64,000 bases of DNA from Campylobacteraceae bacterium (GTDB lineage Bacteria; Campylobacterota; Campylobacteria; Campylobacterales; Arcobacteraceae), in the NCBI GenBank assembly GCA_013373175.1, contig JABXII010000027.1:1-64000 (forward strand). Reading direction: 5' to 3'. The notes under the pieces were generated by a model that searched no databases, was not told the origin of the DNA, and saw only the letters and a program-made list of their open reading frames with translations. The position numbers were made by a program, and so were the translations under genes. This document shows, in pieces, positions 1 to 64,000 of this stretch. Positions within the stretch are counted from its first letter, which is position 1. Each line of letters begins with the position of its first letter.

Positions 1-614
1 AAAATTGGCTCATCAATTTGCACTATAACTTCATCATCAAGTTTTGAAATCTCTTTTAGAAGCTCTTCATAAATAGGTAAAATTTTAGAATGAAGTTCGT
101 ATGTATCACCTCTATCAACTCTCTTTGAAAGACCTAAAAATGTAATTGGCCCAATAAGATTGATTTTTGTTTTTACACCATATTCTTTAGCCTCTTTATA
201 TTCATTTATTATTTTTGAAGCATTTAATTTGTATTCATCTTCTAATGAGAGTTCAGGAACTATATAGTGATAGTTTGTATTAAACCATTTTGTCATTTCC
301 ATTGCTACACTATCTTTATTTCCTCTTGCCATAGAGAAATATAGTTCTTCATTTTCTAAGTTTTTGAATCTCTTTGGAATAGCATTTAATAAAACGCAAG
401 TATCTAAGACATTGTCATAAAATGAAAAATCATTTGATGAAATATATTTTATTCCTGCATCTTTTTGGTATTTCCAGTGTCTTTTTCTTAAAACACTTGC
501 AACTTCTTCAACTTCTTTAAACGAACAATTTTTTGACCAATATTTTTCTAATATTTTTTTTAATTCTCTTTGTTCTCCAATTCTTGGAAAACCTATTACA
601 TATGATTTTGACAT
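1..614 (-). CDS. metE: Cobalamin-independent methionine synthase, N-terminal part (cut by window edge)
   Basis: Reading back from an ATG at 614, the frame is open to the window edge and gives about 204 residues starting MSKSYVIGFPRIGEQRELKK. The start IGFPRIG followed by a W-kinase-like helix region is typical of the N-terminal half of MetE, which moves a methyl group from 5-methyltetrahydrofolate-triglutamate to homocysteine without B12. The catalytic zinc-binding C-terminal half would lie beyond the window. An AAGG ribosome binding site sits about 10 bases upstream. The 103-base gap before it holds several small hairpins (listed separately), which may be a regulatory leader. The family call rests on recognisable N-terminal sequence only. 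Confidence 0.85.
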   Translation of the reverse strand, partial: MSKSYVIGFPRIGEQRELKKILEKYWSKNCSFKEVEEVASVLRKRHWKYQKDAGIKYISSNDFSFYDNVLDTCVLLNAIPKRFKNLENEELYFSMARGNKDSVAMEMTKWFNTNYHYIVPELSLEDEYKLNASKIINEYKEAKEYGVKTKINLIGPITFLGLSKRVDRGDTYELHSKILPIYEELLKEISKLDDEVIVQIDEPI

Positions 615-637
615 TATTTTTAACCTTAAAAATTTTG

Positions 638-676
638 CACCAGTTATGGTGTCTAAATATCTATCTGCTTTTGCAG
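638..676 (-). promoter_or_regulatory. Two small hairpins in the metE leader
   Basis: Read toward metE, the leader contains CTGC-AAAA-GCAG (676-665) and then CACCA-TAAC-TGGTG (651-638). The second is followed by CAAAATTTTT and the AAGG ribosome binding site. A stem followed by T residues close to the start could be an attenuator or an RBS-occluding element. I do not recognise a known riboswitch class (no B12 box). Function is inferred only from structure and position. Confidence 0.35.
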
Positions 677-684
677 TAACAATA

Positions 685-705
685 AAGATAATTATTGATT
701 ATCTT
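685..705 (-). terminator. Hairpin after the Cys-rich gene
   Basis: The arms AAGATAAT and ATTATCTT form a perfect 8-bp inverted repeat with a 5-base loop, starting 13 bases after the stop of the small gene at 718-1083. On the minus strand it is followed by TATTGTTA. It could terminate that gene or be the first of three hairpins leading into metE. Confidence 0.4.
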
Positions 706-717
706 CGTGCGTAAAAT

Positions 718-1083
718 TTAAATAGTATGGTTTATGATATTTAGAATATGTAATGGAGGATGTACCCCTGTTCGTCTAAATGCAAAGAACTTGCAATAAA
801 AAGGGCAGCGAGGTATGAATTTGAAAAGAGAGACTGCTAATTTTGTTTTTCTTTTAAAAAAACAATCACAGTGACAAGGTTTACTATTATTTATTTGTAA
901 ACATAAAGTGACTTCCTCAAGTGGAGGGTCATTTTCATCAAACTCATCATTTTCAGAAGATAGTTTTTTCTGTAATGTATGTTTAGCCTTTATTACAAGG
1001 TTTTGCAATTTTGTTTCAACAGTGTATGCTAAAATACTAGCAAATGTAAAGTAGTTTTTTCCAAAACCTTTAGGCGCTTTCAC
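718..1083 (-). CDS. Small Cys-rich hypothetical protein
   Basis: This is a 121-residue protein starting at GTG (1083), with a good AAGGAG ribosome binding site 9 bases upstream, which is the main reason to believe it. The middle is acidic (SSENDEFDENDPPLEE) and is followed by a cysteine cluster (KPCHCDCFFKRK, then PRCPFYCKFF), which could bind a metal. I do not recognise a family. The C-terminal residues (after about 100) look less protein-like, so the true end could differ if there is a frameshift. It lies in the same direction as metE, 103 bases upstream of it, and is divergent from trmD. Confidence 0.55.
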   Translation of the reverse strand: MKAPKGFGKNYFTFASILAYTVETKLQNLVIKAKHTLQKKLSSENDEFDENDPPLEEVTLCLQINNSKPCHCDCFFKRKTKLAVSLFKFIPRCPFYCKFFAFRRTGVHPPLHILNIINHTI

Positions 1084-1213
1084 TTTCGGTTTCTCCTTTC
1101 ATAAAATTAAAAGAGAAATTTATCAAATATAAGCTTAATGTTTATTACATTTAAAAAGTTAAGTAATTTAAATGAAATTAGGTTAATATTTCAAAAAATA
1201 TTTAAGGTCAGTT

Positions 1214-1903
1214 TTGAAATTTACTTTCGTAACTTTATTTCCTAATTTAATTGAGCCATATTTTTATGATTCAATATTAAAAAGGGCAATAGAATCAAAC
1301 TTTATATCTTATGAGTTTTATAATCCTAGAGATTTTACTACAAATAAACATTTAAAAGTTGATAAACAAATGATTGGTGGAGGTGCTGGAATGCTAATGA
1401 CTCCTCAACCACTTTTTGATTGTTTAGATGAAATTAAAAGAAAAAATCCTGAAGCTTATATTATATTTCCCCTTGCTGCTGCAAAACCTTTTAAACAAAA
1501 TGATGCAAAAAGATTAGCAAAAAAAGAGAACCTAGTTTTTGTTTCTGGACGATATGAAGGCATTGATGAGAGAGTTATTGAAAAGTATGCAAATGAAGTG
1601 TTTTCTATTGGAGAGTTTATTCTAACAGGAGGAGAGCTGCCATCTTTAGTTATGGCAGATGCAATTTCTAGAAATGTTCAAGGAGTTTTAGGAAATGCAG
1701 ATTCTTTAGTTGAAGAGAGTTATGAAAATAACCTTTTAGAAGCACCTTCTTTTACTAAACCTGAAAATTTTGAAAATTTAAGCGTCGTTAAAGAATTCTT
1801 AAAGGGAAACCATAGTAAAATTGCCACCTTAAAATATAACTTGGCTATGTGCAAGACAAAATACTTTAGACCAAGTTTAGTTACAAATAAAAAAACAAAA
1901 TAA
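1214..1903 (+). CDS. trmD: tRNA (guanine-37-N1)-methyltransferase
   Basis: TrmD methylates N1 of G37 next to the anticodon of a subset of tRNAs, using S-adenosylmethionine, and prevents +1 frameshifting. The 229-residue product has normal length and shows the knotted SPOUT-fold motifs [10 protein letters not shown] (about 54-63), [10 protein letters not shown] (about 113-122) and [13 protein letters not shown] (about 132-144). The start is TTG at 1214 with an AAGG site 6 bases upstream. It lies 54 bases before rplS, the usual trmD-rplS pairing, so the two are probably co-transcribed. The gap contains a strong GC-rich hairpin. Confidence 0.96.
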
Positions 1904-1908
1904 AAAGC

Positions 1909-1945
1909 GTGATACCCCGCGTCTTGCAAAGGCGGGCACTTTCAC
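1909..1945 (+). promoter_or_regulatory. GC-rich stem-loop leader of rplS
   Basis: In an AT-rich background this segment forms GTGA (1909-1912) paired with TCAC (1942-1945), and inside it CCCGC (1916-1920) paired with GCGGG (1932-1936). The two stems are separated by an asymmetric internal loop. It ends 12 bases before the rplS ATG, with no T tract after it, so it fits a ribosomal-protein autoregulatory leader better than a terminator. The function is inferred. Confidence 0.55.
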
Positions 1946-1957
1946 CAAAGGGAACAA

Positions 1958-2314
1958 ATGAAAAATAGATACATTGCAAGCTTTGAAGCAGCGCAAATTG
2001 CAGAAAAAGAAATTCCTCAGTTTAGAGCTGGAGATAATGTAAGACTTGGTGTTGAGATTAAAGAAGGTACTAAAACTAGAGTTCAAACATTTGAAGGTGT
2101 TGTAATTGCTAGACAAGGTAACGGTGTTGATGCAACATTTACTGTTAGAAAAATCGGAGCTAACTCTGTTGGTGTAGAAAGAATTTTCCCACTATACTCT
2201 GAGTCTTTAAAATCTTTTGAAGTAACAAGAAGAGGTAGAGTAAGAAGAGCTAAGTTACATTACCTTAGAGGACTTACTGGTAAAAAAGCTAAAATTAAAG
2301 AACTTAGAAAATAA
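1958..2314 (+). CDS. rplS: 50S ribosomal protein L19
   Basis: L19 sits at the 30S-50S interface of the ribosome. The 118-residue product has the usual length and shows the typical core: [49 protein letters not shown], and the basic end [20 protein letters not shown]. The start is ATG with AAAGGGA upstream. It follows trmD and ends shortly before a clear rho-independent terminator. Confidence 0.97.
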
Positions 2315-2324
2315 TTTTAGTAAA

Positions 2325-2350
2325 AAAACTAAGACTAAGGTCTTAGTTTT
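2325..2350 (+). terminator. Terminator after rplS
   Basis: The arms AAAACTAAGAC and GTCTTAGTTTT form a perfect 11-bp stem with a TAAG loop and a T-rich 3' arm, 10 bases after the rplS stop. This ends the trmD-rplS unit. Confidence 0.85.
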
Positions 2351-2485
2351 AACCTAATACAAAAATACTAATTCAATCTGCTTTATTTTCTAAAGCATCA
2401 CTCCTAACAAACTTTTTAAATATAAAATTAATTATCAATAAAATACAAAAGTAATTTTCGTCACTATTTCAATACTATTTTTTGT

Positions 2486-2491
2486 TATACT
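2486..2491 (+). promoter_or_regulatory. Possible -10 box of the chemoreceptor gene
   Basis: TATACT preceded by a T-rich run (TTTTTTGT), 28 bases before the ATG at 2520, fits the Campylobacterota sigma-70 pattern of a -10 hexamer without a conserved -35. The gap 2351-2519 otherwise shows nothing I recognise. Confidence 0.4.
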
Positions 2492-2519
2492 CAATGTAGT
2501 TTTTTTATAGGATAAACAG

Positions 2520-5195
2520 ATGAGAAATTTAACAATTAATACAAAGTTAATGATACTTATCATTGGAAGTTTATTTTTTCTTTCAATAGTAATGTTATCT
2601 ATTAGTACAAGTGAAAGTATTAAGCATTCTAAAAAAGAGAAGCTTACTCAATTAAAATCTATTGCTGAAGCAAAAAGGCAACATATTTCCCAATACTTTA
2701 ATACTATTGATGGTTTGATAGTTTCTACAGCAAACTCAGCTTCTACACAGGAGGCTTTTAAAAACTTTGTTAGAGGTTTTTATACAATATCTAGTCAGTC
2801 AAGTGCTGAGGTTGATATGGCTAAAGTTAAAGAAGAAATTATTAAGCATTATGATAAATTTTATTTAAATAAAATAAATTTTGAACTGCCAAATGTAGAA
2901 CCTAGAAAGCCTACTATAGAATATTTGCCAAAAGATGAGAACGGACTTTTAGCTCAATATATGTATATTGTAAAAAATGAAGCAGCAATTGGTGAAAAAA
3001 ATAAACTAAACCAATCTAATACTTTTTTTAATAACTATGCATTTGCCCACACAAGATTCCATGAAACTTTTAATACAATTTTAAATAAATTCTCTTTATA
3101 TGATATTTTCTTAGTTGATATGAATGGTGAAGTAATCTACAGTACCTTTAAAGAGAAAGATTATGCAACAAACTTGAAAACTGGACCTTATTCAAAAAGT
3201 GGCTTAGCTTCAGTTAATAAAAAAGCATATGGATTAAAAAAAGGTCAAGTTGCATTTTCAGATTTTGAACCATATGAACCAAGTTATAATACTCCAGCTT
3301 CATTTATAGCTACACCTGTTTTTAATAATCAAGATAGAAGAGTAGGAAATCTAATCATGCAGTTTCCTATCAATATAATTAATGGCATCATGAATTTTGG
3401 TGGTAAATATGAAAAATCAGGACTTGGGAAAACAGGAAATGCATATTTAGTTGGAAAAGATTATAAAATGAGAAATGACCATAGATTTCTAAAAAATATT
3501 GACAACCCTTATGTGAAAAGTTCTGGAACAACAATTGCAACATATGAAATTAAAACAAGCTCAACAAAAGCTGCATTAGAAAATAAAACCGGAGCTCATG
3601 TAATTGAAAATGAAAAAGGAGAAAAAGTTCTTAGTGCTTATACCGGATTTAAAATTTTTGATAATCAATGGGGAATTGTAGCAGAGCTTAATAATGATGA
3701 AGCATTAGAGGGTATTGTTAGATTAAATATGATTTTAGCTGCAATTTCAATCTCTATTTTAGTTGTTATTATAATCGTATCAATTCTTATTTTAAAAAGT
3801 TCTATTATCAACCCAATAAGAAAATTTGAAAATGGACTTATGTCATTTTTCAGATATTTAAACAATGAAACAAAAGAAGTTATTTATTTAGATGATTCAA
3901 AACAAGATGAGATAGGAAAGATGTCAAAGGTTGTTAATGAAAATATTCATAAGATAAAAGATGAACTTGAAAAAGATAGAGAGCTTATAAGTGAAACTGT
4001 AAATGTGTTATCTGAATTTGAAAGAGGAGACTTATCCAAAAGAATAACTTTAAATTGTACAAACCCTTCATTAAATGAGTTAAAAGACGTAATAAACAAT
4101 ATGGGAGTTCATTTAGAAGCAAATATTAAAAATATCTTGAAGGTATTAGAAACTTATTCAAGTTATAATTATATGCAAAAAGTTGATTCGCAAGGATTAA
4201 AAAAACATCTTCTTGAATTAGCAAATGGAGTAAACTCTTTAGGAACTTCAATTACAGAAATGTTAGTTGAAAATAAGACTTATGGAATGCAGTTAGATTA
4301 TAGTTCTGATGTTTTATTAGATAGTGTTAAAGTTTTAACAAACAATTCAAATGATGCTGCAGCTTCAATTGAAGAAACTTCTGCCTCAATAGAGCAGATA
4401 AATGGAAATCTAATCTCTAGTAATGAAAACGTTAAAAAAATGTCAAACTATGCACAAGAAGTAACTAATTCTGTAAAAGAAGGTCAAGAGTTAGCAAATA
4501 AAACTACTTTAGCAATGGATGAAATAAATACTCAAGTTAGTGCTATTAATGAAGCAATTACAGTAATTGATCAAATAGCTTTCCAAACAAATATTCTTTC
4601 ATTAAATGCTGCAGTTGAAGCTGCTACTGCTGGTGAAGCTGGAAAAGGCTTTACCGTTGTTGCAGGAGAAGTAAGAAATCTTGCAGCTAGAAGTGCAGAG
4701 GCTGCAAAAGAGATTAAAACATTAGTAGAAAATGCAAATTTAAAAGCCAATGAAGGTAAAAATATTGCAGATACTATGATTAATGGGTATTCTGTTTTAA
4801 GTGAAAATATAACTAATACAATAGAATTAATTGATGCTGTTTCTATTTCTTCAAAAGAACAACAAGAAGGTATTTCACAAATAAATGAAAGTATAACTAG
4901 GCTTGATAAACAAACACAAGAGAATGCTTCAATTGCACAAGATACAAATGAAGTTGCCCTTGAAACTGATGTAATATCAAAAACAATAGTTCAAAAAGCA
5001 AATGAAAAAGAGTTCAAAGGTAAAAACGATATAAAAATTGAAAAAACAAGTTCGAAATCTATTAATAAATCAAATGAAGAAACAAAAGAGATAATCAATC
5101 AAAAAGCTTCTCAAACTCAAAAGAAAAGAGAAGTTACAAAAGAGACTAAATTTACATCTAATACTAAAGACGATGATGAATGGGAAGCTTTTTAA
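2520..5195 (+). CDS. Methyl-accepting chemotaxis protein with C-terminal CheR-docking pentapeptide
   Basis: This is an 891-residue transmembrane chemoreceptor. The first membrane segment is at about 9-29. A long periplasmic sensor region at about 30-400 has the look of a double-Cache domain ([31 protein letters not shown]). The second membrane segment is at about 402-426, then a HAMP-like linker. The cytoplasmic signalling domain spans about 590-830, with the hairpin tip [18 protein letters not shown] at about 688-706. A polar linker of about 60 residues then leads to a terminal EWEAF, which fits the xWxxF motif that tethers CheR (and CheB) in E. coli Tsr and Tar. The start is ATG with AGGAT upstream. 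It is a single gene between two terminators. The ligand is unknown. Confidence 0.93.
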
Positions 5196-5201
5196 TCTTA
5201 T

Positions 5202-5233
5202 AAAAAGAGAGTATAAATCTTACTCTCTTTTTT
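5202..5233 (+). terminator. Terminator after the chemoreceptor
   Basis: AAAAAGAGAGT pairs with ACTCTCTTTTTT around a 9-base loop and ends in a run of six T, 7 bases after the stop codon. This is a classic rho-independent terminator. Confidence 0.88.
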
Positions 5234-5277
5234 AACTATATTTTTGTTAAACTCACCAAAAAATTTAAAGGTACTTG

Positions 5278-5877
5278 ATGCTACATGATATTGTAAGTTT
5301 TGTTGTTGAGCTTGTAGGAGACTTGGGCTATATTGGAATATTTATTATGATGTTTTTAGAAAGTTCTTTTTTCCCTTTTCCAAGTGAAGTGGTGATGATT
5401 CCAGCAGGCTACTTAGTTTACAATGGCGAAATGAATATGTTTGCAGCAATTTTTGCAGGTATAGCAGGTAGTTTAGCAGGAGCCTTATTTAACTATTTTC
5501 TAGCAATAAAATATGGAAGAGCTTTTTTAATTAGATATGGGAAATACTTTTTTATTAGTGCAGAAACTATTTTAAAAGTAGAGCTTTTCTTTAAAGACCA
5601 TGGACACATCTCAACCTTTTCAGGTAGACTTATTCCTGCTGTAAGACAATATATCTCTTTTCCTGCTGGATTAGCAAGAATGAATCTTTTGACATTTTCT
5701 ATTTATACAAGTTTAGGTGCAGGTATTTGGGTTGTGATTTTAACTATGCTTGGGTACTTCATTGGTGGAAATGAAGCGTTAATCAAAGAGTATTTAAGAT
5801 ATATTATTATTGCAATTTTAATAGGACTTTCAATAATGGCTTATTGGTATTATAAAAGAAGAAAAATAAAAATATAA
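5278..5877 (+). CDS. DedA family inner-membrane protein
   Basis: DedA/VTT-domain proteins are multi-spanning membrane proteins linked to lipid-carrier flipping and membrane homeostasis. The product is about 199 residues and shows the family signatures [19 protein letters not shown] (about 27-45) and [18 protein letters not shown] (about 117-134), with several hydrophobic helices. A TTG lies one codon upstream, but I chose the ATG at 5278 because the AAAGG site is then 6 bases away. It is followed after 11 bases by an unknown membrane protein, so the two are probably co-transcribed. Confidence 0.9.
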
Positions 5878-5888
5878 AAGGCTTTAGG

Positions 5889-6719
5889 ATGAAAAGCTTT
5901 ATTACTAAAAATTGGAATAAACTTTTATTATCTATTTTTACAATAGTTGCAGTTTTAGTTGCCATAACTTTTTCTATTGATACAACAGCAAAAGCTTTGG
6001 TTGATGACTCTTTTTCTCAAGCAATTATAGTCTTTGGAAGTGCAAAAGCTTTAAATGCAGTTATTTCACTAGCCCAAGGTACAGAATTATCTTTACCATT
6101 TTTTGTAGTTGCTATTGGAGAAGTATTAGACCCTGTAAATGATTTAGTTGAGCAGTTTTCTCTTGTAATGCTTGCTAGTATGACATCATTAGGAATTCAA
6201 AAAATCTTTTTAAACTTTGTAACTAATGAAATATATAACTATCTTCTATTTGCATTAGTAATTGTTTTTAATCTTTGGTTGTATAAAAGATTTAGAAATG
6301 ATGATAAATTAAGAGATATCTTTTTTAAAGTGGTATTTGTCCTACTTTTTTTACGTTTTGCAATTCCTATGATTTCTTATGTAAATGATATTTCATATAA
6401 CTACTTTGTAAAAGAAGAATATAATATAGAAAGACTTAATGAAAATATTGTAAAAGTTAAAGAAGATGTTAGTAAGGTTAATCAAGAGACTTTACAAACA
6501 AAAAAACAAAGTTCTTTCTTTGATAAGATAGTTGAAAAATTTGATACTGAATATTATAGTAAAAAGATTGAAGAGTACACTAAAGCAGTTGATAATTCAA
6601 GTGAATATATTATAGATTTGATTATTGTTTTTATTTTTCAAACTATATTTTTGCCTATTTTATTTTTATTTATTTTATATTGGTTTATAAAATCTATTTT
6701 TAATATGAAGAAGGCCTAG
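5889..6719 (+). CDS. Hypothetical multi-spanning membrane protein
   Basis: This is a 276-residue protein I cannot assign. Hydrophobic segments are visible at about 12-32, 85-105, 113-130, 143-163 and 243-268. Between the last two is a charged, coiled-coil-prone stretch (about 175-240) that may face the periplasm or cytoplasm. The N-terminus (MKSFITKNWNKLLLSIFTI) resembles a signal anchor. It follows the DedA gene closely in the same direction and ends against the convergent yjjB-like gene, with a palindromic terminator embedded in its last codons. Confidence 0.75.
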   Translation: MKSFITKNWNKLLLSIFTIVAVLVAITFSIDTTAKALVDDSFSQAIIVFGSAKALNAVISLAQGTELSLPFFVVAIGEVLDPVNDLVEQFSLVMLASMTSLGIQKIFLNFVTNEIYNYLLFALVIVFNLWLYKRFRNDDKLRDIFFKVVFVLLFLRFAIPMISYVNDISYNYFVKEEYNIERLNENIVKVKEDVSKVNQETLQTKKQSSFFDKIVEKFDTEYYSKKIEEYTKAVDNSSEYIIDLIIVFIFQTIFLPILFLFILYWFIKSIFNMKKA

Positions 6720-6738
6720 TTATTTAAATAATAGGCCT
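6712..6738. terminator. Bidirectional terminator inside convergent gene ends
   Basis: AGGCCTA (6712-6718) pairs with TAGGCCT (6732-6738), and the interior TTATTT/AAATAA extends the stem with one bulged G. It overlaps the last codons of both the gene ending at 6719 and the convergent gene ending at 6724. Confidence 0.65.
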
Positions 6739-7194
6739 ATTATATCTCATAAATACAAGTGATGGAATAGCTAATCCAAAACCAATCCCACTTAAAATAA
6801 TAACTGCTTTTAATCCATTATCTATAAACAAAGTAATTAGCTCAGGAGACACTCCTTGAGCATTCATTTGAAGTAAGTTTATAATAGCAGTAAAAGCATA
6901 TGTTCCTGGAAGTAGGGGAATAATAGAAGCAATAGTATAAACAGGTCTTGGAACTATATATTTTCTAGACCAATATAAAGCTATTACTCCAATCAAAGTT
7001 GATGCTAAAAAAGTAGCAAGTTCAATTGGTATATTTAAATGCATAAGAGCATATCTTGTAGTATAACCAACAGCTCCACCAATTGCACAATATACTAAGG
7101 CGTTTCTTGGTACATTAAAAACCATTGCAAAACCAACAGCAGGAATTGCTGAAAAAATTGCATTTAGAAGATATTGTATTATTAAACTATCCAT
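6724..7194 (-). CDS. yjjB: Threonine/serine exporter family, ThrE_2/YjjB half
   Basis: This is a small membrane protein of 156 residues with about four to five hydrophobic helices, matching the C-terminal (DUF3815/ThrE_2) half of the ThrE family. In E. coli, YjjP and YjjB together export succinate. In other bacteria a fused ThrE exports threonine and serine. I chose the ATG at 7194 rather than a TTG at 7200 because it forms a TAATG stop-start overlap with the upstream yjjP-like gene, a sign of translational coupling. The substrate cannot be told from sequence. Confidence 0.85.
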   Translation of the reverse strand: MDSLIIQYLLNAIFSAIPAVGFAMVFNVPRNALVYCAIGGAVGYTTRYALMHLNIPIELATFLASTLIGVIALYWSRKYIVPRPVYTIASIIPLLPGTYAFTAIINLLQMNAQGVSPELITLFIDNGLKAVIILSGIGFGLAIPSLVFMRYNRPII

Positions 7195-7973
7195 TACCAA
7201 CCTCTCATGCTAAGAAGTGCAAAAGCTAGAATTATACCTATAGAAGTAGCAATACTAAGTAAAAGTGCCTGCATCCAACGACCCCAACCCATAGACAAAT
7301 AGCCTTTTACTGCATCTAGAACTGAGTTTACAAATGGAAAACCAGGTGCAAGTAAAATTATACTTGAAGTCATAACAATATTTGGGGTGGAACTTAATTC
7401 AAATATTTGTGAAGTACTAGCTATAAGTGTTGCCACAAAAGCAGTGATTCCAAAGCTAATGATTAAGACAAACTGTTTTTTAGCAAGTACATGTCTTACA
7501 TACATAGCAACACTTGCAGCTAAAAAAGTGATTAAAAAACCATTTAAGTCTGCTCCATAAAGATATGAAAATGAAGCACATGATAGTCCCACCATAAAAA
7601 CCACTAGCCATCTATTATAGTGATTTGGCTTAATCTCTTTTATTGTATTAAAAACATAATCAACGTCTTTTTTATACTTTTCTACGTCTATACACATCTT
7701 TTGAACATCACAAACAATAGACATATTTATAGGTTTGTGGTGGGCTCTTCTTGTAGTAGTTACGGATTGTGTTTGATTATTGTTAAGTGTACTTAAAACA
7801 ATAGCTGAAGGAATTAGTGATACTTCAACAGAATCAACTCCTAAAGCTTTTCCTAGTCTTTGTGCTGTATCTTCAATAAGTTTGCTTTCTGCACCAAATT
7901 CGAGCATTAAAACGGCTGCTTTAATTATAGCTCTTGTAATTTTTGTTTGTTCTTCGTATGTAATATTATTCAT
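7194..7973 (-). CDS. yjjP: Threonine/serine exporter family, DUF1212/YjjP half
   Basis: The product has 259 residues. The N-terminal half (about 1-125) is soluble and carries the family motif ALMLEFGAESKLIEDTAQRLGKALG-like, here VLMLEFGAESKLIEDTAQ. The C-terminal half (about 125-255) has four to five membrane helices. It is the partner of the YjjB-like protein encoded immediately downstream (TAATG overlap). It overlaps the end of the upstream YjiK-like gene by 8 bases, so the three form one operon. No Shine-Dalgarno is obvious, consistent with coupling to the upstream gene. Confidence 0.87.
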   Translation of the reverse strand: MNNITYEEQTKITRAIIKAAVLMLEFGAESKLIEDTAQRLGKALGVDSVEVSLIPSAIVLSTLNNNQTQSVTTTRRAHHKPINMSIVCDVQKMCIDVEKYKKDVDYVFNTIKEIKPNHYNRWLVVFMVGLSCASFSYLYGADLNGFLITFLAASVAMYVRHVLAKKQFVLIISFGITAFVATLIASTSQIFELSSTPNIVMTSSIILLAPGFPFVNSVLDAVKGYLSMGWGRWMQALLLSIATSIGIILAFALLSMRGW

Positions 7974-8709
7974 CTATTTTTAGTTTTAAAATCTTTCCCT
8001 TATCATCTGCGATATAAAGATTACCTTTTTTATCAAAAGTTATCCCCTCTTGTGCATACTTTTTTGATAGCTTATACTCTTTAATTGTTTTTTTTGAATT
8101 TATATCATATTTAATTAACAAGTTGGCGTCATCACTTACTAAATATAAAAAGTCTTTATAAAAGCAAAGTCCTGCAATGTCTTTGTATCCGTGGTCTATT
8201 ATATCTTTTATTTTTAGTTTTTTCTTACTTTTATTGTCTAAAATAATTACAACTGAGGAATCCTCTTTTGGATATGGTTTATTAGATTGATTAGAAGCAT
8301 AAATTTTATCTTTATAAAGAGTTATACCCTCTATTCCATTTTTACCTTTTTTAAGTACCTTATTACCTTTATAAGAACCTTTTATTTTAATCTTTTTAAT
8401 TAGAGAAAAGTCTTTTTTATTTAAAAGTATAATTTCATCATTTTCTTCATTTGCAAGAAGAAGTATATTTTTCTTTTCATCTATAGCAATTCCCTCTAAA
8501 TCATAATCACCTAATTTTTTTTCTCTTTTAATTTTTCCTTTTAAAGATAGTTCATAGATAGTTCCTTCATCATTTACTACAAAAAGAGTATTTGATTTTT
8601 CACTGTAAACTATTCCTGAAGCTTCAGGAATTTTTGCTATTACCTTTTCTTTTGCAAATAGATTTATAGAAAATATAGTTACACTTAAGAGTAAGAAAAA
8701 AGTCTTCAT
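7966..8709 (-). CDS. Secreted SdiA-regulated/YjiK-like beta-propeller protein
   Basis: This 247-residue protein has a signal peptide (MKTFFLLLSVTIFSINLFA, cut near 19-20) and then short repeats of the type GIAIDEKKNILLLANEEN, GITLYKDKIYASNQSN, GLCFYKDFLYLVSDDAN and GITFDKKGNLYIADDKG. These match the blades of the SdiA-regulated (YjiK) propeller family. The function of the family is not settled, and some members are called esterase-like. It is the first gene of the operon with the YjjPB-like exporter and may act in the periplasm. The start is ATG with a weak ribosome binding site. Confidence 0.8.
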   Translation of the reverse strand: MKTFFLLLSVTIFSINLFAKEKVIAKIPEASGIVYSEKSNTLFVVNDEGTIYELSLKGKIKREKKLGDYDLEGIAIDEKKNILLLANEENDEIILLNKKDFSLIKKIKIKGSYKGNKVLKKGKNGIEGITLYKDKIYASNQSNKPYPKEDSSVVIILDNKSKKKLKIKDIIDHGYKDIAGLCFYKDFLYLVSDDANLLIKYDINSKKTIKEYKLSKKYAQEGITFDKKGNLYIADDKGKILKLKIDE

Positions 8710-8867
8710 TTGTATATTGCCTTATTTTTCGAAATTTTATACTAATTTTCATAACGAATGAATTAAACTTATTAAAATAGAATTTAACTGTTACCCTTAA
8801 TGAGTACCATAAATAAGGCTTTTGTATAATGTAATATTGCCTTAAGGTATGTTTTAGATATAAATAT

Positions 8868-8881
8868 TAGTATATATACTA
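8868..8881. promoter_or_regulatory. 14-bp palindrome before the small-protein pair
   Basis: TAGTATATATACTA is a perfect palindrome 38 bases upstream of the ATG at 8920, in the position expected of a promoter or operator. The gap 8710-8919 (210 bases) also holds several copies of TTGCCTTA-like sequence. I see no gene in it. Confidence 0.3.
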
Positions 8882-8919
8882 TAATAATAAAAAGATATTT
8901 TTATTTTTGGATTTTTATC

Positions 8920-9153
8920 ATGCAAGAATATTTAACGAATACAATAAATACTTTTAAAGAAGAGTCTGCAATTAATAGAATTGTTTATAATATTATTACT
9001 GTTATTAAAACAACGCACGATTACGAGTCTGCAATAAATCTTATAAAAGAGAATAATATAAAACTTGAAGATATTGTTTCTAGAAGTGTAAGATTACCTG
9101 TTGCTGACTTAATTCACTTAGCAGATTTAATGATTTTAAAAAAAGGTAAATAA
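8920..9153 (+). CDS. Small helical protein, first of a tandem paralogous pair
   Basis: This is a 77-residue, mostly helical protein with no signal peptide or membrane segment. I do not recognise the family. Residues of about 29-76 align without gaps to the next gene's product (16 of 48 identical by my count, including the end LADxxxxKK). The pair therefore arose by tandem duplication. A GGA ribosome site lies 9 bases upstream. It is likely cytoplasmic and could be an interaction or regulatory domain. It is co-directional with the second gene, 3 bases apart. Confidence 0.75.
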   Translation: MQEYLTNTINTFKEESAINRIVYNIITVIKTTHDYESAINLIKENNIKLEDIVSRSVRLPVADLIHLADLMILKKGK

Positions 9154-9156
9154 CTA

Positions 9157-9333
9157 ATGAATGAAGTGATTAGTAAAATTGTTTATCTTATAAAAAAAGA
9201 AGTGAATTTTGATGAAGCTGCTAATTTAATGATTCAGAATAGTATAACTATAGAAAAGTTATCTCAACAAACATTAAAGCTATCTCAACTAGATTTAGCA
9301 AGATTAGCAGATAAGATATTGCAAAAAAAGTAG
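9157..9333 (+). CDS. Small helical protein, second of the tandem pair
   Basis: This is a 58-residue ORF starting ATG at 9157, three bases after the previous stop, with AAAGG about 10 bases upstream. The product begins MNEVISKIVYLIKKEVNFDE and ends DLARLADKILQKK. It matches the C-terminal two thirds of the 77-residue neighbour: same hydrophobic spacing, a shared NL....N.I..E motif, and the L-x-x-DL-x-x-LAD-x-x-x-x-KK end. This homology supports both as real genes. The function is unknown. It ends just before a hairpin shared with the convergent glutathione synthetase gene. Confidence 0.75.
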   Translation: MNEVISKIVYLIKKEVNFDEAANLMIQNSITIEKLSQQTLKLSQLDLARLADKILQKK

Positions 9334-9334
9334 C

Positions 9335-9355
9335 TAAGAGAAAACTACTCTCTTA
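9335..9355. terminator. Shared terminator hairpin between convergent genes
   Basis: TAAGAGA pairs with TCTCTTA, a perfect 7-bp stem with a 7-base loop. It starts right after the stop at 9333 and covers the final codons of the convergent gene ending at 9345. Confidence 0.5.
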
Positions 9356-10376
9356 ACTCACTTAGTCTTTTTAGAAGATACTCTAACTCAGCTCTTTTTT
9401 CAACTTTTTCATGAACTTTTTCTTCTAGGAAATCTACAACGCTTTTGTGCAGTTTAAGCTTTGAAAGTTTATTGATATTTGTAATTCCCCCAGGATTTAA
9501 AACATTTACTTCTAAAATTTTATCTCCTATCATATCTAAGCCTGCAAAATATATTCCATCAGATAGAAGTTTTTTCCCAACTTTATTACAAATAGCTTTT
9601 TGAGACTCTGTTAAAGTATATTTATGAGCACTTCCTCCTGTTTGGATATTTGCTCTTACTTCTCCATCTGCTGGTTTTCTATGATATGCACCTATTGCTT
9701 TACCATTTAACATCATCACTCTTACATCACCATTTTCAGCACCATGAATATACTCTTGTAAAATAACATAGTTTTCACCTGAACTATCAATATAAAAATC
9801 AAGTAAAGAGTTGATATTTGACTTTGCATTTTTTTCTAAAACAATAACACCTCTACCACCTGAACCATCAAGGGGTTTTAAAATCATTTTTTCTTCTTGA
9901 GATTCTTCAATGATTTTTTTAATATATTTTTTACTTCCTGAAACATGAGTTTTAGGTAAATAACTATTTGTTGGGTCATGGAAAGTTGTTGTATACAGTT
10001 TGTTATTTGCTTTTCTAATTCCATCCACATCATTAATAATTATTGTTTCATCTTTTACAGAATCTAAAAAGTTAAAGACAATTGGTGAAATAGGAGGGTC
10101 TTTTCTTATCATAATACAGTCAAAAGCATGGAGTGCTTTTAGTTTAACTTGAAACTCACATTTTTTATAAAATGACGTTACAGAATCTGGAACTTTATCC
10201 TCAAATACAATCGTTTTAGCAAAGCCATGAACGATATTATTTCTAACTGTTAAGTCGTTTGTATAAAGTATAGATACTTTGTGTCCTCTTTGTATACACT
10301 CTTTAATAATCGCAAGAGTAGTACTTTTTACTGGTTCAATATTGTCCCAATGCTCAATAATAAACGCAACATGCAT
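9345..10376 (-). CDS. gshB: Glutathione synthetase-like ATP-grasp enzyme
   Basis: GshB joins glycine to gamma-glutamylcysteine using ATP. The product has 343 residues from the ATG at 10376. An open frame extends 28 codons further upstream, but AAGGAT is well placed for this ATG and the upstream part overlaps the kinase gene. ATP-grasp features are visible: MILKPLDGSGGRGV (phosphate-binding loop, about 165-178), VILQEYIHGAENGDVRVMMLNGKAIGA, and EVNVLNPGGITNIN (metal/substrate loop, about 285-298). It lies 43 bases downstream of the sensor kinase. It could be another glutathione-synthetase-like ligase, but the motif order fits GshB. Confidence 0.85.
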   Translation of the reverse strand: MHVAFIIEHWDNIEPVKSTTLAIIKECIQRGHKVSILYTNDLTVRNNIVHGFAKTIVFEDKVPDSVTSFYKKCEFQVKLKALHAFDCIMIRKDPPISPIVFNFLDSVKDETIIINDVDGIRKANNKLYTTTFHDPTNSYLPKTHVSGSKKYIKKIIEESQEEKMILKPLDGSGGRGVIVLEKNAKSNINSLLDFYIDSSGENYVILQEYIHGAENGDVRVMMLNGKAIGAYHRKPADGEVRANIQTGGSAHKYTLTESQKAICNKVGKKLLSDGIYFAGLDMIGDKILEVNVLNPGGITNINKLSKLKLHKSVVDFLEEKVHEKVEKRAELEYLLKRLSELRE

Positions 10377-10419
10377 TTTTTTATCCTTCGTAAAAATTAA
10401 TCTATAATTATACTCTATC

Positions 10420-13191
10420 TTAGCTATTTTCAGGGAAAGTAATTTTGAAATTAGCTCCAAAGTATGGTTTAGAGTTTAAAATAAACTGCTCATTTGATAG
10501 TTTAATTGTTCCATGTAAATGTTTAGTAATAATCTGTGAAGACATATAAAGACCTATGCCTGTTCCTTGACTTTTGTGTTTTGTTGTAAAATATGGTTCA
10601 AAGATTCTTGATTGTATCTTTTCGGGAACTCCTCCTGCACTATCTTTAATACAGATAACTATGTTATTATTTTCTTTGTGTGCTAGTATGTATATTTGTT
10701 TGTCTTCAATGTTATTTTGATTTAAAGCATCTATTGCATTATTAAATATATTTAACAATACTTGAGTTAACTCACTTTCTAAAGTTGTAATACTAATATT
10801 TTCAATCTTTTTAGTTAGTTTTATATTTGAAGATTTGATTTTTGATGTGATTAAATATAAAGATTTATCAATACAAGATGCTATATCAAAATGGGTATTT
10901 TCTTTATTTGGATTGAAGAAGTTTCTAAAATCATCAATTGTCTTAGATAGATATTGAGTATGCTCATTAATAGCTCTTACATTTTCCAACAAGTGTTGTT
11001 TTGGAAGTTCATTATCTATTTCAAGGTTTAATTGCATTCCTGTAGAAACAGTAGAAATAACAGATAAAGGCTGTCTCCATTGATGGGCAATGTTTTCCAA
11101 CATCTCACCCATTGCTGCCATTTTTGATTGTTGGGCTAAGATTGTATCTTTCTCTCTTTTTTCTTGCTCTAACTCTTTTATTTTTGTTATATCTAAAATA
11201 GTTCCAATTATTAAAAGTGGATTGTTCTTCTCATCAAACTTAGTAATCTTTGAGGTGATTTGTAAGTATTTAATAGTTTTTTTATTAATTATAATTCTAA
11301 ACTCATTTACCAATTTATTTTTAGTAGAGACTAGTTTATTTAGATGACTTTTTACGATTCTTTTATCATCTTCATGCACATAAGATAAGAGTAAATCAAC
11401 GGTAGGTTTTATTTGGTTTGGATATAAGCCAAACATTTTAAAATGCTCATTACTCCAATATAATTCATCTTTTTTTATTTCATATTGAAAACTTCCTAAA
11501 TGAGCAATCTTTTGAGCTTCATCTAGAAGATAATTTGCTCTTTTTAATTTCTTTGTTTTATCTTCAACTTTTTTTTCTAGGGATTCATTTAGTTGTTTTA
11601 ATTCTTTTGTTCTTTCTTCAACTTTTTCTTTTAAAAGTCTATTTTGTTTTATGCTTGTTTGGTTTTTAAATACAAGAATTATAACTATTGTAAATATAAC
11701 AAATAGGGCAACCCAAAGTTGATTGTAATTGAAGTTATCTTCGAACTGAACATTATCCCATTTATTTATTATACTTTCAAGTTCTTGTTCATCTAAAGTG
11801 TTGATAGCTTTATCTAAAGCACTATGTAATAAAGGATAATCTTTTCTTATCATTACTCTAAGGTCAAAATTCAGATTTGTATTTCCAGAAATCTTTAGAG
11901 TTTCAAAACCTAATTTTCCAATATTGTATGTAAGGGTTGGTTTAATATCAATATAAGCAAATGCATTTTCATTTTCAACAGCACTAAGACCTTCTTTGGG
12001 ACTTTTAACTAAGAGTAGTTTTAAATGTGGATATTTTTCTTTTAATAGTTTATGGGCAGTAAAGTTTTCTCCTACTGCAATTTTCTTATCTTGGATTTGT
12101 TCTATATTTTCAATAAAGTTTTCATCTTTAAGTGTAACAATAGAAATAGGAAAAGAGATATAAGGTTTTGTAAAAAGAGCATACTCTTCTCTATCTTGCG
12201 TTTTACCTGTACTAAAAATAATATCTTGATGTTTTTGCTTTATACTTTTAAGTTGTCTTGTAAAACTGTTAAAAAAAGCATATTTTGTGTTTAAGTTTAA
12301 TTTTTCTTCTAATAACTGCCAAATTTCAGATGAGATACCAGCAGGGATATTTGCTTTTGATTTAAACACGAAAGGTTTCCAATCCCTTGAAATAGAAACA
12401 TTTAGGTCTGTATTTTTAATAAAATTTAGTTCTTCTTTTGTTAGGTTTGTATCTTTTATTTGATTATAGAATTTAAACTTTTCATTTATAATCCATTTGC
12501 TCTCTATATCATAAAGCTCTTCTTTTGAAAGATTATTAAAGCCTTTGTTGAATGTATCAATTAATTTATTATCACGAGCAATTGCTTGTATGTTTGATAG
12601 TTTAGAAAGCAATTCAATAGGTTTTATTTTATGAAACTGCCTTTTTTGTAAAGTATAAAATTCAATTGCAATCTTATCCTCATATAATAAATCAATCTTT
12701 TTTGAAATCAAGTCATTTACAGCATTATCATAATCTTGATAAACAATAACCATAGAATTTGGAAAGTTTCTTTTTATAACTTTTTCATAATCACTTCCAA
12801 TAATACCAATTATATATGAAGCGTGTTTTTCAAAACTTTTGCTAGTATCTTTATGGGTAAAAAGAGAAGTTTTACTTTTATAAAAAGGTTTTGAACCTTT
12901 CATCCATTTTTTATAAGTTTCAGTCCCTAAGAAAAAATCTACTCTTTCATTCTTTACTAAATCAATTGAGTTTTGCCAAAGTTTACCATTTATGAAGTTT
13001 ATTTTGTAGTTATTTTTTTCTGCCCAAAGTTTCCAATAATCTATTAAAAGTCCTTGAGGTTGTTTATTCTCTATATATGAAAAAGGGGCATAATTAGGGT
13101 CAAATGAGACAGTAAAATTTTTTTTAAGTGGTTGTGCTAATAAAAAGCATGAAAACGAAAAAATAATAAATACTATTTTAAATCTCAACAT
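10420..13191 (-). CDS. Sensor histidine kinase with two periplasmic substrate-binding domains
   Basis: This is a 923-residue membrane kinase. A signal peptide (about 1-19) is followed by two bacterial type-3 solute-binding domains in tandem (about 25-235 and 250-480; VSFDPNYAPFSYIENKQPQG and VSISRDWKPFVF mark their starts). Next come a membrane helix at about 494-511, a coiled coil, a PAS domain (about 560-670), a dimerisation domain with H-box NIAHQWRQPLSVIS (phospho-acceptor His near 701), and an ATPase domain (NNAIDALNQ, GGVPEKIQSRIFEPYFTTK, GTGIGLYMS). The architecture resembles BvgS/EvgS but lacks receiver and Hpt domains, so a separate response regulator is needed; none is adjacent. It probably senses a small amino-acid-like ligand. 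Confidence 0.92.
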   Translation of the reverse strand: MLRFKIVFIIFSFSCFLLAQPLKKNFTVSFDPNYAPFSYIENKQPQGLLIDYWKLWAEKNNYKINFINGKLWQNSIDLVKNERVDFFLGTETYKKWMKGSKPFYKSKTSLFTHKDTSKSFEKHASYIIGIIGSDYEKVIKRNFPNSMVIVYQDYDNAVNDLISKKIDLLYEDKIAIEFYTLQKRQFHKIKPIELLSKLSNIQAIARDNKLIDTFNKGFNNLSKEELYDIESKWIINEKFKFYNQIKDTNLTKEELNFIKNTDLNVSISRDWKPFVFKSKANIPAGISSEIWQLLEEKLNLNTKYAFFNSFTRQLKSIKQKHQDIIFSTGKTQDREEYALFTKPYISFPISIVTLKDENFIENIEQIQDKKIAVGENFTAHKLLKEKYPHLKLLLVKSPKEGLSAVENENAFAYIDIKPTLTYNIGKLGFETLKISGNTNLNFDLRVMIRKDYPLLHSALDKAINTLDEQELESIINKWDNVQFEDNFNYNQLWVALFVIFTIVIILVFKNQTSIKQNRLLKEKVEERTKELKQLNESLEKKVEDKTKKLKRANYLLDEAQKIAHLGSFQYEIKKDELYWSNEHFKMFGLYPNQIKPTVDLLLSYVHEDDKRIVKSHLNKLVSTKNKLVNEFRIIINKKTIKYLQITSKITKFDEKNNPLLIIGTILDITKIKELEQEKREKDTILAQQSKMAAMGEMLENIAHQWRQPLSVISTVSTGMQLNLEIDNELPKQHLLENVRAINEHTQYLSKTIDDFRNFFNPNKENTHFDIASCIDKSLYLITSKIKSSNIKLTKKIENISITTLESELTQVLLNIFNNAIDALNQNNIEDKQIYILAHKENNNIVICIKDSAGGVPEKIQSRIFEPYFTTKHKSQGTGIGLYMSSQIITKHLHGTIKLSNEQFILNSKPYFGANFKITFPENS

Positions 13192-13278
13192 TTTTAATCC
13201 ACTATAATTTATGTGAAAGTATTATATCAGAAAAAGATAACTTACTAATAAATGGTTGTTTATAAATTACTATTCTTT

Positions 13279-13302
13279 GATATTTAATAGATACTAAATA
13301 TC
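13279..13302. promoter_or_regulatory. Inverted repeat upstream of the coaX-hisG operon promoter
   Basis: GATATTTA and TAAATATC form an 8-bp inverted repeat with an 8-base spacer. It ends 8 bases before a TATAAT (13310-13315) that is a good -10 box for the gene starting at 13345. The position over the -35 region suggests an operator. No known factor is recognised. Confidence 0.35.
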
Positions 13303-13309
13303 CTTTGTA

Positions 13310-13315
13310 TATAAT
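13310..13315 (+). promoter_or_regulatory. -10 box of the 13345-15571 operon
   Basis: This is a perfect TATAAT hexamer 29 bases before the first start codon, followed by AAGGGA as ribosome site. It is the only strong promoter-like signal in the 153-base gap between the divergent kinase gene and this operon. Confidence 0.5.
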
Positions 13316-13344
13316 ATCTTTAAATAGAAATAACAAGGGAAAAT

Positions 13345-13677
13345 TTGAAAGATATTACAAAATACTATTTAAATAAAGATATTTTATTTAAAGATATAGA
13401 AGAAGTAAGTCCAAAAGAATTAAAAAGTAGAAAAAAAATAAAAATATTTGTGGCAACTTCAACAAATAAAGACTATTATGCAATATTTATAGTAGATTCA
13501 AAAAGTAGATTTATAAGAAAAAATGCAGAAGATTTAATGCAAATGGAAGCTATATTAGCAGACTATAAAGAACATAATTTCAAGAAAAAAGAGTTAGTTA
13601 TCTCTTCACCTTTATGTTCTAAAGCTAAAAAGCTACTAGAAGAGAATAGATGGAGAGTAAGAGTTGATTTTATGTGA
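13345..13677 (+). CDS. Hypothetical protein, first gene of coaX-hisG operon
   Basis: This is a 110-residue, basic, soluble protein that I cannot assign to a family. It has an alternating beta/alpha pattern (KIKIFVATSTNKDYYAIFIVDSKSRFI, ELVISSPLCSKAKKLLEENRWRV), suggesting a small alpha/beta fold. The start is TTG at 13345 with AAGGGA 4 bases upstream. It overlaps coaX by 14 bases, so translation of the two is probably coupled, and it is expected to be expressed with CoaX and HisG. Confidence 0.75.
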   Translation: MKDITKYYLNKDILFKDIEEVSPKELKSRKKIKIFVATSTNKDYYAIFIVDSKSRFIRKNAEDLMQMEAILADYKEHNFKKKELVISSPLCSKAKKLLEENRWRVRVDFM

Positions 13678-14290
13678 TATTGGCAATACAACTTTTCATT
13701 TTCATGTTAATGGAAAAGAACAAAGATATTTAGTAAATTCTCATATTCCAGATTTTGAACAACGAGTTTATTATGTATCAGTAAATGAAAATGCAACGGC
13801 AAAATTAAAACTTACAAATGAAGATATAGTTGATTTAGAACCATATATAAAATTTAAAACAAAATATGTTGGTATGGGATTAGATAGAAAAATTGCCTGT
13901 TGTTTTATTGAAGATGGAATAATAGTTGACGCAGGAAGTGCAATAACTGTTGATATTATAAAAAAAGGTAAACACAAAGGTGGATTTATACTTCCTGGAC
14001 TAAAAGCTTATAAAGATATTTACCCTCAAATTTCCCATAAGTTAAATGTTGATTTAAATACAAAGGTAAATTTAGATAAAATCCCCCTTTGTACTAAAGA
14101 TGCAATCTCTTATGCTATATTAAAATCAATTATAGAACCAATAAAAAAAGTAAGTAAGAAAAAACAGATTACTTTTACGGGTGGAGATGGAAAATTTTTG
14201 AGTAAATTTTTTGACAATAGCATCTATAAAAAAGATATAATTTTTGAAAATATGAGAAGGATAATTAATGCTAACGATTGCATTACCTAA
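13664..14290 (+). CDS. coaX: Type III pantothenate kinase
   Basis: CoaX phosphorylates pantothenate, the first step of coenzyme A synthesis. The 208-residue product shows the ASKHA-fold motifs of the type III enzyme: ILCDIGNTTFHF at the N-terminus (phosphate loop), a short YVGMGLDRKIAC segment, IIVDAGSAITVDII (catalytic Asp region, about 86-99), GGFILPG (about 106-112) and TFTGGDGKFLSKFF near the end. The start is TTG at 13664, inside the preceding gene. It overlaps hisG by 23 bases. Confidence 0.93.
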   Translation: MILCDIGNTTFHFHVNGKEQRYLVNSHIPDFEQRVYYVSVNENATAKLKLTNEDIVDLEPYIKFKTKYVGMGLDRKIACCFIEDGIIVDAGSAITVDIIKKGKHKGGFILPGLKAYKDIYPQISHKLNVDLNTKVNLDKIPLCTKDAISYAILKSIIEPIKKVSKKKQITFTGGDGKFLSKFFDNSIYKKDIIFENMRRIINANDCIT

Positions 14291-14885
14291 GGGAAGAATA
14301 GCAAAAGAGACTCTTTCTAAGTTTGAAAAAGCATTTGATGAAGAGTTTGTTTTTGAAGATAGAAAACTTATTTTAGAAAAAGCTGGATTTAGATTTTTAA
14401 ATGTAAGAAATCAAGATGTACCTACTTATGTTATGCATGGAGCAGCAGATTTAGGTGTAGTTGGACTTGATGTATTAGAAGAAAAAGAATACGATTTAAT
14501 CAAACTACTTGATTTACAACTAGGATATTGTAAAGTTGCCTTTGGACTTATCAAAGGGCAAGAACTTGATATGACAAAAAGTAAAATCACAGTTGCTACA
14601 AAACATGAAAAAATTGCAAAAAGATATTTTGAAGAAAAGGCAATGGCAGTTGATATTATCAAACTTTATGGTTCTATTGAATTAGCTCCATTAGTAAACC
14701 TTGCTGATTGTATTGTTGATATTGTAGAAACAGGTGCAACAATGAAGCAAAATGGTTTAGAAGTAGGGCCTACTATTATGGAAAGTAGCGCACACTTAAT
14801 TGCAAACAAAAATGCTTATTATGCAAAAAAAGATAAGATTTTTGATTTAAAAGAAAAATTAGAAGCTGTAATTCAATGGGATTAA
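14268..14885 (+). CDS. hisG: ATP phosphoribosyltransferase, short form
   Basis: HisG condenses ATP and PRPP in the first step of histidine synthesis. The 205-residue product begins LTIALPKGRIAKE and contains FLNVRNQDVPTYVMHGAADLGVVGLDVL and the PRPP-binding loop DCIVDIVETGATMKQNGLE (about 155-173). At this length it lacks the C-terminal regulatory domain, so it should need a HisZ partner, which is not in this window. The ATG at 14268 lies within the end of coaX, and the gene overlaps the methyltransferase by 10 bases. Confidence 0.95.
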   Translation: MLTIALPKGRIAKETLSKFEKAFDEEFVFEDRKLILEKAGFRFLNVRNQDVPTYVMHGAADLGVVGLDVLEEKEYDLIKLLDLQLGYCKVAFGLIKGQELDMTKSKITVATKHEKIAKRYFEEKAMAVDIIKLYGSIELAPLVNLADCIVDIVETGATMKQNGLEVGPTIMESSAHLIANKNAYYAKKDKIFDLKEKLEAVIQWD

Positions 14886-15571
14886 ATTTATACTCAAAAA
14901 TAGAACCTTATTTAGACTTTTATGATGAGGTTTATACTTTACATAATGAGTTTATGTCTATTGTTTTTCATAAAGAGTTAGACAATATTTTAGATGTAGG
15001 TTGTGGACAAGGTTTTTTTGTTGAGAGCCTAAATTTAAATCAAAAAAAAGCATTTGGAATTGATTTAAGTAACGAGCAAATTCAAGCTTGTTATCATAGA
15101 GGCATAGAAAATGTTGCTTGTCTGGATTTAAAAGATGTAAAAGAAAAATATGATTGTATAACAGCTATTTTTGATGTAATAAACTATATTGATAAAGAGA
15201 ATTTAAAAGAATTTTTTCAAAATGTTTATAATAGTTTAACTGATGAGGGATACTTTATCTTTGATGTAAATACTCTTTTTGGTTTTGAAGATGTAGCACA
15301 AGGGTGTATAACTATGGATTTTGATGATAGGTTCATAGCCATTGATGCTACTTATGAAGATGAAAAGTTAGTTACTGATTTAACTTTATTTATTAAAGAA
15401 GAAGATGAAACTTTTAAAAAAGAAAAAGATTTTATAACTCAATATTATCACAGTAAAGATAGATTAAAAAAGATATTAAAAAAAGTTGGCTTTGAAGTTG
15501 AAGAAGTAAGAGATTTCAGTCTTCACAGCGATGAAGAAGCTGATAAGCAAATTTATATCTGTAAGAAATAG
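14876..15571 (+). CDS. SAM-dependent class I methyltransferase
   Basis: The product has 231 residues and a Rossmann-type methyltransferase core: ILDVGCGQGFFVESL (motif I, about 38-52), KAFGIDLSNEQI (motif II) and DCITAIFDVINYI (motif IV), then GYFIFDVNTLFGFED. The substrate is not evident. It overlaps the end of hisG by 10 bases and closes the operon. Its last codons form one arm of a long inverted repeat shared with the convergent gene. Confidence 0.85.
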   Translation: MGLNLYSKIEPYLDFYDEVYTLHNEFMSIVFHKELDNILDVGCGQGFFVESLNLNQKKAFGIDLSNEQIQACYHRGIENVACLDLKDVKEKYDCITAIFDVINYIDKENLKEFFQNVYNSLTDEGYFIFDVNTLFGFEDVAQGCITMDFDDRFIAIDATYEDEKLVTDLTLFIKEEDETFKKEKDFITQYYHSKDRLKKILKKVGFEVEEVRDFSLHSDEEADKQIYICKK

Positions 15572-15605
15572 AAGTTTAAACGTTACAGCTTAAAACTTCT
15601 ATTTC
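15565..15605. terminator. Bidirectional terminator spanning both convergent gene ends
   Basis: GAAATAGAAGTTT (15565-15577) pairs perfectly with AAACTTCTATTTC (15593-15605), a 13-bp stem with a 15-base loop. The left arm includes the stop of the methyltransferase gene, and the right arm lies in the C-terminal codons of the convergent GGDEF gene. Confidence 0.6.
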
Positions 15606-16919
15606 AATTCTATTTCTTCCTAAAGCTTTTGCTTTATATAAAGCGTTATCTGCTCTATTAAAAATCTCTCTTTTTGTATCATTTTTGTGATATTGAGAAA
15701 TCCCCGCTGAACATGTTAAAGTTAAATTGTCTTTGAAATCATGTATTTCAACTGTTGAACGTATTTTTTCTGCAACTAAAATTGCTTCTTCAATACTAGT
15801 GTGTGGAAGTAAAACTATAAACTCTTCTCCACCCCATCTAGCTACTACATCACTTTTTCTTGAACTAAAGTTTAAAATCTTAGCAAAGTCTTGTAGTACA
15901 GAATCGCCTTTTAGGTGTCCATATGAATCATTTACTTTTTTAAAGTGGTCAATATCTACAAGTAAAATTGTAAAAATACCATTTTCATATCTATCAAGTT
16001 TTTTTATTTCATACTCTAAAAAAGATTCAAACTTTTGTCTATTATAAATTTTTGTTAGGTAATCAGTTGAAGCTAGCTCTTCTAATTCTGCTTTTGTTTG
16101 AATTAAAGCTTCATTTGTTTTAGAAATTTCACTTCCTTCTTTTTTCATAAGCTCTATCCATTTATTATAAACAATTCTTAAAAGTTCTTTTTGTGAAATT
16201 ATTCCTGTTACATAACCATTGTCATTTTCAATAATAATTCTTTTGAATTTTTGTTTTCTTATAAAAGCTAAAGCATCTGCAATTGTAGATTGTTCTTTTA
16301 AAGTTTTTATAGGACTTGTCATAAAGTTTGAAATTTTTTGTGTTAAATCACTATCTAGATGAATAAGATTGATAAAATCCTTAGATGTAAAAATTCCAAC
16401 AGCTTTTTCGTCATTGTCTTTAATAATAACAGCATCATTTCCACTGTGCTTAATAAGTTTTACTGCGTGAAGTGCTGATGAATCTTTGTATGCAAATACT
16501 GCTTGGTAGTTTAAGATTAAATTACCAAGAGTTTGTCTTTCCATTAACATTTGAGGGTCAATATTATTAATTATATCTGTATATGAAATAATACCTTCTA
16601 ACTTACTATTTTCCCCAGAAATCACCATGTACTCTTCAGTTGAATTTATTTCATTTAGAAGGTTAACTAAATTAAGGTTTTTATCTATAACCTTAACTTT
16701 TCTTAATCCCAAATCTTTAAGTTTAGTTGTGTGGTCTACTCTTTCTAGTTTAAAATCAATTAGTTGTGAAGTTGTAAGAATTTGATAATCTGAAGAGTTA
16801 TTAACAACAATCGTCCTAAGATTTGAAGCTGCCATTTTCTTAACTGCCTCTTCTAGTGTTTTATTTGAATCTATAGTAACTATATCTTTAATTGCTATAT
16901 CTAATACTTCAGGTATCAT
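15576..16919 (-). CDS. CBS-domain diguanylate cyclase
   Basis: The product has 447 residues. The N-terminal part (about 1-255) holds repeated CBS motifs, apparently four arranged as two Bateman pairs (VKDIVTIDSNKTLEEAV, GIISYTDII, AVGIFTSKDFI, TGIISQKELL), which usually bind adenine nucleotides. A coiled linker leads to a GGDEF domain (about 285-440) with DHFKKVNDSYGHLKGD and the active site GGEEF near 362. RKSD lies exactly five residues before it, the inhibitory I-site for c-di-GMP feedback. It follows trpS by 9 bases, so it is likely co-transcribed, linking nucleotide state to c-di-GMP synthesis. Confidence 0.92.
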   Translation of the reverse strand: MIPEVLDIAIKDIVTIDSNKTLEEAVKKMAASNLRTIVVNNSSDYQILTTSQLIDFKLERVDHTTKLKDLGLRKVKVIDKNLNLVNLLNEINSTEEYMVISGENSKLEGIISYTDIINNIDPQMLMERQTLGNLILNYQAVFAYKDSSALHAVKLIKHSGNDAVIIKDNDEKAVGIFTSKDFINLIHLDSDLTQKISNFMTSPIKTLKEQSTIADALAFIRKQKFKRIIIENDNGYVTGIISQKELLRIVYNKWIELMKKEGSEISKTNEALIQTKAELEELASTDYLTKIYNRQKFESFLEYEIKKLDRYENGIFTILLVDIDHFKKVNDSYGHLKGDSVLQDFAKILNFSSRKSDVVARWGGEEFIVLLPHTSIEEAILVAEKIRSTVEIHDFKDNLTLTCSAGISQYHKNDTKREIFNRADNALYKAKALGRNRIEIEVLSCNV

Positions 16920-16928
16920 ATTTTTTCC

Positions 16929-17891
16929 TTACAGACCAACGATTGATCTAATTTTCTCCATTTTAGCACTTGCAATTTTTCTTGCTTTGCTCGCTCCAAA
17001 TTCTAAAATCTCTTTTACTTCTTTTGGATTATTTATTAAGTGTTCTCTTCTCTCTTGGTATGGGGCAAAATGCTCATTAATCTTGTCTAATAAAGTTAAT
17101 TTAAAATGTCCATAACCTTCACCAGGAGTTGCATATCTTTGTTGTAAATCTTTTAGTTCTTCATCGTTCATAAATAGTTCACAAAGTTTGTAGATATTGC
17201 AGTTCTCCCACTCTTTTGGTTCATCAAGCTCTTTTGAATCAGTTACGATTGACATAACTTGTTTCTTAACACCTTTTTTTGTTCCAAACATATCAATTGT
17301 ATTTCCATATGATTTAGACATTTTAGCACCATCAGTTCCAGGAACTGTTGCTACTACTTCATCTACTTTTGCTTCTGGCATTACAAGTATATCTGTGTTG
17401 TAGTGATGATTAAAACTATTTGCAATATCTCTTGTCATCTCAACATGTTGAATTTGGTCTTTTCCAACAGGAACAATATTTGAATCAAAAATTAAAATAT
17501 CAGCAGCCATTAAAACAGGATATGAAAACAGTCCATGATTAGCATTTATACCTTTTGCTACTTTGTCTTTATATGAATGAGCTCTTTCAAGAAGTCCCAT
17601 AGAAGTATGATTTGATAATATCCAGTATAATTCAAGTACCTCTTTTACATCATGTTGCACCCAAAAAGTTGATTTTTCAGGATCCATTCCTAATGCTAAA
17701 AAGTTTACAGCAGCTTCAAAAATATTCTTTTCTAAAAGCTCTTTTTCCTTAACAGTTGTTAAAGCATGATATGAAGCTAAAAATGCAAAAAGTTCACCAT
17801 CATTTTGTGACTCTACCATTTTTTTAATCATACCAAAATAGTTACCTATGTGTATGGTACCTGATGGTTGAATTCCAGATAATATTCTCAA
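16929..17891 (-). CDS. trpS: Tryptophan--tRNA ligase
   Basis: TrpRS charges tRNA-Trp. The 320-residue class I synthetase has normal length, with the HIGH-type signature PSGTIHIGNYFG (about 8-19) and the KMSKS loop GAKMSKSYGN (about 192-201). The start is TTG at 17891, with GGAAG 7 bases upstream. The GGDEF gene follows directly, an unusual operon partner. The 65-base gap upstream to the TAXI gene holds no strong signal that I can see. Confidence 0.96.
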   Translation of the reverse strand: MRILSGIQPSGTIHIGNYFGMIKKMVESQNDGELFAFLASYHALTTVKEKELLEKNIFEAAVNFLALGMDPEKSTFWVQHDVKEVLELYWILSNHTSMGLLERAHSYKDKVAKGINANHGLFSYPVLMAADILIFDSNIVPVGKDQIQHVEMTRDIANSFNHHYNTDILVMPEAKVDEVVATVPGTDGAKMSKSYGNTIDMFGTKKGVKKQVMSIVTDSKELDEPKEWENCNIYKLCELFMNDEELKDLQQRYATPGEGYGHFKLTLLDKINEHFAPYQERREHLINNPKEVKEILEFGASKARKIASAKMEKIRSIVGL

Positions 17892-17956
17892 TTTATACTT
17901 CCTTAAATTTTTTTAAAAACGCATTATATCTAAAGTAAATATAATAGCTTTTTAAA

Positions 17957-19234
17957 CTAAGAAGAAAGCTTTTTTTCTATTTTATTCTCTATTAAATCAA
18001 GATGTAGTTGCAAATTGTAATATTCACCCATAAAAGAAAGTGGAACTTTTGTCTCTTTTTGTATTTCTTGTTTTAATTTATTAATAGTTACTAGTTCTTT
18101 TTCTAACTCTTCTTTAGATAAATCATCAATTTCATTATCTAAATCTTTTACTTCCCCATACCATCTATATATTTTTGAACGCATTGTCCACGTATATAAT
18201 GGAAAGAAACCTTTAAATAAGGGGAATAGTAAAGTAAGTAAAGGAATAATAAATAGTTTTAATCTATCTATATTTGAAGCTATCCAATAAGGGAATATTT
18301 TTTCTAACCAAGTATCCCCATACTCAAAATATCTTTGTGCTTCTTCATGTATTTCTAGTTTCATATTTAAATCATTTGGAAATTGTTCTGCTTTTGCAAA
18401 TAAATCTTTTTTACTATGAACTTCTTTTATTTTCTTTAAAACAAGTCTTATTAACTCTTCTGAAAAACCATCTTTTACTGCTAAAGTTGCAGTAGTAGAT
18501 AAAAGATTTATATCTTCATCTGGTAAGTTTTTATATAAATCTAAAGTTCCTTCATAAAGGTTTAATGCCTCTAGAAATGGATATTTTCTACTATAAGCTT
18601 TTGCTCTTTTAAAACTTAGTACATTTATATCTGGGTTAGAAAGTAATTCTTCTATAGTTTCTGATTTATGAGTTGAAACAACAAACATTGCATCAATATT
18701 TCCTTTTATTAACTCTTCTTTTGCTGTTTTATCATCATAATTAAATATGGTTGAATTTGTGTTGCCTATGCCATTATCTTTTAATATCTTGGAGGTTAAA
18801 TCTTTAGTACCACTACCTTCTTCTCCTATTGATATTTTTTTAGAAATAAGTTGAATAACATAATTTATAGGAAACCCTTCATTTCTATAAAAAACCCATA
18901 AAGGTTCATAATAAATAGAAGCTAGTGATTTTATACCTTCTTCATTTTCTTTGGTTGTTCCATTTTGTAAAAAAGCTATATCAGCTTTGTTTTCTTTTAG
19001 AAGTTTTATATTTTCAATAGAACCAGCAGAGGTTAAAAGATTTACTTTTACATTCTCTTTTTCTAATAATTTTTTGTAAAGTAGGGCTGTTTTGTAGTAA
19101 TTGCCAGTTATAGCACCTGATGCAATTGTTATCTCTTTTTTAGGAGCTGGCTTTATAAATTTTGAGGTTACATAAAAAGAGGCAATAATTAGTAAAAGAA
19201 TGGGGATTGATATTGTAAAGAATTTATATTTCAT
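17957..19234 (-). CDS. Membrane-anchored TAXI-family solute-binding protein
   Basis: The product has 425 residues. An N-terminal membrane helix (about 7-27) acts as signal or anchor. The TAXI/TRAP binding domain spans about 33-305 (ITIASGAITGNYYKTALLYKKLLE, ISIGEEGSGTKDLTSKILKDNGIG, EELIKGNIDAMFVVST). Then comes a second membrane region at about 325-350 and a cytoplasmic coiled-coil tail. Soluble TAXI proteins serve TRAP transporters, but no TRAP permease gene is adjacent and the C-terminal anchor is unusual. It may be a sensor or an anchored scavenger. It is a single gene. Confidence 0.85.
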   Translation of the reverse strand: MKYKFFTISIPILLLIIASFYVTSKFIKPAPKKEITIASGAITGNYYKTALLYKKLLEKENVKVNLLTSAGSIENIKLLKENKADIAFLQNGTTKENEEGIKSLASIYYEPLWVFYRNEGFPINYVIQLISKKISIGEEGSGTKDLTSKILKDNGIGNTNSTIFNYDDKTAKEELIKGNIDAMFVVSTHKSETIEELLSNPDINVLSFKRAKAYSRKYPFLEALNLYEGTLDLYKNLPDEDINLLSTTATLAVKDGFSEELIRLVLKKIKEVHSKKDLFAKAEQFPNDLNMKLEIHEEAQRYFEYGDTWLEKIFPYWIASNIDRLKLFIIPLLTLLFPLFKGFFPLYTWTMRSKIYRWYGEVKDLDNEIDDLSKEELEKELVTINKLKQEIQKETKVPLSFMGEYYNLQLHLDLIENKIEKKLSS

Positions 19235-19282
19235 TTGTATTTCTCTTTGTTATTTTTACATTATTATAACTTAGAAATACAA

Positions 19283-19312
19283 AAATAAAAAGAGGGTATC
19301 CTCTTTTTATTT
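19283..19312 (-). terminator. Terminator of the siderophore-import operon
   Basis: AAATAAAAAGAGG and CCTCTTTTTATTT form a perfect 13-bp stem with a 4-base loop, one base after the end of the mntP-like gene. On the minus strand the 3' arm is T-rich and continues into TTG. This is strong terminator structure for the operon running from 25805 or 27998 down to 19314. Confidence 0.85.
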
Positions 19313-19313
19313 T

Positions 19314-19865
19314 TTATATGAATAGATTTTGAAGAAGGATTTTAAAACCAATGATAATAAGAATAACTCCACCTAATATTTCAGCTTTACTTTCATATTT
19401 TGCTCCACCTTTTGCACCAATGTAAACTCCGATGATACTAAAAATAAAAGTAGTAATACCTATAATTGTTAGGGATAAATATACATTTAAATTAAATAGG
19501 TGCAAAGAAAAACCTGCTGCCATTGCATCAATACTTGTAGCAATTGCAAGGGTTAATAATATTTTGTGAGAAACTTTTGTTATCTCTTCTTCAACTGGTT
19601 CCAAAAAGGCTTCATAAATCATCTTCCCACCAATTATTAGTAGAAGAATAAAGGCAATCCAAAAATCATATCCACCTATGATATCTTGTAAACCAACACC
19701 TCCTGCATATCCAATAAAGGGCATTAAAGCTTGGAAAACACCAAAATAAAGTGCAGCAATAATTGCAAGACTTTTTATTTTTTCTTTATTTTTTATTCCT
19801 AAACCAATAGAGACTGCAAATGCATCCATACTAAGTGCAATTGCTAATATAATAACTTCTAACAT
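19314..19865 (-). CDS. mntP: Manganese efflux pump MntP-like
   Basis: MntP exports Mn(II). The product has 183 residues with six hydrophobic helices and the two family motifs containing conserved aspartates: LAIALSMDAFAVSIGLG (about 7-23) and LLTLAIATSIDAMAAGFSL (about 104-122). It overlaps the upstream MFS gene by 7 bases, so it belongs to the siderophore-import operon, where a Mn pump may balance metal ratios when iron is scarce. A terminator follows. Confidence 0.92.
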   Translation of the reverse strand: MLEVIILAIALSMDAFAVSIGLGIKNKEKIKSLAIIAALYFGVFQALMPFIGYAGGVGLQDIIGGYDFWIAFILLLIIGGKMIYEAFLEPVEEEITKVSHKILLTLAIATSIDAMAAGFSLHLFNLNVYLSLTIIGITTFIFSIIGVYIGAKGGAKYESKAEILGGVILIIIGFKILLQNLFI

Positions 19866-21037
19866 TTAATAGTTTCTCCTCTTTTATAAGAAAGTGAAAT
19901 TATAGTTAAAAATAAAAAAGTAATTGCTGAAAACAAAAATGGTATTTCAGGAGCTATTTCATAAAGCATAGTACTTAATAATGGACCTACAATTATTCCT
20001 AAGCCTTGAGCTGCTGAAACTGTTCCTGCTGCAACTCCTTGCTCATGTTCTTGTACACTATTAGCAGTAATTGCTAAAAATGCAGGCATAAGCATACCTA
20101 ATCCAACAGTTCCTATACTAAATGCAATAGTAAGTTGAAACTGATTTGTAATGATGCTAATTAAGAAATAACCAAAAGTACAAAGAATTGAACCAATTGT
20201 TAACCAAGTATGAGAGGATATATTTTTTAATTTAGAAACTACAATTTGTGTAAATATAAAAACAACACCAATGATTGCTAAAATATATCCTGTACTTTTT
20301 GCTGTTTCAATTTGCGTTAAATGAAACTTGTCTAGTATAAAAAAACCAAGACAAACTTGTGAAGTTACAATACTATACATAGTAAAAAATGATGTAATCA
20401 TAGGTAATCTTAGTCTTTTATCTAAAAAATGAATGGGTTTTTGTTTAGTTTTTTCTCTTTTTTTACTTGGTTCTAAACTAAAATATATAATACCAACTGC
20501 AACTAAAGGTAAAACAGCTGCAAAATATAAAGGTGTTGTTAATCCATATATAGCAAGTGCTCCACCAACCATTGGTCCTAATACCATACCAATTCCATTT
20601 GCAGCTCCTAAACTTGCCATATAAGAAGTTCTTTTTTTAGGTTCAACTTTATCTGCAATAAAAGCATTTGAGACAGGAGGAATAGCAGAATAAAATACTC
20701 CAATCATTACTCTTGCAAAAACTAATGCACTAAGTGAGATAATAATTGTAGGAGGCGTTATCATTGCATAGTTTACAAAAACTGCTAAAAATAAGTATGA
20801 AAGAAAAAAGCCAAATATTGTAAAAACTAAAATATTTTTTCTTCCATAATAATCACTTTTTTTACCCCAAAATCTTGAGAGTAATACCCACGCAACTCCT
20901 GCAAGTGCAACCATAAGACCAGCATGCCACTCTTGTAAATTTAACCTTCTAATTATAGGTCCTACAACAGCTAAAAAAGCCATCATAGAAGAAACACATA
21001 AAATATTAACTGCCATTAAAGGCTTGATTTCTTTCAT
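19859..21037 (-). CDS. MFS transporter in siderophore operon (possible exporter)
   Basis: This 392-residue major facilitator protein has about 12 helices. Motif A is visible as LLSRFWGKKSDYYGRKNIL (about 51-69), and a family motif C-like stretch occurs in GAANGIGMVLGPMVGGAL. It resembles drug/siderophore H+ antiporters of the DHA1 type (EntS/TetA-like). Its place between another MFS gene (32-base overlap upstream) and mntP suggests a role in siderophore recycling or export. The direction of transport cannot be proven from sequence. Confidence 0.82.
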   Translation of the reverse strand: MKEIKPLMAVNILCVSSMMAFLAVVGPIIRRLNLQEWHAGLMVALAGVAWVLLSRFWGKKSDYYGRKNILVFTIFGFFLSYLFLAVFVNYAMITPPTIIISLSALVFARVMIGVFYSAIPPVSNAFIADKVEPKKRTSYMASLGAANGIGMVLGPMVGGALAIYGLTTPLYFAAVLPLVAVGIIYFSLEPSKKREKTKQKPIHFLDKRLRLPMITSFFTMYSIVTSQVCLGFFILDKFHLTQIETAKSTGYILAIIGVVFIFTQIVVSKLKNISSHTWLTIGSILCTFGYFLISIITNQFQLTIAFSIGTVGLGMLMPAFLAITANSVQEHEQGVAAGTVSAAQGLGIIVGPLLSTMLYEIAPEIPFLFSAITFLFLTIISLSYKRGETIKC

Positions 21038-22244
21038 TTTTATTCCTTTTTATAATAAATTCAATTTTTGTTGAAAAATAGATTGATATTAAGCCTATAA
21101 AGGCACAAATTATAATTATCTTTTCGTAACCTAAAATACCAGATAAGGAAACGGACATTGAACTAAAGAAAATTCCAGAGAACATGTAAATACTATGTTG
21201 TATTGCAAATTGTGAAGCAGGGGATTTATTTGAAGATAAATCCATCATTAATGTTGTCATTAAAACTTGTGAAGGAGTATAGAATAAGAAAACAAATCCT
21301 ATTATTAGCATTACTGCAAGTTCATTTTCATGATGTTCAAAAATTAATAAAAGCATTAAAATACCTACAATTTGTCCTAATGCAGCAATTATTAGAATAT
21401 TTTTTTTACCAAATTTGCTTATTAAAAAAGAAGCAGCAAAAGAGGCTATAAAACCTATTCCATATCCTACTATATGAACAGAAAAGCCTATTTTGTCTAA
21501 ACTCCAATTTAAATCTACAAGAAGAGGTGTAATCATTCCAAAAGCTGAAGAGATAGTTGCTGGATAAAGTAGAAGTAAAATAAACCATAGTTTTTTCTTT
21601 TTTGTTTTCCAAAAAGTAAGATATTGTTTATAATCTATTTTTTCAATAAAGTTTGAATGCTTCATTTTTGGTTCATTGTAGATAAATATTTGAAGAAGTG
21701 AAATTGACGTAAAAATAGCCATTACAAACAAAGTATCTTGCCAGCCAACTTTTGAATAAAGAATTAAACCAAAACCTCCTCCAAAAATCATACCAACAAG
21801 TCCGCCTGCAGCTTTTAATCCATTTATTAAAGAACGTTGTCTTTTAAAAGTTACTTTAAATGCAAAGGCATCTAAGGCAATATTTTGTGAAGCTGCAAAA
21901 AAAGCAAAAAACATTGATAGATATATTATTAAAGCAAGATTGTCTTCTATATTTAATAGGGCAATAATACAAAGGGTAATAACCATCAAAGATTGGAAAA
22001 TAAGAATCCAAGCTCTATAATGTCCCATTTTCTTAAAATATATTTTATCAATAAATGGTGCCCATAAAAATCTAAATACCCAAAATAGACCTAACATATA
22101 AATAAATCCAAGGTTTTCTAAAGGAACACCATTTTGTCTTAAAATACCAATAAAAGCTTCTATAAAAAAGCCTAAACCTAAAAATTGAGTTGTATAAAGA
22201 CTAAATAGCAATATTATGGTAGTAAAAGTTAATTTTTTTTTCAT
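21006..22244 (-). CDS. MFS transporter, RhtX/FptX/YbtX-like siderophore permease
   Basis: This is a 412-residue 12-helix protein. The AmpG/RhtX-type start (FLGLGFFIEAFIGILRQNGVPLENLGFIYML) and its position beside a TonB receptor and IrtAB-like transporters suggest a single-polypeptide siderophore importer like RhtX or FptX, or a YbtX-like accessory. It overlaps the upstream ABC gene by 4 bases and the next MFS gene by 32 bases, so all are in one transcript. The assignment within the MFS is tentative. Confidence 0.8.
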   Translation of the reverse strand: MKKKLTFTTIILLFSLYTTQFLGLGFFIEAFIGILRQNGVPLENLGFIYMLGLFWVFRFLWAPFIDKIYFKKMGHYRAWILIFQSLMVITLCIIALLNIEDNLALIIYLSMFFAFFAASQNIALDAFAFKVTFKRQRSLINGLKAAGGLVGMIFGGGFGLILYSKVGWQDTLFVMAIFTSISLLQIFIYNEPKMKHSNFIEKIDYKQYLTFWKTKKKKLWFILLLLYPATISSAFGMITPLLVDLNWSLDKIGFSVHIVGYGIGFIASFAASFLISKFGKKNILIIAALGQIVGILMLLLIFEHHENELAVMLIIGFVFLFYTPSQVLMTTLMMDLSSNKSPASQFAIQHSIYMFSGIFFSSMSVSLSGILGYEKIIIICAFIGLISIYFSTKIEFIIKRNKNERNQAFNGS

Positions 22245-24019
22245 ACTGTACTACTTTTTACATCCCATTTTTTAACTCTTTGTTGTGCTTGAAACATAGA
22301 ATAATATTTGTCTTTTTTATTAATTAATTCTTGGTGTGAACCATGTTCTTTTATAGCACCATTTTCTACTACTATAATATTATCTGCATGTGCAACAGTA
22401 GAAAGCCTGTGGGCTATTACAATTACAGTTTTATCTTTAATTAATTCATCTAAGGCATTTTGAACAGCTACTTCACTTTGTGTATCAAGTGCTGAGGTAG
22501 GTTCATCAAGTATTACGATTGGTGCATCTTTTAAAATTGCTCTTGCAATTGAAATACGTTGTCGTTCTCCTCCACTTAAACTGCCACCAATCTCTCCTAC
22601 TTTTGTTTCATATCCATAAGGTAGTCTTGAAACAAACTCATGACAAAATGCAGCTTTTGATGCAGCTAATACTTCTTCATCACTAGCCTTTGGTCTTCCC
22701 ATACGTATATTATTTAAGATAGTATCATCAAATAAGTAAACATCTTGAAATACCACAGAGATATAGTGCATCAAAGTAGTTTGTTTCATACTTCTAATAT
22801 CTACGCCACCAATTTTTACCATTCCATTTTGTGGATCATCATATCTCATAATAAGTTTTGTAATTGTTGTTTTCCCACTTCCTGATGGCCCAACTATTGC
22901 TGTAAGTGATTTATCTTGTATTTGAAGGTTTACTCCTTTTAAAGCACTCTTTTTATTTCCTTCATATGCAAAATCTACATTTTCAAACTCAATATCAAAT
23001 TTTTCGGGTTTTTGTTTTGGTTCTTTTATAAAAAACTCTTTTATATCTAAAAGTTTTTGAATCTGTTTGAAAGAAGCTTCCATGATATCTAATACCCCTG
23101 CAACAGCTAAAAAGTTTGCTAAAGGTTCAGATAATCTTCCTAAAATAATAAGTAAGGCAATTAAAGCTCCTATGTTAAAATCTGCTTTTGTAATTAATAA
23201 TGTTCCTAAAACTAGTACAAATAAAAAGATAAATTCAATTAAAGTATTCATTATAATCATAGGAATAGTTGAGGCAAAAACACTTTTTTTCTGTACTTCT
23301 CTTAAGTTAATAATAGATTTTTGTAGATTTTTTGCATTTTCACCTACTTGGTTTACTGCTCTTAAAATAGGTAAGCCTTGAATATATTCAACTGTATTAG
23401 CTTCAAGTTCTGAATGTGCTTTAATCCCTTCTGTTTTATCCCATCTTGTTTTTTTTCTACTCCAATAATAAATAGGAACTGCAAAAGGAAGCGCAATAAG
23501 AAGTGCAATTGCCATACTAGGGTCTATAAAAAATGTTGCAATAATTATCACAAGAGGTACAACAAGAACTTCAAAAAACATTCCTGAAACTATTCCCATA
23601 TGAAGAATTGATTCATCTACATTTTGTGCTAAGATAGAGTTTAATTCTCCTGTTCTATATTTATATAGACTTTGTAAAGGCATAGTTTTTATTTTTTCAC
23701 CAAGTTTAACTCTAAGATCATGGGTTATTTGCACAATATCTTTTGAATATTGAAATCCTGATGCTAACCATCTAAAAAAGAAAGAGATTAGACTAAGTAT
23801 ACAAATTGCTCCAAACCAAAAAAGAGTCTTTTGTATATTAAATTCTGTAGTAAAAATATTACTTAATAAAGGAAAAAATAAAGCAAAGGCTAAACCTTGA
23901 AAGATATAAGCAAAAATAAAATATAAAAAACTTCTATTTACTAACTTTGCATTTTTCCCTGCTATATTTAAAGTTGTTTTGTATGACTCTTTAAATGAAG
24001 ATATTTTTTCATTATTCAT
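22241..24019 (-). CDS. ABC half-transporter, siderophore import type (IrtB/YbtQ-like)
   Basis: This 592-residue fused membrane-plus-ATPase subunit has six helices in about 25-310. The nucleotide-binding domain shows Walker A GPSGSGKTT (about 374-382), signature LSGGERQR, Walker [13 protein letters not shown] and switch His in VIVIAHRLSTV. It has the exporter fold, but family members IrtA/B and YbtP/Q import ferric siderophores across the inner membrane. It overlaps its partner by 8 bases and the MFS gene by 4 bases. The two half-transporters should form a heterodimer. Confidence 0.9.
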   Translation of the reverse strand: MNNEKISSFKESYKTTLNIAGKNAKLVNRSFLYFIFAYIFQGLAFALFFPLLSNIFTTEFNIQKTLFWFGAICILSLISFFFRWLASGFQYSKDIVQITHDLRVKLGEKIKTMPLQSLYKYRTGELNSILAQNVDESILHMGIVSGMFFEVLVVPLVIIIATFFIDPSMAIALLIALPFAVPIYYWSRKKTRWDKTEGIKAHSELEANTVEYIQGLPILRAVNQVGENAKNLQKSIINLREVQKKSVFASTIPMIIMNTLIEFIFLFVLVLGTLLITKADFNIGALIALLIILGRLSEPLANFLAVAGVLDIMEASFKQIQKLLDIKEFFIKEPKQKPEKFDIEFENVDFAYEGNKKSALKGVNLQIQDKSLTAIVGPSGSGKTTITKLIMRYDDPQNGMVKIGGVDIRSMKQTTLMHYISVVFQDVYLFDDTILNNIRMGRPKASDEEVLAASKAAFCHEFVSRLPYGYETKVGEIGGSLSGGERQRISIARAILKDAPIVILDEPTSALDTQSEVAVQNALDELIKDKTVIVIAHRLSTVAHADNIIVVENGAIKEHGSHQELINKKDKYYSMFQAQQRVKKWDVKSSTV

Positions 24020-25805
24020 TTACTTTTCCTTTTTCTAGATTCCATTGACTTGCTTTTTCATAGTTTTCCCATAATTTTTTGTAGATACCTTTATTTTCAA
24101 GTAGTTCTTCGTGTTTGCCTATTTCACTTATCTCTCCTTGACTAAAAACAATTATCTGGTCAGCATTTTTAATAGTTGAAAGACGATGGGCTATCATAAT
24201 TACTGTTTTATTTATAGTTAAATTTGCTAATGCTTTTACTATCTCTTCTTCATTTTCAGGGTCTGCAAAAGCAGTTGCTTCATCAAGTACCACAATAGGA
24301 GTATCTCTTAAGATTGCTCGGGCTATTGTTATTCTTTGTTTTTGACCTCCTGAAAGATTAGCTCCTCTATCTCCTGCTTTTGTTTCATAAGCATTTGGAA
24401 GGCTTTCTATAAAATCATGTATTTGGGCTGCCTTTGCTGCTTTTATAATTTCTTCTTTACTTGCATTTTGATTTGCAATTTTAATATTGTTATAAATTGT
24501 GTCTTGAAAAAGAAAAGTATCTTGAAATACAAATGAGACTGTATTCATTAAAACATTAGGTTCGATATTTTTAATATTAACTCCTCCAATACAAATCTCT
24601 CCTTTACTCACATCCCAAAATCTAGGAATAAGTTTTGCAATGGTACTTTTACCTGCACCGCTTGGTCCTACTAAAGCTGTAACACTTTTACTAGGTATTT
24701 TAAAATTTATGTTCTTTAAAGCGTAGTTTACTTCTCCATTGTCATATTTGAAAAATACATCTTTGAATTGTAATTCAAAACTAGTAGGTATTTCTGCATT
24801 TTTTGAAATAGGTAAAGTTGGAACATCTAGTACTTCTTGAATCTTTAAAGCTGAAGCTTGAGATTTTTTTATAAAGTTTTGAAGCCACATGATAGGCATC
24901 ATTGCATCTGCCATCCCTGTACTTAAAAAAAGCGCAGCAATTAAAGCAAAAAGCTCTAACGAACCACTATTTAAAAGTAAGATACCTGTGAATAAAACTG
25001 TTAAAAGTGTTGGAAGAGGACTTAATATTATCATTCCAAGTTTTGCAGGAATAGCACTTATTTTCATCCAATTATTTAAATTTTCTTTATAAGCATGAAG
25101 TGCACTATTATATCTTTTGAAAGAGCTTGTTCCATCATCGAAAGTTCTTACTACAGGCATAGCTTGTGCAAATTCAATCACTGCTTTATTTATATCACTT
25201 TGGCTTTGGTCGTATTTGTCTCTTAACTCTTTTGAATCTCGCATCGCATAAGCCATGGCAAGCCAACCAAGAAGTAAAATAGAAATACTAGCAAGTGCTA
25301 ATCTATAATCTATGATAAAAAGTATTATTAAAGTGGTAATTGGAGCAAGAATACTTTTTGCAATCATAGGAATACTATCTGCTACAAAACTATGTAGATT
25401 TTTTACATCATTTTGAATAACTTTTTTTAGCGTTCCAGAACCATTTGAGATAATATAACCTAAGGGAACTTCTGCTAAATGTTGCGTTAATTTTGTACGT
25501 AAAACTTGTTCTAATCTAAATGCCCCTAAGTGGGAAACTACAAAGGCATAAAATCTTGATAAAAAAGCAATAGTTGTCATAATTGCTAATAAAATAATTG
25601 TATTTATTAGGTCAAGTTTTATATTAAAAATTTTTAAAGGTGTGTCTTGCATAATATTTGTTAAAGTAAGAGATAAAATTAAAAGTGAAGCAATTAAAGA
25701 TAAGCTACCAATTGCTGATAAAAACATAGCTAAGCGTATCTCAAGCATCACAGGTTTCATAATGGCCCAAAGACCATGTTTTTTATTTGTTTGTTTATTC
25801 ATCAT
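24012..25805 (-). CDS. ABC half-transporter, siderophore import type (IrtA/YbtP-like)
   Basis: This 597-residue partner of the preceding protein has a membrane domain at about 20-310 and a nucleotide-binding domain with Walker A GPSGAGKST, signature LSGGQKQR, Walker B IVVLDEATAFAD and H-loop VIMIAHRLSTI. The Walker-B region reads TAFADPENE, which is typical of the IrtA/YbtP group rather than TSALD of drug exporters. Two adjacent ATGs begin the gene; the second (25802) has better spacing from GGAATC. The receptor gene lies 105 bases upstream, with a dyad in between. Confidence 0.9.
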   Translation of the reverse strand: MMNKQTNKKHGLWAIMKPVMLEIRLAMFLSAIGSLSLIASLLILSLTLTNIMQDTPLKIFNIKLDLINTIILLAIMTTIAFLSRFYAFVVSHLGAFRLEQVLRTKLTQHLAEVPLGYIISNGSGTLKKVIQNDVKNLHSFVADSIPMIAKSILAPITTLIILFIIDYRLALASISILLLGWLAMAYAMRDSKELRDKYDQSQSDINKAVIEFAQAMPVVRTFDDGTSSFKRYNSALHAYKENLNNWMKISAIPAKLGMIILSPLPTLLTVLFTGILLLNSGSLELFALIAALFLSTGMADAMMPIMWLQNFIKKSQASALKIQEVLDVPTLPISKNAEIPTSFELQFKDVFFKYDNGEVNYALKNINFKIPSKSVTALVGPSGAGKSTIAKLIPRFWDVSKGEICIGGVNIKNIEPNVLMNTVSFVFQDTFLFQDTIYNNIKIANQNASKEEIIKAAKAAQIHDFIESLPNAYETKAGDRGANLSGGQKQRITIARAILRDTPIVVLDEATAFADPENEEEIVKALANLTINKTVIMIAHRLSTIKNADQIIVFSQGEISEIGKHEELLENKGIYKKLWENYEKASQWNLEKGKVNE

Positions 25806-25845
25806 TGATTCCTAAGTACTGAGTGAAATTTATTGTAAATTATAT

Positions 25846-25872
25846 AGATATTGATAAGAACTATCAATATCT
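25846..25872. promoter_or_regulatory. Extended dyad with Fur-box match between receptor and ABC genes
   Basis: AGATATTGATA (25846-25856) and TATCAATATCT (25862-25872) form a perfect 11-bp inverted repeat. The inner 15 bases (25852-25866) match the 7-1-7 Fur pattern TGATAAT-N-ATTATCA except at two positions. It lies about 40 bases before the ABC gene start, so it could be an operator for an internal promoter. As RNA it could also act as a partial terminator or stabilising hairpin after the receptor gene. Confidence 0.5.
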
Positions 25873-25910
25873 AATATATTCTTTAAGGATTATTTTTTAT
25901 TTAAAAAGGA

Positions 25911-27998
25911 TTAAAAACTATATTTAACACCAACTCCGAATCTTCTAGGTTCATTGAATCCTACCCACGATACACCTGGTTTAGACATATATGAACTTAC
26001 ACAATCTTCATCTGTAATATTATTGATATAACTAAATACATCAAAGTTTTTAGTTTTGTATCCTACTTTTATATTAGAAGTGATCCCTCCATTAGCTTCA
26101 ACTAAATCATCATTATTTGCTCCATCAATAAAAGTTGTTTTTCCTTTAGCATGAATATCAACTCTTCCATATAGACCTTTTTCTTGCATATATGCAAGAC
26201 CCAGACTTGCTGTATATCTTGGAGTACCTTCTATTCTTTCATCTTTGTAATCTCTTGTTCCATTGTTGTATTCATCATATTTTGCATCAATTAAACCAAA
26301 GGCTGCTGATAGTTGTACGTTATCAGTAATATAATATGAACCATCAAGTTCAAGACCTTGAGAATAGGCTTTTTCTGCATTACTTGTTGCAAAAATTGTT
26401 CCACCCATTAATTGTTTATAAACATGAATGTCTTTTATATCCATTCTAAATAGGGCAAGATTAATTGCATAATTTTCTCCTAAGTGTTTTAATCCAAGTT
26501 CATAATTAATTGATTTTTGTGCTTCAAAACTATTTTGTGAACTGTTGTCACTAGAAGGGTAGAAGTTAAATCCTCCAGGCATATATCCTTTTGAAACAGA
26601 GAAGTAACTAGAAGTGTCTTCATTTAAGTGATACATTAATGCAAGTTTTGGAAGAAATGTATTCCATGTTTTTTCATCAGTATAATTTACATCAGGATTA
26701 GAAGTACCTGCCCAACTAGATTTAGCTGTTACATCAATATCTTTTTTTATTCTTTGATATCGACCTCCTAAAGTTAATTCAAAATCTTCACCTAAAGGTA
26801 TCATTGTTTGTCCAAAGATAGCTTGTGTTTTACTGTTTGCATTTGAATAGGCATCACCTATATAAACACTTCCCATATAAAGTTGTTCTGCTCCAAATGG
26901 ACCTTGAGCTCTATCTTCTTTATCAAAGTATAAACCTGTAACCCATTTTATATCTTGATTTTTGCTTGAAAGTCTTAGTTCTTGAGTCCATGCTTTTAAC
27001 TCTGTATAATTAAACTGTCTTAATCCATCACTAGTAGTGTTTGAAGTATTATCTGTATCATACTCTCCATCAAAATCAACTCTTTTATGTGTTGTTATTG
27101 ATTCAAGTCTCATTTTCTCAAATTCATAGTTAAGATTAATACTTTCAGATTTTACTTTTGTTCTTTCGTAAGCTGGAACATCAAAGTTTACATTTTTGGC
27201 ATCTTCTCTTTTTAGTTTATTAATATCAATAGAAGGATCAGTACTGAATCCATCCATAAAATAGTCTTTTTTGTAATTATTAGTTAAAGTAACTTTTGCA
27301 GAGAATTTTTCATTTGGTTCAAAAAGTAAAAAAGCATTTGTTTTTCTATCTCTTTTTTTATTTGCATTATCATCCATTCCTGAATAATTGTTTGTAATCC
27401 AACCATCATCACTTTTAAAAGAACCATTGATTCCTGCAAAAAGTTTATTTTCAATTATTGCTCCACTTGTATAAAATGAAGTTTTATATAGATTATCACT
27501 TCCATATTCTGCTAAAACATTTCCACTCCACTCATTTGTGGGAGTTTTTGTTATTATATTAATAACAGCACCTATGGCATCTTTCCCATATAGTGTGCCT
27601 TGCGGTCCTCTTAAGACTTCAATTCTATCAATATTTTCTAGTGATGGGTCAAAATCAACCCTATCATAATAGGCTACTCCATCAACATAGATTACTATTG
27701 GATTGTTATTTGTAAACATTGAAGTGTTTAAACCTCTAAATGAACTCAATCCACCAGTTGTAGAGTTTTGGAAATTCATATTTGGAATTTCTCTTATTAC
27801 TTCAGAGATTTTTTTTATCCCTTTCTCTTCAATTACACTTTCGTCTAATACACTAATACTTTGAGGTACATCTTTGATGTTCTCTTCTACTTTATTTGCA
27901 GTTACGGTAATACTATCTAAGTTTGTAGATTTGTTATCGGCATAGATAAGCGTACTACAAACTAAAGATAGTAAAATGATTTTTTTATTAATTTTCAC
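25911..27998 (-). CDS. TonB-dependent siderophore receptor
   Basis: This is a 695-residue outer-membrane receptor. It has a signal peptide (about 1-20, IYA-DN), a TonB box (DSITVTANK, about 29-37), and a plug domain with KISEVIREIPNMNFQNSTTG and ATLYGKDAIGAVINIIT-like text (here GTLYGKDAIGAVINI). A 22-strand barrel follows, ending in the aromatic residue of GVGVKYSF. The last strands resemble FyuA/PfeA-type siderophore receptors. The start is GTG at 27998 with AAGG upstream. The gene is divergent from an AraC regulator. It heads the import operon downstream, although a dyad separates it from the ABC genes. Confidence 0.93.
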   Translation of the reverse strand: MKINKKIILLSLVCSTLIYADNKSTNLDSITVTANKVEENIKDVPQSISVLDESVIEEKGIKKISEVIREIPNMNFQNSTTGGLSSFRGLNTSMFTNNNPIVIYVDGVAYYDRVDFDPSLENIDRIEVLRGPQGTLYGKDAIGAVINIITKTPTNEWSGNVLAEYGSDNLYKTSFYTSGAIIENKLFAGINGSFKSDDGWITNNYSGMDDNANKKRDRKTNAFLLFEPNEKFSAKVTLTNNYKKDYFMDGFSTDPSIDINKLKREDAKNVNFDVPAYERTKVKSESINLNYEFEKMRLESITTHKRVDFDGEYDTDNTSNTTSDGLRQFNYTELKAWTQELRLSSKNQDIKWVTGLYFDKEDRAQGPFGAEQLYMGSVYIGDAYSNANSKTQAIFGQTMIPLGEDFELTLGGRYQRIKKDIDVTAKSSWAGTSNPDVNYTDEKTWNTFLPKLALMYHLNEDTSSYFSVSKGYMPGGFNFYPSSDNSSQNSFEAQKSINYELGLKHLGENYAINLALFRMDIKDIHVYKQLMGGTIFATSNAEKAYSQGLELDGSYYITDNVQLSAAFGLIDAKYDEYNNGTRDYKDERIEGTPRYTASLGLAYMQEKGLYGRVDIHAKGKTTFIDGANNDDLVEANGGITSNIKVGYKTKNFDVFSYINNITDEDCVSSYMSKPGVSWVGFNEPRRFGVGVKYSF

Positions 27999-28048
27999 TA
28001 GTTAACCTTCATTATAAAAACTTATGTTTAAAAATGATATGATTATAT

Positions 28049-28063
28049 TGATAATCATAATTA
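28049..28063. promoter_or_regulatory. Fur-box-like dyad in receptor/AraC intergenic region
   Basis: TGATAATCATAATTA differs from the 7-1-7 Fur pattern TGATAAT-N-ATTATCA at two positions. It sits 51 bases upstream of the receptor start (27998) and 57 bases upstream of the AraC start (28120), placed to control both divergent genes by iron. Confidence 0.6.
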
Positions 28064-28119
28064 TAAACAAATATATTTTTAATATATGTGGATTATTTTT
28101 TAGTATAAAGGTATTTTTT

Positions 28120-29100
28120 ATGTCATATAAACTAAATCTGGAAAATTTTGATGAGTTTATGCTTGAATCAGATAGTTCAAAAACAATAAATTTTCAATTG
28201 CCAAAAAATTTAGGTAACTTTACAAGTAAAAAAGAGATAGTAAATAAAGATATTGTTATGTTTAAAACAGATACTAGCATAAATGAAAGACTAACAATAA
28301 ATTCAAAATCTTTTATTTCAGGACTTTCCATTCTTGTTAATTTAGATGGAGAGTATAGGTATTATGATAAAAGTAATAATAGTACTTTAGATATTAAAAA
28401 AAATAGCGTATTTACTAAATATGTAAATGAATATGATTCTGTTATAGATTTTAATAATAGTTCTAGAAGCAATAATTTATGTCTTATTTTAAGAGATGAG
28501 TTTTTGGAAAAATATTTTTTAAATAAGATAGAAAGAAAAGATGAGTTACTATTAAATTATAAAAACAATATCTCTACAAACTTTCAAAAAAACTTTGAAA
28601 ACTATAAAATTATATCTCTTGCAAAAGATTTATATAACTCTCCTTTTGAAGGTGAATTAAATGATTTATATACTCAAAGTAAAGTCTTTGAATTGGTATA
28701 TGAAGAGTTAACTACTATTTTAAAAGAGCAAAATGATTTATGTCCTTGTGGATGTTCTAAAATAAATTATGAAGATAAAATTGCTTTACACAAAGCAAAA
28801 GAGTTAATAGAAAAAGCAGATGACTTTTATACTTTAGAACAACTTTGCAAAAAAGTGGCAATAAACGAGTTTAAATTAAAATTTGGATTTAAAGAACTTT
28901 TTAATACAACACCTGGAGCTTTAGTACTAAAAACTAGAATGCAAAAAGCAAAAGCTTTATTAAGTACAGGTGAATATAACATCTCAGAGGTTTCAACTAT
29001 GGTTGGATATAAGCATCAACAAAGTTTTTCAACTGCTTTTTTTAAACATTTTGGAGTTCTTCCTAAAGATGTGATGAAAACAAGGAAGTACTACTATTAA
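28120..29100 (+). CDS. AraC-family regulator of siderophore uptake (PchR-like)
   Basis: The product has 326 residues from the ATG at 28120. The frame extends 32 codons upstream, but that part covers the Fur-like site, while AAAGG lies 8 bases before this ATG. The C-terminal two-helix-turn-helix domain (about 225-325) reads LEQLCKKVAINEFKLKFGFKELF and then ISEVSTMVGYKHQQSFSTAFFKHFGVLPKDV. The N-terminal part is a probable siderophore-sensing domain as in PchR and YbtA. A CPCGCSK motif at the domain junction (about 209-215) could bind metal. It is likely an activator of the divergent receptor operon. Confidence 0.88.
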   Translation: MSYKLNLENFDEFMLESDSSKTINFQLPKNLGNFTSKKEIVNKDIVMFKTDTSINERLTINSKSFISGLSILVNLDGEYRYYDKSNNSTLDIKKNSVFTKYVNEYDSVIDFNNSSRSNNLCLILRDEFLEKYFLNKIERKDELLLNYKNNISTNFQKNFENYKIISLAKDLYNSPFEGELNDLYTQSKVFELVYEELTTILKEQNDLCPCGCSKINYEDKIALHKAKELIEKADDFYTLEQLCKKVAINEFKLKFGFKELFNTTPGALVLKTRMQKAKALLSTGEYNISEVSTMVGYKHQQSFSTAFFKHFGVLPKDVMKTRKYYY

Positions 29101-30896
29101 AACTTATCTTCATATGTATTTTTGATTTCTAAGAATTTGTCTAGATTTTCTAAAAACAGATCTACTAATACAGGATCAAAATGTTTAGCTTTTTCTTCTT
29201 TAAGAAGTTTGATTATTCTATCTAATTCCCAAGCTTTTTTATAAGGTCTTTCATGAGCTAAGGCATCAAAAACATCACAAATTGCAGTAATTCTTCCAAA
29301 AATATGAATTTCTTCACCTTTTAATCCTCTAGGATAACCACTTCCATCCCATTTTTCATGATGTTCATAAGCAACAATAGCTGAAGCTTTAAGTGTGTCT
29401 CTTGAAGAGTTTTTAAGAAGGTCATAACCAATATTAACATGATCTTTCATTATTTCGTATTCTTGGGGTGTAAGTTTAGCTGGCTTATTTAAAATAGAAT
29501 CAGGTATTCCAACTTTTCCTATATCATGCATAGGACTTGCAAGCCTTAAAATTTCTGCTTCTTCTTTTGATAATCCAAATTTAAGAGCAAGTAGTTTTGA
29601 GTATTCTGCAACACGTTTTACATGGAAGCCAGTCTCTTTAGATCTTGTTTCTCCAATCTCACCCATTGTATAAATTATTTCTCTTTGAGTCTCTTCAAGT
29701 TCTTCATGTAATTCTATTACTTTTGTTATATCAAGTCTTATGCAAAGATATTCAATAAGATTGCCATTTAAATCTTTAATTGCAACAATAGTTGAAATAT
29801 AGTGAATATCTTTTTTATCTTTAGTTAGTCCTTTTAGTTGACCTTTCCATACGCCATTGTCTTTTGCTTGGACAAAAGCTTCTTCAATAAATTCTTTTGG
29901 TGTATCAGGGTGTTTAATTGTCCAATAAGATTCTCCCTCAAGCTCCTCTTTTGTAAACCCAGTTAGTTCACAAAACATTTTATTGATATATTTGATTTGC
30001 ATATCACTTGTAACTCTTAAAATAATACTACTTTTATTAAAGGCTTCTTCATATATTTTTGATAAGGAAGAAGCTTCATTATATTTTATTGAAGCTTTTT
30101 GATACTGTTCTTCTAATTTTAACTTTGTTTCTTCTAATTCTGTAATATCAGAACGAACTGCAATAAACTCAATAATATTGTTATCAATATCTAAAATAGG
30201 ATTTATTACAGTTTTTACATAATAAGCACTTCCGTCTTTCTTTTTGTTTTTAATATTGCCATACCAAGGTTTTTTTAAAACTTTGATAGTCTTCCACATA
30301 TCTTCAAAAAGTTCTTTTGGTGTATCTTCATGTCTTACAATATTGTGTGAATTTCCAATAAGCTCTTCTTTTTTGTAGCCAGAAATTGACTCAAATTGTT
30401 CATTTACAAAAGTTATAACTCCTTTTGCATTTGTTTTTGAAACAATAGAACTTAAATCAACGGTTTTTTTATACTCTTCTAAAAGATTATCTATGTTCTC
30501 TTTATCTTTTCTTATATCAACTAAAGAGGATACTTTTTCCATATTTTCGAATAATTCTGTTAGGTTTATAGGTTTAGTTACATAAGAATCAATACTCATT
30601 TTTATTGCTTCAACTAAGTAAGTTGATTCATTAAAGGCAGTAAGTAAAATAATTTTTGCATAAGGATTGAGTTCTCTAATCTTTTTGCTCATAGCAATAC
30701 CATCTAAAATAGGCATTTTTATATCTGTTAAAACTAAGTCAGGTTTATACTCTTTATAAAGTTTTAAACCTTCTTCTCCATTTTCAGCAATATAAAGTTT
30801 AGTTACATGGTAATCTAAAATTTGAGATAATTCTTCTCTTGTATGAATATCATCTTCAACATAAAGTAATGAGATATTAAGTTTGTTATTAAACAC
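29097..30896 (-). CDS. Response regulator with two PAS domains and HD-GYP output
   Basis: This is a 599-residue c-di-GMP phosphodiesterase candidate. The order is: receiver (about 8-122, phospho-acceptor D58 in LVLTDIKMPILDG); an Aer-like PAS (about 150-255) with R188-H189-x-D191 in NIVRHEDTP; a second PAS (about 285-395, SIILRVTSDMQIKYINKMF); and the HD-GYP domain (about 405-585) with HDIGKVGIP near 457 and HHEKWDGSGYPRGLKG near 510-525. The HD and GYP residues are intact. The start is GTG with a weak ribosome site. Its stop overlaps the convergent AraC gene by 4 bases. No kinase is adjacent. Confidence 0.92.
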   Translation of the reverse strand: MFNNKLNISLLYVEDDIHTREELSQILDYHVTKLYIAENGEEGLKLYKEYKPDLVLTDIKMPILDGIAMSKKIRELNPYAKIILLTAFNESTYLVEAIKMSIDSYVTKPINLTELFENMEKVSSLVDIRKDKENIDNLLEEYKKTVDLSSIVSKTNAKGVITFVNEQFESISGYKKEELIGNSHNIVRHEDTPKELFEDMWKTIKVLKKPWYGNIKNKKKDGSAYYVKTVINPILDIDNNIIEFIAVRSDITELEETKLKLEEQYQKASIKYNEASSLSKIYEEAFNKSSIILRVTSDMQIKYINKMFCELTGFTKEELEGESYWTIKHPDTPKEFIEEAFVQAKDNGVWKGQLKGLTKDKKDIHYISTIVAIKDLNGNLIEYLCIRLDITKVIELHEELEETQREIIYTMGEIGETRSKETGFHVKRVAEYSKLLALKFGLSKEEAEILRLASPMHDIGKVGIPDSILNKPAKLTPQEYEIMKDHVNIGYDLLKNSSRDTLKASAIVAYEHHEKWDGSGYPRGLKGEEIHIFGRITAICDVFDALAHERPYKKAWELDRIIKLLKEEKAKHFDPVLVDLFLENLDKFLEIKNTYEDKF

Positions 30897-30957
30897 TTTG
30901 AATACACCTATATAATAATTTCATAGATTTTATTAAAGTCTTAGTTAATCATTGGTT

Positions 30958-30984
30958 AAAAAGATACCTTTTGACGGTATTTTT
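30958..30984 (-). terminator. Terminator of the TonB energising operon
   Basis: On the minus strand AAAAATACC pairs with GGTATCTTTTT (one G-T pair) around a 7-base loop. The 3' arm ends in five T, about 62 bases after the TPR gene. A second small palindrome (AGAGTTAACTCT, 31042-31053) overlaps the TPR stop codon. Confidence 0.65.
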
Positions 30985-31045
30985 AATTAATAATATTAGA
31001 AAAGTATAAATAGTTACATTTTAATTACTATTTAAGCCTAAAGAG

Positions 31046-32218
31046 TTAACTCTCTAAGCTTTTTAAAATACTTCTTGCTCTTTTCTTTTGGTAAGGGTTT
31101 TTAACTACTTGTTTTAAGATTTTAATAGAAGCTTCTTTATCATCTAGTTCGTAAAAGCATAGTGCCTTTAATATCTCTTTTTCTCCAGCAGTTTTAGAGT
31201 TTCTTTTTGTTTTTATTGTATTTAAAGTAGAAATACTACTTTTGAACTCTTGCTTTTGATAATATAAATTAGCAAGGATTAGTTTATATTTGTTTTCATT
31301 GCCATACTTTGACGTTTCAATTTTTTTGATTGCTTGGTCAATATCTTTTGCATTTACATGTGTTGAAACAAGTAGTTCAAATATCTTTTTATCTTCTTTT
31401 ATTAAACCAGTTTCTACAGCTTTTGTAAGTAAGTCGTTTGCTTTTTTATAAACACCATTTTGTAATGAGATATTTATAAAATATAAAATATTGTTTTTAT
31501 TTTTTAAAACGCCATTTTTATAAGCTAATTCTAGAGTTGCTAAAGAGTCTTTTAGTCTATTTTTTTCTTGATATAAAGAGGCAAGTTGAACCCAATAACT
31601 TTCGTTGTCACTAAAAAGTTTAACCATGATTTCCATAGTTTTTATTGCATTATTATAATCTTTTACTTCAACATAAGAAGAATAAAGGATTTTATACCAA
31701 GATTCTTTGATTTTCTTTTTAGATGAGAAATACTTTTTTGAATACTCTATACTTTTTTTGTATTTTTTATCATAATAATAAGCTAGTATAAGTGTTTCGT
31801 AAACATCATTTTTCTTTAAAACTTTGCTATTTAAAAGTTTACTTGAAAGATTAATACTTGGTTTATATTTTTCTAATGATAAATAAATTTTTGATAGTGA
31901 AAATTTGATTTTATCAATGCTGTCTTTTTCAAAAGCATTGTATTTTATAATTTGTTCATATGTTTTTGCAACTTTTTTGTAGTTGTCATTATGAATATAT
32001 ATATTACTTAATGTTTGTAAGATATATGACTTCTCATAATCATTTTTAGAATCACCTTTTAATAGTTCTTCTAGCATTTTTTTTGAAGTTTTATAATCTT
32101 CTTTTTCTATTAATTTTTGTGCTTTCATTAAGCTATTGTATGTACTTTTTGACATATGCATTTTTGCAAATGCACTACTGTAAAAACAAAGGAACACTAT
32201 TAACAATATTTTTTTCAT
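31046..32218 (-). CDS. Secreted TPR-repeat protein of the TonB operon
   Basis: This 390-residue protein has a signal peptide (MKKILLIVFLCFYSSAFA, about 1-18) followed by repeated helical pairs typical of TPR (YKTSKKMLEELLKGDSKN, YKKVAKTYEQIIKYNAFEKD, YNNAIKTMEIMVKLFSDNES, EFKSSISTLNTIKTKRNSKT). It is periplasmic. A TPR protein closes the TtpC-ExbB2-ExbD2-TonB2 operons of Vibrio, and its position here, 5 bases after tonB, is the same. There it supports TonB function in ferric-siderophore transport. It is the last gene before the terminator. Confidence 0.87.
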   Translation of the reverse strand: MKKILLIVFLCFYSSAFAKMHMSKSTYNSLMKAQKLIEKEDYKTSKKMLEELLKGDSKNDYEKSYILQTLSNIYIHNDNYKKVAKTYEQIIKYNAFEKDSIDKIKFSLSKIYLSLEKYKPSINLSSKLLNSKVLKKNDVYETLILAYYYDKKYKKSIEYSKKYFSSKKKIKESWYKILYSSYVEVKDYNNAIKTMEIMVKLFSDNESYWVQLASLYQEKNRLKDSLATLELAYKNGVLKNKNNILYFINISLQNGVYKKANDLLTKAVETGLIKEDKKIFELLVSTHVNAKDIDQAIKKIETSKYGNENKYKLILANLYYQKQEFKSSISTLNTIKTKRNSKTAGEKEILKALCFYELDDKEASIKILKQVVKNPYQKKRARSILKSLES

Positions 32219-32223
32219 CTTAA

Positions 32224-32850
32224 CTACCTTGCTAATCTAAAGTTAAATGTGATTGTTGCATTTTTAAAACTTCCTGCAATATCATCTTTTGAAGGTTTAA
32301 ATCTCCATCTTTTGATAGCTTTGATTGAAGCTTCATCAAATACACCTTTAGGGTTTGAATCAACAACTTGTACACCTGATACAAAACCACTAGAATCAAT
32401 CTTAAATGTTAGTTGAACAAAACCTTCTTGTCTTCTTATTTTTGCACGTCTTGGATATCTTGGATTTACTCTTTTAAGTGCAGTTAACATATTTGCATCT
32501 AAAAGATTTGAACCAATATTTATTTTGGCACCTGTTAAAGAATTGATTGAAGAGATATCAATATTTTGTCTAATATCTAAAGGCTTAATTTTCACATTTT
32601 TATTTAGTTCTTGATTTAATTGTGTTTTTAATTCTAATTTTTTTGGTTCTACTTTTTTAATTGGCTCTTTAGGTTTAACTCTTTTTTTCTTTTCAATAAC
32701 CGTATCTTTTTTATCTCTTAAATAAGTAAGTTGTATAGGTTTTGTCTCTTTTTTTATATGTTCACTTTGAGTTGATGTCATTTTTTGCATCAATACAAAC
32801 ATTGCAATTGAGATAACAAGAGATACGACTACAGCTATTAATATTCTCAT
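32224..32850 (-). CDS. tonB: TonB energy-transducing protein (TonB2 type)
   Basis: The product has 208 residues with one N-terminal membrane helix (about 3-21) and a Lys/Pro-rich linker (VKPKEPIKKVEPKKLELK) across the periplasm. The TonB C-terminal domain at about 125-207 includes NPRYPRRAKIRRQEGFVQL and DEASIKAIKRWRFKPS. The short length fits TonB2-like proteins that need an extra TPR or TtpC partner. It carries proton-motive energy from ExbBD to outer-membrane receptors, four of which are encoded in this window. It sits directly after exbD. Confidence 0.93.
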   Translation of the reverse strand: MRILIAVVVSLVISIAMFVLMQKMTSTQSEHIKKETKPIQLTYLRDKKDTVIEKKKRVKPKEPIKKVEPKKLELKTQLNQELNKNVKIKPLDIRQNIDISSINSLTGAKINIGSNLLDANMLTALKRVNPRYPRRAKIRRQEGFVQLTFKIDSSGFVSGVQVVDSNPKGVFDEASIKAIKRWRFKPSKDDIAGSFKNATITFNFRLAR

Positions 32851-32851
32851 T

Positions 32852-33256
32852 TTAATTCTTTAGTGTAGAAATAGATATATTTGTAATTCCAGCAAGTCTT
32901 ACTTGGTCCATAACTTTAACAAGTACACCTGTTCTTGCATCTTTGTCTGATTGAACTACAACACTACTTTGCGTATTTGAAGCTTTAAGTCTTTCTATGT
33001 TTGATCTAATTGCTCTAATATCAACCATTCTTTTGTCAATCCATATTTCATCATTATTTTTAATAGCTATTAAGATATTTGCTTCTGCTTTTTGTTGACT
33101 TGTTTTTGCACTTGGTCTATTTACTTCAATTCCTGCTTCTTTTACAAAAGAGGTTGTAACAATAAAGAAAATTAACATAATAAAAACAACATCAAGCATT
33201 GGTGTTAAGTTTATTTCTGTCTCTTCTTTATTGCTTTTTTGTGAAAATCTTCTCAT
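32852..33256 (-). CDS. exbD: Biopolymer transport protein ExbD
   Basis: The product has 134 residues with one membrane helix (about 21-40) preceded by INLTPMLDVVFIMLIFFIVTT. The Asp in PMLDVVFIML (about residue 23) is the conserved proton-handling residue of ExbD/TolR. A periplasmic alpha/beta domain follows (VVVQSDKDARTGVLVKVMDQVRLAGI). It is one base away from both exbB2 and tonB genes, so translation is probably coupled. Confidence 0.95.
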   Translation of the reverse strand: MRRFSQKSNKEETEINLTPMLDVVFIMLIFFIVTTSFVKEAGIEVNRPSAKTSQQKAEANILIAIKNNDEIWIDKRMVDIRAIRSNIERLKASNTQSSVVVQSDKDARTGVLVKVMDQVRLAGITNISISTLKN

Positions 33257-33257
33257 T

Positions 33258-33776
33258 TTATAAAACCTTTGATATTTCTAAATATAACTTATCTGTATGG
33301 TACTTTATTGATAGTTCTAATTTTTTTTCAAATAGTATTCCACTAAGAGCAACTACCATTCCTGCCATTGTTGGAATTGTTGCCATTGATACACCATTTG
33401 CCATTGATTTTACATTACTAGTACCACTTAGTGCCATTACATCAAATACTTCAATCATTCCTGTAACAGTTCCTAATAAACCAACTAATGGACAAACTAT
33501 AATCAAGGTCTTTATAAAGCTAAGACCTGATTTTAGTTTGATGTTTGATTCTTCAATTAAATATTTTTTTATCTCTTCTTTAAACTTTTGATTAAATTCA
33601 TTTTGTGATAATTCTTGCTTTAAAGCTTTTGCATATTTTTTATATTCAAAGCTAATGTAAATATATCTTTCTATAAGCAATGCCCAAAGGAATAGAGCAA
33701 TTGCAAATACAATATATAAAACAAAACCACCTTTATCAAAAAAGTTAAAGAAGTTATCTATGTATAAATCAATCAT
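33258..33776 (-). CDS. exbB: ExbB2 proton-channel protein (short form)
   Basis: This 172-residue MotA/TolQ/ExbB-family protein has three hydrophobic helices (about 17-35, 88-110 and 133-152) and the core GLSFIKTLIIVCPLVGLLGTVTGMIEVFD, which lines the ion path with ExbD. It is the second ExbB-type protein in the operon, as in the Vibrio TonB2 system, where a short ExbB2 works with the longer TtpC. Gaps to neighbours are one base each. Confidence 0.93.
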   Translation of the reverse strand: MIDLYIDNFFNFFDKGGFVLYIVFAIALFLWALLIERYIYISFEYKKYAKALKQELSQNEFNQKFKEEIKKYLIEESNIKLKSGLSFIKTLIIVCPLVGLLGTVTGMIEVFDVMALSGTSNVKSMANGVSMATIPTMAGMVVALSGILFEKKLELSIKYHTDKLYLEISKVL

Positions 33777-33777
33777 G

Positions 33778-35094
33778 TTATTTTAATGTTTTTGCTAACA
33801 TTCCTATACTTTGCTCTTCTAATACAGATACAATAGCTTCAGCTTTTGAAGAAATATATGTATATGCGAAAAGTAAAGGAATAGCTGTAACAAGACCTAA
33901 AACAGTAGTGATAAGTGCAGTTGAAATTCCACCTGCCATAAGTTTTGGGTCACCTGTACCAAATAAAGTAATAGCTTGGAAAGTTGCAATCATACCTGTA
34001 ACAGTTCCTAATAATCCAAGTAATGGAGTAACTGCTGCAAGAAGTTTTACAAAGCTTTGACCTTTTTTGATATGATTTGTCTCTTTTAAAATTGCTTCAC
34101 CAATTTTTATTTCTAAATCACTAATTGAGTTATTTACGTTTTTATAAAATACTCCTGCAATTTTTCCTAAAGAGTTTGTATCATCATAGTTTTCTAAGTT
34201 CTTTTGTTGTTTTTTTATTTTTTTATGAACTATATTTAAGAATACAATCTTATAAGCTGCAAATAGTAAACCTAAAACACCAAGAGTGATAATGATATAT
34301 CCTACAATTCCACCTTGATTAATTCTATCCATGATTGTTGGATTATTTCCAAGCATTTCAAAAAGAGTTCCTCTTGTAGGGTCAACAAGTGCTTGTTTTA
34401 TTTCATTTGAACTTTGCTCAAACTCTTTTGCATTTGAAATATCTCCTGAAGAAGGTTGTGTTGATAGTTCAATTAGTGAGTTTATATCATTTGAATATTT
34501 TAAGAAATTTCCATTTGAAAAAGCAGAAAATACACCAACTCTTGTAACATCTTGAATATTTCTTTCACCATTTTGTAAAATAACATTTGCTTGATATGTT
34601 GATACTTTTCCACTTTGAATAATTTCATCTAACATTGTATGCCAAAATGAAGTTAACTCTTCAATTGTTGGTAACTTTTTAGAGTTAGAGAATTTTGTAA
34701 AAATCTCTTCTTTTTGTGGAAATTGTGAAGCAGTAAAACTTCTTTGGTAGTTTGTTAAAAAGTCTGCTGATGTTTGTCTTACACTTCCAAACATCTCTCC
34801 TAAATCACCAATTTTTATATTTAACTCTGCTTCTTTTTGAGTTAAAACTTCTTCATTTGCTTCAATAAGTTTTTTAAGTCTATTTGTTTGAGCATTTTCT
34901 TGTCTTAATTCTTTTTTTACATTTTCTAATAGAATTTTTTGTTGGTTTTTATTTTCAACAAACTCTTTTAATCTTTTTTTCTCATCTATAATCTCTTTAT
35001 TTGATGTTTGTTTAACGCTATTTAATAAGTTTTCTAAATCAAGAGCAAAACTTGAGTTTATAATTAATAGTGTTGCTAAAATATATTTAATCAT
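33778..35094 (-). CDS. TtpC-like long ExbB protein
   Basis: The product has 438 residues. It has a signal peptide (about 1-17) and a long periplasmic coiled coil (about 18-130, with QKILLENVKKELRQENAQTNRLKKLIEANEEV-type heptads). An alpha region follows, then a membrane helix at about 262-282 and the ExbB/TolQ channel core at about 335-430 (SFVKLLAAVTPLLGLLGTVTGMIATFQ, ISTALITTVLGLVTAIPLL). The N-terminal extension before an ExbB core is the hallmark of TtpC, the extra component of TonB2 systems. The start codon overlaps the DUF3450 gene stop (TAATG). Confidence 0.92.
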   Translation of the reverse strand: MIKYILATLLIINSSFALDLENLLNSVKQTSNKEIIDEKKRLKEFVENKNQQKILLENVKKELRQENAQTNRLKKLIEANEEVLTQKEAELNIKIGDLGEMFGSVRQTSADFLTNYQRSFTASQFPQKEEIFTKFSNSKKLPTIEELTSFWHTMLDEIIQSGKVSTYQANVILQNGERNIQDVTRVGVFSAFSNGNFLKYSNDINSLIELSTQPSSGDISNAKEFEQSSNEIKQALVDPTRGTLFEMLGNNPTIMDRINQGGIVGYIIITLGVLGLLFAAYKIVFLNIVHKKIKKQQKNLENYDDTNSLGKIAGVFYKNVNNSISDLEIKIGEAILKETNHIKKGQSFVKLLAAVTPLLGLLGTVTGMIATFQAITLFGTGDPKLMAGGISTALITTVLGLVTAIPLLFAYTYISSKAEAIVSVLEEQSIGMLAKTLK

Positions 35095-35840
35095 TAGTTA
35101 TCCTTTTGACTTAAAAATGGAAGATTTAAGAAATCAACATTTTGATGTTTTTTAGCAATTTTAATACCTTTTCTGATATTAGCTTTTGCATTTGAATTAT
35201 CAATCTCAACCCAAGATTTAGTTTCATTATTCCAATAACCATAATTTTTTAAATCTAAACTTTGATAGTATAATGCTGTTCTTCCTAGTCTTAAGAAGTC
35301 ATATGTCGTGTCATTTATTTTGTCTTGATAAGTTTCAATACTATTTGCATAGTCATATTCAATTTTAAATGCTTCTAGAATAATTCTATATTTTTCAGCT
35401 GTTTTGATATCTGCTTTGTCAAGGCTTTTTTCAAGTCTATTGATTCTGTCAGTTCTTTCTTCAAGTAAGAATGGAGTGTCCATTTCAACTAGTTTTTTTA
35501 AACTGTCAACCATATTTAACATAAGAGGAAAAATGTTTTTTTGCGTATTTTCAATATCTACAATTTGTTGGTCAATATTTACAAGTTCTTCTTTTTGTGA
35601 TTTAAGAATTTTTCTAAGTTGTTCGTTATATACTCTAGTACTCTTTAGTTCGGCATTTGTATATTTATACTTGCTAAGAAGTTCTTCTCTTTGATATTCT
35701 GCATTATCTATTTTATTTTGATAATTTTTTAATTTATTATTAGTCTTTTCTATTACTTCTAGTGATTTGTCAATCTCATTTGAGAATAGTGAAGTTGAAA
35801 AGATTAATGAAAATAAAATAGTATTAAATAACTTACTCAT
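35094..35840 (-). CDS. DUF3450 coiled-coil periplasmic protein
   Basis: The product has 248 residues from the ATG at 35840. An open frame goes 13 codons further, but AAGG precedes this ATG and the signal peptide then starts at residue 1 (MSKLFNTILFSLIFSTSLFS). A coiled coil fills about 20-110, and the rest is helical (MLNMVDSLKKLVEMDTPFLLEERTDRINRL). DUF3450 proteins precede ttpC in TonB2 operons of marine gammaproteobacteria, and the gene order here is the same. The exact job is not known. The upstream region holds a strong Fur-like box. Confidence 0.88.
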   Translation of the reverse strand: MSKLFNTILFSLIFSTSLFSNEIDKSLEVIEKTNNKLKNYQNKIDNAEYQREELLSKYKYTNAELKSTRVYNEQLRKILKSQKEELVNIDQQIVDIENTQKNIFPLMLNMVDSLKKLVEMDTPFLLEERTDRINRLEKSLDKADIKTAEKYRIILEAFKIEYDYANSIETYQDKINDTTYDFLRLGRTALYYQSLDLKNYGYWNNETKSWVEIDNSNAKANIRKGIKIAKKHQNVDFLNLPFLSQKDN

Positions 35841-35864
35841 TTCTAGCCTTTTAGTATTAATTTT

Positions 35865-35883
35865 GAGAATTATAATCATTTAA
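35865..35883. promoter_or_regulatory. Fur box of the TonB energising operon
   Basis: GAGAATTATAATCATTTAA matches the E. coli 19-base Fur consensus at 14 positions by my count, and the inner TGAGAATTATAATCA fits the 7-1-7 pattern with two mismatches. It is 25 bases upstream of the DUF3450 start. The same 18-base core recurs before the PepSY operon at 47686. Confidence 0.65.
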
Positions 35884-35934
35884 ATATAAAATTAAACTTA
35901 TACAAAAATTACATAAATAATTTGCTAAATTATT

Positions 35935-36513
35935 CTATAAAAAAATTCTTGCTAAATTTGTGAATACAGAAGAGTTAGAGTTATTAAATCTAAAAATTGA
36001 TTCTTTTATATGAGTTTCAATATTTGTTTTATTTATTCCTCTAAATTTTTTTAGTCTATTATTAATAAAATCATTTAAACTATTTTTTGTGTTCATATAT
36101 CCTAAGACAATATATTTATTGTTACTATCTTTTAATAGTAGTTTTGCACAATTTATTTTTTTATTTCTTATTAAACTATTTTTCACTTCATCTTCTATTT
36201 CAAGGTCAAACTCTTTTAATAAGACTGTTTCCTTGTTGTATTCTATATAAAATGTATAGTTTTTATTAAGTATAAAGTATTTTAAATAACAATATTTTGG
36301 TTTATGTTTATTTGACTTTTTTTGAGTATTAGTAATGAAAGTCCGTAACTGTTTGTAGTATTTATTTATAGTTACTCTACTTATATTTACTTTTTGTGAG
36401 GCTTCACTTGCAGTTAAGTCATCACTAAAACACTTACAAATATTTTCTATGGTTGAGTTATCCATTTTTTTACTTCTTAAGTAATAATTATTATCTATAT
36501 CATAATTCTGCAT
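35935..36513 (-). CDS. IS1595-transposase-derived helix-turn-helix protein lacking the catalytic core
   Basis: The product has 192 residues. The N-terminus (about 17-60, TIENICKCFSDDLTASEASQ, then VNISRVTINKYYKQLRTFI) matches the DNA-binding helix-turn-helix of IS1595-type transposases. The last 50 residues (NDFINNRLKKFRGINKTNIE, then THIKESIFRFNNSNSSVFTN) match their C-terminal end, where transposases have FW-YAK-RL-KFNGI and LHLKE-EFRFN. The DDE catalytic middle (VDESYFG and the SDGW-like motif) is absent; the centre is short and unrelated. I see no terminal inverted repeats. It therefore looks like a domesticated DNA-binding protein, divergent from a TonB receptor gene. The start may instead be M17 (36465). 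Confidence 0.7.
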   Translation of the reverse strand: MQNYDIDNNYYLRSKKMDNSTIENICKCFSDDLTASEASQKVNISRVTINKYYKQLRTFITNTQKKSNKHKPKYCYLKYFILNKNYTFYIEYNKETVLLKEFDLEIEDEVKNSLIRNKKINCAKLLLKDSNNKYIVLGYMNTKNSLNDFINNRLKKFRGINKTNIETHIKESIFRFNNSNSSVFTNLARIFL

Positions 36514-36633
36514 ACAGAATTTTAATAAAAAAATATGTGGAAAATATGTGGATGAATAGTTTATTAATTATTGTGCCAACTTATCATGTTTACTTTTTTG
36601 TAATTGTAGATTAAGCTTAAATAAGCAATTATC

Positions 36634-36652
36634 GATTTTAATAACTATTATC
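36634..36652. promoter_or_regulatory. Fur-box-like site before the first receptor of the 36665 unit
   Basis: On the minus strand the site reads GATAATAGTTATTAAAATC, with 13 of 19 positions matching the E. coli Fur consensus. It ends 12 bases before the ATG at 36665 and directly abuts the AAAAGGAAGAG ribosome site. A related sequence precedes the next receptor gene at 38887. Confidence 0.55.
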
Positions 36653-36664
36653 AAAAGGAAGAGA

Positions 36665-38749
36665 ATGAAGATTAAAAGTAATAGGTTTATTAAGTTGTCT
36701 ATTTTTACTGCTCTTATTATACAAACTCAAGTATTAGCAAATGAAAATGAAGCAAAGAAGAATAACCTTAATACCTTAGATTCTGTAATGATTTATGGAG
36801 AAAAAGAAGAAACAACATCTGCTACGAAACTAGATATGACTATATTTGAAACGCCCCAAGCAGTATCTGTTGTATCTGATGTACAAATCGATGATTACAA
36901 CTTAACTGACACAGCAACAGCCCTTGAGCAAGTTGCTGGGGTAAGAGTTGAAAGAACAGAAACTGATCGTACCTATTATAATGCAAGAGGATTTAATATT
37001 GTTAATTTTCAATATGATGGTGTGGGTGTTCCTTCAAGTGGAACATTCCATGGAATTGAAGATATGTCAGCTTATGAACAAGTTGAAGTTGTAAAAGGAG
37101 CTACTAGTATTATTAGTTCTTTATCTAATCCTTCTGCAACTGTGAATTTTGTTAGAAAAAAACCAACAGATGAGACTAAGGCTTATATTTCAACTTCTTA
37201 TGGTAGTTGGAATCAAAAAAGAGTTGAGGGTGATATTTCTGGAACAATAATTGATGATAAATTAAAAGGAAGAATTGTTGTTGCAAAACAAAAGGGTGAT
37301 TCATATTTAGATAGATATTCAAGTGATGTTACTTCTTTTTATGGTGTTTTAACTAGTGACCTTAGTGATACTACAAGAGTAACTTTTGGGCACAGTATTA
37401 ATGATAATGACAATAGAGGTATTTCTTCTGGAGCCTTACCATTATTTTATAGTGATGGCTCAAAGACAAAGTATGATGTCTCAACAAACACGGCACCAGA
37501 TTGGGCAAGAAAAGAGTTGACTCTTTCTAAAACTTTTCTTGAATTAGAACAAGATATTACTAAAAATTGGTCAGCAAAAGCTATATACTCTCATAATGAA
37601 TTAGAGACTGACTGGGATTGGTTCTATTTAGATGGAAATCCAAATAAGGGTACTAATACAGGATTATCTTCTCTTGCTTCTAGATATGAAGAAGAGAAAA
37701 AAGTAGATGTAATAGATATTTTTGCCTCTGGTTATTTTGAAGCGTGGGGAAAAGAACATAAAGTTGTTTTTGGTGTAAATCATGCAGATATTGATACAAC
37801 TGCTAAATCAATATACCCATCAACTGGAGGAACTTATCTTCCTATAGGTGGAAATTGGATGAGTGGAAATACTTCTAAACCTGCTTTCTATAAACACGAT
37901 CCAGAAACTAGTAGTACTGATACAAATGAAAAACAAACAGCATACTATATCTCTTCTAGATTAAATATATTAGATAACTTATCTATTTTATTAGGGGCTA
38001 GAGCAATTGATATTAGACAAGATGGGGTTTCTTATGAAGCTTCTCAAGAAGTAGATGAAAATGAAGTAGCTTCTTATATAGGTGCTGCTTATGAAGTAAT
38101 TCCAGGGACTATGTTATTTTCAAGTTATAGTGAGGTATTTAATTCTCAAAGTTATGTAAATGATAGTTTAAGTCCTTTAGGAGCTGTTGAAGGAAAAAGT
38201 TTTGAAGCAGGAATAAAACAAGAATTAAATGATGGAAATGCAATCTTATCTTTATCATATTTCAAATCTGAACAAGAAAATTTAGGGGAGTATGTAAGTC
38301 AACATGCAACAGGTCTAAATATATATAAAGGAATTTCAGTAGAGAGTGATGGTTTTGAACTTGAATTAGCAGGTGAAGTTTCTGAAGGCTTGAATTTAAG
38401 TATGGGATATACATATGTAAATATTAAAGATGAAGATGGAAATAAAGCAAGAAGATATATTCCAAAGAAAGAGTTTAAATTATCAAGTGCATATCAGCTT
38501 TCTTCAGCACCATTAAGAGTTGGAGCTTCATTAAGATGGCAAAGTGAAGTTTATTCAGAAGATAAAGAAGCACAAGATAGTTATGCACTAATTAATACTT
38601 TTGCACGATATAAAGCAGCAAAAAATTTAAGTATAAATTTAAATATAAACAATATTACAGATGAAGAATATAAACTTACTGCACAATGGGGTCAATCAAA
38701 CTATGGCGCACCTAGAAATGCAACAATTAGCTTAAAATATACATTCTAA
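36665..38749 (+). CDS. TonB-dependent siderophore receptor
   Basis: The product has 694 residues with a signal peptide (about 1-25, VLA-NEN), a TonB-box-like DSVMIYG (about 40-46), and a plug domain with TPQAVSVVSDVQIDDYNL and YNARGFNIVNFQYDGVGVPS. The last matches the FhuE/FpvA/FoxA group, where RGF and DG motifs are typical. VKGATSIISSLSNPSATVNFVRKKP follows, and then a barrel ending in LKYTF. It likely imports a ferric hydroxamate or pyoverdine-like siderophore. The start is ATG with AAGGAAGAG. It is followed after 170 bases by a second receptor of the same type. Confidence 0.94.
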   Translation: MKIKSNRFIKLSIFTALIIQTQVLANENEAKKNNLNTLDSVMIYGEKEETTSATKLDMTIFETPQAVSVVSDVQIDDYNLTDTATALEQVAGVRVERTETDRTYYNARGFNIVNFQYDGVGVPSSGTFHGIEDMSAYEQVEVVKGATSIISSLSNPSATVNFVRKKPTDETKAYISTSYGSWNQKRVEGDISGTIIDDKLKGRIVVAKQKGDSYLDRYSSDVTSFYGVLTSDLSDTTRVTFGHSINDNDNRGISSGALPLFYSDGSKTKYDVSTNTAPDWARKELTLSKTFLELEQDITKNWSAKAIYSHNELETDWDWFYLDGNPNKGTNTGLSSLASRYEEEKKVDVIDIFASGYFEAWGKEHKVVFGVNHADIDTTAKSIYPSTGGTYLPIGGNWMSGNTSKPAFYKHDPETSSTDTNEKQTAYYISSRLNILDNLSILLGARAIDIRQDGVSYEASQEVDENEVASYIGAAYEVIPGTMLFSSYSEVFNSQSYVNDSLSPLGAVEGKSFEAGIKQELNDGNAILSLSYFKSEQENLGEYVSQHATGLNIYKGISVESDGFELELAGEVSEGLNLSMGYTYVNIKDEDGNKARRYIPKKEFKLSSAYQLSSAPLRVGASLRWQSEVYSEDKEAQDSYALINTFARYKAAKNLSINLNINNITDEEYKLTAQWGQSNYGAPRNATISLKYTF

Positions 38750-38754
38750 ATATA

Positions 38755-38779
38755 AAGAGAAGGCTTAAGTCCTTTTCTT
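38755..38779 (+). terminator. Hairpin after the first receptor
   Basis: AAGAGAAGG pairs with CCTTTTCTT (one G-T pair) around a 7-base loop, 6 bases after the stop. The 3' arm is T-rich but there is no long T run, so it could be a leaky terminator. Confidence 0.55.
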
Positions 38780-38886
38780 GATATTTAGAAGAATTTTAAT
38801 ATCTAATAATATTATGCTCTACTTATCATGTTCAGATATTTTACAATTTTTTTCTAAGAATAATTAAGAAATAATTCGGCTATCTT

Positions 38887-38905
38887 AATTTTAATAATTA
38901 CTATC
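38887..38905. promoter_or_regulatory. Fur-box-like site before the second receptor
   Basis: AATTTTAATAATTACTATC closely resembles the site at 36634, and both run into TATCAAAA and GGA before the start codon. Its minus strand TGATAGTAATTATTA fits the 7-1-7 Fur pattern except at two positions. This suggests that each receptor has its own iron-controlled promoter. Confidence 0.5.
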
Positions 38906-38919
38906 AAAAAGGAAATATT

Positions 38920-41022
38920 GTGAAAATAGGAAATAAAAAGATAATAGGTCTGTCTCTTTGTGCAGCCTTCTTAATCCATAGTTCAGTATTCGCAGCTGAA
39001 AATGAAAAAGATAAAACATCACTTGGAACAGTTAATATTGTAAGTTCAAGTGATACAGAATCAACTGGTTCTTATACAATTGATTCTATGAAAAGTGCAA
39101 CAAAGTTAGATTTATCCATTAGGCATACACCACAATCAGTAAATGTATTAACAACACAAAAATTAAATGATTTAGGAATTACTTCTTATCATGAAATGCT
39201 TTCAAATGTTACAGGCGTATCATTAGATAGATGGGATGAAAGATTAAGAACAAGTGCAAGAGGGTTTGAAATTGATTATTTCAAAATTGATGGAATGCCA
39301 ACTTATCTTACATATAATGATAGAGATTTAGATTTAGATATTTTTGACAGAGTTGAAGTTGTAAGAGGAGCAAATGGTTTAACTACAGGTGCAGGAAATC
39401 CTGCAATAAGTATAAATTTAGTTAGAAAAAGAGCTAAATCAAAAGAGTTTAAAGGTACTACAACTGTATCTGCAGGTTCGTGGGACGCATACAGTATAAA
39501 TACTGATATTTCCTCATCACTAAATGAAGATGGAAGTATCAGAGGTAGAATTATTGCTAAACATGAAGATAAAAATTCATTTATGGATGGATATGAAAAA
39601 GAGAATAATCTTTTGTATGGTGTTGTTGATATTGATATATCTGATAAAACATATTTATCATTAGGAGCAAGTTATCAAAATATTGAAAGAGATGGAGTTA
39701 GGTGGGGTGGTTTACCTGCATTTTATACTGATGGAAGTAGAACAAATTTTGATAGGTCTTTAACTGTTTCTGATGATTGGACTTATTGGAACACTGAAAT
39801 TAAATCAGTTTTTGCAAATTTAGAACAAGTATTATTTAAAGATGTGAATCTTAATGTTGCTTATTCATATGATGAGATAGATAATGAAAATGCCATGCTA
39901 TATTTTAAAGGAGCAGTTAATAAAGCTGATGGTAGTGGTATTTCATATATGGATTGGGAATCAGAACAATCAAGTAAACAACATAATCTAGATATAAATG
40001 TAAATGTTCCTTTTGAAGTTGCAAATCTACCACAAGAAATTATTTTTGGTACATCATATAATCTTGATAAAACTACTAGATATGAAGGTAGGTATCCAAA
40101 TGGGTATTATACTGCTTTACCTAACTTCTTTGATTATAATTTATCACTTCCAGCGCCAGCTGCAACAGATACTCCTTATTCTGTAGCACCAGAAGAGACA
40201 CAACAAAAAGCTATTTATTTAGCTGGTAATTTTTCATTATCAGAAGATTTAAAATTAATTACAGGGGCAAGAGTTTCAACTTGGGAATATAAAAGTGATG
40301 CTTCTTCAATTGAAGAAAGAGAATTCAAAAATGAAGTTACTCCTTATATAGGTTTAGTTTATGATATAAATAAAAATCATTCAGTATATGCAAGCTATAC
40401 AAGTATATTTAAACCAGGGGATGATAAAGATAGAAGTGGGAACTTTCTTGACCCAGTAGAAGGTATTAACTATGAAACTGGAATTAAAGGTGAATATTTT
40501 AATGGAAGACTAAATGCTTCATTATCTGTTTTTAGAATAGAACAAGATGGAATTGAAGATGATGGTGCACCAATTGGTGGAGAACAACCAAAAAAATTAG
40601 TTGATGGAGTTACTAGTAAAGGTTTTGAATTAGATTTTAATGGTCAAATAACTGAAAACCTTGATTTATCTTTTGGTGTATCAAACTTTGAAGCAAAAAC
40701 AGCAGATGGAGAAAAATTTGATACAAAATCATCTAGAACTACTGCAAATATATTTGCTAAATATTCTATAAATAAATTTGATATAGGTGCAGGAGTGAAG
40801 TATAAAAGTAAAATTTCAACTGGAGCAGGAGTACAAAAAATTAAGCAAGATGGATATGCTTTAGTTAATCTAATGAGTTCATATAAAATTGATAAAAACT
40901 CTAAAATCCAATTAAATGTAAAAAATTTATTTGATAAAAAATATTACTCAGGAATTGGGGTTAATAGCATGGTTTACGGTGACCCAAGAAACTTTACTGT
41001 AAGTTATAAATATACTTTCTAA
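38920..41022 (+). CDS. TonB-dependent siderophore receptor
   Basis: The product has 700 residues, starting at GTG (38920) with AAGGAAA upstream. It has a signal peptide (about 1-26, VFA-AEN), a TonB-box region GTVNIVSSS (about 36-44), a plug with TPQSVNVLTTQKLNDLGIT, ARGFEIDYFKIDGMPTYLTY and VRGANGLTTGAGNPAISINLVRK, and a barrel ending in SYKYTF. The RGF and IDGMP motifs again place it in the FhuE/FpvA/FoxA-like group. It is paralogous to the receptor at 36665 and is followed by a terminator and then the response regulator/kinase pair. Confidence 0.94.
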   Translation: MKIGNKKIIGLSLCAAFLIHSSVFAAENEKDKTSLGTVNIVSSSDTESTGSYTIDSMKSATKLDLSIRHTPQSVNVLTTQKLNDLGITSYHEMLSNVTGVSLDRWDERLRTSARGFEIDYFKIDGMPTYLTYNDRDLDLDIFDRVEVVRGANGLTTGAGNPAISINLVRKRAKSKEFKGTTTVSAGSWDAYSINTDISSSLNEDGSIRGRIIAKHEDKNSFMDGYEKENNLLYGVVDIDISDKTYLSLGASYQNIERDGVRWGGLPAFYTDGSRTNFDRSLTVSDDWTYWNTEIKSVFANLEQVLFKDVNLNVAYSYDEIDNENAMLYFKGAVNKADGSGISYMDWESEQSSKQHNLDINVNVPFEVANLPQEIIFGTSYNLDKTTRYEGRYPNGYYTALPNFFDYNLSLPAPAATDTPYSVAPEETQQKAIYLAGNFSLSEDLKLITGARVSTWEYKSDASSIEEREFKNEVTPYIGLVYDINKNHSVYASYTSIFKPGDDKDRSGNFLDPVEGINYETGIKGEYFNGRLNASLSVFRIEQDGIEDDGAPIGGEQPKKLVDGVTSKGFELDFNGQITENLDLSFGVSNFEAKTADGEKFDTKSSRTTANIFAKYSINKFDIGAGVKYKSKISTGAGVQKIKQDGYALVNLMSSYKIDKNSKIQLNVKNLFDKKYYSGIGVNSMVYGDPRNFTVSYKYTF

Positions 41023-41027
41023 TTTAA

Positions 41028-41056
41028 ATAACTAAAAGGAAATTCCTTTTAGTTAT
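41028..41056 (+). terminator. Terminator after the second receptor
   Basis: ATAACTAAAAGGAA (41028-41041) and TTCCTTTTAGTTAT (41043-41056) are perfect complements around one base, giving a long stem with a T-rich descending arm, six bases after the stop codon. Confidence 0.75.
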
Positions 41057-41067
41057 AACTCAATTAT

Positions 41068-41086
41068 GATAATAACTATTAATATT
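41068..41086. promoter_or_regulatory. Fur-box-like site before the response regulator
   Basis: GATAATAACTATTAATATT matches the 19-base Fur consensus at 13 positions. It lies 15-33 bases upstream of a TATAAT at 41101, that is over the -35 region, a placement that would block RNA polymerase. Confidence 0.5.
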
Positions 41087-41100
41087 TAATGATAATATTG

Positions 41101-41106
41101 TATAAT
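41101..41106 (+). promoter_or_regulatory. -10 box only 7 bases from the ATG (leaderless candidate)
   Basis: A perfect TATAAT is followed by TCTTTCC and then the ATG at 41114. Transcription should begin at or next to the A of the start codon. There is no Shine-Dalgarno sequence, consistent with a leaderless mRNA. Confidence 0.5.
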
Positions 41107-41113
41107 TCTTTCC

Positions 41114-41800
41114 ATGTTAAAAGAAGAGTACAGAAAACTAAAAGTTCTATATGTAGAAGATGAAGATTTTATCAGAGAAAATGCAGTCTCATATTTAAAA
41201 AGATTTTTTGAAAATGTTTATGAAGCAAACGATGCTTTTAAAGCACTTGATATTATAGAAAAACAAAATCCCCATTTAGTAATAACAGATATAAAAATGC
41301 CAAAATTAAGTGGCTTAGATATGGTTAGAAAAGTAAGACAAGATGATAAAAAAACCCAATTTATAGTGCTTTCTGCTTTTACAGATAAAAACTATTTACT
41401 TGATGCAATTGATTTAGGCTTAGTAAAATATCTTACGAAACCCATTAAACATGACACAATTTTTCCCTTACTTTTAAAGTGTGCAAAAGAGAGTTTTGAA
41501 GATGAAACTAATAAAAAATATATAACTAAAACTACATATTTTGATAGTTTTGAGAAGGTATTGAAAGTTGATGATAAAGAGATTAGATTAACAAAAAGTG
41601 AAATATCTCTCTTAGAACTTTTATGTACAAAATACCCTAAAGCTGCAACATATGAACAATTGCAAAGTGATATTTGGCAAGATGAGTATATGAGTGAAAA
41701 TGCACTTAGACTTTTAATAAGAGATTTAAGAAAAAAGCTTCCAGTTAATTGCATTAAAAATATATCTAAACTTGGATATAAAATAGAACTTTATAAATGA
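41114..41800 (+). CDS. OmpR-type response regulator beside iron receptors
   Basis: The product has 228 residues. The receiver domain (about 8-125) has the acidic pair E15-D16, phospho-acceptor D59 in LVITDIKMPKLSG, and K in LTKPIKH. The winged-helix DNA-binding domain (about 140-225) contains LTKSEISLLELLCTKYPKAA, ENALRLLIRDLRKKLP and ISKLGYKI. It overlaps the kinase gene by 4 bases, which should be its partner. It is close to the second regulator of this window (53576-54259), with D59 in the same place. It lies downstream of two receptor genes, so it may control iron uptake. Confidence 0.93.
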   Translation: MLKEEYRKLKVLYVEDEDFIRENAVSYLKRFFENVYEANDAFKALDIIEKQNPHLVITDIKMPKLSGLDMVRKVRQDDKKTQFIVLSAFTDKNYLLDAIDLGLVKYLTKPIKHDTIFPLLLKCAKESFEDETNKKYITKTTYFDSFEKVLKVDDKEIRLTKSEISLLELLCTKYPKAATYEQLQSDIWQDEYMSENALRLLIRDLRKKLPVNCIKNISKLGYKIELYK

Positions 41801-43503
41801 TACGAATTGTTTTTTCTCTGTTTTTCTTTTTGTCTTTTTTATATGCAGATAAATTTAATCTTATTGAATCTGTAAAGATATCAGAAGATTTAACTAGTTT
41901 TAAAAATGCAAGATACCTTGATTATAAAGAAAAAAAAGTTAAACACTTTGCAATAAAAGTAAAGTTAAAAAAGAAAAAAGAGCTGAATAAACCCTATTAT
42001 TTAACAGTCATTTCTGATTATGAAAATTTAACCAATACAAATGCAACTTATAAAAATTATAATCATATGATGCTTATAAAACTTGATAAAACTACCCCTT
42101 CTATTTTATATTTTGAGTATGAATATGATCTTCCTAAAAGACCAGGTTTTAGGCTTAAAATCATATCTGAAAATGAATATAAAAATATATTGCCCTACGA
42201 AGGTATAATCTATGGAGTAGCATATGGAATAATCTTTTGTGCTTTTTTATACTATTTTATAATATATTTTTCCATAAGAAAAAAGTACTTTTTATACTAT
42301 TCAATTATGCAGTTTTTTGTACTTTTATCTTTGATAGGTTTTATGATTGTAAGTTTTAAACCATATCCAACAACACTTGCTCAAACTATTATAGATATAT
42401 TGGAAAACTTGAGTTTTATTTTTACTTTACTTTTTGCAAAAGAGATTTTAAATGCAAAAAACAAACTATCTTTTTCACGCAGTCTAATAAACTTCTTTTT
42501 ATGGATAAATATAATTGATATAGGAATTATTCTTTTAATTAATTATTCTTTATTATACGAATATATGCCATTTTATATAAGTTTTTTAGTTCCTTCTTTA
42601 TTAGGATTCCTATCAATAATTAATGGAAATAAAAATGCTATTATCTATACTATTGGTTGGAGCTTTATGGCAAGTTTTGTATTTATGGCAGAGAATAGTT
42701 TAATACCTTTTAGTGGAATTTATACTATTCATTTTGCAGCTCCTTTAGAATCATTAATTTTTACTTTAGCCCTTGCTTTTACTCTTAGAAAAATAGAGAA
42801 AGAGAAAAATGAAAATGAAAAACTTTTAATACATAAAGAAAAATTAGCCTCAATGGGAGAGATGATAAATAATATTGCCCACCAATGGAGACAACCACTT
42901 ACTCATCTTAGCTTTATAAATATGAATCTACAAATGGCTTCCTATGATAACAAACTCTCAAAAGAGTATCTAGATGAAAAAATAGAAGAGTCAAACACAC
43001 AATTAGAATTCATGTCAAATACAATTGATAGTTTTCGAGATTTTTATAAACCACAAAAGGGCAAAGAAAACTTTTACTTATCAAAAGCTGTAAAACAAGC
43101 AGTTGATATTATGTCTGAATTATTAAAAAAAGAGAATATTGAATTAGAACTAGATATTAAAAAAGATAAAAAAATATATGCCTATGAAAATGAATATTCA
43201 CAAGTTGTTTTAAACTTAATTACTAATGCCAAAGATGTTTTAATACAAAGACAAATAGAAAATGCAAAAATAAAAATCACAATAGATAGTTATTTTGATA
43301 ACTCTTTTACCACTGTTTGTGATAATGCAGGTGGAATAAAAAAAGCTGATTTAAATAAAATTTTTGAACCATATTTTACTACAAAAGATAATGGAAGTGG
43401 AATAGGGCTCTATATGTCAAGGACGATAATAAACTCTCATTTTAAAGGTAAACTAAGAGTTGAAAATAAAAAAGAAGGTGCTTGCTTTACAATAGAGGTT
43501 TAA
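41797..43503 (+). CDS. 7TM-sensor (7TMR-DISM) histidine kinase
   Basis: This is a 568-residue kinase. A signal peptide (about 1-17) and a periplasmic beta domain of about 110 residues come first (YYLTVISDYENLTNTNATYK). Seven hydrophobic helices at about 132-330 begin GIIYGVAYGIIFCAFLYYFIIYF, as in 7TMR-DISM proteins. A coiled linker leads to the H-box NNIAHQWRQPLTHLS with phospho-acceptor H362. The ATPase domain shows NLITNAKDVL, DNAGGIKKADLNKIFEPYFTTK and GSGIGLYMS. Its gene overlaps the regulator by 4 bases and the convergent YitT gene by 4 bases. The signal is unknown; the gene context suggests iron or siderophore status. Confidence 0.92.
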   Translation: MIRIVFSLFFFLSFLYADKFNLIESVKISEDLTSFKNARYLDYKEKKVKHFAIKVKLKKKKELNKPYYLTVISDYENLTNTNATYKNYNHMMLIKLDKTTPSILYFEYEYDLPKRPGFRLKIISENEYKNILPYEGIIYGVAYGIIFCAFLYYFIIYFSIRKKYFLYYSIMQFFVLLSLIGFMIVSFKPYPTTLAQTIIDILENLSFIFTLLFAKEILNAKNKLSFSRSLINFFLWINIIDIGIILLINYSLLYEYMPFYISFLVPSLLGFLSIINGNKNAIIYTIGWSFMASFVFMAENSLIPFSGIYTIHFAAPLESLIFTLALAFTLRKIEKEKNENEKLLIHKEKLASMGEMINNIAHQWRQPLTHLSFINMNLQMASYDNKLSKEYLDEKIEESNTQLEFMSNTIDSFRDFYKPQKGKENFYLSKAVKQAVDIMSELLKKENIELELDIKKDKKIYAYENEYSQVVLNLITNAKDVLIQRQIENAKIKITIDSYFDNSFTTVCDNAGGIKKADLNKIFEPYFTTKDNGSGIGLYMSRTIINSHFKGKLRVENKKEGACFTIEV

Positions 43504-44324
43504 TACTCTCTACCGTAAAGTTCAGAAGCTTCTTGTATAACTAAAAATGCTTCTTGGTCATGTTTTTTAGTAATACTTTTTAAAAGTTGTAACTTAGAAA
43601 TATCTACAATTACAAGTATTAAAGTTTTACTTTTCTCTTGTTTTAGATTGTACCCATTTATAATTGTTCCATGTTCTCCAAGTTTTTCATCTATTTCTTT
43701 ACTTAATGCCCTAACATTATTTGAAACAATTGTTACGGATTTTTGTGCAGGTTTTCCAGATAATAAAATATCAATTATTCTTGAAGTAATGTAAATACCT
43801 ATTACAGAAAATAATGCTTTTTCTAGGTCATTGTAAACGAATATCGACCAGAACATAATAAGGCCATCAATCACTAAAAGTATTTGAGAAGTTTTGAATC
43901 TACATTTTTGAGCTATAACTTCAGCGATAATAGTTGTTCCTCCTGTTGAAGCTTTAGCTAAAAGAATAAGACCAACTCCTAAACCCACTAATAAACCTCC
44001 AAAAATAGCTGCTAAAATAGTTTCATCTGTTGCAGGTTGTATTTTTAAAACTTCTCTTAGAAGGTCAGTAAATAAAGAGATAAGGGCAATACATATCAAT
44101 GTTTTAAATACAAAAGATTTACCAAAGTATTTCATTCCAATTAATATTAAAGGAATACTAACAATTGCAATCCATACACCAAGTGTAAATTGAGGAAATA
44201 TCTCGTATAAAAGTTGCGCTAATCCAACTCCTCCACCTGTAATAATGCTATTAGGATTTAAAAAAGCAGTTGTTGAATAAGCAATAATAAATGAGCCAGC
44301 AATTAAATAAAAAAGTTTTTTCAA
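43500..44324 (-). CDS. YitT family membrane protein
   Basis: The product has 274 residues with five to six hydrophobic helices (about 1-175; FLNPNSIITGGGVGLAQLLYE, ASTGGTTIIAEVIAQK) and then a C-terminal cytoplasmic DUF2179 domain (about 195-272; GHGTIINGYNLKQEKSKTLILVI-like). The family function is not established. The start is TTG with AAGGA 10 bases upstream. It is divergent from the AraC gene at 44445, and the direct repeats between them could regulate both. Confidence 0.88.
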   Translation of the reverse strand: MKKLFYLIAGSFIIAYSTTAFLNPNSIITGGGVGLAQLLYEIFPQFTLGVWIAIVSIPLILIGMKYFGKSFVFKTLICIALISLFTDLLREVLKIQPATDETILAAIFGGLLVGLGVGLILLAKASTGGTTIIAEVIAQKCRFKTSQILLVIDGLIMFWSIFVYNDLEKALFSVIGIYITSRIIDILLSGKPAQKSVTIVSNNVRALSKEIDEKLGEHGTIINGYNLKQEKSKTLILVIVDISKLQLLKSITKKHDQEAFLVIQEASELYGREY

Positions 44325-44376
44325 TTTTGTAGTTCCTTTTTTTGTTGGAATTATAGATAAAATAAATAGTTTATTC

Positions 44377-44418
44377 TTTACTATTCTTGTTTAAAAAGTT
44401 TACTATTCTTGCTTAAAA
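44377..44418. repeat. Two 20-base direct repeats with 22-base period (possible AraC operator)
   Basis: TTTACTATTCTTGTTTAAAA (44377-44396) is repeated at 44399-44418 with one change (T to C). The 22-base period is close to two helical turns, the arrangement used by AraC-type proteins on direct-repeat half sites. The repeats lie between the divergent YitT and AraC genes. Confidence 0.55.
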
Positions 44419-44432
44419 TAATTTTATTAAGT

Positions 44433-44438
44433 TATAAT
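44433..44438 (+). promoter_or_regulatory. -10 box 6 bases from the ATG of the AraC gene
   Basis: TATAAT is followed by AACTCT and ATG (44445) with no Shine-Dalgarno sequence, just downstream of the direct repeats. This would give a leaderless transcript. Confidence 0.45.
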
Positions 44439-44444
44439 AACTCT

Positions 44445-45284
44445 ATGAAAAAAGATACTCTAAAAAGACATAGTCAAATTGCAAATGATGTTATGCACTA
44501 TATTTATAGATATATTAGTACAGATATAAATCTTGATGAATTAAGTATGAATCTAAATATTAGTAAATTTCATATGCATAGGGTATTTAAAGAAGAGTTT
44601 GAGCAAAATATTTATGAAACAATAAAAGCAATCAGACTTCAAAAAGCAGCAAGTTTACTTTTAACAAACAAAAGTTCAACTATTTCAAATGTTGCAAGAA
44701 ATTGTGGATACTCTTCTCAAGCTGCTTTTATTAGAGTATTTAAAGAGATGTTTAATACCACTCCTAAACGTTGGAGAAATGGAGAATACAAGCAGCTTTT
44801 TCTTAGAAAAAATCTAAAGAGATTTGATATTAAACCTGAAATATCAAGATTTAAATCAAAAAAAGCTTATTATATAAGACACAAAGGAACTAAAGAAGAA
44901 TTTGATAACTCTTGGGAGAAGTTAAATACTTGGACTTTAATAAAAGGGTATAAAGAGTTTGATAAAATTAATTTCTTTCATGATAATTTAGTTTTAAAAG
45001 ATTTTGAAAATAGTCGTTTTGTCTCAGCAATTATTTTTGATGAAGAATTAATAGAAGATACTTTTCCTTATCTTATCACACCTGAACAAATATGTGCAAA
45101 ATTTAATTTTAAAGGTGATAAAAAAGAGTTTAAAGATTTTATTTTTTGGGTTTATTTTGATTGGTTAGTAAATAGTGGTTATGAAGCAAATACAGAACCT
45201 TCATTTGTTATATATAAAAATGATTTTTATTTAACAAATGAGGGAACTTTTGAACTAGATTTTTATTTATCTATTTCAATGTAA
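44445..45284 (+). CDS. AraC-family regulator with GyrI-like effector domain
   Basis: The product has 279 residues from the ATG at 44445. A TTG 12 codons upstream lies in the direct repeat and has no ribosome site. The DNA-binding domain is N-terminal (about 10-110: LDELSMNLNISKFHMHRVFKEEF and ISNVARNCGYSSQAAFIRVFKEMFNTTPKRWR). It is followed by a GyrI/Rob-like ligand-binding domain (about 125-279, FKSKKAYYIRHKGTKEEFDNSWEKL). This order is that of Rob/SoxS-related regulators binding small hydrophobic effectors. Its 3' end overlaps the convergent gene by 9 bases. Confidence 0.88.
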   Translation: MKKDTLKRHSQIANDVMHYIYRYISTDINLDELSMNLNISKFHMHRVFKEEFEQNIYETIKAIRLQKAASLLLTNKSSTISNVARNCGYSSQAAFIRVFKEMFNTTPKRWRNGEYKQLFLRKNLKRFDIKPEISRFKSKKAYYIRHKGTKEEFDNSWEKLNTWTLIKGYKEFDKINFFHDNLVLKDFENSRFVSAIIFDEELIEDTFPYLITPEQICAKFNFKGDKKEFKDFIFWVYFDWLVNSGYEANTEPSFVIYKNDFYLTNEGTFELDFYLSISM

Positions 45285-45773
45285 ATTTTTACTTTTTATT
45301 TGTGCAGTTAACATTTTTGTATTTCTAGCACTGAAATATAAAGTAAGTGCAAGAAGGATAAAGGCTATTGAAAATAAAACAACAACTGAAGTATTTATAA
45401 CAGCTCCTTGTTGAGTTTGAGAAAGTTTATTAGTAGAAACTTCTTTTGAAGCTTTTTTAGTAAAACCTTCAAGTGGTGCAAAACCTTCTTTTACAACTGT
45501 ATGTCCTGGTCCTCCATCAAGTACAACTTGGTACTGTTCTTTTGGAATTTCAATTGTAAGTTCACTTTCTTGTGGAAGTCTTTTTTGATATAAAACTTCT
45601 CCTGAAACTAGTGATTCAAGTTTAACTAGTGCTCCTACAGTTTTTTCTCCTGTACTAAAAGCACCAACTACTGTTATTGTATTGTCTTCATTATCAATCA
45701 CATCCATAAGTAAAGTATGAGCACTTAGATTTAAGCTTATTAGTAAAAAAACAAGTATTGATTTTATTTTCAT
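45276..45773 (-). CDS. Periplasmic beta-sandwich protein with C-terminal anchor
   Basis: The product has 165 residues with a signal peptide (about 1-18, NLSA-HT), a beta-rich domain (about 19-95; DNTITVVGAFSTGEKTVGAL, then YQVVLDGGPGHTVVKEG), a polar linker, and a membrane helix (about 127-149). The H at the mature N-terminus and the GGPGH motif resemble NikL/DUF4198-type metal-uptake accessory proteins, but I am not certain. It overlaps the end of the PepSY gene by one base, so it is the third gene of that Fur-box operon and is probably connected to iron reduction or binding. Confidence 0.75.
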   Translation of the reverse strand: MKIKSILVFLLISLNLSAHTLLMDVIDNEDNTITVVGAFSTGEKTVGALVKLESLVSGEVLYQKRLPQESELTIEIPKEQYQVVLDGGPGHTVVKEGFAPLEGFTKKASKEVSTNKLSQTQQGAVINTSVVVLFSIAFILLALTLYFSARNTKMLTAQIKSKNLH

Positions 45774-47338
45774 TATTTATCCTTTTTTTTAGAAAATAGA
45801 AGTTTAAACTCTTCTCTATTATTTGGTATTTTAAAACTTATAAAAAGAAGAATTAGTCCAAAAATAAATAGAGCAATATCAACATTTAAGATGATAAACA
45901 TATTGTTTGTAAATAGTTCAATAGGAGAAAATCCTGATACATAAAAGTGAACTAATGGAGTTATTATAAATAAAGCTGCTCCAAGTTTGAAAAACTCTTT
46001 TGCTGCTTTAAAGGAACAAATTCTATAAAAAGACCAAGTTAAAGTACTAAGCCAAGCAATAAAGAATAATCCTTTTTGTAAGAACATTCTATTTTCTAAA
46101 TCAAATGGTAAAATCCATTGAAGAAGAAAAATAAATCCAGTTGCCGGTATAACTCCAATCATAACAGCTAAAGATAGTTTTCCAAACCAATGATAAAAAG
46201 GAATTTTATTATCAAATTTTTTAGCTTTCTTTTCTAAGAAAAGTAATACTCCAAAACCTATTGCAATTCCACAAATAGCCATGATTATTGCAATAATAGT
46301 TCTAACTACAATGTCAACTCCAAAAAGTAAATGTAAGAAATATAAAGTATCAGCAAACAGGCTTGACCAATTTCCATCTAATACTTTTTTATACTCAATT
46401 AAACTTCCATCAACACCACTTAAAACAACAACTGGGTTATTGTATACACCATTTAAAAATGGATAGTTTGGATTATATCCTGTAAGTTCAACTTGTGCAG
46501 AACTATCTTTCCAATTGATTAATTTAATTTTGTCAAAGTTAATACTTGGATTTACATTTTCTGCTTTTTGAATAAGCTCACTAATTGGAAGCATAGCAGT
46601 TGGCTCATTGTTTCTTTCAACTAAAGCTCTTTGTGGTCTTAATATTGGACCTATTGCTTGCCAAGTATTTGAGATTTCTCCTTTTGAAGAGATATATGTC
46701 ATTAAAGTTGAGCCTGTATATCCAATATTCATATAAGCCCCTGTAAGTGTAACTATTACAAAAGGAGCAAATAGCCAGATAAAAACTTTTCTGTGATATT
46801 TAGAAAACTTACCTTGATGGTTTTTTGGATTATTATTATACTTTAAATGATAAACTTGAATTAATCCACCAATAATCAAAAGCATAACAGATACTGCAAC
46901 AAGACCAAATACAACATATCCAGCAGTCATAAAAGGTCTTCCATAGTGCATATGATTTAAAAATTTTGCTAATTGAGAACTATCTCCTTCATCATCAACT
47001 CTTTGCATTGTTTTTGGATTAAAAACAACGGGTTCTACAAACATATGATTTACTTTTAAAGCTGGATCATTAAAATACCCTGGAAGTTCTATAATAATGT
47101 TATTTGTAGGAAAGTTAGGGTCACTAATAACAGGATCAATCATCTTTGAATAGTTTATCTCTTTGATATTTGCAGCTTCAAAATGTCTTGAAGGTTTTTC
47201 CCATGTTTGAATATAGGGTAAAAAAATTGCAAAAATACCAAAGAAAACACACAAATACATAAATAATGAGGCACTAATCCCTACACTTACGTGTATTCTT
47301 TGTAGTCTTTGTTTAAATAATTTACTTGCATTTTTCAT
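45773..47338 (-). CDS. PepSY-TM iron reductase-like protein
   Basis: This is a 521-residue inner-membrane protein. It has an N-terminal helix (about 16-40, RIHVSVGISASLFMYLCVFF), a periplasmic PepSY-type region, helices at about 140-160 and 185-205 (HRKVFIWLFAPFVIVTLTGAYMNIG), a second periplasmic domain (LIQKAENVNPSINFDKIKLI, then VVLSGVDGSLIEYKK), and five more helices in about 330-510. The His residues in helices (HRIH-like start, HYGR, YHRK, FLHLL) could coordinate heme. The family includes siderophore-iron reductases beside TonB receptors. It is paralogous to the protein at 47807 and lies 3 bases after the small membrane protein gene. Confidence 0.88.
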   Translation of the reverse strand: MKNASKLFKQRLQRIHVSVGISASLFMYLCVFFGIFAIFLPYIQTWEKPSRHFEAANIKEINYSKMIDPVISDPNFPTNNIIIELPGYFNDPALKVNHMFVEPVVFNPKTMQRVDDEGDSSQLAKFLNHMHYGRPFMTAGYVVFGLVAVSVMLLIIGGLIQVYHLKYNNNPKNHQGKFSKYHRKVFIWLFAPFVIVTLTGAYMNIGYTGSTLMTYISSKGEISNTWQAIGPILRPQRALVERNNEPTAMLPISELIQKAENVNPSINFDKIKLINWKDSSAQVELTGYNPNYPFLNGVYNNPVVVLSGVDGSLIEYKKVLDGNWSSLFADTLYFLHLLFGVDIVVRTIIAIIMAICGIAIGFGVLLFLEKKAKKFDNKIPFYHWFGKLSLAVMIGVIPATGFIFLLQWILPFDLENRMFLQKGLFFIAWLSTLTWSFYRICSFKAAKEFFKLGAALFIITPLVHFYVSGFSPIELFTNNMFIILNVDIALFIFGLILLFISFKIPNNREEFKLLFSKKKDK

Positions 47339-47341
47339 GGA

Positions 47342-47662
47342 TTAGCTTCCTAAAATAAAAAATAAAATTGCAATTGCACAGATGAAACTAGGAATAAATA
47401 CCCTTTTAAGTGCAATTAGTTTTGTATAAGACAGTGCTATCCAAAAAGACAACACAGCCCATAATAAAGTATAAAAATATATTGGTATTACAAGAGATTC
47501 TCCTAATGGAATAGGCGTCAAGAAAGTTAATAAAGTCATAAATAAATATGAAACCATTAACCCTCCAAAAATAGAAGATATAGTCCTAAGAAGACCAATT
47601 TTTTTACCAGTTTTTTCAGGTGTTGATAGATTTTTATAAATAGATTTAAATTTGTATTTCAA
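47342..47662 (-). CDS. Small iron-uptake membrane protein (DUF3649-like)
   Basis: The product has 106 residues with three hydrophobic helices (about 27-50, 57-78 and 85-104). The pattern SIFGGLMVSYLFMTLLTFL and LLWAVLSFWIALSYTKLIALKR resembles DUF3649 proteins, which sit between TonB receptors and PepSY reductases in other proteobacteria. The start is TTG at 47662 with AAAGG 8 bases upstream. It is the first gene of the operon, preceded by a strong Fur-like box. It has a clear paralogue at 49361. Confidence 0.75.
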   Translation of the reverse strand: MKYKFKSIYKNLSTPEKTGKKIGLLRTISSIFGGLMVSYLFMTLLTFLTPIPLGESLVIPIYFYTLLWAVLSFWIALSYTKLIALKRVFIPSFICAIAILFFILGS

Positions 47663-47685
47663 TAATAATACCTTTATTTAATTTT

Positions 47686-47704
47686 GAGAATTATAATCAA
47701 TTAA
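47686..47704. promoter_or_regulatory. Fur box of the first PepSY operon
   Basis: GAGAATTATAATCAATTAA has 13 of 19 consensus matches, and its core TTTTGAGAATTATAATCA is identical to the box before the TonB operon at 35865. It lies 24 bases upstream of the TTG start at 47662. Confidence 0.65.
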
Positions 47705-47746
47705 ATTAAAAAGACACTTAAGATTTTTTTTATCATGATAAGTAGT

Positions 47747-47806
47747 TTTAGTTGAGCACTATCAAATGTAGACTCAACTAAATATAGTTAAAATTAATTT
47801 AACTAT
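47747..47806 (-). terminator. Tandem hairpins after the second PepSY gene
   Basis: Immediately after the stop at 47807, ATAGTTAAA/TTTAACTAT (47784-47806) forms a 9-bp stem. Then TTTAGTTGAG/CTCAACTAAA (47747-47756 with 47773-47782) forms a 10-bp stem with a 16-base loop. There is no T run after either, so this is a structured 3' end rather than a classic terminator. Confidence 0.5.
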
Positions 47807-49357
47807 CTATTTTGAATTAAAATCAAAATATTTGTTAGGAAGCTTAAAACATATAAAAATAAAAAATAGTCCTAAAAGTAGCAGAGTAATATCTACAAAT
47901 CCAATTATGTATAAACCCTTAGAAAAAAGAGTTATGAAATTAAATCCACTGAATAATTGATGAGCTAGAACAGAAAGTATTAAGAATATCCCTGCAATTA
48001 AAGAAGAGTACTTTGATACAATATATATGTTTTTCTTCATTAAAATAAATATAAAGATTAGTAAAAATGATGAATAAAAGATTATCTCTTGGGTATTGAA
48101 AATTGAATCTATTAGATAAAAATGTATATATTTTTTAGGTATTGTCCATGCTGTCAAAAATAATGCAGAACTACTAATAATAGAACCTAAAATAATTGTA
48201 AAAGAAAGTGGTTTTAATATCTTATACGTTAAGCTGTCTTTTTTTTGTCTAAATAACCATAAAAATGCTGAGTATACAAGACCAAAAAGAATAACTATAC
48301 AAATTAAACCAAAAATTATTCTTGGGATATCACTAAAAGTTCTTAAGTAATGAAGATAGAAAATAGAATCTAAAGTCTTCTCTGCAAAAGTTCCATCTTT
48401 TGCAAGTTTTTTATCTATTACTTTTCCCGTATCACCATTTAATACTACATATGATTCATTTGTCATAGAGCTAACAAATATATTTTTAGGTTCATAGCCA
48501 ATGAATTTTATTCTTGTATTTATGTCATTTAGATTATATAGTTGAATTTCATAAAATCTTATATTAGTAAATTCGTTTAAAGCTTTTTTATAAAGGTTAT
48601 TTAAATCCATAGTTTGAGCATATTGACTTTTTTTTATAGGTTTTAAATCAGGATCAACTAAAATATTTCTTTTTACTTTTAAAACATTTGCAGTTTTACC
48701 ATTTGTAAAATAATTTGTAAGTAAAGGTGAACTATAAACACCTAAATTAAATAATGCCCCTGTAATACCAAATATAAGAATAAAAGGTAAAGTATATAAA
48801 GATAAAAGCCTATGATATTTTGCAAAAAAGCCTTTTATAGTTTTTGTTTTTGTATTTTTATATTTATTTTTTATAATCAATAAAATTCCACTTAAGCATA
48901 AAAATACAACTGCTACAGACATAAATCCAAATATGATTTTAAATATAAGTGAATTAAAAATAGCACCAGTATGAATTTTATCAAAGAACTTTGAAATAGT
49001 GAATGACTTTTGTTTAACTCTTTTACATGTATTTGGGTCTAAATGAAAGTTTGGTCTATTTTTAACAATCATTAGATTAGTTGCTTTTACTTCTAATGCA
49101 GGTAGAGTTAATTTTATTAAATCACTTCTAACTTTTTTACCATTTTCTCCAAAATAAGTTCTTTTGGGTATTTGTTTAATACATTGATTTAAATCTATAT
49201 CTTCAAAGGCAATATTTGGTATATGTTTTTTTGCATCTTCCCATAAATTAATATATGGTTGAAAAATTGTTAAAATACCAAAAAAGAGAGAGATAAAGAA
49301 AAATAAAAGTATATTTATCCCAATCAATTTATGAATATTAAATAGTTTCTTTTTCAT
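47807..49357 (-). CDS. PepSY-TM iron reductase-like protein (second copy)
   Basis: The product has 516 residues with the same layout as the protein at 45773: N-terminal helix (about 8-33, HKLIGINILLFFFISLFFG), a periplasmic domain, helices at about 132-160 and 183-205 (AKYHRLLSLYTLPFILIFGITGALFN), a second periplasmic domain ending VVLNGDTGKVIDKK, and a cluster of C-terminal helices. Conserved His residues (NIHKL, IHTGA, KYHR, FYLHYL) match those of its paralogue, suggesting heme or metal ligands. It lies 3 bases after the small membrane protein gene and downstream of a receptor gene, so it probably reduces the iron delivered by that receptor. Confidence 0.87.
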   Translation of the reverse strand: MKKKLFNIHKLIGINILLFFFISLFFGILTIFQPYINLWEDAKKHIPNIAFEDIDLNQCIKQIPKRTYFGENGKKVRSDLIKLTLPALEVKATNLMIVKNRPNFHLDPNTCKRVKQKSFTISKFFDKIHTGAIFNSLIFKIIFGFMSVAVVFLCLSGILLIIKNKYKNTKTKTIKGFFAKYHRLLSLYTLPFILIFGITGALFNLGVYSSPLLTNYFTNGKTANVLKVKRNILVDPDLKPIKKSQYAQTMDLNNLYKKALNEFTNIRFYEIQLYNLNDINTRIKFIGYEPKNIFVSSMTNESYVVLNGDTGKVIDKKLAKDGTFAEKTLDSIFYLHYLRTFSDIPRIIFGLICIVILFGLVYSAFLWLFRQKKDSLTYKILKPLSFTIILGSIISSSALFLTAWTIPKKYIHFYLIDSIFNTQEIIFYSSFLLIFIFILMKKNIYIVSKYSSLIAGIFLILSVLAHQLFSGFNFITLFSKGLYIIGFVDITLLLLGLFFIFICFKLPNKYFDFNSK

Positions 49358-49360
49358 TAT

Positions 49361-49648
49361 TTAACCTATTATATAAAGTAGTGAATAAAATAATATGAAT
49401 GGAATTAAGGTTTTTAAAATTGCGCTTAATTTAGTTTTAGACATTACAATCCAAAGTGCAAAGATTGACCAGAAAACTGGAAGAAGAATAATTGCTATTA
49501 CAATATTTTCGAAAGTAGTAAAAGTCAAAAAAGTTGCTACATACATAATACAAAGATATGCAACAGCTAACCCTCCAAAAAGTGATAGACTTATTCTTAA
49601 GAATCCAAGTTCATTATTATTGTCTTTTTTTAAAATATTTAAATTAAT
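49361..49648 (-). CDS. Small iron-uptake membrane protein (DUF3649-like) with apparent ATT start
   Basis: The frame continues upstream of the first in-frame ATG (49546), with clear homology to the 106-residue paralogue at 47342: ELGFLRISLSLFGGLAVAYL matches KIGLLRTISSIFGGLMVSYL. That region has no in-frame ATG, GTG or TTG. An AAAAAGGA ribosome site (49662-49655) is 6 bases before an ATT at 49648, which I take as the start, giving 95 residues and three helices. ATC at 49651 is an alternative. Starting at 49546 would remove the first helix. It sits between receptor and PepSY genes in one operon. Confidence 0.65.
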   Translation of the reverse strand: MNLNILKKDNNNELGFLRISLSLFGGLAVAYLCIMYVATFLTFTTFENIVIAIILLPVFWSIFALWIVMSKTKLSAILKTLIPFILFYSLLYIIG

Positions 49649-49671
49649 GATAATTCCTTTTTAAATTTTTT

Positions 49672-49700
49672 TATAAATGGTAAAAATATTACCATTTATA
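49672..49700 (-). promoter_or_regulatory. 12-bp hairpin at the receptor stop codon
   Basis: TATAAATGGTAA (49672-49683) and TTACCATTTATA (49689-49700) are perfect complements with a 5-base loop. The right arm contains the receptor stop codon. On the minus strand it is followed by A residues, not T, and then by the ribosome site of the next gene. It is therefore more likely an mRNA-stabilising or processing element than a terminator. Confidence 0.55.
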
Positions 49701-51779
49701 TTCAAAGTTAATACCAACTACTCTAGGGGCTCCTACTCTATATCTATAGTTAGAACCTGACTTTTGCTTACTTGTATAGTAAGTTTTGTCAAATAAATTA
49801 TTTGCAAATAAAGAGATTTCCCAATCATTTTGTTTATATCCAATTTTAGTATCAACAACTGTATAAGGACTAACTTTTAATGTATTTTCACTATTAGCAT
49901 AAGAACTTCCTGAATATCTTAAATTTGTTGCTAAATAAACATTTTTATCATTTTCCCAATATACTCCAGTATTAGCTGTAAAATTTGGTGTTTGTGCAAA
50001 CTCATTACCAGAATAATTTGTTCCATTGTTTTCATACTTTGTATATTCAGTACTAACATATCCCATACTTGTATTTAATCTAAATTTAGGATTTATATAG
50101 TAAGTAGCTTCAAGTTCTAAACCTTTTAGTTCTGATTCTCCCGCATTTTCGATATATTCATCTTCTGCAAGTCCAGAATCTCCTGAAACACTTAATTGTC
50201 TATCTTCCCATTTTGTATAGAAGATATTTGCATTAGCAATTAATGTATCATCTAACCATTTACTTTTAAATGATAGTTCGTAGTTATTTGTAAATTCTGC
50301 ATCATATTCTTTTGATTTTCCTTGAACAGGGTTAACAGAAACTCCTCCAGGTCTATAACCTTTAGAATATGTAAACCCAGTATTAATATTTTCAGTTAAT
50401 TTATAGTTGAATCCTATTTTTGGAAGGATATTATCAAGTTTACTATCAGCTTTATCATTACCTGGACCAACAAGGTTATTTATTGCATTGTCTACAACTG
50501 CATTTATACCAGCACCTAAATCTACACTTCTTTCAATAGCTAAATCTGAAGTATTTTCTCTTTTGTCTCTATCTGCTCTTAATCCAGTTATAATTGTCAA
50601 ATTATCTGTTAGTTGATAGTCTGAATTTAAAAATAGTGCATAGTTATGAAATTCTTCATATGCAGATTGATCATATTTGATTTTTAAACCTGCAAAAAGA
50701 CTACTAGCATCTGCATCAGTAATATTATAAGTTCTATCATTTTTTCCATTTGCATAATATAGTCCAATACTTGCTTTTAGTCTGTCTCCTTTGTAATCTA
50801 CTCTAAATTCTTGAGTAAAGTCTTTATTTTCATTTTCCATATCAACAGTTGATAAACCACGGTCTTCATCCCTATCTGTTTTTCTATCGTGGTCAGTATC
50901 CGTAAAAGTTGTGATAGATTTGAAATCCCAGTTTTCATTTAAATATGTTTTGTATTCTAATGAATGAGTATTAACTTTTGTTTGGTAGTATCCATCTGTA
51001 TTCCAAATATTAATTCTTTTTTCTGGGTCACCTGTAACTAAAGAATTTCCATTATCATTTTTATTTGTATGTGAAGTTGTAAATAATACTTGACTATCAT
51101 CACCAATTAAGTAAAGAAGTTTTCCTCTTAAGTTTAAACTTCTATTTTCTGAAAAATCATCTTCATTTAAATTTTTATTTTCAAGATATCCATCACTTCC
51201 TTTTCTTTGAGCAGTTAATCTAAAAGCCAAGTTTTCTGTAATTGGTCCTGTTTGCATTAATGAAAGGGATTGTGAATTGTATGAACCATATGATATTTTT
51301 CCCTTACCATTATGATTAAATTCTGGATCTTTTGTTTTTAAAACTACTGCTCCTGCAAGTGAATTCCTTCCTTGTGAAGTTGATTGAGGTCCTCTTAATA
51401 TTTCAACTTGTTCCATATCCCAAGTTGTTAAGGTATCAGCAGAAATGGAAAAAAAACTAAGAGGTGCTCCATCTAATGTAAAGTTTGTTGTCCCAATACC
51501 AGTATTAGTATCATATGAATCAATACCTCGGATTTTATATCCCCACCCAGTAGATTGAACATTTGCACTTTGATTAATTACACCAGAAAGGTCTTCATAA
51601 TTTGTATTATTTTCTAAACGTTTACTATCAAATACTTGAATACTTGAAGTACTGTCTTGTAAACTTCTATCAAGTTTATCTCCCATAATCGTTATTTCAT
51701 TTAGTTTTTCAGTTGCATTTAGAACAGTTGTTAAACTGATTGTTGCTAAACAAACAGCTGCAATTTTGCTTAATTTCAT
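49689..51779 (-). CDS. TonB-dependent receptor
   Basis: This is a 696-residue outer-membrane receptor. It has a signal peptide (about 1-22, VLNA-TE), a TonB box (LNEITIMGDK, about 26-35), a plug domain with NVQSTGWGYKIRGIDSYDTN and VEILRGPQSTSQGRNSLAGAVV, and a barrel ending in GINFEYKW. It ends in Trp rather than the usual Phe. The plug resembles that of the receptor at 25911 more than the FhuE-like pair. The start is ATG with GGAAG. It is first in an operon with the DUF3649-like and PepSY genes. The ligand is not predictable from sequence. Confidence 0.93.
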   Translation of the reverse strand: MKLSKIAAVCLATISLTTVLNATEKLNEITIMGDKLDRSLQDSTSSIQVFDSKRLENNTNYEDLSGVINQSANVQSTGWGYKIRGIDSYDTNTGIGTTNFTLDGAPLSFFSISADTLTTWDMEQVEILRGPQSTSQGRNSLAGAVVLKTKDPEFNHNGKGKISYGSYNSQSLSLMQTGPITENLAFRLTAQRKGSDGYLENKNLNEDDFSENRSLNLRGKLLYLIGDDSQVLFTTSHTNKNDNGNSLVTGDPEKRINIWNTDGYYQTKVNTHSLEYKTYLNENWDFKSITTFTDTDHDRKTDRDEDRGLSTVDMENENKDFTQEFRVDYKGDRLKASIGLYYANGKNDRTYNITDADASSLFAGLKIKYDQSAYEEFHNYALFLNSDYQLTDNLTIITGLRADRDKRENTSDLAIERSVDLGAGINAVVDNAINNLVGPGNDKADSKLDNILPKIGFNYKLTENINTGFTYSKGYRPGGVSVNPVQGKSKEYDAEFTNNYELSFKSKWLDDTLIANANIFYTKWEDRQLSVSGDSGLAEDEYIENAGESELKGLELEATYYINPKFRLNTSMGYVSTEYTKYENNGTNYSGNEFAQTPNFTANTGVYWENDKNVYLATNLRYSGSSYANSENTLKVSPYTVVDTKIGYKQNDWEISLFANNLFDKTYYTSKQKSGSNYRYRVGAPRVVGINFEYKW

Positions 51780-51798
51780 TTTACTTCCTTAATAAAAA

Positions 51799-51813
51799 CA
51801 AGAATCATTCTTA
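51799..51813. promoter_or_regulatory. Fur-box-like site before the fourth receptor
   Basis: On the minus strand TAAGAATGATTCTTG resembles the TGAGAAT-N-ATTCTCA form of the Fur site with three mismatches. It lies 20 bases upstream of the receptor start. The rest of the 93-base gap to the kinase gene holds an AT-rich stretch and nothing recognisable. Confidence 0.5.
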
Positions 51814-51872
51814 ATTTGTGTGGGCGAAAGTTTAATAAAAAAGAGTGTCCAAAATATGTCCATTATAAAAAA

Positions 51873-53585
51873 TTATATAATTATATAAAATGAAGTACCT
51901 TTTTTAGAACTTTCTAAGCTTATTTCACCTTTTAAATGTGATTGAACTATTATTTTTGACATATAAAGTCCAATACCACTATTTTTATTTTTTGTTGAAA
52001 AGTAAGGTTCAAATATTTTGTTTATGATCTTTTTTTCAATTCCGTAGGCATTGTCACTAATTTTAAGTTTACTTTTTTTATCTTCTGTTTGAGAGAGCTC
52101 AATTTTTATTTCTTGATGACTCTTTTTTGATTCCAATAGTGCATCTTTTGCGTTAGTTAATATATTTAAAATAACTTGAATATACTCATTTTCATAGGAA
52201 GTTAGTTCTTTATCTTTTTTTATTTCAAAAGTTAATTTTATAGATTGTAAACTTGGTTTTATAATATTTATTGCTTTTTTAACTGTATTACTAAGCAAAA
52301 AATTTTCTTTTTGTTTATTTGGTTGATAAAAACCTTTAAAATCATCCAAAGTATTAGACATAAAATCAATTTGTTTTGTAGAGTCTTTTATTATCTGATG
52401 TAGATAGTTTTTATTTAAATCATTATTTTGTATTGCTAGTTGTAAATCCATGTTTATAAAGGATAAGTTTGCAAGAGGTTGTCTCCATTGGTGGGCAATA
52501 TTGTTTAACATTTCTCCCATAGAAGCCAATTTATTTTGTTGTATAAAAAGTCTTTCTTTTTCTCTTTTTTCTTTTATCATAAGTTTTAACTTATATCCTA
52601 AATAACTACTTAAGATTAAAGATTCTAATGGTAATCCAATAGCTAAAATTAAATTGTCATTTATATCAACTAACTGATATTGTTCAACAAGAAGGCAAAA
52701 TAGAATTAAAAGCCAACCTAAAATAAAATAGATAGACTCTTTAAATCCTTGAAAATAAGAAAGTACACTAAATAAAATCAAGACTGCAATCAATAGTGGA
52801 ATAGATATTATTTCATATAAGATAGTATCTTCAAAAATAAAAATTAGAAAAATATCTATCAAATTCAAAAATATTAGAATATCAAATATAGCCCTTATAT
52901 ATTTTTTGTATTTATTAAATGAAAGAATCTCTTTTGAAAATAAAATTATAGCAATTATAGTAATATTTTTTAAAGCAAAATCTAATACATTTTCCATATA
53001 GTTATATCCAAGATGAGTATTTAGGTAGTTCCTAAAAACTAGAACTGAAAGAATAGAAATTTGTAAATATGAATAAAATAAAACGGATTTTATTTTAGTA
53101 TTTAAGTAGATGATAAAACTATATAAAAAGGCACAAAAGATGATACCATAAGAGATACCCATAATTGTTTCTACATATTTTGAGAGTACTTCATATTCAA
53201 ATTGTGAGATAACAACAATATTAATATCAAGTATTTTTTCTTTTTTTGATTTAAATTCAAAATATATTTCATTAGGTGAGTTTTTATTTATCTTAAAAAT
53301 AATGCCATCTTTCTCAGTATTATAGTTAATATTACTACTAAATAATTCTTCTTTATCACATCTAAATCTTACATAGTATTGTTTATTTAGGAATTCTTCA
53401 TTATCTAAGATTAACTTGATTGAATAGTTTTTAAATTTTTCTTTTTTTAATATATTAGATGAAATACTTTGATATGTTTCTTTTTGATTCTTTAGTAATA
53501 TTTCAATATTTAAATCACGTAGATAAGAAGCTTTTATATTTGAAAAAAACAGCAGTAATATAAAACAATATTTGCCTAAAGACAT
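51873..53585 (-). CDS. 7TM-sensor (7TMR-DISM) histidine kinase, second copy
   Basis: The product has 570 residues with the same architecture as the kinase at 41797: signal peptide (about 1-19), a periplasmic domain of about 115 residues, a seven-helix region starting GISYGIIFCAFLYSFIIYL (about 143-161), linker, H-box NNIAHQWRQPLANLS with H365, and an ATPase domain (NILTNAKDALLE, DNAYGIEKKIINKIFEPYFSTK, NSGIGLYMS). The G1 motif reads DNAYG instead of DNAGG. It overlaps its response regulator gene by 10 bases. It lies upstream of a receptor operon in the same direction, so iron-linked signalling is likely. Confidence 0.92.
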   Translation of the reverse strand: MSLGKYCFILLLFFSNIKASYLRDLNIEILLKNQKETYQSISSNILKKEKFKNYSIKLILDNEEFLNKQYYVRFRCDKEELFSSNINYNTEKDGIIFKINKNSPNEIYFEFKSKKEKILDINIVVISQFEYEVLSKYVETIMGISYGIIFCAFLYSFIIYLNTKIKSVLFYSYLQISILSVLVFRNYLNTHLGYNYMENVLDFALKNITIIAIILFSKEILSFNKYKKYIRAIFDILIFLNLIDIFLIFIFEDTILYEIISIPLLIAVLILFSVLSYFQGFKESIYFILGWLLILFCLLVEQYQLVDINDNLILAIGLPLESLILSSYLGYKLKLMIKEKREKERLFIQQNKLASMGEMLNNIAHQWRQPLANLSFINMDLQLAIQNNDLNKNYLHQIIKDSTKQIDFMSNTLDDFKGFYQPNKQKENFLLSNTVKKAINIIKPSLQSIKLTFEIKKDKELTSYENEYIQVILNILTNAKDALLESKKSHQEIKIELSQTEDKKSKLKISDNAYGIEKKIINKIFEPYFSTKNKNSGIGLYMSKIIVQSHLKGEISLESSKKGTSFYIII

Positions 53586-54259
53586 TTAATTTTATATCCT
53601 AGTTTTGAGATATTTACTAAGCTGTCCTTAGGCAGTTTCTTTCTTAATTTTTTAACTAATGTTCTTAATGCATTTTCACTCATGATAGAGTCATACCAAA
53701 TCATATTTTCTATTTCTTCGTAGCTAACTGTTCTATCTTTATTTATACAAAGTAATTCTAGGAAAATACGTTCATTCTTTGATAATTTTATTTCTTCATT
53801 TTTATTTATTAATATTTTTTGTTTTAGTTTAAAATGACATTCCTCTGAAAAGGAAATAAAATCAGAATTTAATTCTTCTAAGTTTTTAGCACATTTAAGC
53901 AAAACAGGGTAAATATCATTATGTTTAATAGGTTTTGTCAAATATTTTACAAGATTTAACTCAATTGCTTCAAGTAAATATTTAGTGTCTAGAAATGCTG
54001 ATAAAACAACAATTTGACACCTTTTATCTTGTTCTCTTATTTGTTTTAAAAGTTCAAGTCCTGACATCTCACCCATTTTTATATCTGTAACAATAATATG
54101 AGGTTTTTCATTTTTGAAAATATCTAAAGCTTCAAAAGCATTTTTTGCAACAAGTGTTGTTTTAAATATTCTATTAAAATATGATAAAGCATATTTTCTT
54201 ACATTTGCCTCATCTTCTACATATAGTAGTTTTAAATTTTTTAAAGGATTATTACTCAT
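53576..54259 (-). CDS. OmpR-type response regulator, second copy
   Basis: The product has 227 residues: a receiver (about 8-125) with D59 in IIVTDIKMGEMSG and K in LTKPIKH, and a winged helix (about 140-225) with LSKNERIFLELLCINKDRTV, ENALRTLVKKLRKKLP and ISKLGYKI. It is clearly paralogous to the regulator at 41114. No Shine-Dalgarno precedes the ATG. Instead TAAAAT lies 7 bases upstream, exactly as in the paralogue, so the mRNA may be leaderless. It is the first gene of the regulator-kinase unit. Confidence 0.93.
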   Translation of the reverse strand: MSNNPLKNLKLLYVEDEANVRKYALSYFNRIFKTTLVAKNAFEALDIFKNEKPHIIVTDIKMGEMSGLELLKQIREQDKRCQIVVLSAFLDTKYLLEAIELNLVKYLTKPIKHNDIYPVLLKCAKNLEELNSDFISFSEECHFKLKQKILINKNEEIKLSKNERIFLELLCINKDRTVSYEEIENMIWYDSIMSENALRTLVKKLRKKLPKDSLVNISKLGYKIKCL

Positions 54260-54266
54260 AAAAGCA

Positions 54267-54272
54267 ATTTTA
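54267..54272 (-). promoter_or_regulatory. -10 box 7 bases from the ATG (leaderless candidate)
   Basis: On the minus strand TAAAAT is followed by TGCTTTT and the ATG of the response regulator gene (54259). There is no ribosome site. The distance is the same as in the paralogous gene at 41114. Confidence 0.45.
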
Positions 54273-54291
54273 ACAAAAAATATCTTAATCT

Positions 54292-54306
54292 TGATAATCG
54301 TTATTG
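54292..54306. promoter_or_regulatory. Fur-box-like site before the second response regulator
   Basis: TGATAATCGTTATTG fits the 7-1-7 Fur pattern TGATAAT-N-ATTATCA except at three positions. It lies about 20 bases upstream of the proposed -10 box of the response regulator gene, the same relation as at 41068. Confidence 0.45.
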
Positions 54307-54388
54307 ATTAGATATTATGTTTTCTTCTAAAGCCTCCATATAGTAAAATTTAGATAAAATTGCGAAAAATTAAACGCGAAAGATTAAA

Positions 54389-55627
54389 ATGATTGATGTA
54401 AGAGAACTACAAAAAGATTTTGAAACTATGGCAACTGCACTTAAAAGAAAGGGTGTAGAACAAGAAGTTTTAGATAATTTAAAAGAATTAGCACAAGATG
54501 CAAAAGCAAAAAGACAAGAGATGGAAAATGTTACTGCTGAGCAAAATAAGTTATCTAAAGAGTTTGGTAGATACAAAAAAGAAGGTCTTGATATTGCACC
54601 TTTACAAGCTTCAATTAATGAATTAAAATCTAAAAAACAATCAATGGAAGATGAGGTAAGAGTTTTAGAAGAGAAGTTAACTTCTATTGCACTTGGTGTT
54701 CCAAATCTTCCAGATGCAAATGTTCCAGATGGAGCAGATGAAGAAGAGAATGTTGTATTAGAAACTATTGGAGAAAAACCATCTTTTGATTTTGAACCAA
54801 AAGAGCACTGGGATTTAGATAATGGTTGGTTAGACTTTGAAAGAGGTGTAAAACTAGCTAAATCAAGATTCTCTGCTATTAAAGGGCAGGGTGCAAGACT
54901 TGAACGAGCACTTATAAATTATATGCTTGATTTTAATAGACAAAGAGGTTTTGAAGAGTGGTATGTTCCATTTATGGCAAACTCTAATACACTTCAAGGA
55001 ACAGGTCAACTTCCAAAATTTGAAGATGATTTATTTAAAATTGAAGGGGAAGATTTATATTTAATTCCTACAGCAGAAGTTTCACTTACAAACCTTTACA
55101 ATGATGAAATTGTTCCAGCAGAAGAGTTACCTTTAATGTTAACTTCTTATACTCCTTGTTTTAGAAAAGAAGCAGGAAGTGCGGGACGTGATACAAGAGG
55201 ATTAATAAGACAACACCAATTTGACAAAGTTGAAATGGTTGCTATAACAAAACAAGAAGAGTCAGAAGAAGTATTTGAAAAAATGGTTTCTTGTGCAAGT
55301 GATTTATTAACTTCACTTGGTCTTGCTCATCAAAAGGTGCAATTATGTACTGGTGATTTAGGTTTTAGTGCAGCTGTAACTATTGACTTAGAAGTTTGGC
55401 TTCCTGGTCAAAATAAATATAGAGAAATTTCTTCTATTTCAAATACAAGAGAATTCCAAGCAAGAAGGGCAAAAATCAGATATAAAGATGGAAAGAAAAA
55501 TGTTCTTGCTCATACATTAAATGGTTCTTCTTTAGCTGTTGGAAGAACTCTACTTGCAATTATGGAAAACTATCAACAAGAAGATGGAACAGTAGCAATT
55601 CCTGAGGTTCTTAAAAAATATCTATAG
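54389..55627 (+). CDS. serS: Serine--tRNA ligase
   Basis: SerRS charges tRNA-Ser (and tRNA-Sec). The 412-residue class II synthetase has the N-terminal coiled-coil arm (about 1-105), motif 2 in [20 protein letters not shown] (about 258-277) and motif 3 in [19 protein letters not shown] (about 379-397). The start is ATG with GAAAG upstream. It is monocistronic, divergent from the second response regulator, and followed by a strong hairpin. Confidence 0.96.
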
Positions 55628-55632
55628 AAAAT

Positions 55633-55660
55633 AATAAACGATAATTTTTTATCGTTTATT
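55633..55660. terminator. Bidirectional terminator between serS and the EAL gene
   Basis: AATAAACGATAA (55633-55644) and TTATCGTTTATT (55649-55660) are perfect 12-bp complements with a TTTT loop, 6 bases after the serS stop and 13 bases before the end of the convergent gene. Confidence 0.7.
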
Positions 55661-55672
55661 ACTCATTTGAAA

Positions 55673-57664
55673 CTAAATTAATCTTTCTGGTTTCCCAAAA
55701 TAATAACCTTGAGAATAATCCACTCCAATTTTATTTAGAATATTGTAGATTTCTTCATTTTCTACATATTCTGCAATTGTTTTTATATTTTGCTTTTTAG
55801 CAAAGGTTACAATAGTTTCTACAAGATTTCTACTAAAACTATCTGTTTCAATATTTTTAATTAAACTACCATCTATCTTTAAAATATCTGGAGTGTATTC
55901 TAAAAGTCTTTCAAAGTTAGAATATCCACTTCCAAAGTCATCGATGGCTATTTTCACATCACCTACTTTTTTAACATCTGAAATAAAGTTTTTAACAGTA
56001 TTAAAATCTTTGATATTTTCATCTTCTAATAATTCAAAGGTTACTCTTCCTTTATACTTATCTTTTGAAACTAGTTCTATTAGCTTTTTTCTAATAGCAT
56101 TGTTTTCAATATCTAAAACAGAAAGATTAATACTTACATTGTGTTCAATATGGTCTAAAACATTAAAAGAACTTTCAATTACTCTATTAGTGATTTTTGT
56201 ATAATAAGCACCTTTTTTTGATACATCTAGAAAGAAAAATGGAGATACGATATCACCTTCTTCATTTATAAGTCTTACCAAAGACTCATATTTAATTGTT
56301 TGTTTTGTTTGGTTATCAATGATTGGTTGAAAATAAGAGATAATTTTAAAATTATCTAATGCTTTTTTTACCATATGAATTGTTTCAATATTTTTTTGTG
56401 CATTTTTTTGAGCTTCATTTACAAGATTATTTGCAAAGATTAAATTCATATTAGTTTCAATTGCTCTTTCTATACCATATTTAGCATTTTCATATAAGTT
56501 CTTTTCTCCAACACAATAACTAACAACAATTGAAATATCATATTCAATATTATCTAGGTTTATTGTTTCTTGTTTTGTATTTATAATTAGTTCACTTAAG
56601 ATATTTTCTATTTTCTTTTGGGCTTTATCTAATCTTGTATAATCACAACTAAGAGCAAATAAACCATCTCCAAGTTTATAAATTTTTTCAAAAACTTGTC
56701 CATCTTTTGGAAGTAAAGCTACAATTGCATTTGCCAAAGTTGTTTCTATTTTCTCTACACTTTTTGTATCATAAAATTTATCTAAAATATCAAAGTTTTC
56801 TATTTGAATTAGAGCTAAAAATGATTTACTACAAGACTCTAAGCTAGCAATTAATTGCTTTTTTTCACTCATGATTTGAGTAATATCATCTCTTAAAGCC
56901 ATATATTCAACTATTTCACCTCTATTGTCAAAAATTGGTTTAATAGTAGATTTTACAAAATAACTTTTACCTTCTTTTGTAAGGTTTTTAATAATTCCAG
57001 TCCAAGGCTTCTTCTCTACTTTGATAGTTCTCCATAAACTTGCAAATAACTCTTTTGGATTATCTGGATGTCTTACTATATTATGAGGTCTTCCTACAAG
57101 TTCAACTTCTGTATATCCTGAAATTTCACAGAAATTGTCATTTACATAAGTTATCATTCCAGATGGGTCAGTTTTTGAAATAATTGAACTTTTATTTGTA
57201 ATATCTTTATATTGATTTAAAATTGCTAGATTATTTTCATTCTCTTTTATAAGATTACATTTATTAATTACGTTTAATAAAGAATTATAAAGTTGGTCTA
57301 GTTCTAAAGGCTTAAGTATGAACCCATCAATTCCAGTGATAATTGCTTCATTAATTAGTTCTCTATCATTTTGCGCAGTGATAATAATTGATGGAATATT
57401 GAAGTTTATTTTTCTAGCTTCTTTTATAAAACTAATACCATTCATTATAGGCATATTTATGTCTGTTACTATTAAATCAATTGTTGGGTCATTTTTAAAA
57501 ATATCAAGTGCAACTTGCCCATTTTCAGTTAATATAACAGTAGGAAAAATTGTTTCTAAAAGTTTTGCAATATTTAATCTGACTTCCTCGTCATCTTCTA
57601 CATATAAAACTTTTATTTCTTTAGCTTTATTTATTAAATCTTCTAACTGTAATTTATTAACCAT
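55673..57664 (-). CDS. Response regulator with Aer-like PAS, degenerate GGDEF and EAL domains
   Basis: The product has 663 residues. Order: receiver (about 16-132, D68 in LIVTDINMPIMNG); Aer-like PAS (about 160-265) with R198-H199-x-D201 in NIVRHPDNP; a GGDEF-related domain (about 275-410) whose active site reads LGDGLF instead of GGDEF, so it is probably inactive as a cyclase; and an EAL domain (about 420-660) with KYESLVRL, IAIDDFGSGYSNFERL and TIAEYVENEEI and the end GVDYSQGYYFGKP. Key EAL residues seem intact, so it should degrade c-di-GMP. The receiver-PAS half resembles the HD-GYP protein at 29097. Confidence 0.92.
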   Translation of the reverse strand: MVNKLQLEDLINKAKEIKVLYVEDDEEVRLNIAKLLETIFPTVILTENGQVALDIFKNDPTIDLIVTDINMPIMNGISFIKEARKINFNIPSIIITAQNDRELINEAIITGIDGFILKPLELDQLYNSLLNVINKCNLIKENENNLAILNQYKDITNKSSIISKTDPSGMITYVNDNFCEISGYTEVELVGRPHNIVRHPDNPKELFASLWRTIKVEKKPWTGIIKNLTKEGKSYFVKSTIKPIFDNRGEIVEYMALRDDITQIMSEKKQLIASLESCSKSFLALIQIENFDILDKFYDTKSVEKIETTLANAIVALLPKDGQVFEKIYKLGDGLFALSCDYTRLDKAQKKIENILSELIINTKQETINLDNIEYDISIVVSYCVGEKNLYENAKYGIERAIETNMNLIFANNLVNEAQKNAQKNIETIHMVKKALDNFKIISYFQPIIDNQTKQTIKYESLVRLINEEGDIVSPFFFLDVSKKGAYYTKITNRVIESSFNVLDHIEHNVSINLSVLDIENNAIRKKLIELVSKDKYKGRVTFELLEDENIKDFNTVKNFISDVKKVGDVKIAIDDFGSGYSNFERLLEYTPDILKIDGSLIKNIETDSFSRNLVETIVTFAKKQNIKTIAEYVENEEIYNILNKIGVDYSQGYYFGKPERLI

Positions 57665-57757
57665 TATTACTCTTTTTTTATTTATGTCTAAATATTTTAC
57701 AAAAATAAAGAATAAAAATCAAAATTAATCGTTATATTTTAGTTATATTTTATAAAT

Positions 57758-58132
57758 CTATTTGATAAATGTCTTTTGGTCATATATTTTGTTATTTATT
57801 GTTATTTTTAAATAACCTTTTATGACATTATAGTGCTTGAACTTAAGTATTTCACCAACTTTAATATTATTTCTGTTGTAAACAGATTTTGAAGATAGTA
57901 AATGTCCAATAGAAGTTCCTATAGTCACACGGGGAGTATCAGTTCTGTATTTTGAGTTTACAAAAACTTCAGTTATGCAGTTATTTTTGTAATCTTTTTC
58001 TGTTATTCTTTTATCTTTTATAATTTCTCTTACTCCATTTTCATCATATATTGATAAAGCGTAAGCATTATAGATTTTAGAGTTTGCAAAAATAGAGCCA
58101 ACAATTAATAGGAATAATAATAAAACTTTCAT
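57758..58132 (-). CDS. Small secreted protein of unknown function
   Basis: The product has 124 residues from the ATG at 58132, which places a signal peptide (MKVLLLFLLIVGSIFA, cut near 16-17) at the start. The frame also has an ATG 15 codons earlier without a better ribosome site. The mature part is beta-rich with one cysteine (NNCITEVFVNSKYRTDTPRV) and ends in KGYLKITINNKIYD. I do not recognise a family. It stands alone, divergent from the TrpD2-like gene. The 93-base gap on its other side, to the EAL gene, shows nothing notable. Confidence 0.65.
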   Translation of the reverse strand: MKVLLLFLLIVGSIFANSKIYNAYALSIYDENGVREIIKDKRITEKDYKNNCITEVFVNSKYRTDTPRVTIGTSIGHLLSSKSVYNRNNIKVGEILKFKHYNVIKGYLKITINNKIYDQKTFIK

Positions 58133-58222
58133 AATGTTGTATTCTACAATATAATTGTATATTTTTTGTGATTTCATTAATTTTTTGTGTTAAAATACGA
58201 AAAATATTTTATTAGGATAATT

Positions 58223-59185
58223 ATGAATTTTTTTAAATATATAAAAGCCGTTGGAACAGGACCAAAATCAAATAAAGATTTAACGAAAGAAGAAATAATT
58301 GAAGCTATTCAAGGAATTTTAGAAAAAAAATGTGAACCAGAACAAGCAGCTGCTTTCTTAATGCTCTTAAGAGTTAAGTTAGAAAGCCAAGAAGAGTTAG
58401 CTGGCTGTTTACAAGCTTTTGATAAATATATAAAAAGAGATAATATTCCAGAATCAATAGAACTTGGTTTTTCATATGATGGAAAGACTAAGCAGCCATA
58501 TCTTTTCCCTTTATATGGAAAAATACTAAAAGAATTTTTTGAAAAAAACAATCATATAAAACCTTTGGATATTGTAATTAGTGGAGATTTCTGTCAACCT
58601 GCAAAAGAAGGAATTACAGTAAAAGATATTGCAACAAATATTGAGTTAGAAGATAATATTCATTTTTTTGATAGAAAAGATTATTTTAAAGAGTTATCAG
58701 ATTTAACGGATTTAAGAAAAAAACTTTATATGAGAACAATATTTAATACTACAGAAAAACTATTAAATCCTGCAAACTCAAAATACGCTATTACTTCAGC
58801 TTTCCACAAACCATATGTTGAAAAATACACTAAGCTTTTTGGTAGTAGTTATGAAAATCTTTTAATTTTAAAAGGAAATGAAGGGACAACAGAAGTATTC
58901 TCTAACTTTAAATATTGGTTAAATGAAAATGGAAAAATAGAAGAAAAAAGTATCGACTTAAAACAATTAGATATAAACTATACTAGAAAGTTTGAAGATA
59001 TTTCTTTAGAGCAAGCCCTTGCATTTATTCAAAACCCAGATAAAGAGACTATAAAATTAGCAAAATTAAATGTTGCAATTTTACTTTTTGCAGCTAATAG
59101 AGTTGATTCCATTAATGAGGGATATAATATGTTAGTAGAAGAGAAGAAAGGATTTTTAAGTTTCTTTAAAAATTTATTTTCATAA
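58223..59185 (+). CDS. TrpD2/YbiB-like protein (anthranilate phosphoribosyltransferase fold)
   Basis: The product has 320 residues from the ATG at 58223, with AGGAT 5 bases before it; a longer frame upstream lacks a ribosome site. The N-terminal helical domain (about 1-75: DLTKEEIIEAIQGILEKKCE, AAAFLMLLRVKLESQEELAG) is that of the anthranilate phosphoribosyltransferase/nucleoside phosphorylase class. The GTGP stretch (GTGPKSNKD) is near the start, but the PRPP-binding motifs of true TrpD are altered (YAITSAFHKPYVEKYTKLFG, LLILKGNEGTTEVF). YbiB/TrpD2 proteins bind nucleic acids and lack TrpD activity, which fits. It lies 11 bases before the LysE-type gene. Confidence 0.8.
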   Translation: MNFFKYIKAVGTGPKSNKDLTKEEIIEAIQGILEKKCEPEQAAAFLMLLRVKLESQEELAGCLQAFDKYIKRDNIPESIELGFSYDGKTKQPYLFPLYGKILKEFFEKNNHIKPLDIVISGDFCQPAKEGITVKDIATNIELEDNIHFFDRKDYFKELSDLTDLRKKLYMRTIFNTTEKLLNPANSKYAITSAFHKPYVEKYTKLFGSSYENLLILKGNEGTTEVFSNFKYWLNENGKIEEKSIDLKQLDINYTRKFEDISLEQALAFIQNPDKETIKLAKLNVAILLFAANRVDSINEGYNMLVEEKKGFLSFFKNLFS

Positions 59186-59196
59186 AAGGATTTATA

Positions 59197-59826
59197 CTGT
59201 TTGATTTATTAAATTTAACGCTTTTAGCAGTTTTTATCCCAACTTTTTTTGTAGTGTCTATAACTCCTGGTATGTGTATGACTCTAGCTTTAAGTATGGG
59301 AATGAGTATAGGTTTAAAAAAGACATTTTTTATGATGTATGGAGAACTTATTGGAGTAGGTTTAGTTGCAAGTACTTCTGTTATAGGAGTTGCAACTATT
59401 ATGTTGAAATACCCTTCAATCTTTTTAGTTTTAAAGTATGGTGGAGGGGCTTATTTAGCTTATTTAGGTATTCAAATGTGGATGTCTAAAGGAAAAATGG
59501 CTGTAAGTTTAGAGGAGTGTTCTTTTAATATTTCAAGAAGAAACTTAGCTTTACAAGGCTTTTTAACAGCAATTGCAAACCCTAAAGGGTGGGCATTTTT
59601 TATTGCATTACTTCCACCTTTTATTGATAAAAATTTAGAATTAGCTCCTCAGCTTTCTGTTTTATTATTGATAATTTTATTGTTAGAGTTTATGTGTTTA
59701 ATTATTTATGCAAGTGGAGGAACAACTCTAAGAAAGCTTCTACAAAATAGTGATAATGTAAAACTAATAAATAAAATAGCGGGAACTATGATGATAGGCA
59801 TAGGTATTTGGTTAGCTTCAAGCTAA
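59197..59826 (+). CDS. LysE/RhtB-family amino acid exporter with apparent CTG start
   Basis: The product has 209 residues if read from CTG at 59197, which is 6 bases after AAAAGGA. The first ATG/GTG/TTG-type start in frame is GTG at 59254, which would cut off LFDLLNLTLLAVFIPTFFV, part of the first membrane helix found in all LysE-family proteins. Further motifs are SITPGMCMTLALSMGMSIGL (the PGP-like entry motif of the family), YLAYLGIQMW, and NPKGWAFFIALLPPF. About six helices are present. It probably exports amino acids or a homoserine-lactone-like compound. It ends in a hairpin shared with the convergent aapP. Confidence 0.82.
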   Translation: MFDLLNLTLLAVFIPTFFVVSITPGMCMTLALSMGMSIGLKKTFFMMYGELIGVGLVASTSVIGVATIMLKYPSIFLVLKYGGGAYLAYLGIQMWMSKGKMAVSLEECSFNISRRNLALQGFLTAIANPKGWAFFIALLPPFIDKNLELAPQLSVLLLIILLLEFMCLIIYASGGTTLRKLLQNSDNVKLINKIAGTMMIGIGIWLASS

Positions 59827-59833
59827 CCAAATA
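59805..59833. terminator. Bidirectional terminator embedded in the LysE gene end
   Basis: TATTTGGTTAGCTT (59805-59818) and AAGCTAACCAAATA (59820-59833) are perfect 14-bp complements around one C. The left arm encodes the last residues of the exporter, its stop codon lies in the right arm, and the convergent aapP ends 5 bases further on. Confidence 0.7.
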
Positions 59834-59837
59834 TTTA

Positions 59838-60587
59838 TTAGTGGTCTAAAATCTGTTCTAAGAATAACTTTAATCTATCAGATTGAGGATTTTCAAAGAA
59901 TTCTATAGGTGAGTTTTCTTCTACTATTTGTCCTGCATCCATAAAGATAACTCTATCTGCAACTTTTTTTGCAAATCCCATCTCATGTGTAACACAAACC
60001 ATAGTAATACCTTCCTCAGCTAGTTCAACCATAACATCAAGAACTTCCCCAATCATTTCAGGGTCTAGTGCTGAAGTTGGTTCATCAAAAAGCATAATCT
60101 CAGGGTTATTACAAAGACATCTTGCGATTGCAACCCTTTGTTGTTGCCCACCAGATAATTGATTTGGATATTTATGAGCTTGCTCTGCAATTTTTACTCT
60201 TTCTAAGTAGTGCATCGCAGTTTCAATAGCTTCATTTCTAGGCTTCTTAGATACCCAAGTTGGTGCTAAAATTAGGTTTTCTAAGATTGAAAGATGTGGA
60301 AAAAGATTAAAGTGTTGAAAAACCATTCCAATATGAGTTCTTACTTCTCTAATTCTTTTAACATCTTCAGTTAATTCTAAACCATTAACAATGATTTGTC
60401 CTTCTTGAAATTGTTCAAGCCTATTCATACATCTAATTGTTGTTGATTTCCCAGAACCAGAAGGTCCGCAGATTACAATTCTTTCGCCTTTTTTTACTTT
60501 TAAATTAACATCTTTTAAAACGTGGAAATCACCATACCACTTATTTACATTGTTCATTTCTATCATATATTCTAATTCACTCATCAT
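59838..60587 (-). CDS. aapP: General L-amino acid ABC transporter, ATP-binding subunit
   Basis: This 249-residue ATPase has Walker [10 protein letters not shown] (about 39-47), Q-loop [14 protein letters not shown], signature LSGGQQQR, Walker [14 protein letters not shown] and switch CVTHEM. It matches the polar amino acid (GlnQ/AapP) group. Two adjacent ATGs begin the gene, with AGGA 5 and 8 bases upstream. It is the last gene of aapJQMP, 6 bases after aapM. Confidence 0.95.
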
Positions 60588-60593
60588 ATTTTC

Positions 60594-61673
60594 CTATTTG
60601 TGATCTGTGTTAAATTTTTCTTCAATTGATTTAGCATACTTAGACATACTAAAACAAATAATCCAGTAAATAAAGGTTACAAATACGTATCCTTCTGTTT
60701 CAAACCCTAACCAATTTGGATCTGTTGATGTTAGTGTAACCATTGCTAATACATCAAATAATCCGATAATTAATACTAGTGTTGTATCTTTAAATAAAGA
60801 GATAAACGAACCAACAATATTTGGAATAGAGATTTTTAGTGCTTGAGGTAGAATAATTAAGCCCATTGCTTGCCAATAGCTCAATCCTATTGAATCAGCA
60901 GCTTCATATTGACCTTTTGGAATTGCTTGAAGACCACCTCTAATTACTTCTGCTATATAAGCAGATTGAAAAAGAGTAATACCAATTAATGCCCTAAGAA
61001 GTTTATCAAAGTCCATATTCTCTGGGAAAAACAGAGGTAAAATAACAGAAGACATAAATAATAGAGTAATTAAAGGAACTCCTCTAATAAACTCAATATA
61101 CATTATACTTATTGTTTTTATAATAGGCATATTTGATTGTCTTCCAAGTGCAAAAATAATACCTATAGGGAAAGAAACAATAATACCAACAGCTGCAATA
61201 ACAATTGTAAGTAATAATCCACCCCATTTAGTTGTAGGAATAATTTCTAAACCAAAACCGCCATAAAGTAAAATTACTGAAATAACTGGAAATGAGATAA
61301 TTATAAAGGCCCTTACTATAGTATTACTTATATTTCTAAATCCAATAGTAAATAAAATAAAAATAGCAAGTACTAAGTTTGGTCTATAATATTGGTCTTC
61401 TGGATAAAAACCATAAATAAACTGATTAAACTTTTCATAAATAAAAATCCATCTCGCTCCATCTTTTGTTATCTCTTCTTTAGTTCCAGTCCAAGTTGCA
61501 TCAAAAATCATCCAATCAAGAAGAGGAGGAATCGTAAGATATAAAAGAGCAAAAGACAGTATTGTTAAGATAGAACTTGTAATACTAGAAAAAAGGTTTT
61601 CTCTTAACCAATAAACTATTCCTTTTGTTCCCAAAGGAGCTGGTCTAGCTTGTTTTGCTTCATAAGTAGCCAT
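60594..61673 (-). CDS. aapM: General L-amino acid ABC transporter, permease AapM
   Basis: This 359-residue inner-membrane permease has the His/Glu/Gln/Arg/opine family core in its C-terminal half (about 140-350): FIRGVPLITLLFMSSVILPL and the EAA-type loop ADSIGLSYWQAMGLIILPQALKIS. The long N-terminal extension with an extra helix (about 35-55) is typical of AapM. The start is ATG with GGAGAG. It forms a heterodimeric channel with AapQ, whose gene ends 3 bases upstream. Confidence 0.94.
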   Translation of the reverse strand: MATYEAKQARPAPLGTKGIVYWLRENLFSSITSSILTILSFALLYLTIPPLLDWMIFDATWTGTKEEITKDGARWIFIYEKFNQFIYGFYPEDQYYRPNLVLAIFILFTIGFRNISNTIVRAFIIISFPVISVILLYGGFGLEIIPTTKWGGLLLTIVIAAVGIIVSFPIGIIFALGRQSNMPIIKTISIMYIEFIRGVPLITLLFMSSVILPLFFPENMDFDKLLRALIGITLFQSAYIAEVIRGGLQAIPKGQYEAADSIGLSYWQAMGLIILPQALKISIPNIVGSFISLFKDTTLVLIIGLFDVLAMVTLTSTDPNWLGFETEGYVFVTFIYWIICFSMSKYAKSIEEKFNTDHK

Positions 61674-61675
61674 CT

Positions 61676-62860
61676 CTATCTCTCCTTAATCTTTATCTTG
61701 TCATTAATATAGTTCATAATAAATGAGATAACTATACTAATTGTTAAATAAACAGCCATTGTCATAAGAATAATTTCTATGGCTTGTCCAACTTGATTTA
61801 ATGATGTTCCTGCAAAGACTGTTACTAATTCTGGATAACCAATTGCAGTAGCTAATGAGGAGTTTTTGGTTAAATTAAGATATTGATTAATTACAGGTGG
61901 AATAATAACTCTAAGTGCTTGAGGCAGAATAACTTTTTTTAAGATTACATGGTCTTTTAATCCTAAAGCATGTGCTGCTTCAGTTTGACCCTTTGGAACT
62001 GCTTCAATACCAGCACGTACAGCTTCTGCTATGTATGTAGCTGTATAAATACTAAGTGCAAAAGCAAGGGCTAGTAATTCTGGAATTAAAGTCCAACCAC
62101 CTTTAAAGTTAAAACCTTTAAGTTCTGCGTACTCTAAAGTTGCAGGTGTACCACTTACAAAGAATACTAAAGTTGGGGCAACTATTAAAATAGCTAATGA
62201 AGTCCAAACAACAGGAAACTCTTCTCCTGTTTCATCATGTTTTTTATTTGCCCATTTTACCAAGTATGCACATGCAATAATTGCTAAAATAAAAGAAATA
62301 ACAACAGCAATAAAACCACTTTCTAATATAGGTCTTGGAATATATAGACCTCTATTGTTTAAGAAAATAGTATCAAAATAAGCTATTGATTGTCGTGGGC
62401 TAGGGAGTGAAGCTAATACAACATTATACCAAAATAGTATTTGTAATAAAATAGGAATATTTCTAAAGGTTTCAATATATACCATACAAAGTTTAGACAC
62501 CATATAGTTTTTAGAAAGTCTTCCAATACCTATTAATAGACCAAAAAGTGATGCAAAGAATATACCAATAGCTGAAACTAAAATAGTATTCATTAAACCT
62601 ACTAAGAATACTCTTCCATGGGAATTTGACTCATCATATTCAATTAAAGATTGCAAAATTCCAAATCCAGCTTCGCTACTTAGGAAATCAAATCCTGTAT
62701 TAATTCCACGTTTTTCTATATTTGTAAACATATTGTTTAAAATAAAATATGTAAATAAAAATATACTTATAAGCGCAAGTATTTGATAGATAATAGCTCT
62801 TTTTTCAGGGTTATTGTAAAAGGCTACATCTTTTTGAGGCTCTTTTCTTATTTTCTTCAT
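61676..62860 (-). CDS. aapQ: General L-amino acid ABC transporter, permease AapQ
   Basis: This 394-residue permease has about eight helices. Motifs include RVFLVGLMNTILVSAIGIFF, ETFRNIPILLQILFWYNVVLA, and the EAA loop AHALGLKDHVILKKVILPQALRVIIPP (about 295-320), which contacts the ATPase. The large periplasmic insertion between about 145 and 180 is usual for AapQ. It is separated from aapJ by 75 bases containing a strong hairpin, while the gap to aapM is 3 bases. Confidence 0.94.
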   Translation of the reverse strand: MKKIRKEPQKDVAFYNNPEKRAIIYQILALISIFLFTYFILNNMFTNIEKRGINTGFDFLSSEAGFGILQSLIEYDESNSHGRVFLVGLMNTILVSAIGIFFASLFGLLIGIGRLSKNYMVSKLCMVYIETFRNIPILLQILFWYNVVLASLPSPRQSIAYFDTIFLNNRGLYIPRPILESGFIAVVISFILAIIACAYLVKWANKKHDETGEEFPVVWTSLAILIVAPTLVFFVSGTPATLEYAELKGFNFKGGWTLIPELLALAFALSIYTATYIAEAVRAGIEAVPKGQTEAAHALGLKDHVILKKVILPQALRVIIPPVINQYLNLTKNSSLATAIGYPELVTVFAGTSLNQVGQAIEIILMTMAVYLTISIVISFIMNYINDKIKIKER

Positions 62861-62878
62861 TTTTTTTACCTTGTTGTT

Positions 62879-62906
62879 AAAGAAAAGAGATTTCTCTCTT
62901 TTCTTT
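62879..62906 (-). promoter_or_regulatory. Stem-loop between aapJ and aapQ
   Basis: AAAGAAAAGAGA (62879-62890) and TCTCTTTTCTTT (62895-62906) are perfect 12-bp complements. On the transcribed (minus) strand the loop is GAAA, a stable GNRA tetraloop, and no T run follows (AACAACAAGG instead). It likely stabilises the aapJ part of the mRNA or limits readthrough, giving more binding protein than permease. Confidence 0.6.
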
Positions 62907-62935
62907 TTTTATTAAATAAATAAGTATTTTACTTT

Positions 62936-63952
62936 TTATCTAATTGGTGCACCGTATTGTAATCCACCATCTTTCCAAAGTCTATTTAAACCTCTATCAA
63001 TTTTTAAAGGAGAACCTTTTCCAACATTTCTATCAAATACTTCTCCATAATTACCAACTTGTTTGATAATATTATAAGCCCATTTTGCATCTAATCCCAT
63101 TTGTTCACCAATATTACTTGATGTACCTAAAAGTCTTTGAATACTTGGGTTTTTAGACTTAAGCATTTCATCAACATTTTTTGAATTAACACCTAACTCT
63201 TCAGCATTTAACATTGCAATATGAGTCCATTTTGCAATATTGAACCATTTATCATCACCTTGTCTTACAACAGGTCCTAATGGCTCTTTTGAAATAATTT
63301 CAGGTAAAACAATTGCTGAATCTGGATTTTTTAGTTTTGTTCTTAATGCATATAATTGAGAAGCATCAGATGTAACAACATCACATCTACCAGCTTTGAA
63401 TCCTTCGATTACTTGAGAACCTGTATCATAAGTAATAGGAGTATATGACATATTGTTAGCTTTGAAATAATCTGTTAAGTTAAGCTCAGTAGTTGTACCT
63501 GCTTGAATACAAAATGCAGCACCATCAAGTTCTTTAGCAGATTTAACACCTAAATTTTTAGATACAAGGAATCCTTGCCCATCATAATAGTTAACACCAA
63601 CAAAGTTTAAACCTAAAGAAGTATCTCTTGTAGCTGTCCAAGTTGTATTTCTAGCAAGTAAATCAATTTCTCCACTTTGTAATGCAGTAAATCTCTCTTT
63701 TGCATTTAAGTGAGCATATTTAACTTTAGATGCATCACCTAAAACTGCCGCCGCAACAGCTTTACAAAAATCAACATCAATCCCTTTCCATACTCCACTT
63801 GTATCAGGAGCAGCGAAACCTGCAAGACCAGTATTTAGCCCACAACTAAGGTAACCTTTTTTCTTTGTATCATCTAATGTATCTGCCATAGATACTGATG
63901 CTGTCATTGCTAAAGCAGCAAGACCTAACGTAGCAGTTTTAAATAATTTCAT
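62936..63952 (-). CDS. aapJ: General L-amino acid ABC transporter, periplasmic binding protein
   Basis: The product has 338 residues with a signal peptide (about 1-23, VSMA-DT). The AapJ-type binding domain starts TLDDTKKKGYLSCGLNTGLAGFAAPDTSGVWKGIDVDFCKA. Later come NAKERFTALQSGEIDLLARNTTWT and YDTGSQVIEGFKAGRCDVVTSDASQ. It captures a wide range of L-amino acids for AapQMP. The start is ATG with GGAAG 7 bases upstream. It is the first gene of the operon. The promoter should lie in 63953-64000, which is AT-rich but cut by the window end. Confidence 0.95.
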   Translation of the reverse strand: MKLFKTATLGLAALAMTASVSMADTLDDTKKKGYLSCGLNTGLAGFAAPDTSGVWKGIDVDFCKAVAAAVLGDASKVKYAHLNAKERFTALQSGEIDLLARNTTWTATRDTSLGLNFVGVNYYDGQGFLVSKNLGVKSAKELDGAAFCIQAGTTTELNLTDYFKANNMSYTPITYDTGSQVIEGFKAGRCDVVTSDASQLYALRTKLKNPDSAIVLPEIISKEPLGPVVRQGDDKWFNIAKWTHIAMLNAEELGVNSKNVDEMLKSKNPSIQRLLGTSSNIGEQMGLDAKWAYNIIKQVGNYGEVFDRNVGKGSPLKIDRGLNRLWKDGGLQYGAPIR

Positions 63953-64000
63953 CTTTTCTTCCTTTTTTTTATTTGTATAACAATTATAATTACTAATAAT

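Follow-up and report, generated by a model that had tools for sequence, protein, structure and literature searches.

The closest described relatives of the protein considered here are the transposases of the IS1016 group (IS1595 family, DDE_Tnp_IS1595, PF12762), the sole group of that family without a zinc ribbon, and the terminal inverted repeats of the IS1595 family begin with GG (PMC8101967). For its promoter the nearest parallel is the PHO box, in which two 11-nt direct repeat units are bound head-to-tail by an OmpR-type regulator (PMC4415409). TonB-dependent receptor (TBDR) genes, such as those beside our gene, are subject in Arcobacter butzleri to cell-surface signaling by ECF sigma and anti-sigma factors (PMC3445524). 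The gene lies in a stretch of 64,000 nucleotides of DNA, here called the window (Table 1), and we refer to its product and the homologs of that product as family 1.

Table 1. Features of the window that bear on the family 1 gene.
Feature	Position	Strand	Evidence
TonB2-type operon: DUF3450, TtpC-like, ExbB, ExbD, TonB, TPR	31046..35843	-	
Family 1 gene, almost certainly a domesticated IS1016-type transposase, 192 aa	35935..36513	-	profile match E=1e-15; 29 intact copies
C-terminal helices RLKKFRG/HIKES-FRFN, residues 145-191, common to IS1595	35941..36081	-	alignment, AlphaFold2, profile-profile comparison
Middle segment, residues 74-140, beta-beta-beta-alpha-beta-beta, no catalytic D/D	36094..36294	-	AlphaFold2; alignments A1, A3
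N-terminal helix-turn-helix and long helix, residues 19-67	36313..36459	-	AlphaFold2 and alignment
Possible -10 hexamer TAAAAT, 5 nt upstream of ATG	36519..36524	-	sequence reading
11-bp direct repeat CCACATATTTT CCACATATTTT, proposed response-regulator box, -35 region of family 1 gene	36530..36551	-	shuffle test; genome scan
Degenerate copy of CTTGTCATGA-N22/23-TAAG module before TBDR1	36580..36635	+	
TonB-dependent receptor 1 (TBDR1), divergent from family 1 gene	36665..38749	+	
CTTATCATGT-N23-TAAG-N9-GAAATAATTCG module before TBDR2, proposed family 1 target	38822..38878	+	
TonB-dependent receptor 2 (TBDR2), Plug and barrel	38920..41022	+	domain search
OmpR-type response regulator, Response_reg and Trans_reg_C	41114..41800	+	domain search
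7TMR-DISM histidine kinase	41797..43503	+	domain search
CTTATCATGA-N12-TAAG module before small membrane protein/PepSY_TM operon	47717..47742	-	
11-bp direct repeat of paralogous system GGACATATTTT GGACACTCTTT, directly before TBDR 49689-51779, no family 1 gene	51840..51861	-	
Paralogous histidine kinase and response regulator (internal control)	51873..54259	-	

Kinship with IS1016 Transposases

Searches of Pfam and NCBIfam with the single protein assigned no family, one scan of the genome contigs found no relative, and searches of open-licence papers turned up no account of family 1. A profile of nine IS1016-type transposases (alignment A4), some of them from the order and others from plasmids in other phyla, matches the window ORF at E=1e-15 (hmmsearch) and, of all the ORFs in the window and in 50 related loci, picks out only family 1 and one sister family; profile-profile comparison (hhalign) agrees (99.1%, E=1.6e-18, 192 columns). 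The likeness to IS1595-like transposases that the initial annotation had read at both ends of the protein is thus real and far above chance, and the kinship it proposed is found by profile, though Pfam and NCBIfam alone miss family 1. The parts in common are the helix-turn-helix (HTH; D-TAS-A..-IS-TIN-YYK-R) and the C-terminus (RLKKFRG...HIKES-FRFN), and conserved CxxC pairs are absent from the family 1 alignment (A1), as for the zinc-ribbon-free IS1016 group. In a maximum-likelihood tree all family 1 proteins form one clade (100/99), separate from the mobile copies.

The AlphaFold2 model is confident (pLDDT 86, pTM 0.80) and lays out an HTH, then beta-beta-beta-alpha-beta-beta (the middle is also given as beta-beta-beta-alpha-beta-beta-alpha), then three helices. 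Its N-terminal helices span residues 19-30, 35-42, and 46-67, and residues S45, R46, T48, N50, Y52, and R57 are invariant in A1. The modeled middle, which the initial annotation had called unrelated to the transposase, could be a shrunken RNase H fold; the matches of a structure search (VIA-align), to retroviral integrase cores (Z 4.0-4.8) and to Mos1, were weak and fell below the tool's stated noise level, and Foldseek against the PDB gave no match to the model at E<=0.001.

Also borne out were the intact frame and the absence of terminal repeats, both noted in the initial annotation. The catalytic D, D, and E positions of alignments A3 and A4 are not retained in family 1, none of the DES, SDGW, and HINGIE motifs occurs in any of the 20 aligned members, and PF12762 is matched neither by the window protein, nor among the families listed for 20 members, nor in its own genome. 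The 192-aa frame is open from end to end. No IS-type flanking inverted repeats were found at 35000-37500; of nine control IS1016-type elements, seven have terminal repeats of the GGGGCT/GGCTCT type no more than 60 bp from the ORF. Most of the order's IS1016 copies proper are either multicopy or broken.

Relative to the IS1016 group, then, family 1 has the same domain order, with an N-terminal HTH free of a zinc ribbon and the same C-terminal RL-KF-G...HLKE-EFRFN, and by profile it is homologous over nearly its full length. Unlike IS1016 elements, it has lost the DDE residues and the terminal repeats, its middle is shortened, and it is found in single copy with fixed chromosomal partners. We are in little doubt that family 1 is a domesticated IS1016-type (IS1595-family) transposase.

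Conserved Neighbors of Family 1

Within the Arcobacteraceae family 1 occurs in 29 of 104 genomes, with intact genes in 28 of them (two in G048, giving 29 intact copies) and one split gene in G111. A TBDR lies within 10 kb of the family 1 gene in all 30 copies (within 1 kb in 23), a 7TMR-DISM-type kinase in 29 of 30 and an OmpR-type response regulator likewise in 29 of 30; at least one of the two signaling genes is within 10 kb in all copies. The best-scoring full-length kinase orthologs all come from genomes with family 1. The two family 1 genes of G048 (L038, 7530-8300 and 12272-12883) each have their own kinase, regulator, and half-site. A homolog in Arcobacter cloacae, a member of the same family as the source genome, is plasmid-borne and annotated "hypothetical protein" (WP_129013749.1); it is encoded next to a TonB-dependent siderophore receptor, and within a few genes of it there are also a sensor kinase and a response regulator.

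A constant tonB/exbB neighborhood, which the initial annotation had named as a check, did not hold: the tonB operon is within 10 kb of only 17 of 30 copies, against 30 of 30 for the TBDR. By genome, family 1 is enriched with the TonB2-type operon (23 of 26 operon-bearing genomes vs. 6 of 78 without the operon). Of the proposed regulator of TonB functions, what survives is a domesticated transposase that is probably a DNA-binding regulator, but the genes conserved beside it are those of a two-component system and a TBDR, not the tonB/exbB operon. Fur-like GATTATAATTCTCA sequences point to putative Fur control of the flanking iron units.

An 11-bp Direct Repeat before the Gene

Every family 1 homolog has an 11-bp direct repeat directly upstream of its ATG. 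In the window none of 300 shuffles reached its lag-11 repetition, and the whole genome has one near-perfect copy; there is one strong match per 20-kb locus. Lag 11 was best or tied in 18 of 20 upstream regions (p<=0.04 in 19 of 20), and in the CACAT class the repeat starts 38-41 bp upstream of the ATG. Because a -10-like hexamer lies a few bases upstream of the ATG, the sequence suggests a leaderless transcript.

The family 1 gene accordingly has the promoter layout of OmpR/PhoB target genes of the PHO-box type, with an 11-nt direct repeat in the -35 region and an OmpR-type regulator gene nearby. It differs from the usual targets of such regulators, which are transport or enzyme genes, in being transposase-derived. 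We think there is a good chance that the family 1 gene is a target of the response regulator. The earlier reading of family 1 as a regulator is probably sound as far as it goes, but it overlooked that the family 1 gene is probably itself an output of the response regulator.

Receptor Promoters with and without Family 1

In family 1-bearing genomes the TBDRs are preceded by a module CTTGTCATGA-N23-TAAG-N9-GAAATAATTCC, placed about 40-130 bp ahead of where the match begins. Sorted by eye, the module with TAAG in register is present in 22 of 29 genomes with family 1 and in none of 75 without it (Fisher p=8e-17, relatedness of genomes ignored), a co-occurrence that is partly linkage, the module and the family 1 gene being mostly in one locus. 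In L045 about 2 kb separate the module-bearing TBDR from the family 1 gene, G040 has a second module-bearing TBDR on another contig, and in G048 the gap is one base shorter; no N23 module accompanies family 1 at its loci in G139 or in the genera g15 and g16.

In a shorter form the module reads CTTRTCATGW-N12-TAAG and has a Fur-like box after it; this form stands before tonB, PepSY-type, and other iron-type operons, and also upstream of DUF3450 in L261-L286; its gap of 12 bp and the 23 bp of the longer module are one helical turn apart. As an operator of family 1 this shorter form is weakened, since three genomes without family 1 (G003, G017, and G056) carry it before the tonB operon. A further N12 match, in G050, which also is without family 1, has no Fur-like box and precedes an unrelated gene. 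The candidate operators are unlike the GGGGCT... terminal repeats of IS1016. Because the N12 form is present without family 1, part of the module, perhaps at least the CTTGTCATGA/TAAG portion, is probably read by another protein. The more specific candidate site for family 1 is GAAATAATTCC together with the longer spacing; this element is flanked by the module and the Fur-like box, close to the receptor gene start. That the family 1 protein acts on the receptor promoter is a reading we lean toward slightly.

What does the receptor gene carry when family 1 is absent? In G110 and G127, which are without family 1, the TBDR orthologs (54 and 53% identity) have the repeat directly before them, whereas in family 1-bearing genomes it is the family 1 gene that has the repeat, and an element of another kind, with fixed spacing, precedes the TBDR. 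The paralogous two-component system of the window (49689-54259) likewise has its 11-bp repeat directly before a TBDR. G109 (L317, 8422-9400) has no family 1 gene and keeps a reversed direct repeat and a partial receptor module; perhaps it lost family 1, possibly recently.

A Model and Its Alternatives

On balance, and with moderate confidence, we propose that in the Arcobacteraceae a transposase-derived regulator has been wired between a two-component system and TBDRs, which are outer-membrane receptors for nutrients apparently of iron type. An IS1016-type transposase has lost its DDE residues and terminal repeats and been retained as a small protein. The kinase would phosphorylate the OmpR-type regulator, which in that state would bind the repeat located at the -35 region, switching on the family 1 gene. 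The family 1 protein would in turn bind the receptor promoter at the candidate site CTTGTCATGA-N23-TAAG-N9-GAAATAATTCC, most specifically at GAAATAATTCC, and would most likely activate receptor transcription on top of Fur repression. Both its binding to DNA and the sign of its control are inferred.

Would family 1 turn the receptors on or off? Divergent gene pairs that share an intergenic region are often repressor-target pairs, and the family 1 gene and TBDR1 have this layout. In addition, the candidate element GAAATAATTCC is located close to the receptor gene start, with the module on one side and the Fur-like box on the other. Family 1 might then repress the divergent receptor gene, and perhaps itself, with the two-component system turning receptors off. 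However, where family 1 is absent, a repeat of the same regulator class occupies the receptor's -35 region, which is an activator layout, and activation is favored because an activating family 1 keeps the sign of control. We therefore rate repression as unlikely, and propose only tentatively that family 1 is an activator rather than a repressor.

Since the repeat precedes every family 1 gene, it might be an operator of the family 1 protein itself, through which the gene would be autoregulated. Yet the repeat also stands before TBDRs beside two-component genes without family 1, and OmpR/PhoB regulators typically bind 11-nt repeats arranged head-to-tail (PMC4415409). Moreover the half-site, repeated within each locus, varies among loci and follows the recognition-helix class of the neighboring regulator: CACAT pairs with ENAxRLLxRDLRKK, GCC(A/C)T with (E/D)DAxRSxxR(N/K)LR, and CTCA(C/T) with D(S/N)SLRTLV(R/K)SLR, a pairing that further family 1 members fit and that follows clades, so that the loci are non-independent. 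Because the half-site varies with the regulator while the family 1 HTH is almost invariant across members, the repeat is likelier to be read by the response regulator than by family 1, and we consider autoregulation improbable.

Family 1 retains the transposase HTH and IS1016-type copies circulate in the order, and one could imagine that it was kept for a non-regulatory role, such as one in which it would occupy IS ends and so protect against transposition of IS1016; its fixed partnership with receptor and two-component genes would then be unexpected and there is no GGGGCT-type end at the locus, which makes such a role very improbable.

Least probable is that the gene is a decaying IS remnant, open by chance: the G111 homolog is split and the IS1016 copies proper in the order are mostly broken, but family 1 is under purifying selection (dN/dS 0.10-0.26), and where the initial annotation had set against its own proposal a picture of scattered, disrupted orthologs, we found 29 intact copies, one split, and a conserved neighborhood with fixed partners and promoter. 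In G111 (L127, 9575-10034) the gene is divided between two reading frames, and the receptor module is still intact.

Other IS1595-Derived Families

Family 2 (alignment A2; e.g., G000:C34:66946-67593 (-) and L128, 7950-8621), a second domesticated family, combines a zinc ribbon and an HTH with a changed middle and a conserved C-terminus. It has no complete catalytic triad. Among 200 genomes of the order many score strongly for it, and almost all of these have a single copy. In most of 20 sampled loci it adjoins hypB/C/D/E/A/F or hydrogenase genes, names that were assigned by reading the sequences, and some loci also have nickel/cobalt-type transporter genes. The middle of its structure model is of low confidence and the structure matches are mostly to the HTH. 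Searches of open-licence papers turned up no transposase in hydrogenase clusters. Family 3 comprises IS1016-derived proteins of about 200 aa without DDE residues, which adjoin argH in three genomes that belong to a single family (L179, 9062-9664; L180, 9458-10084; L181, 3839-4426; and L182, 7-390), the fourth copy being truncated at a contig edge; in the tree its members L158, L161, and L164 nest inside mobile IS1016 sequences.

These observations point to repeated domestication of IS1595-type transposases. A bolder proposal, which we put forward at somewhat less than even confidence, is that in the Campylobacterota there have been at least three domestications into catalytically dead, neighborhood-bound proteins (family 1 between regulator and TBDR, the zinc-ribbon family 2 by [NiFe]-hydrogenase maturation genes throughout the order, and family 3 by argH within one family), and that insertion of family 1 rewired its circuit, the regulator box moving from the receptor to the family 1 gene and the receptor gaining a new element.

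Comparison with Known Systems

In the family 1 circuit a transposase has probably been put to new use within the regulatory circuitry of a bacterium. Related genomes include both circuits that contain the tamed transposase and circuits that lack it, and the two states occur together even within one genome (the paralogous system at 49689-54259); the entry of a tamed transposase into a regulatory cascade is therefore directly testable. If our reading is true, it also offers a candidate function for widespread "hypothetical protein" entries such as WP_129013749.1.

Eukaryotes offer well-known examples of transcription factors derived from transposases (FHY3/FAR1, SETMAR), but few such cases are documented in bacteria. 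Passages of one review describe Ner/SfsB and Xre antitoxins as bacterial regulators co-opted from mobile elements, and name no bacterial case of the family 1 kind (PMC8987985). In all of these, as in family 1, DNA-binding proteins of mobile elements have been reused for control of host genes; family 1 stands apart in being at once bacterial, derived from a DDE insertion-sequence transposase, and probably placed downstream of a two-component system. Closer in lineage is the ECF system of A. butzleri, which belongs to the same bacterial family and likewise sets a dedicated regulator beside a TBDR; there the regulators are ECF sigma factors, whereas the proposed family 1 circuit joins a two-component system to a transposase-derived protein.
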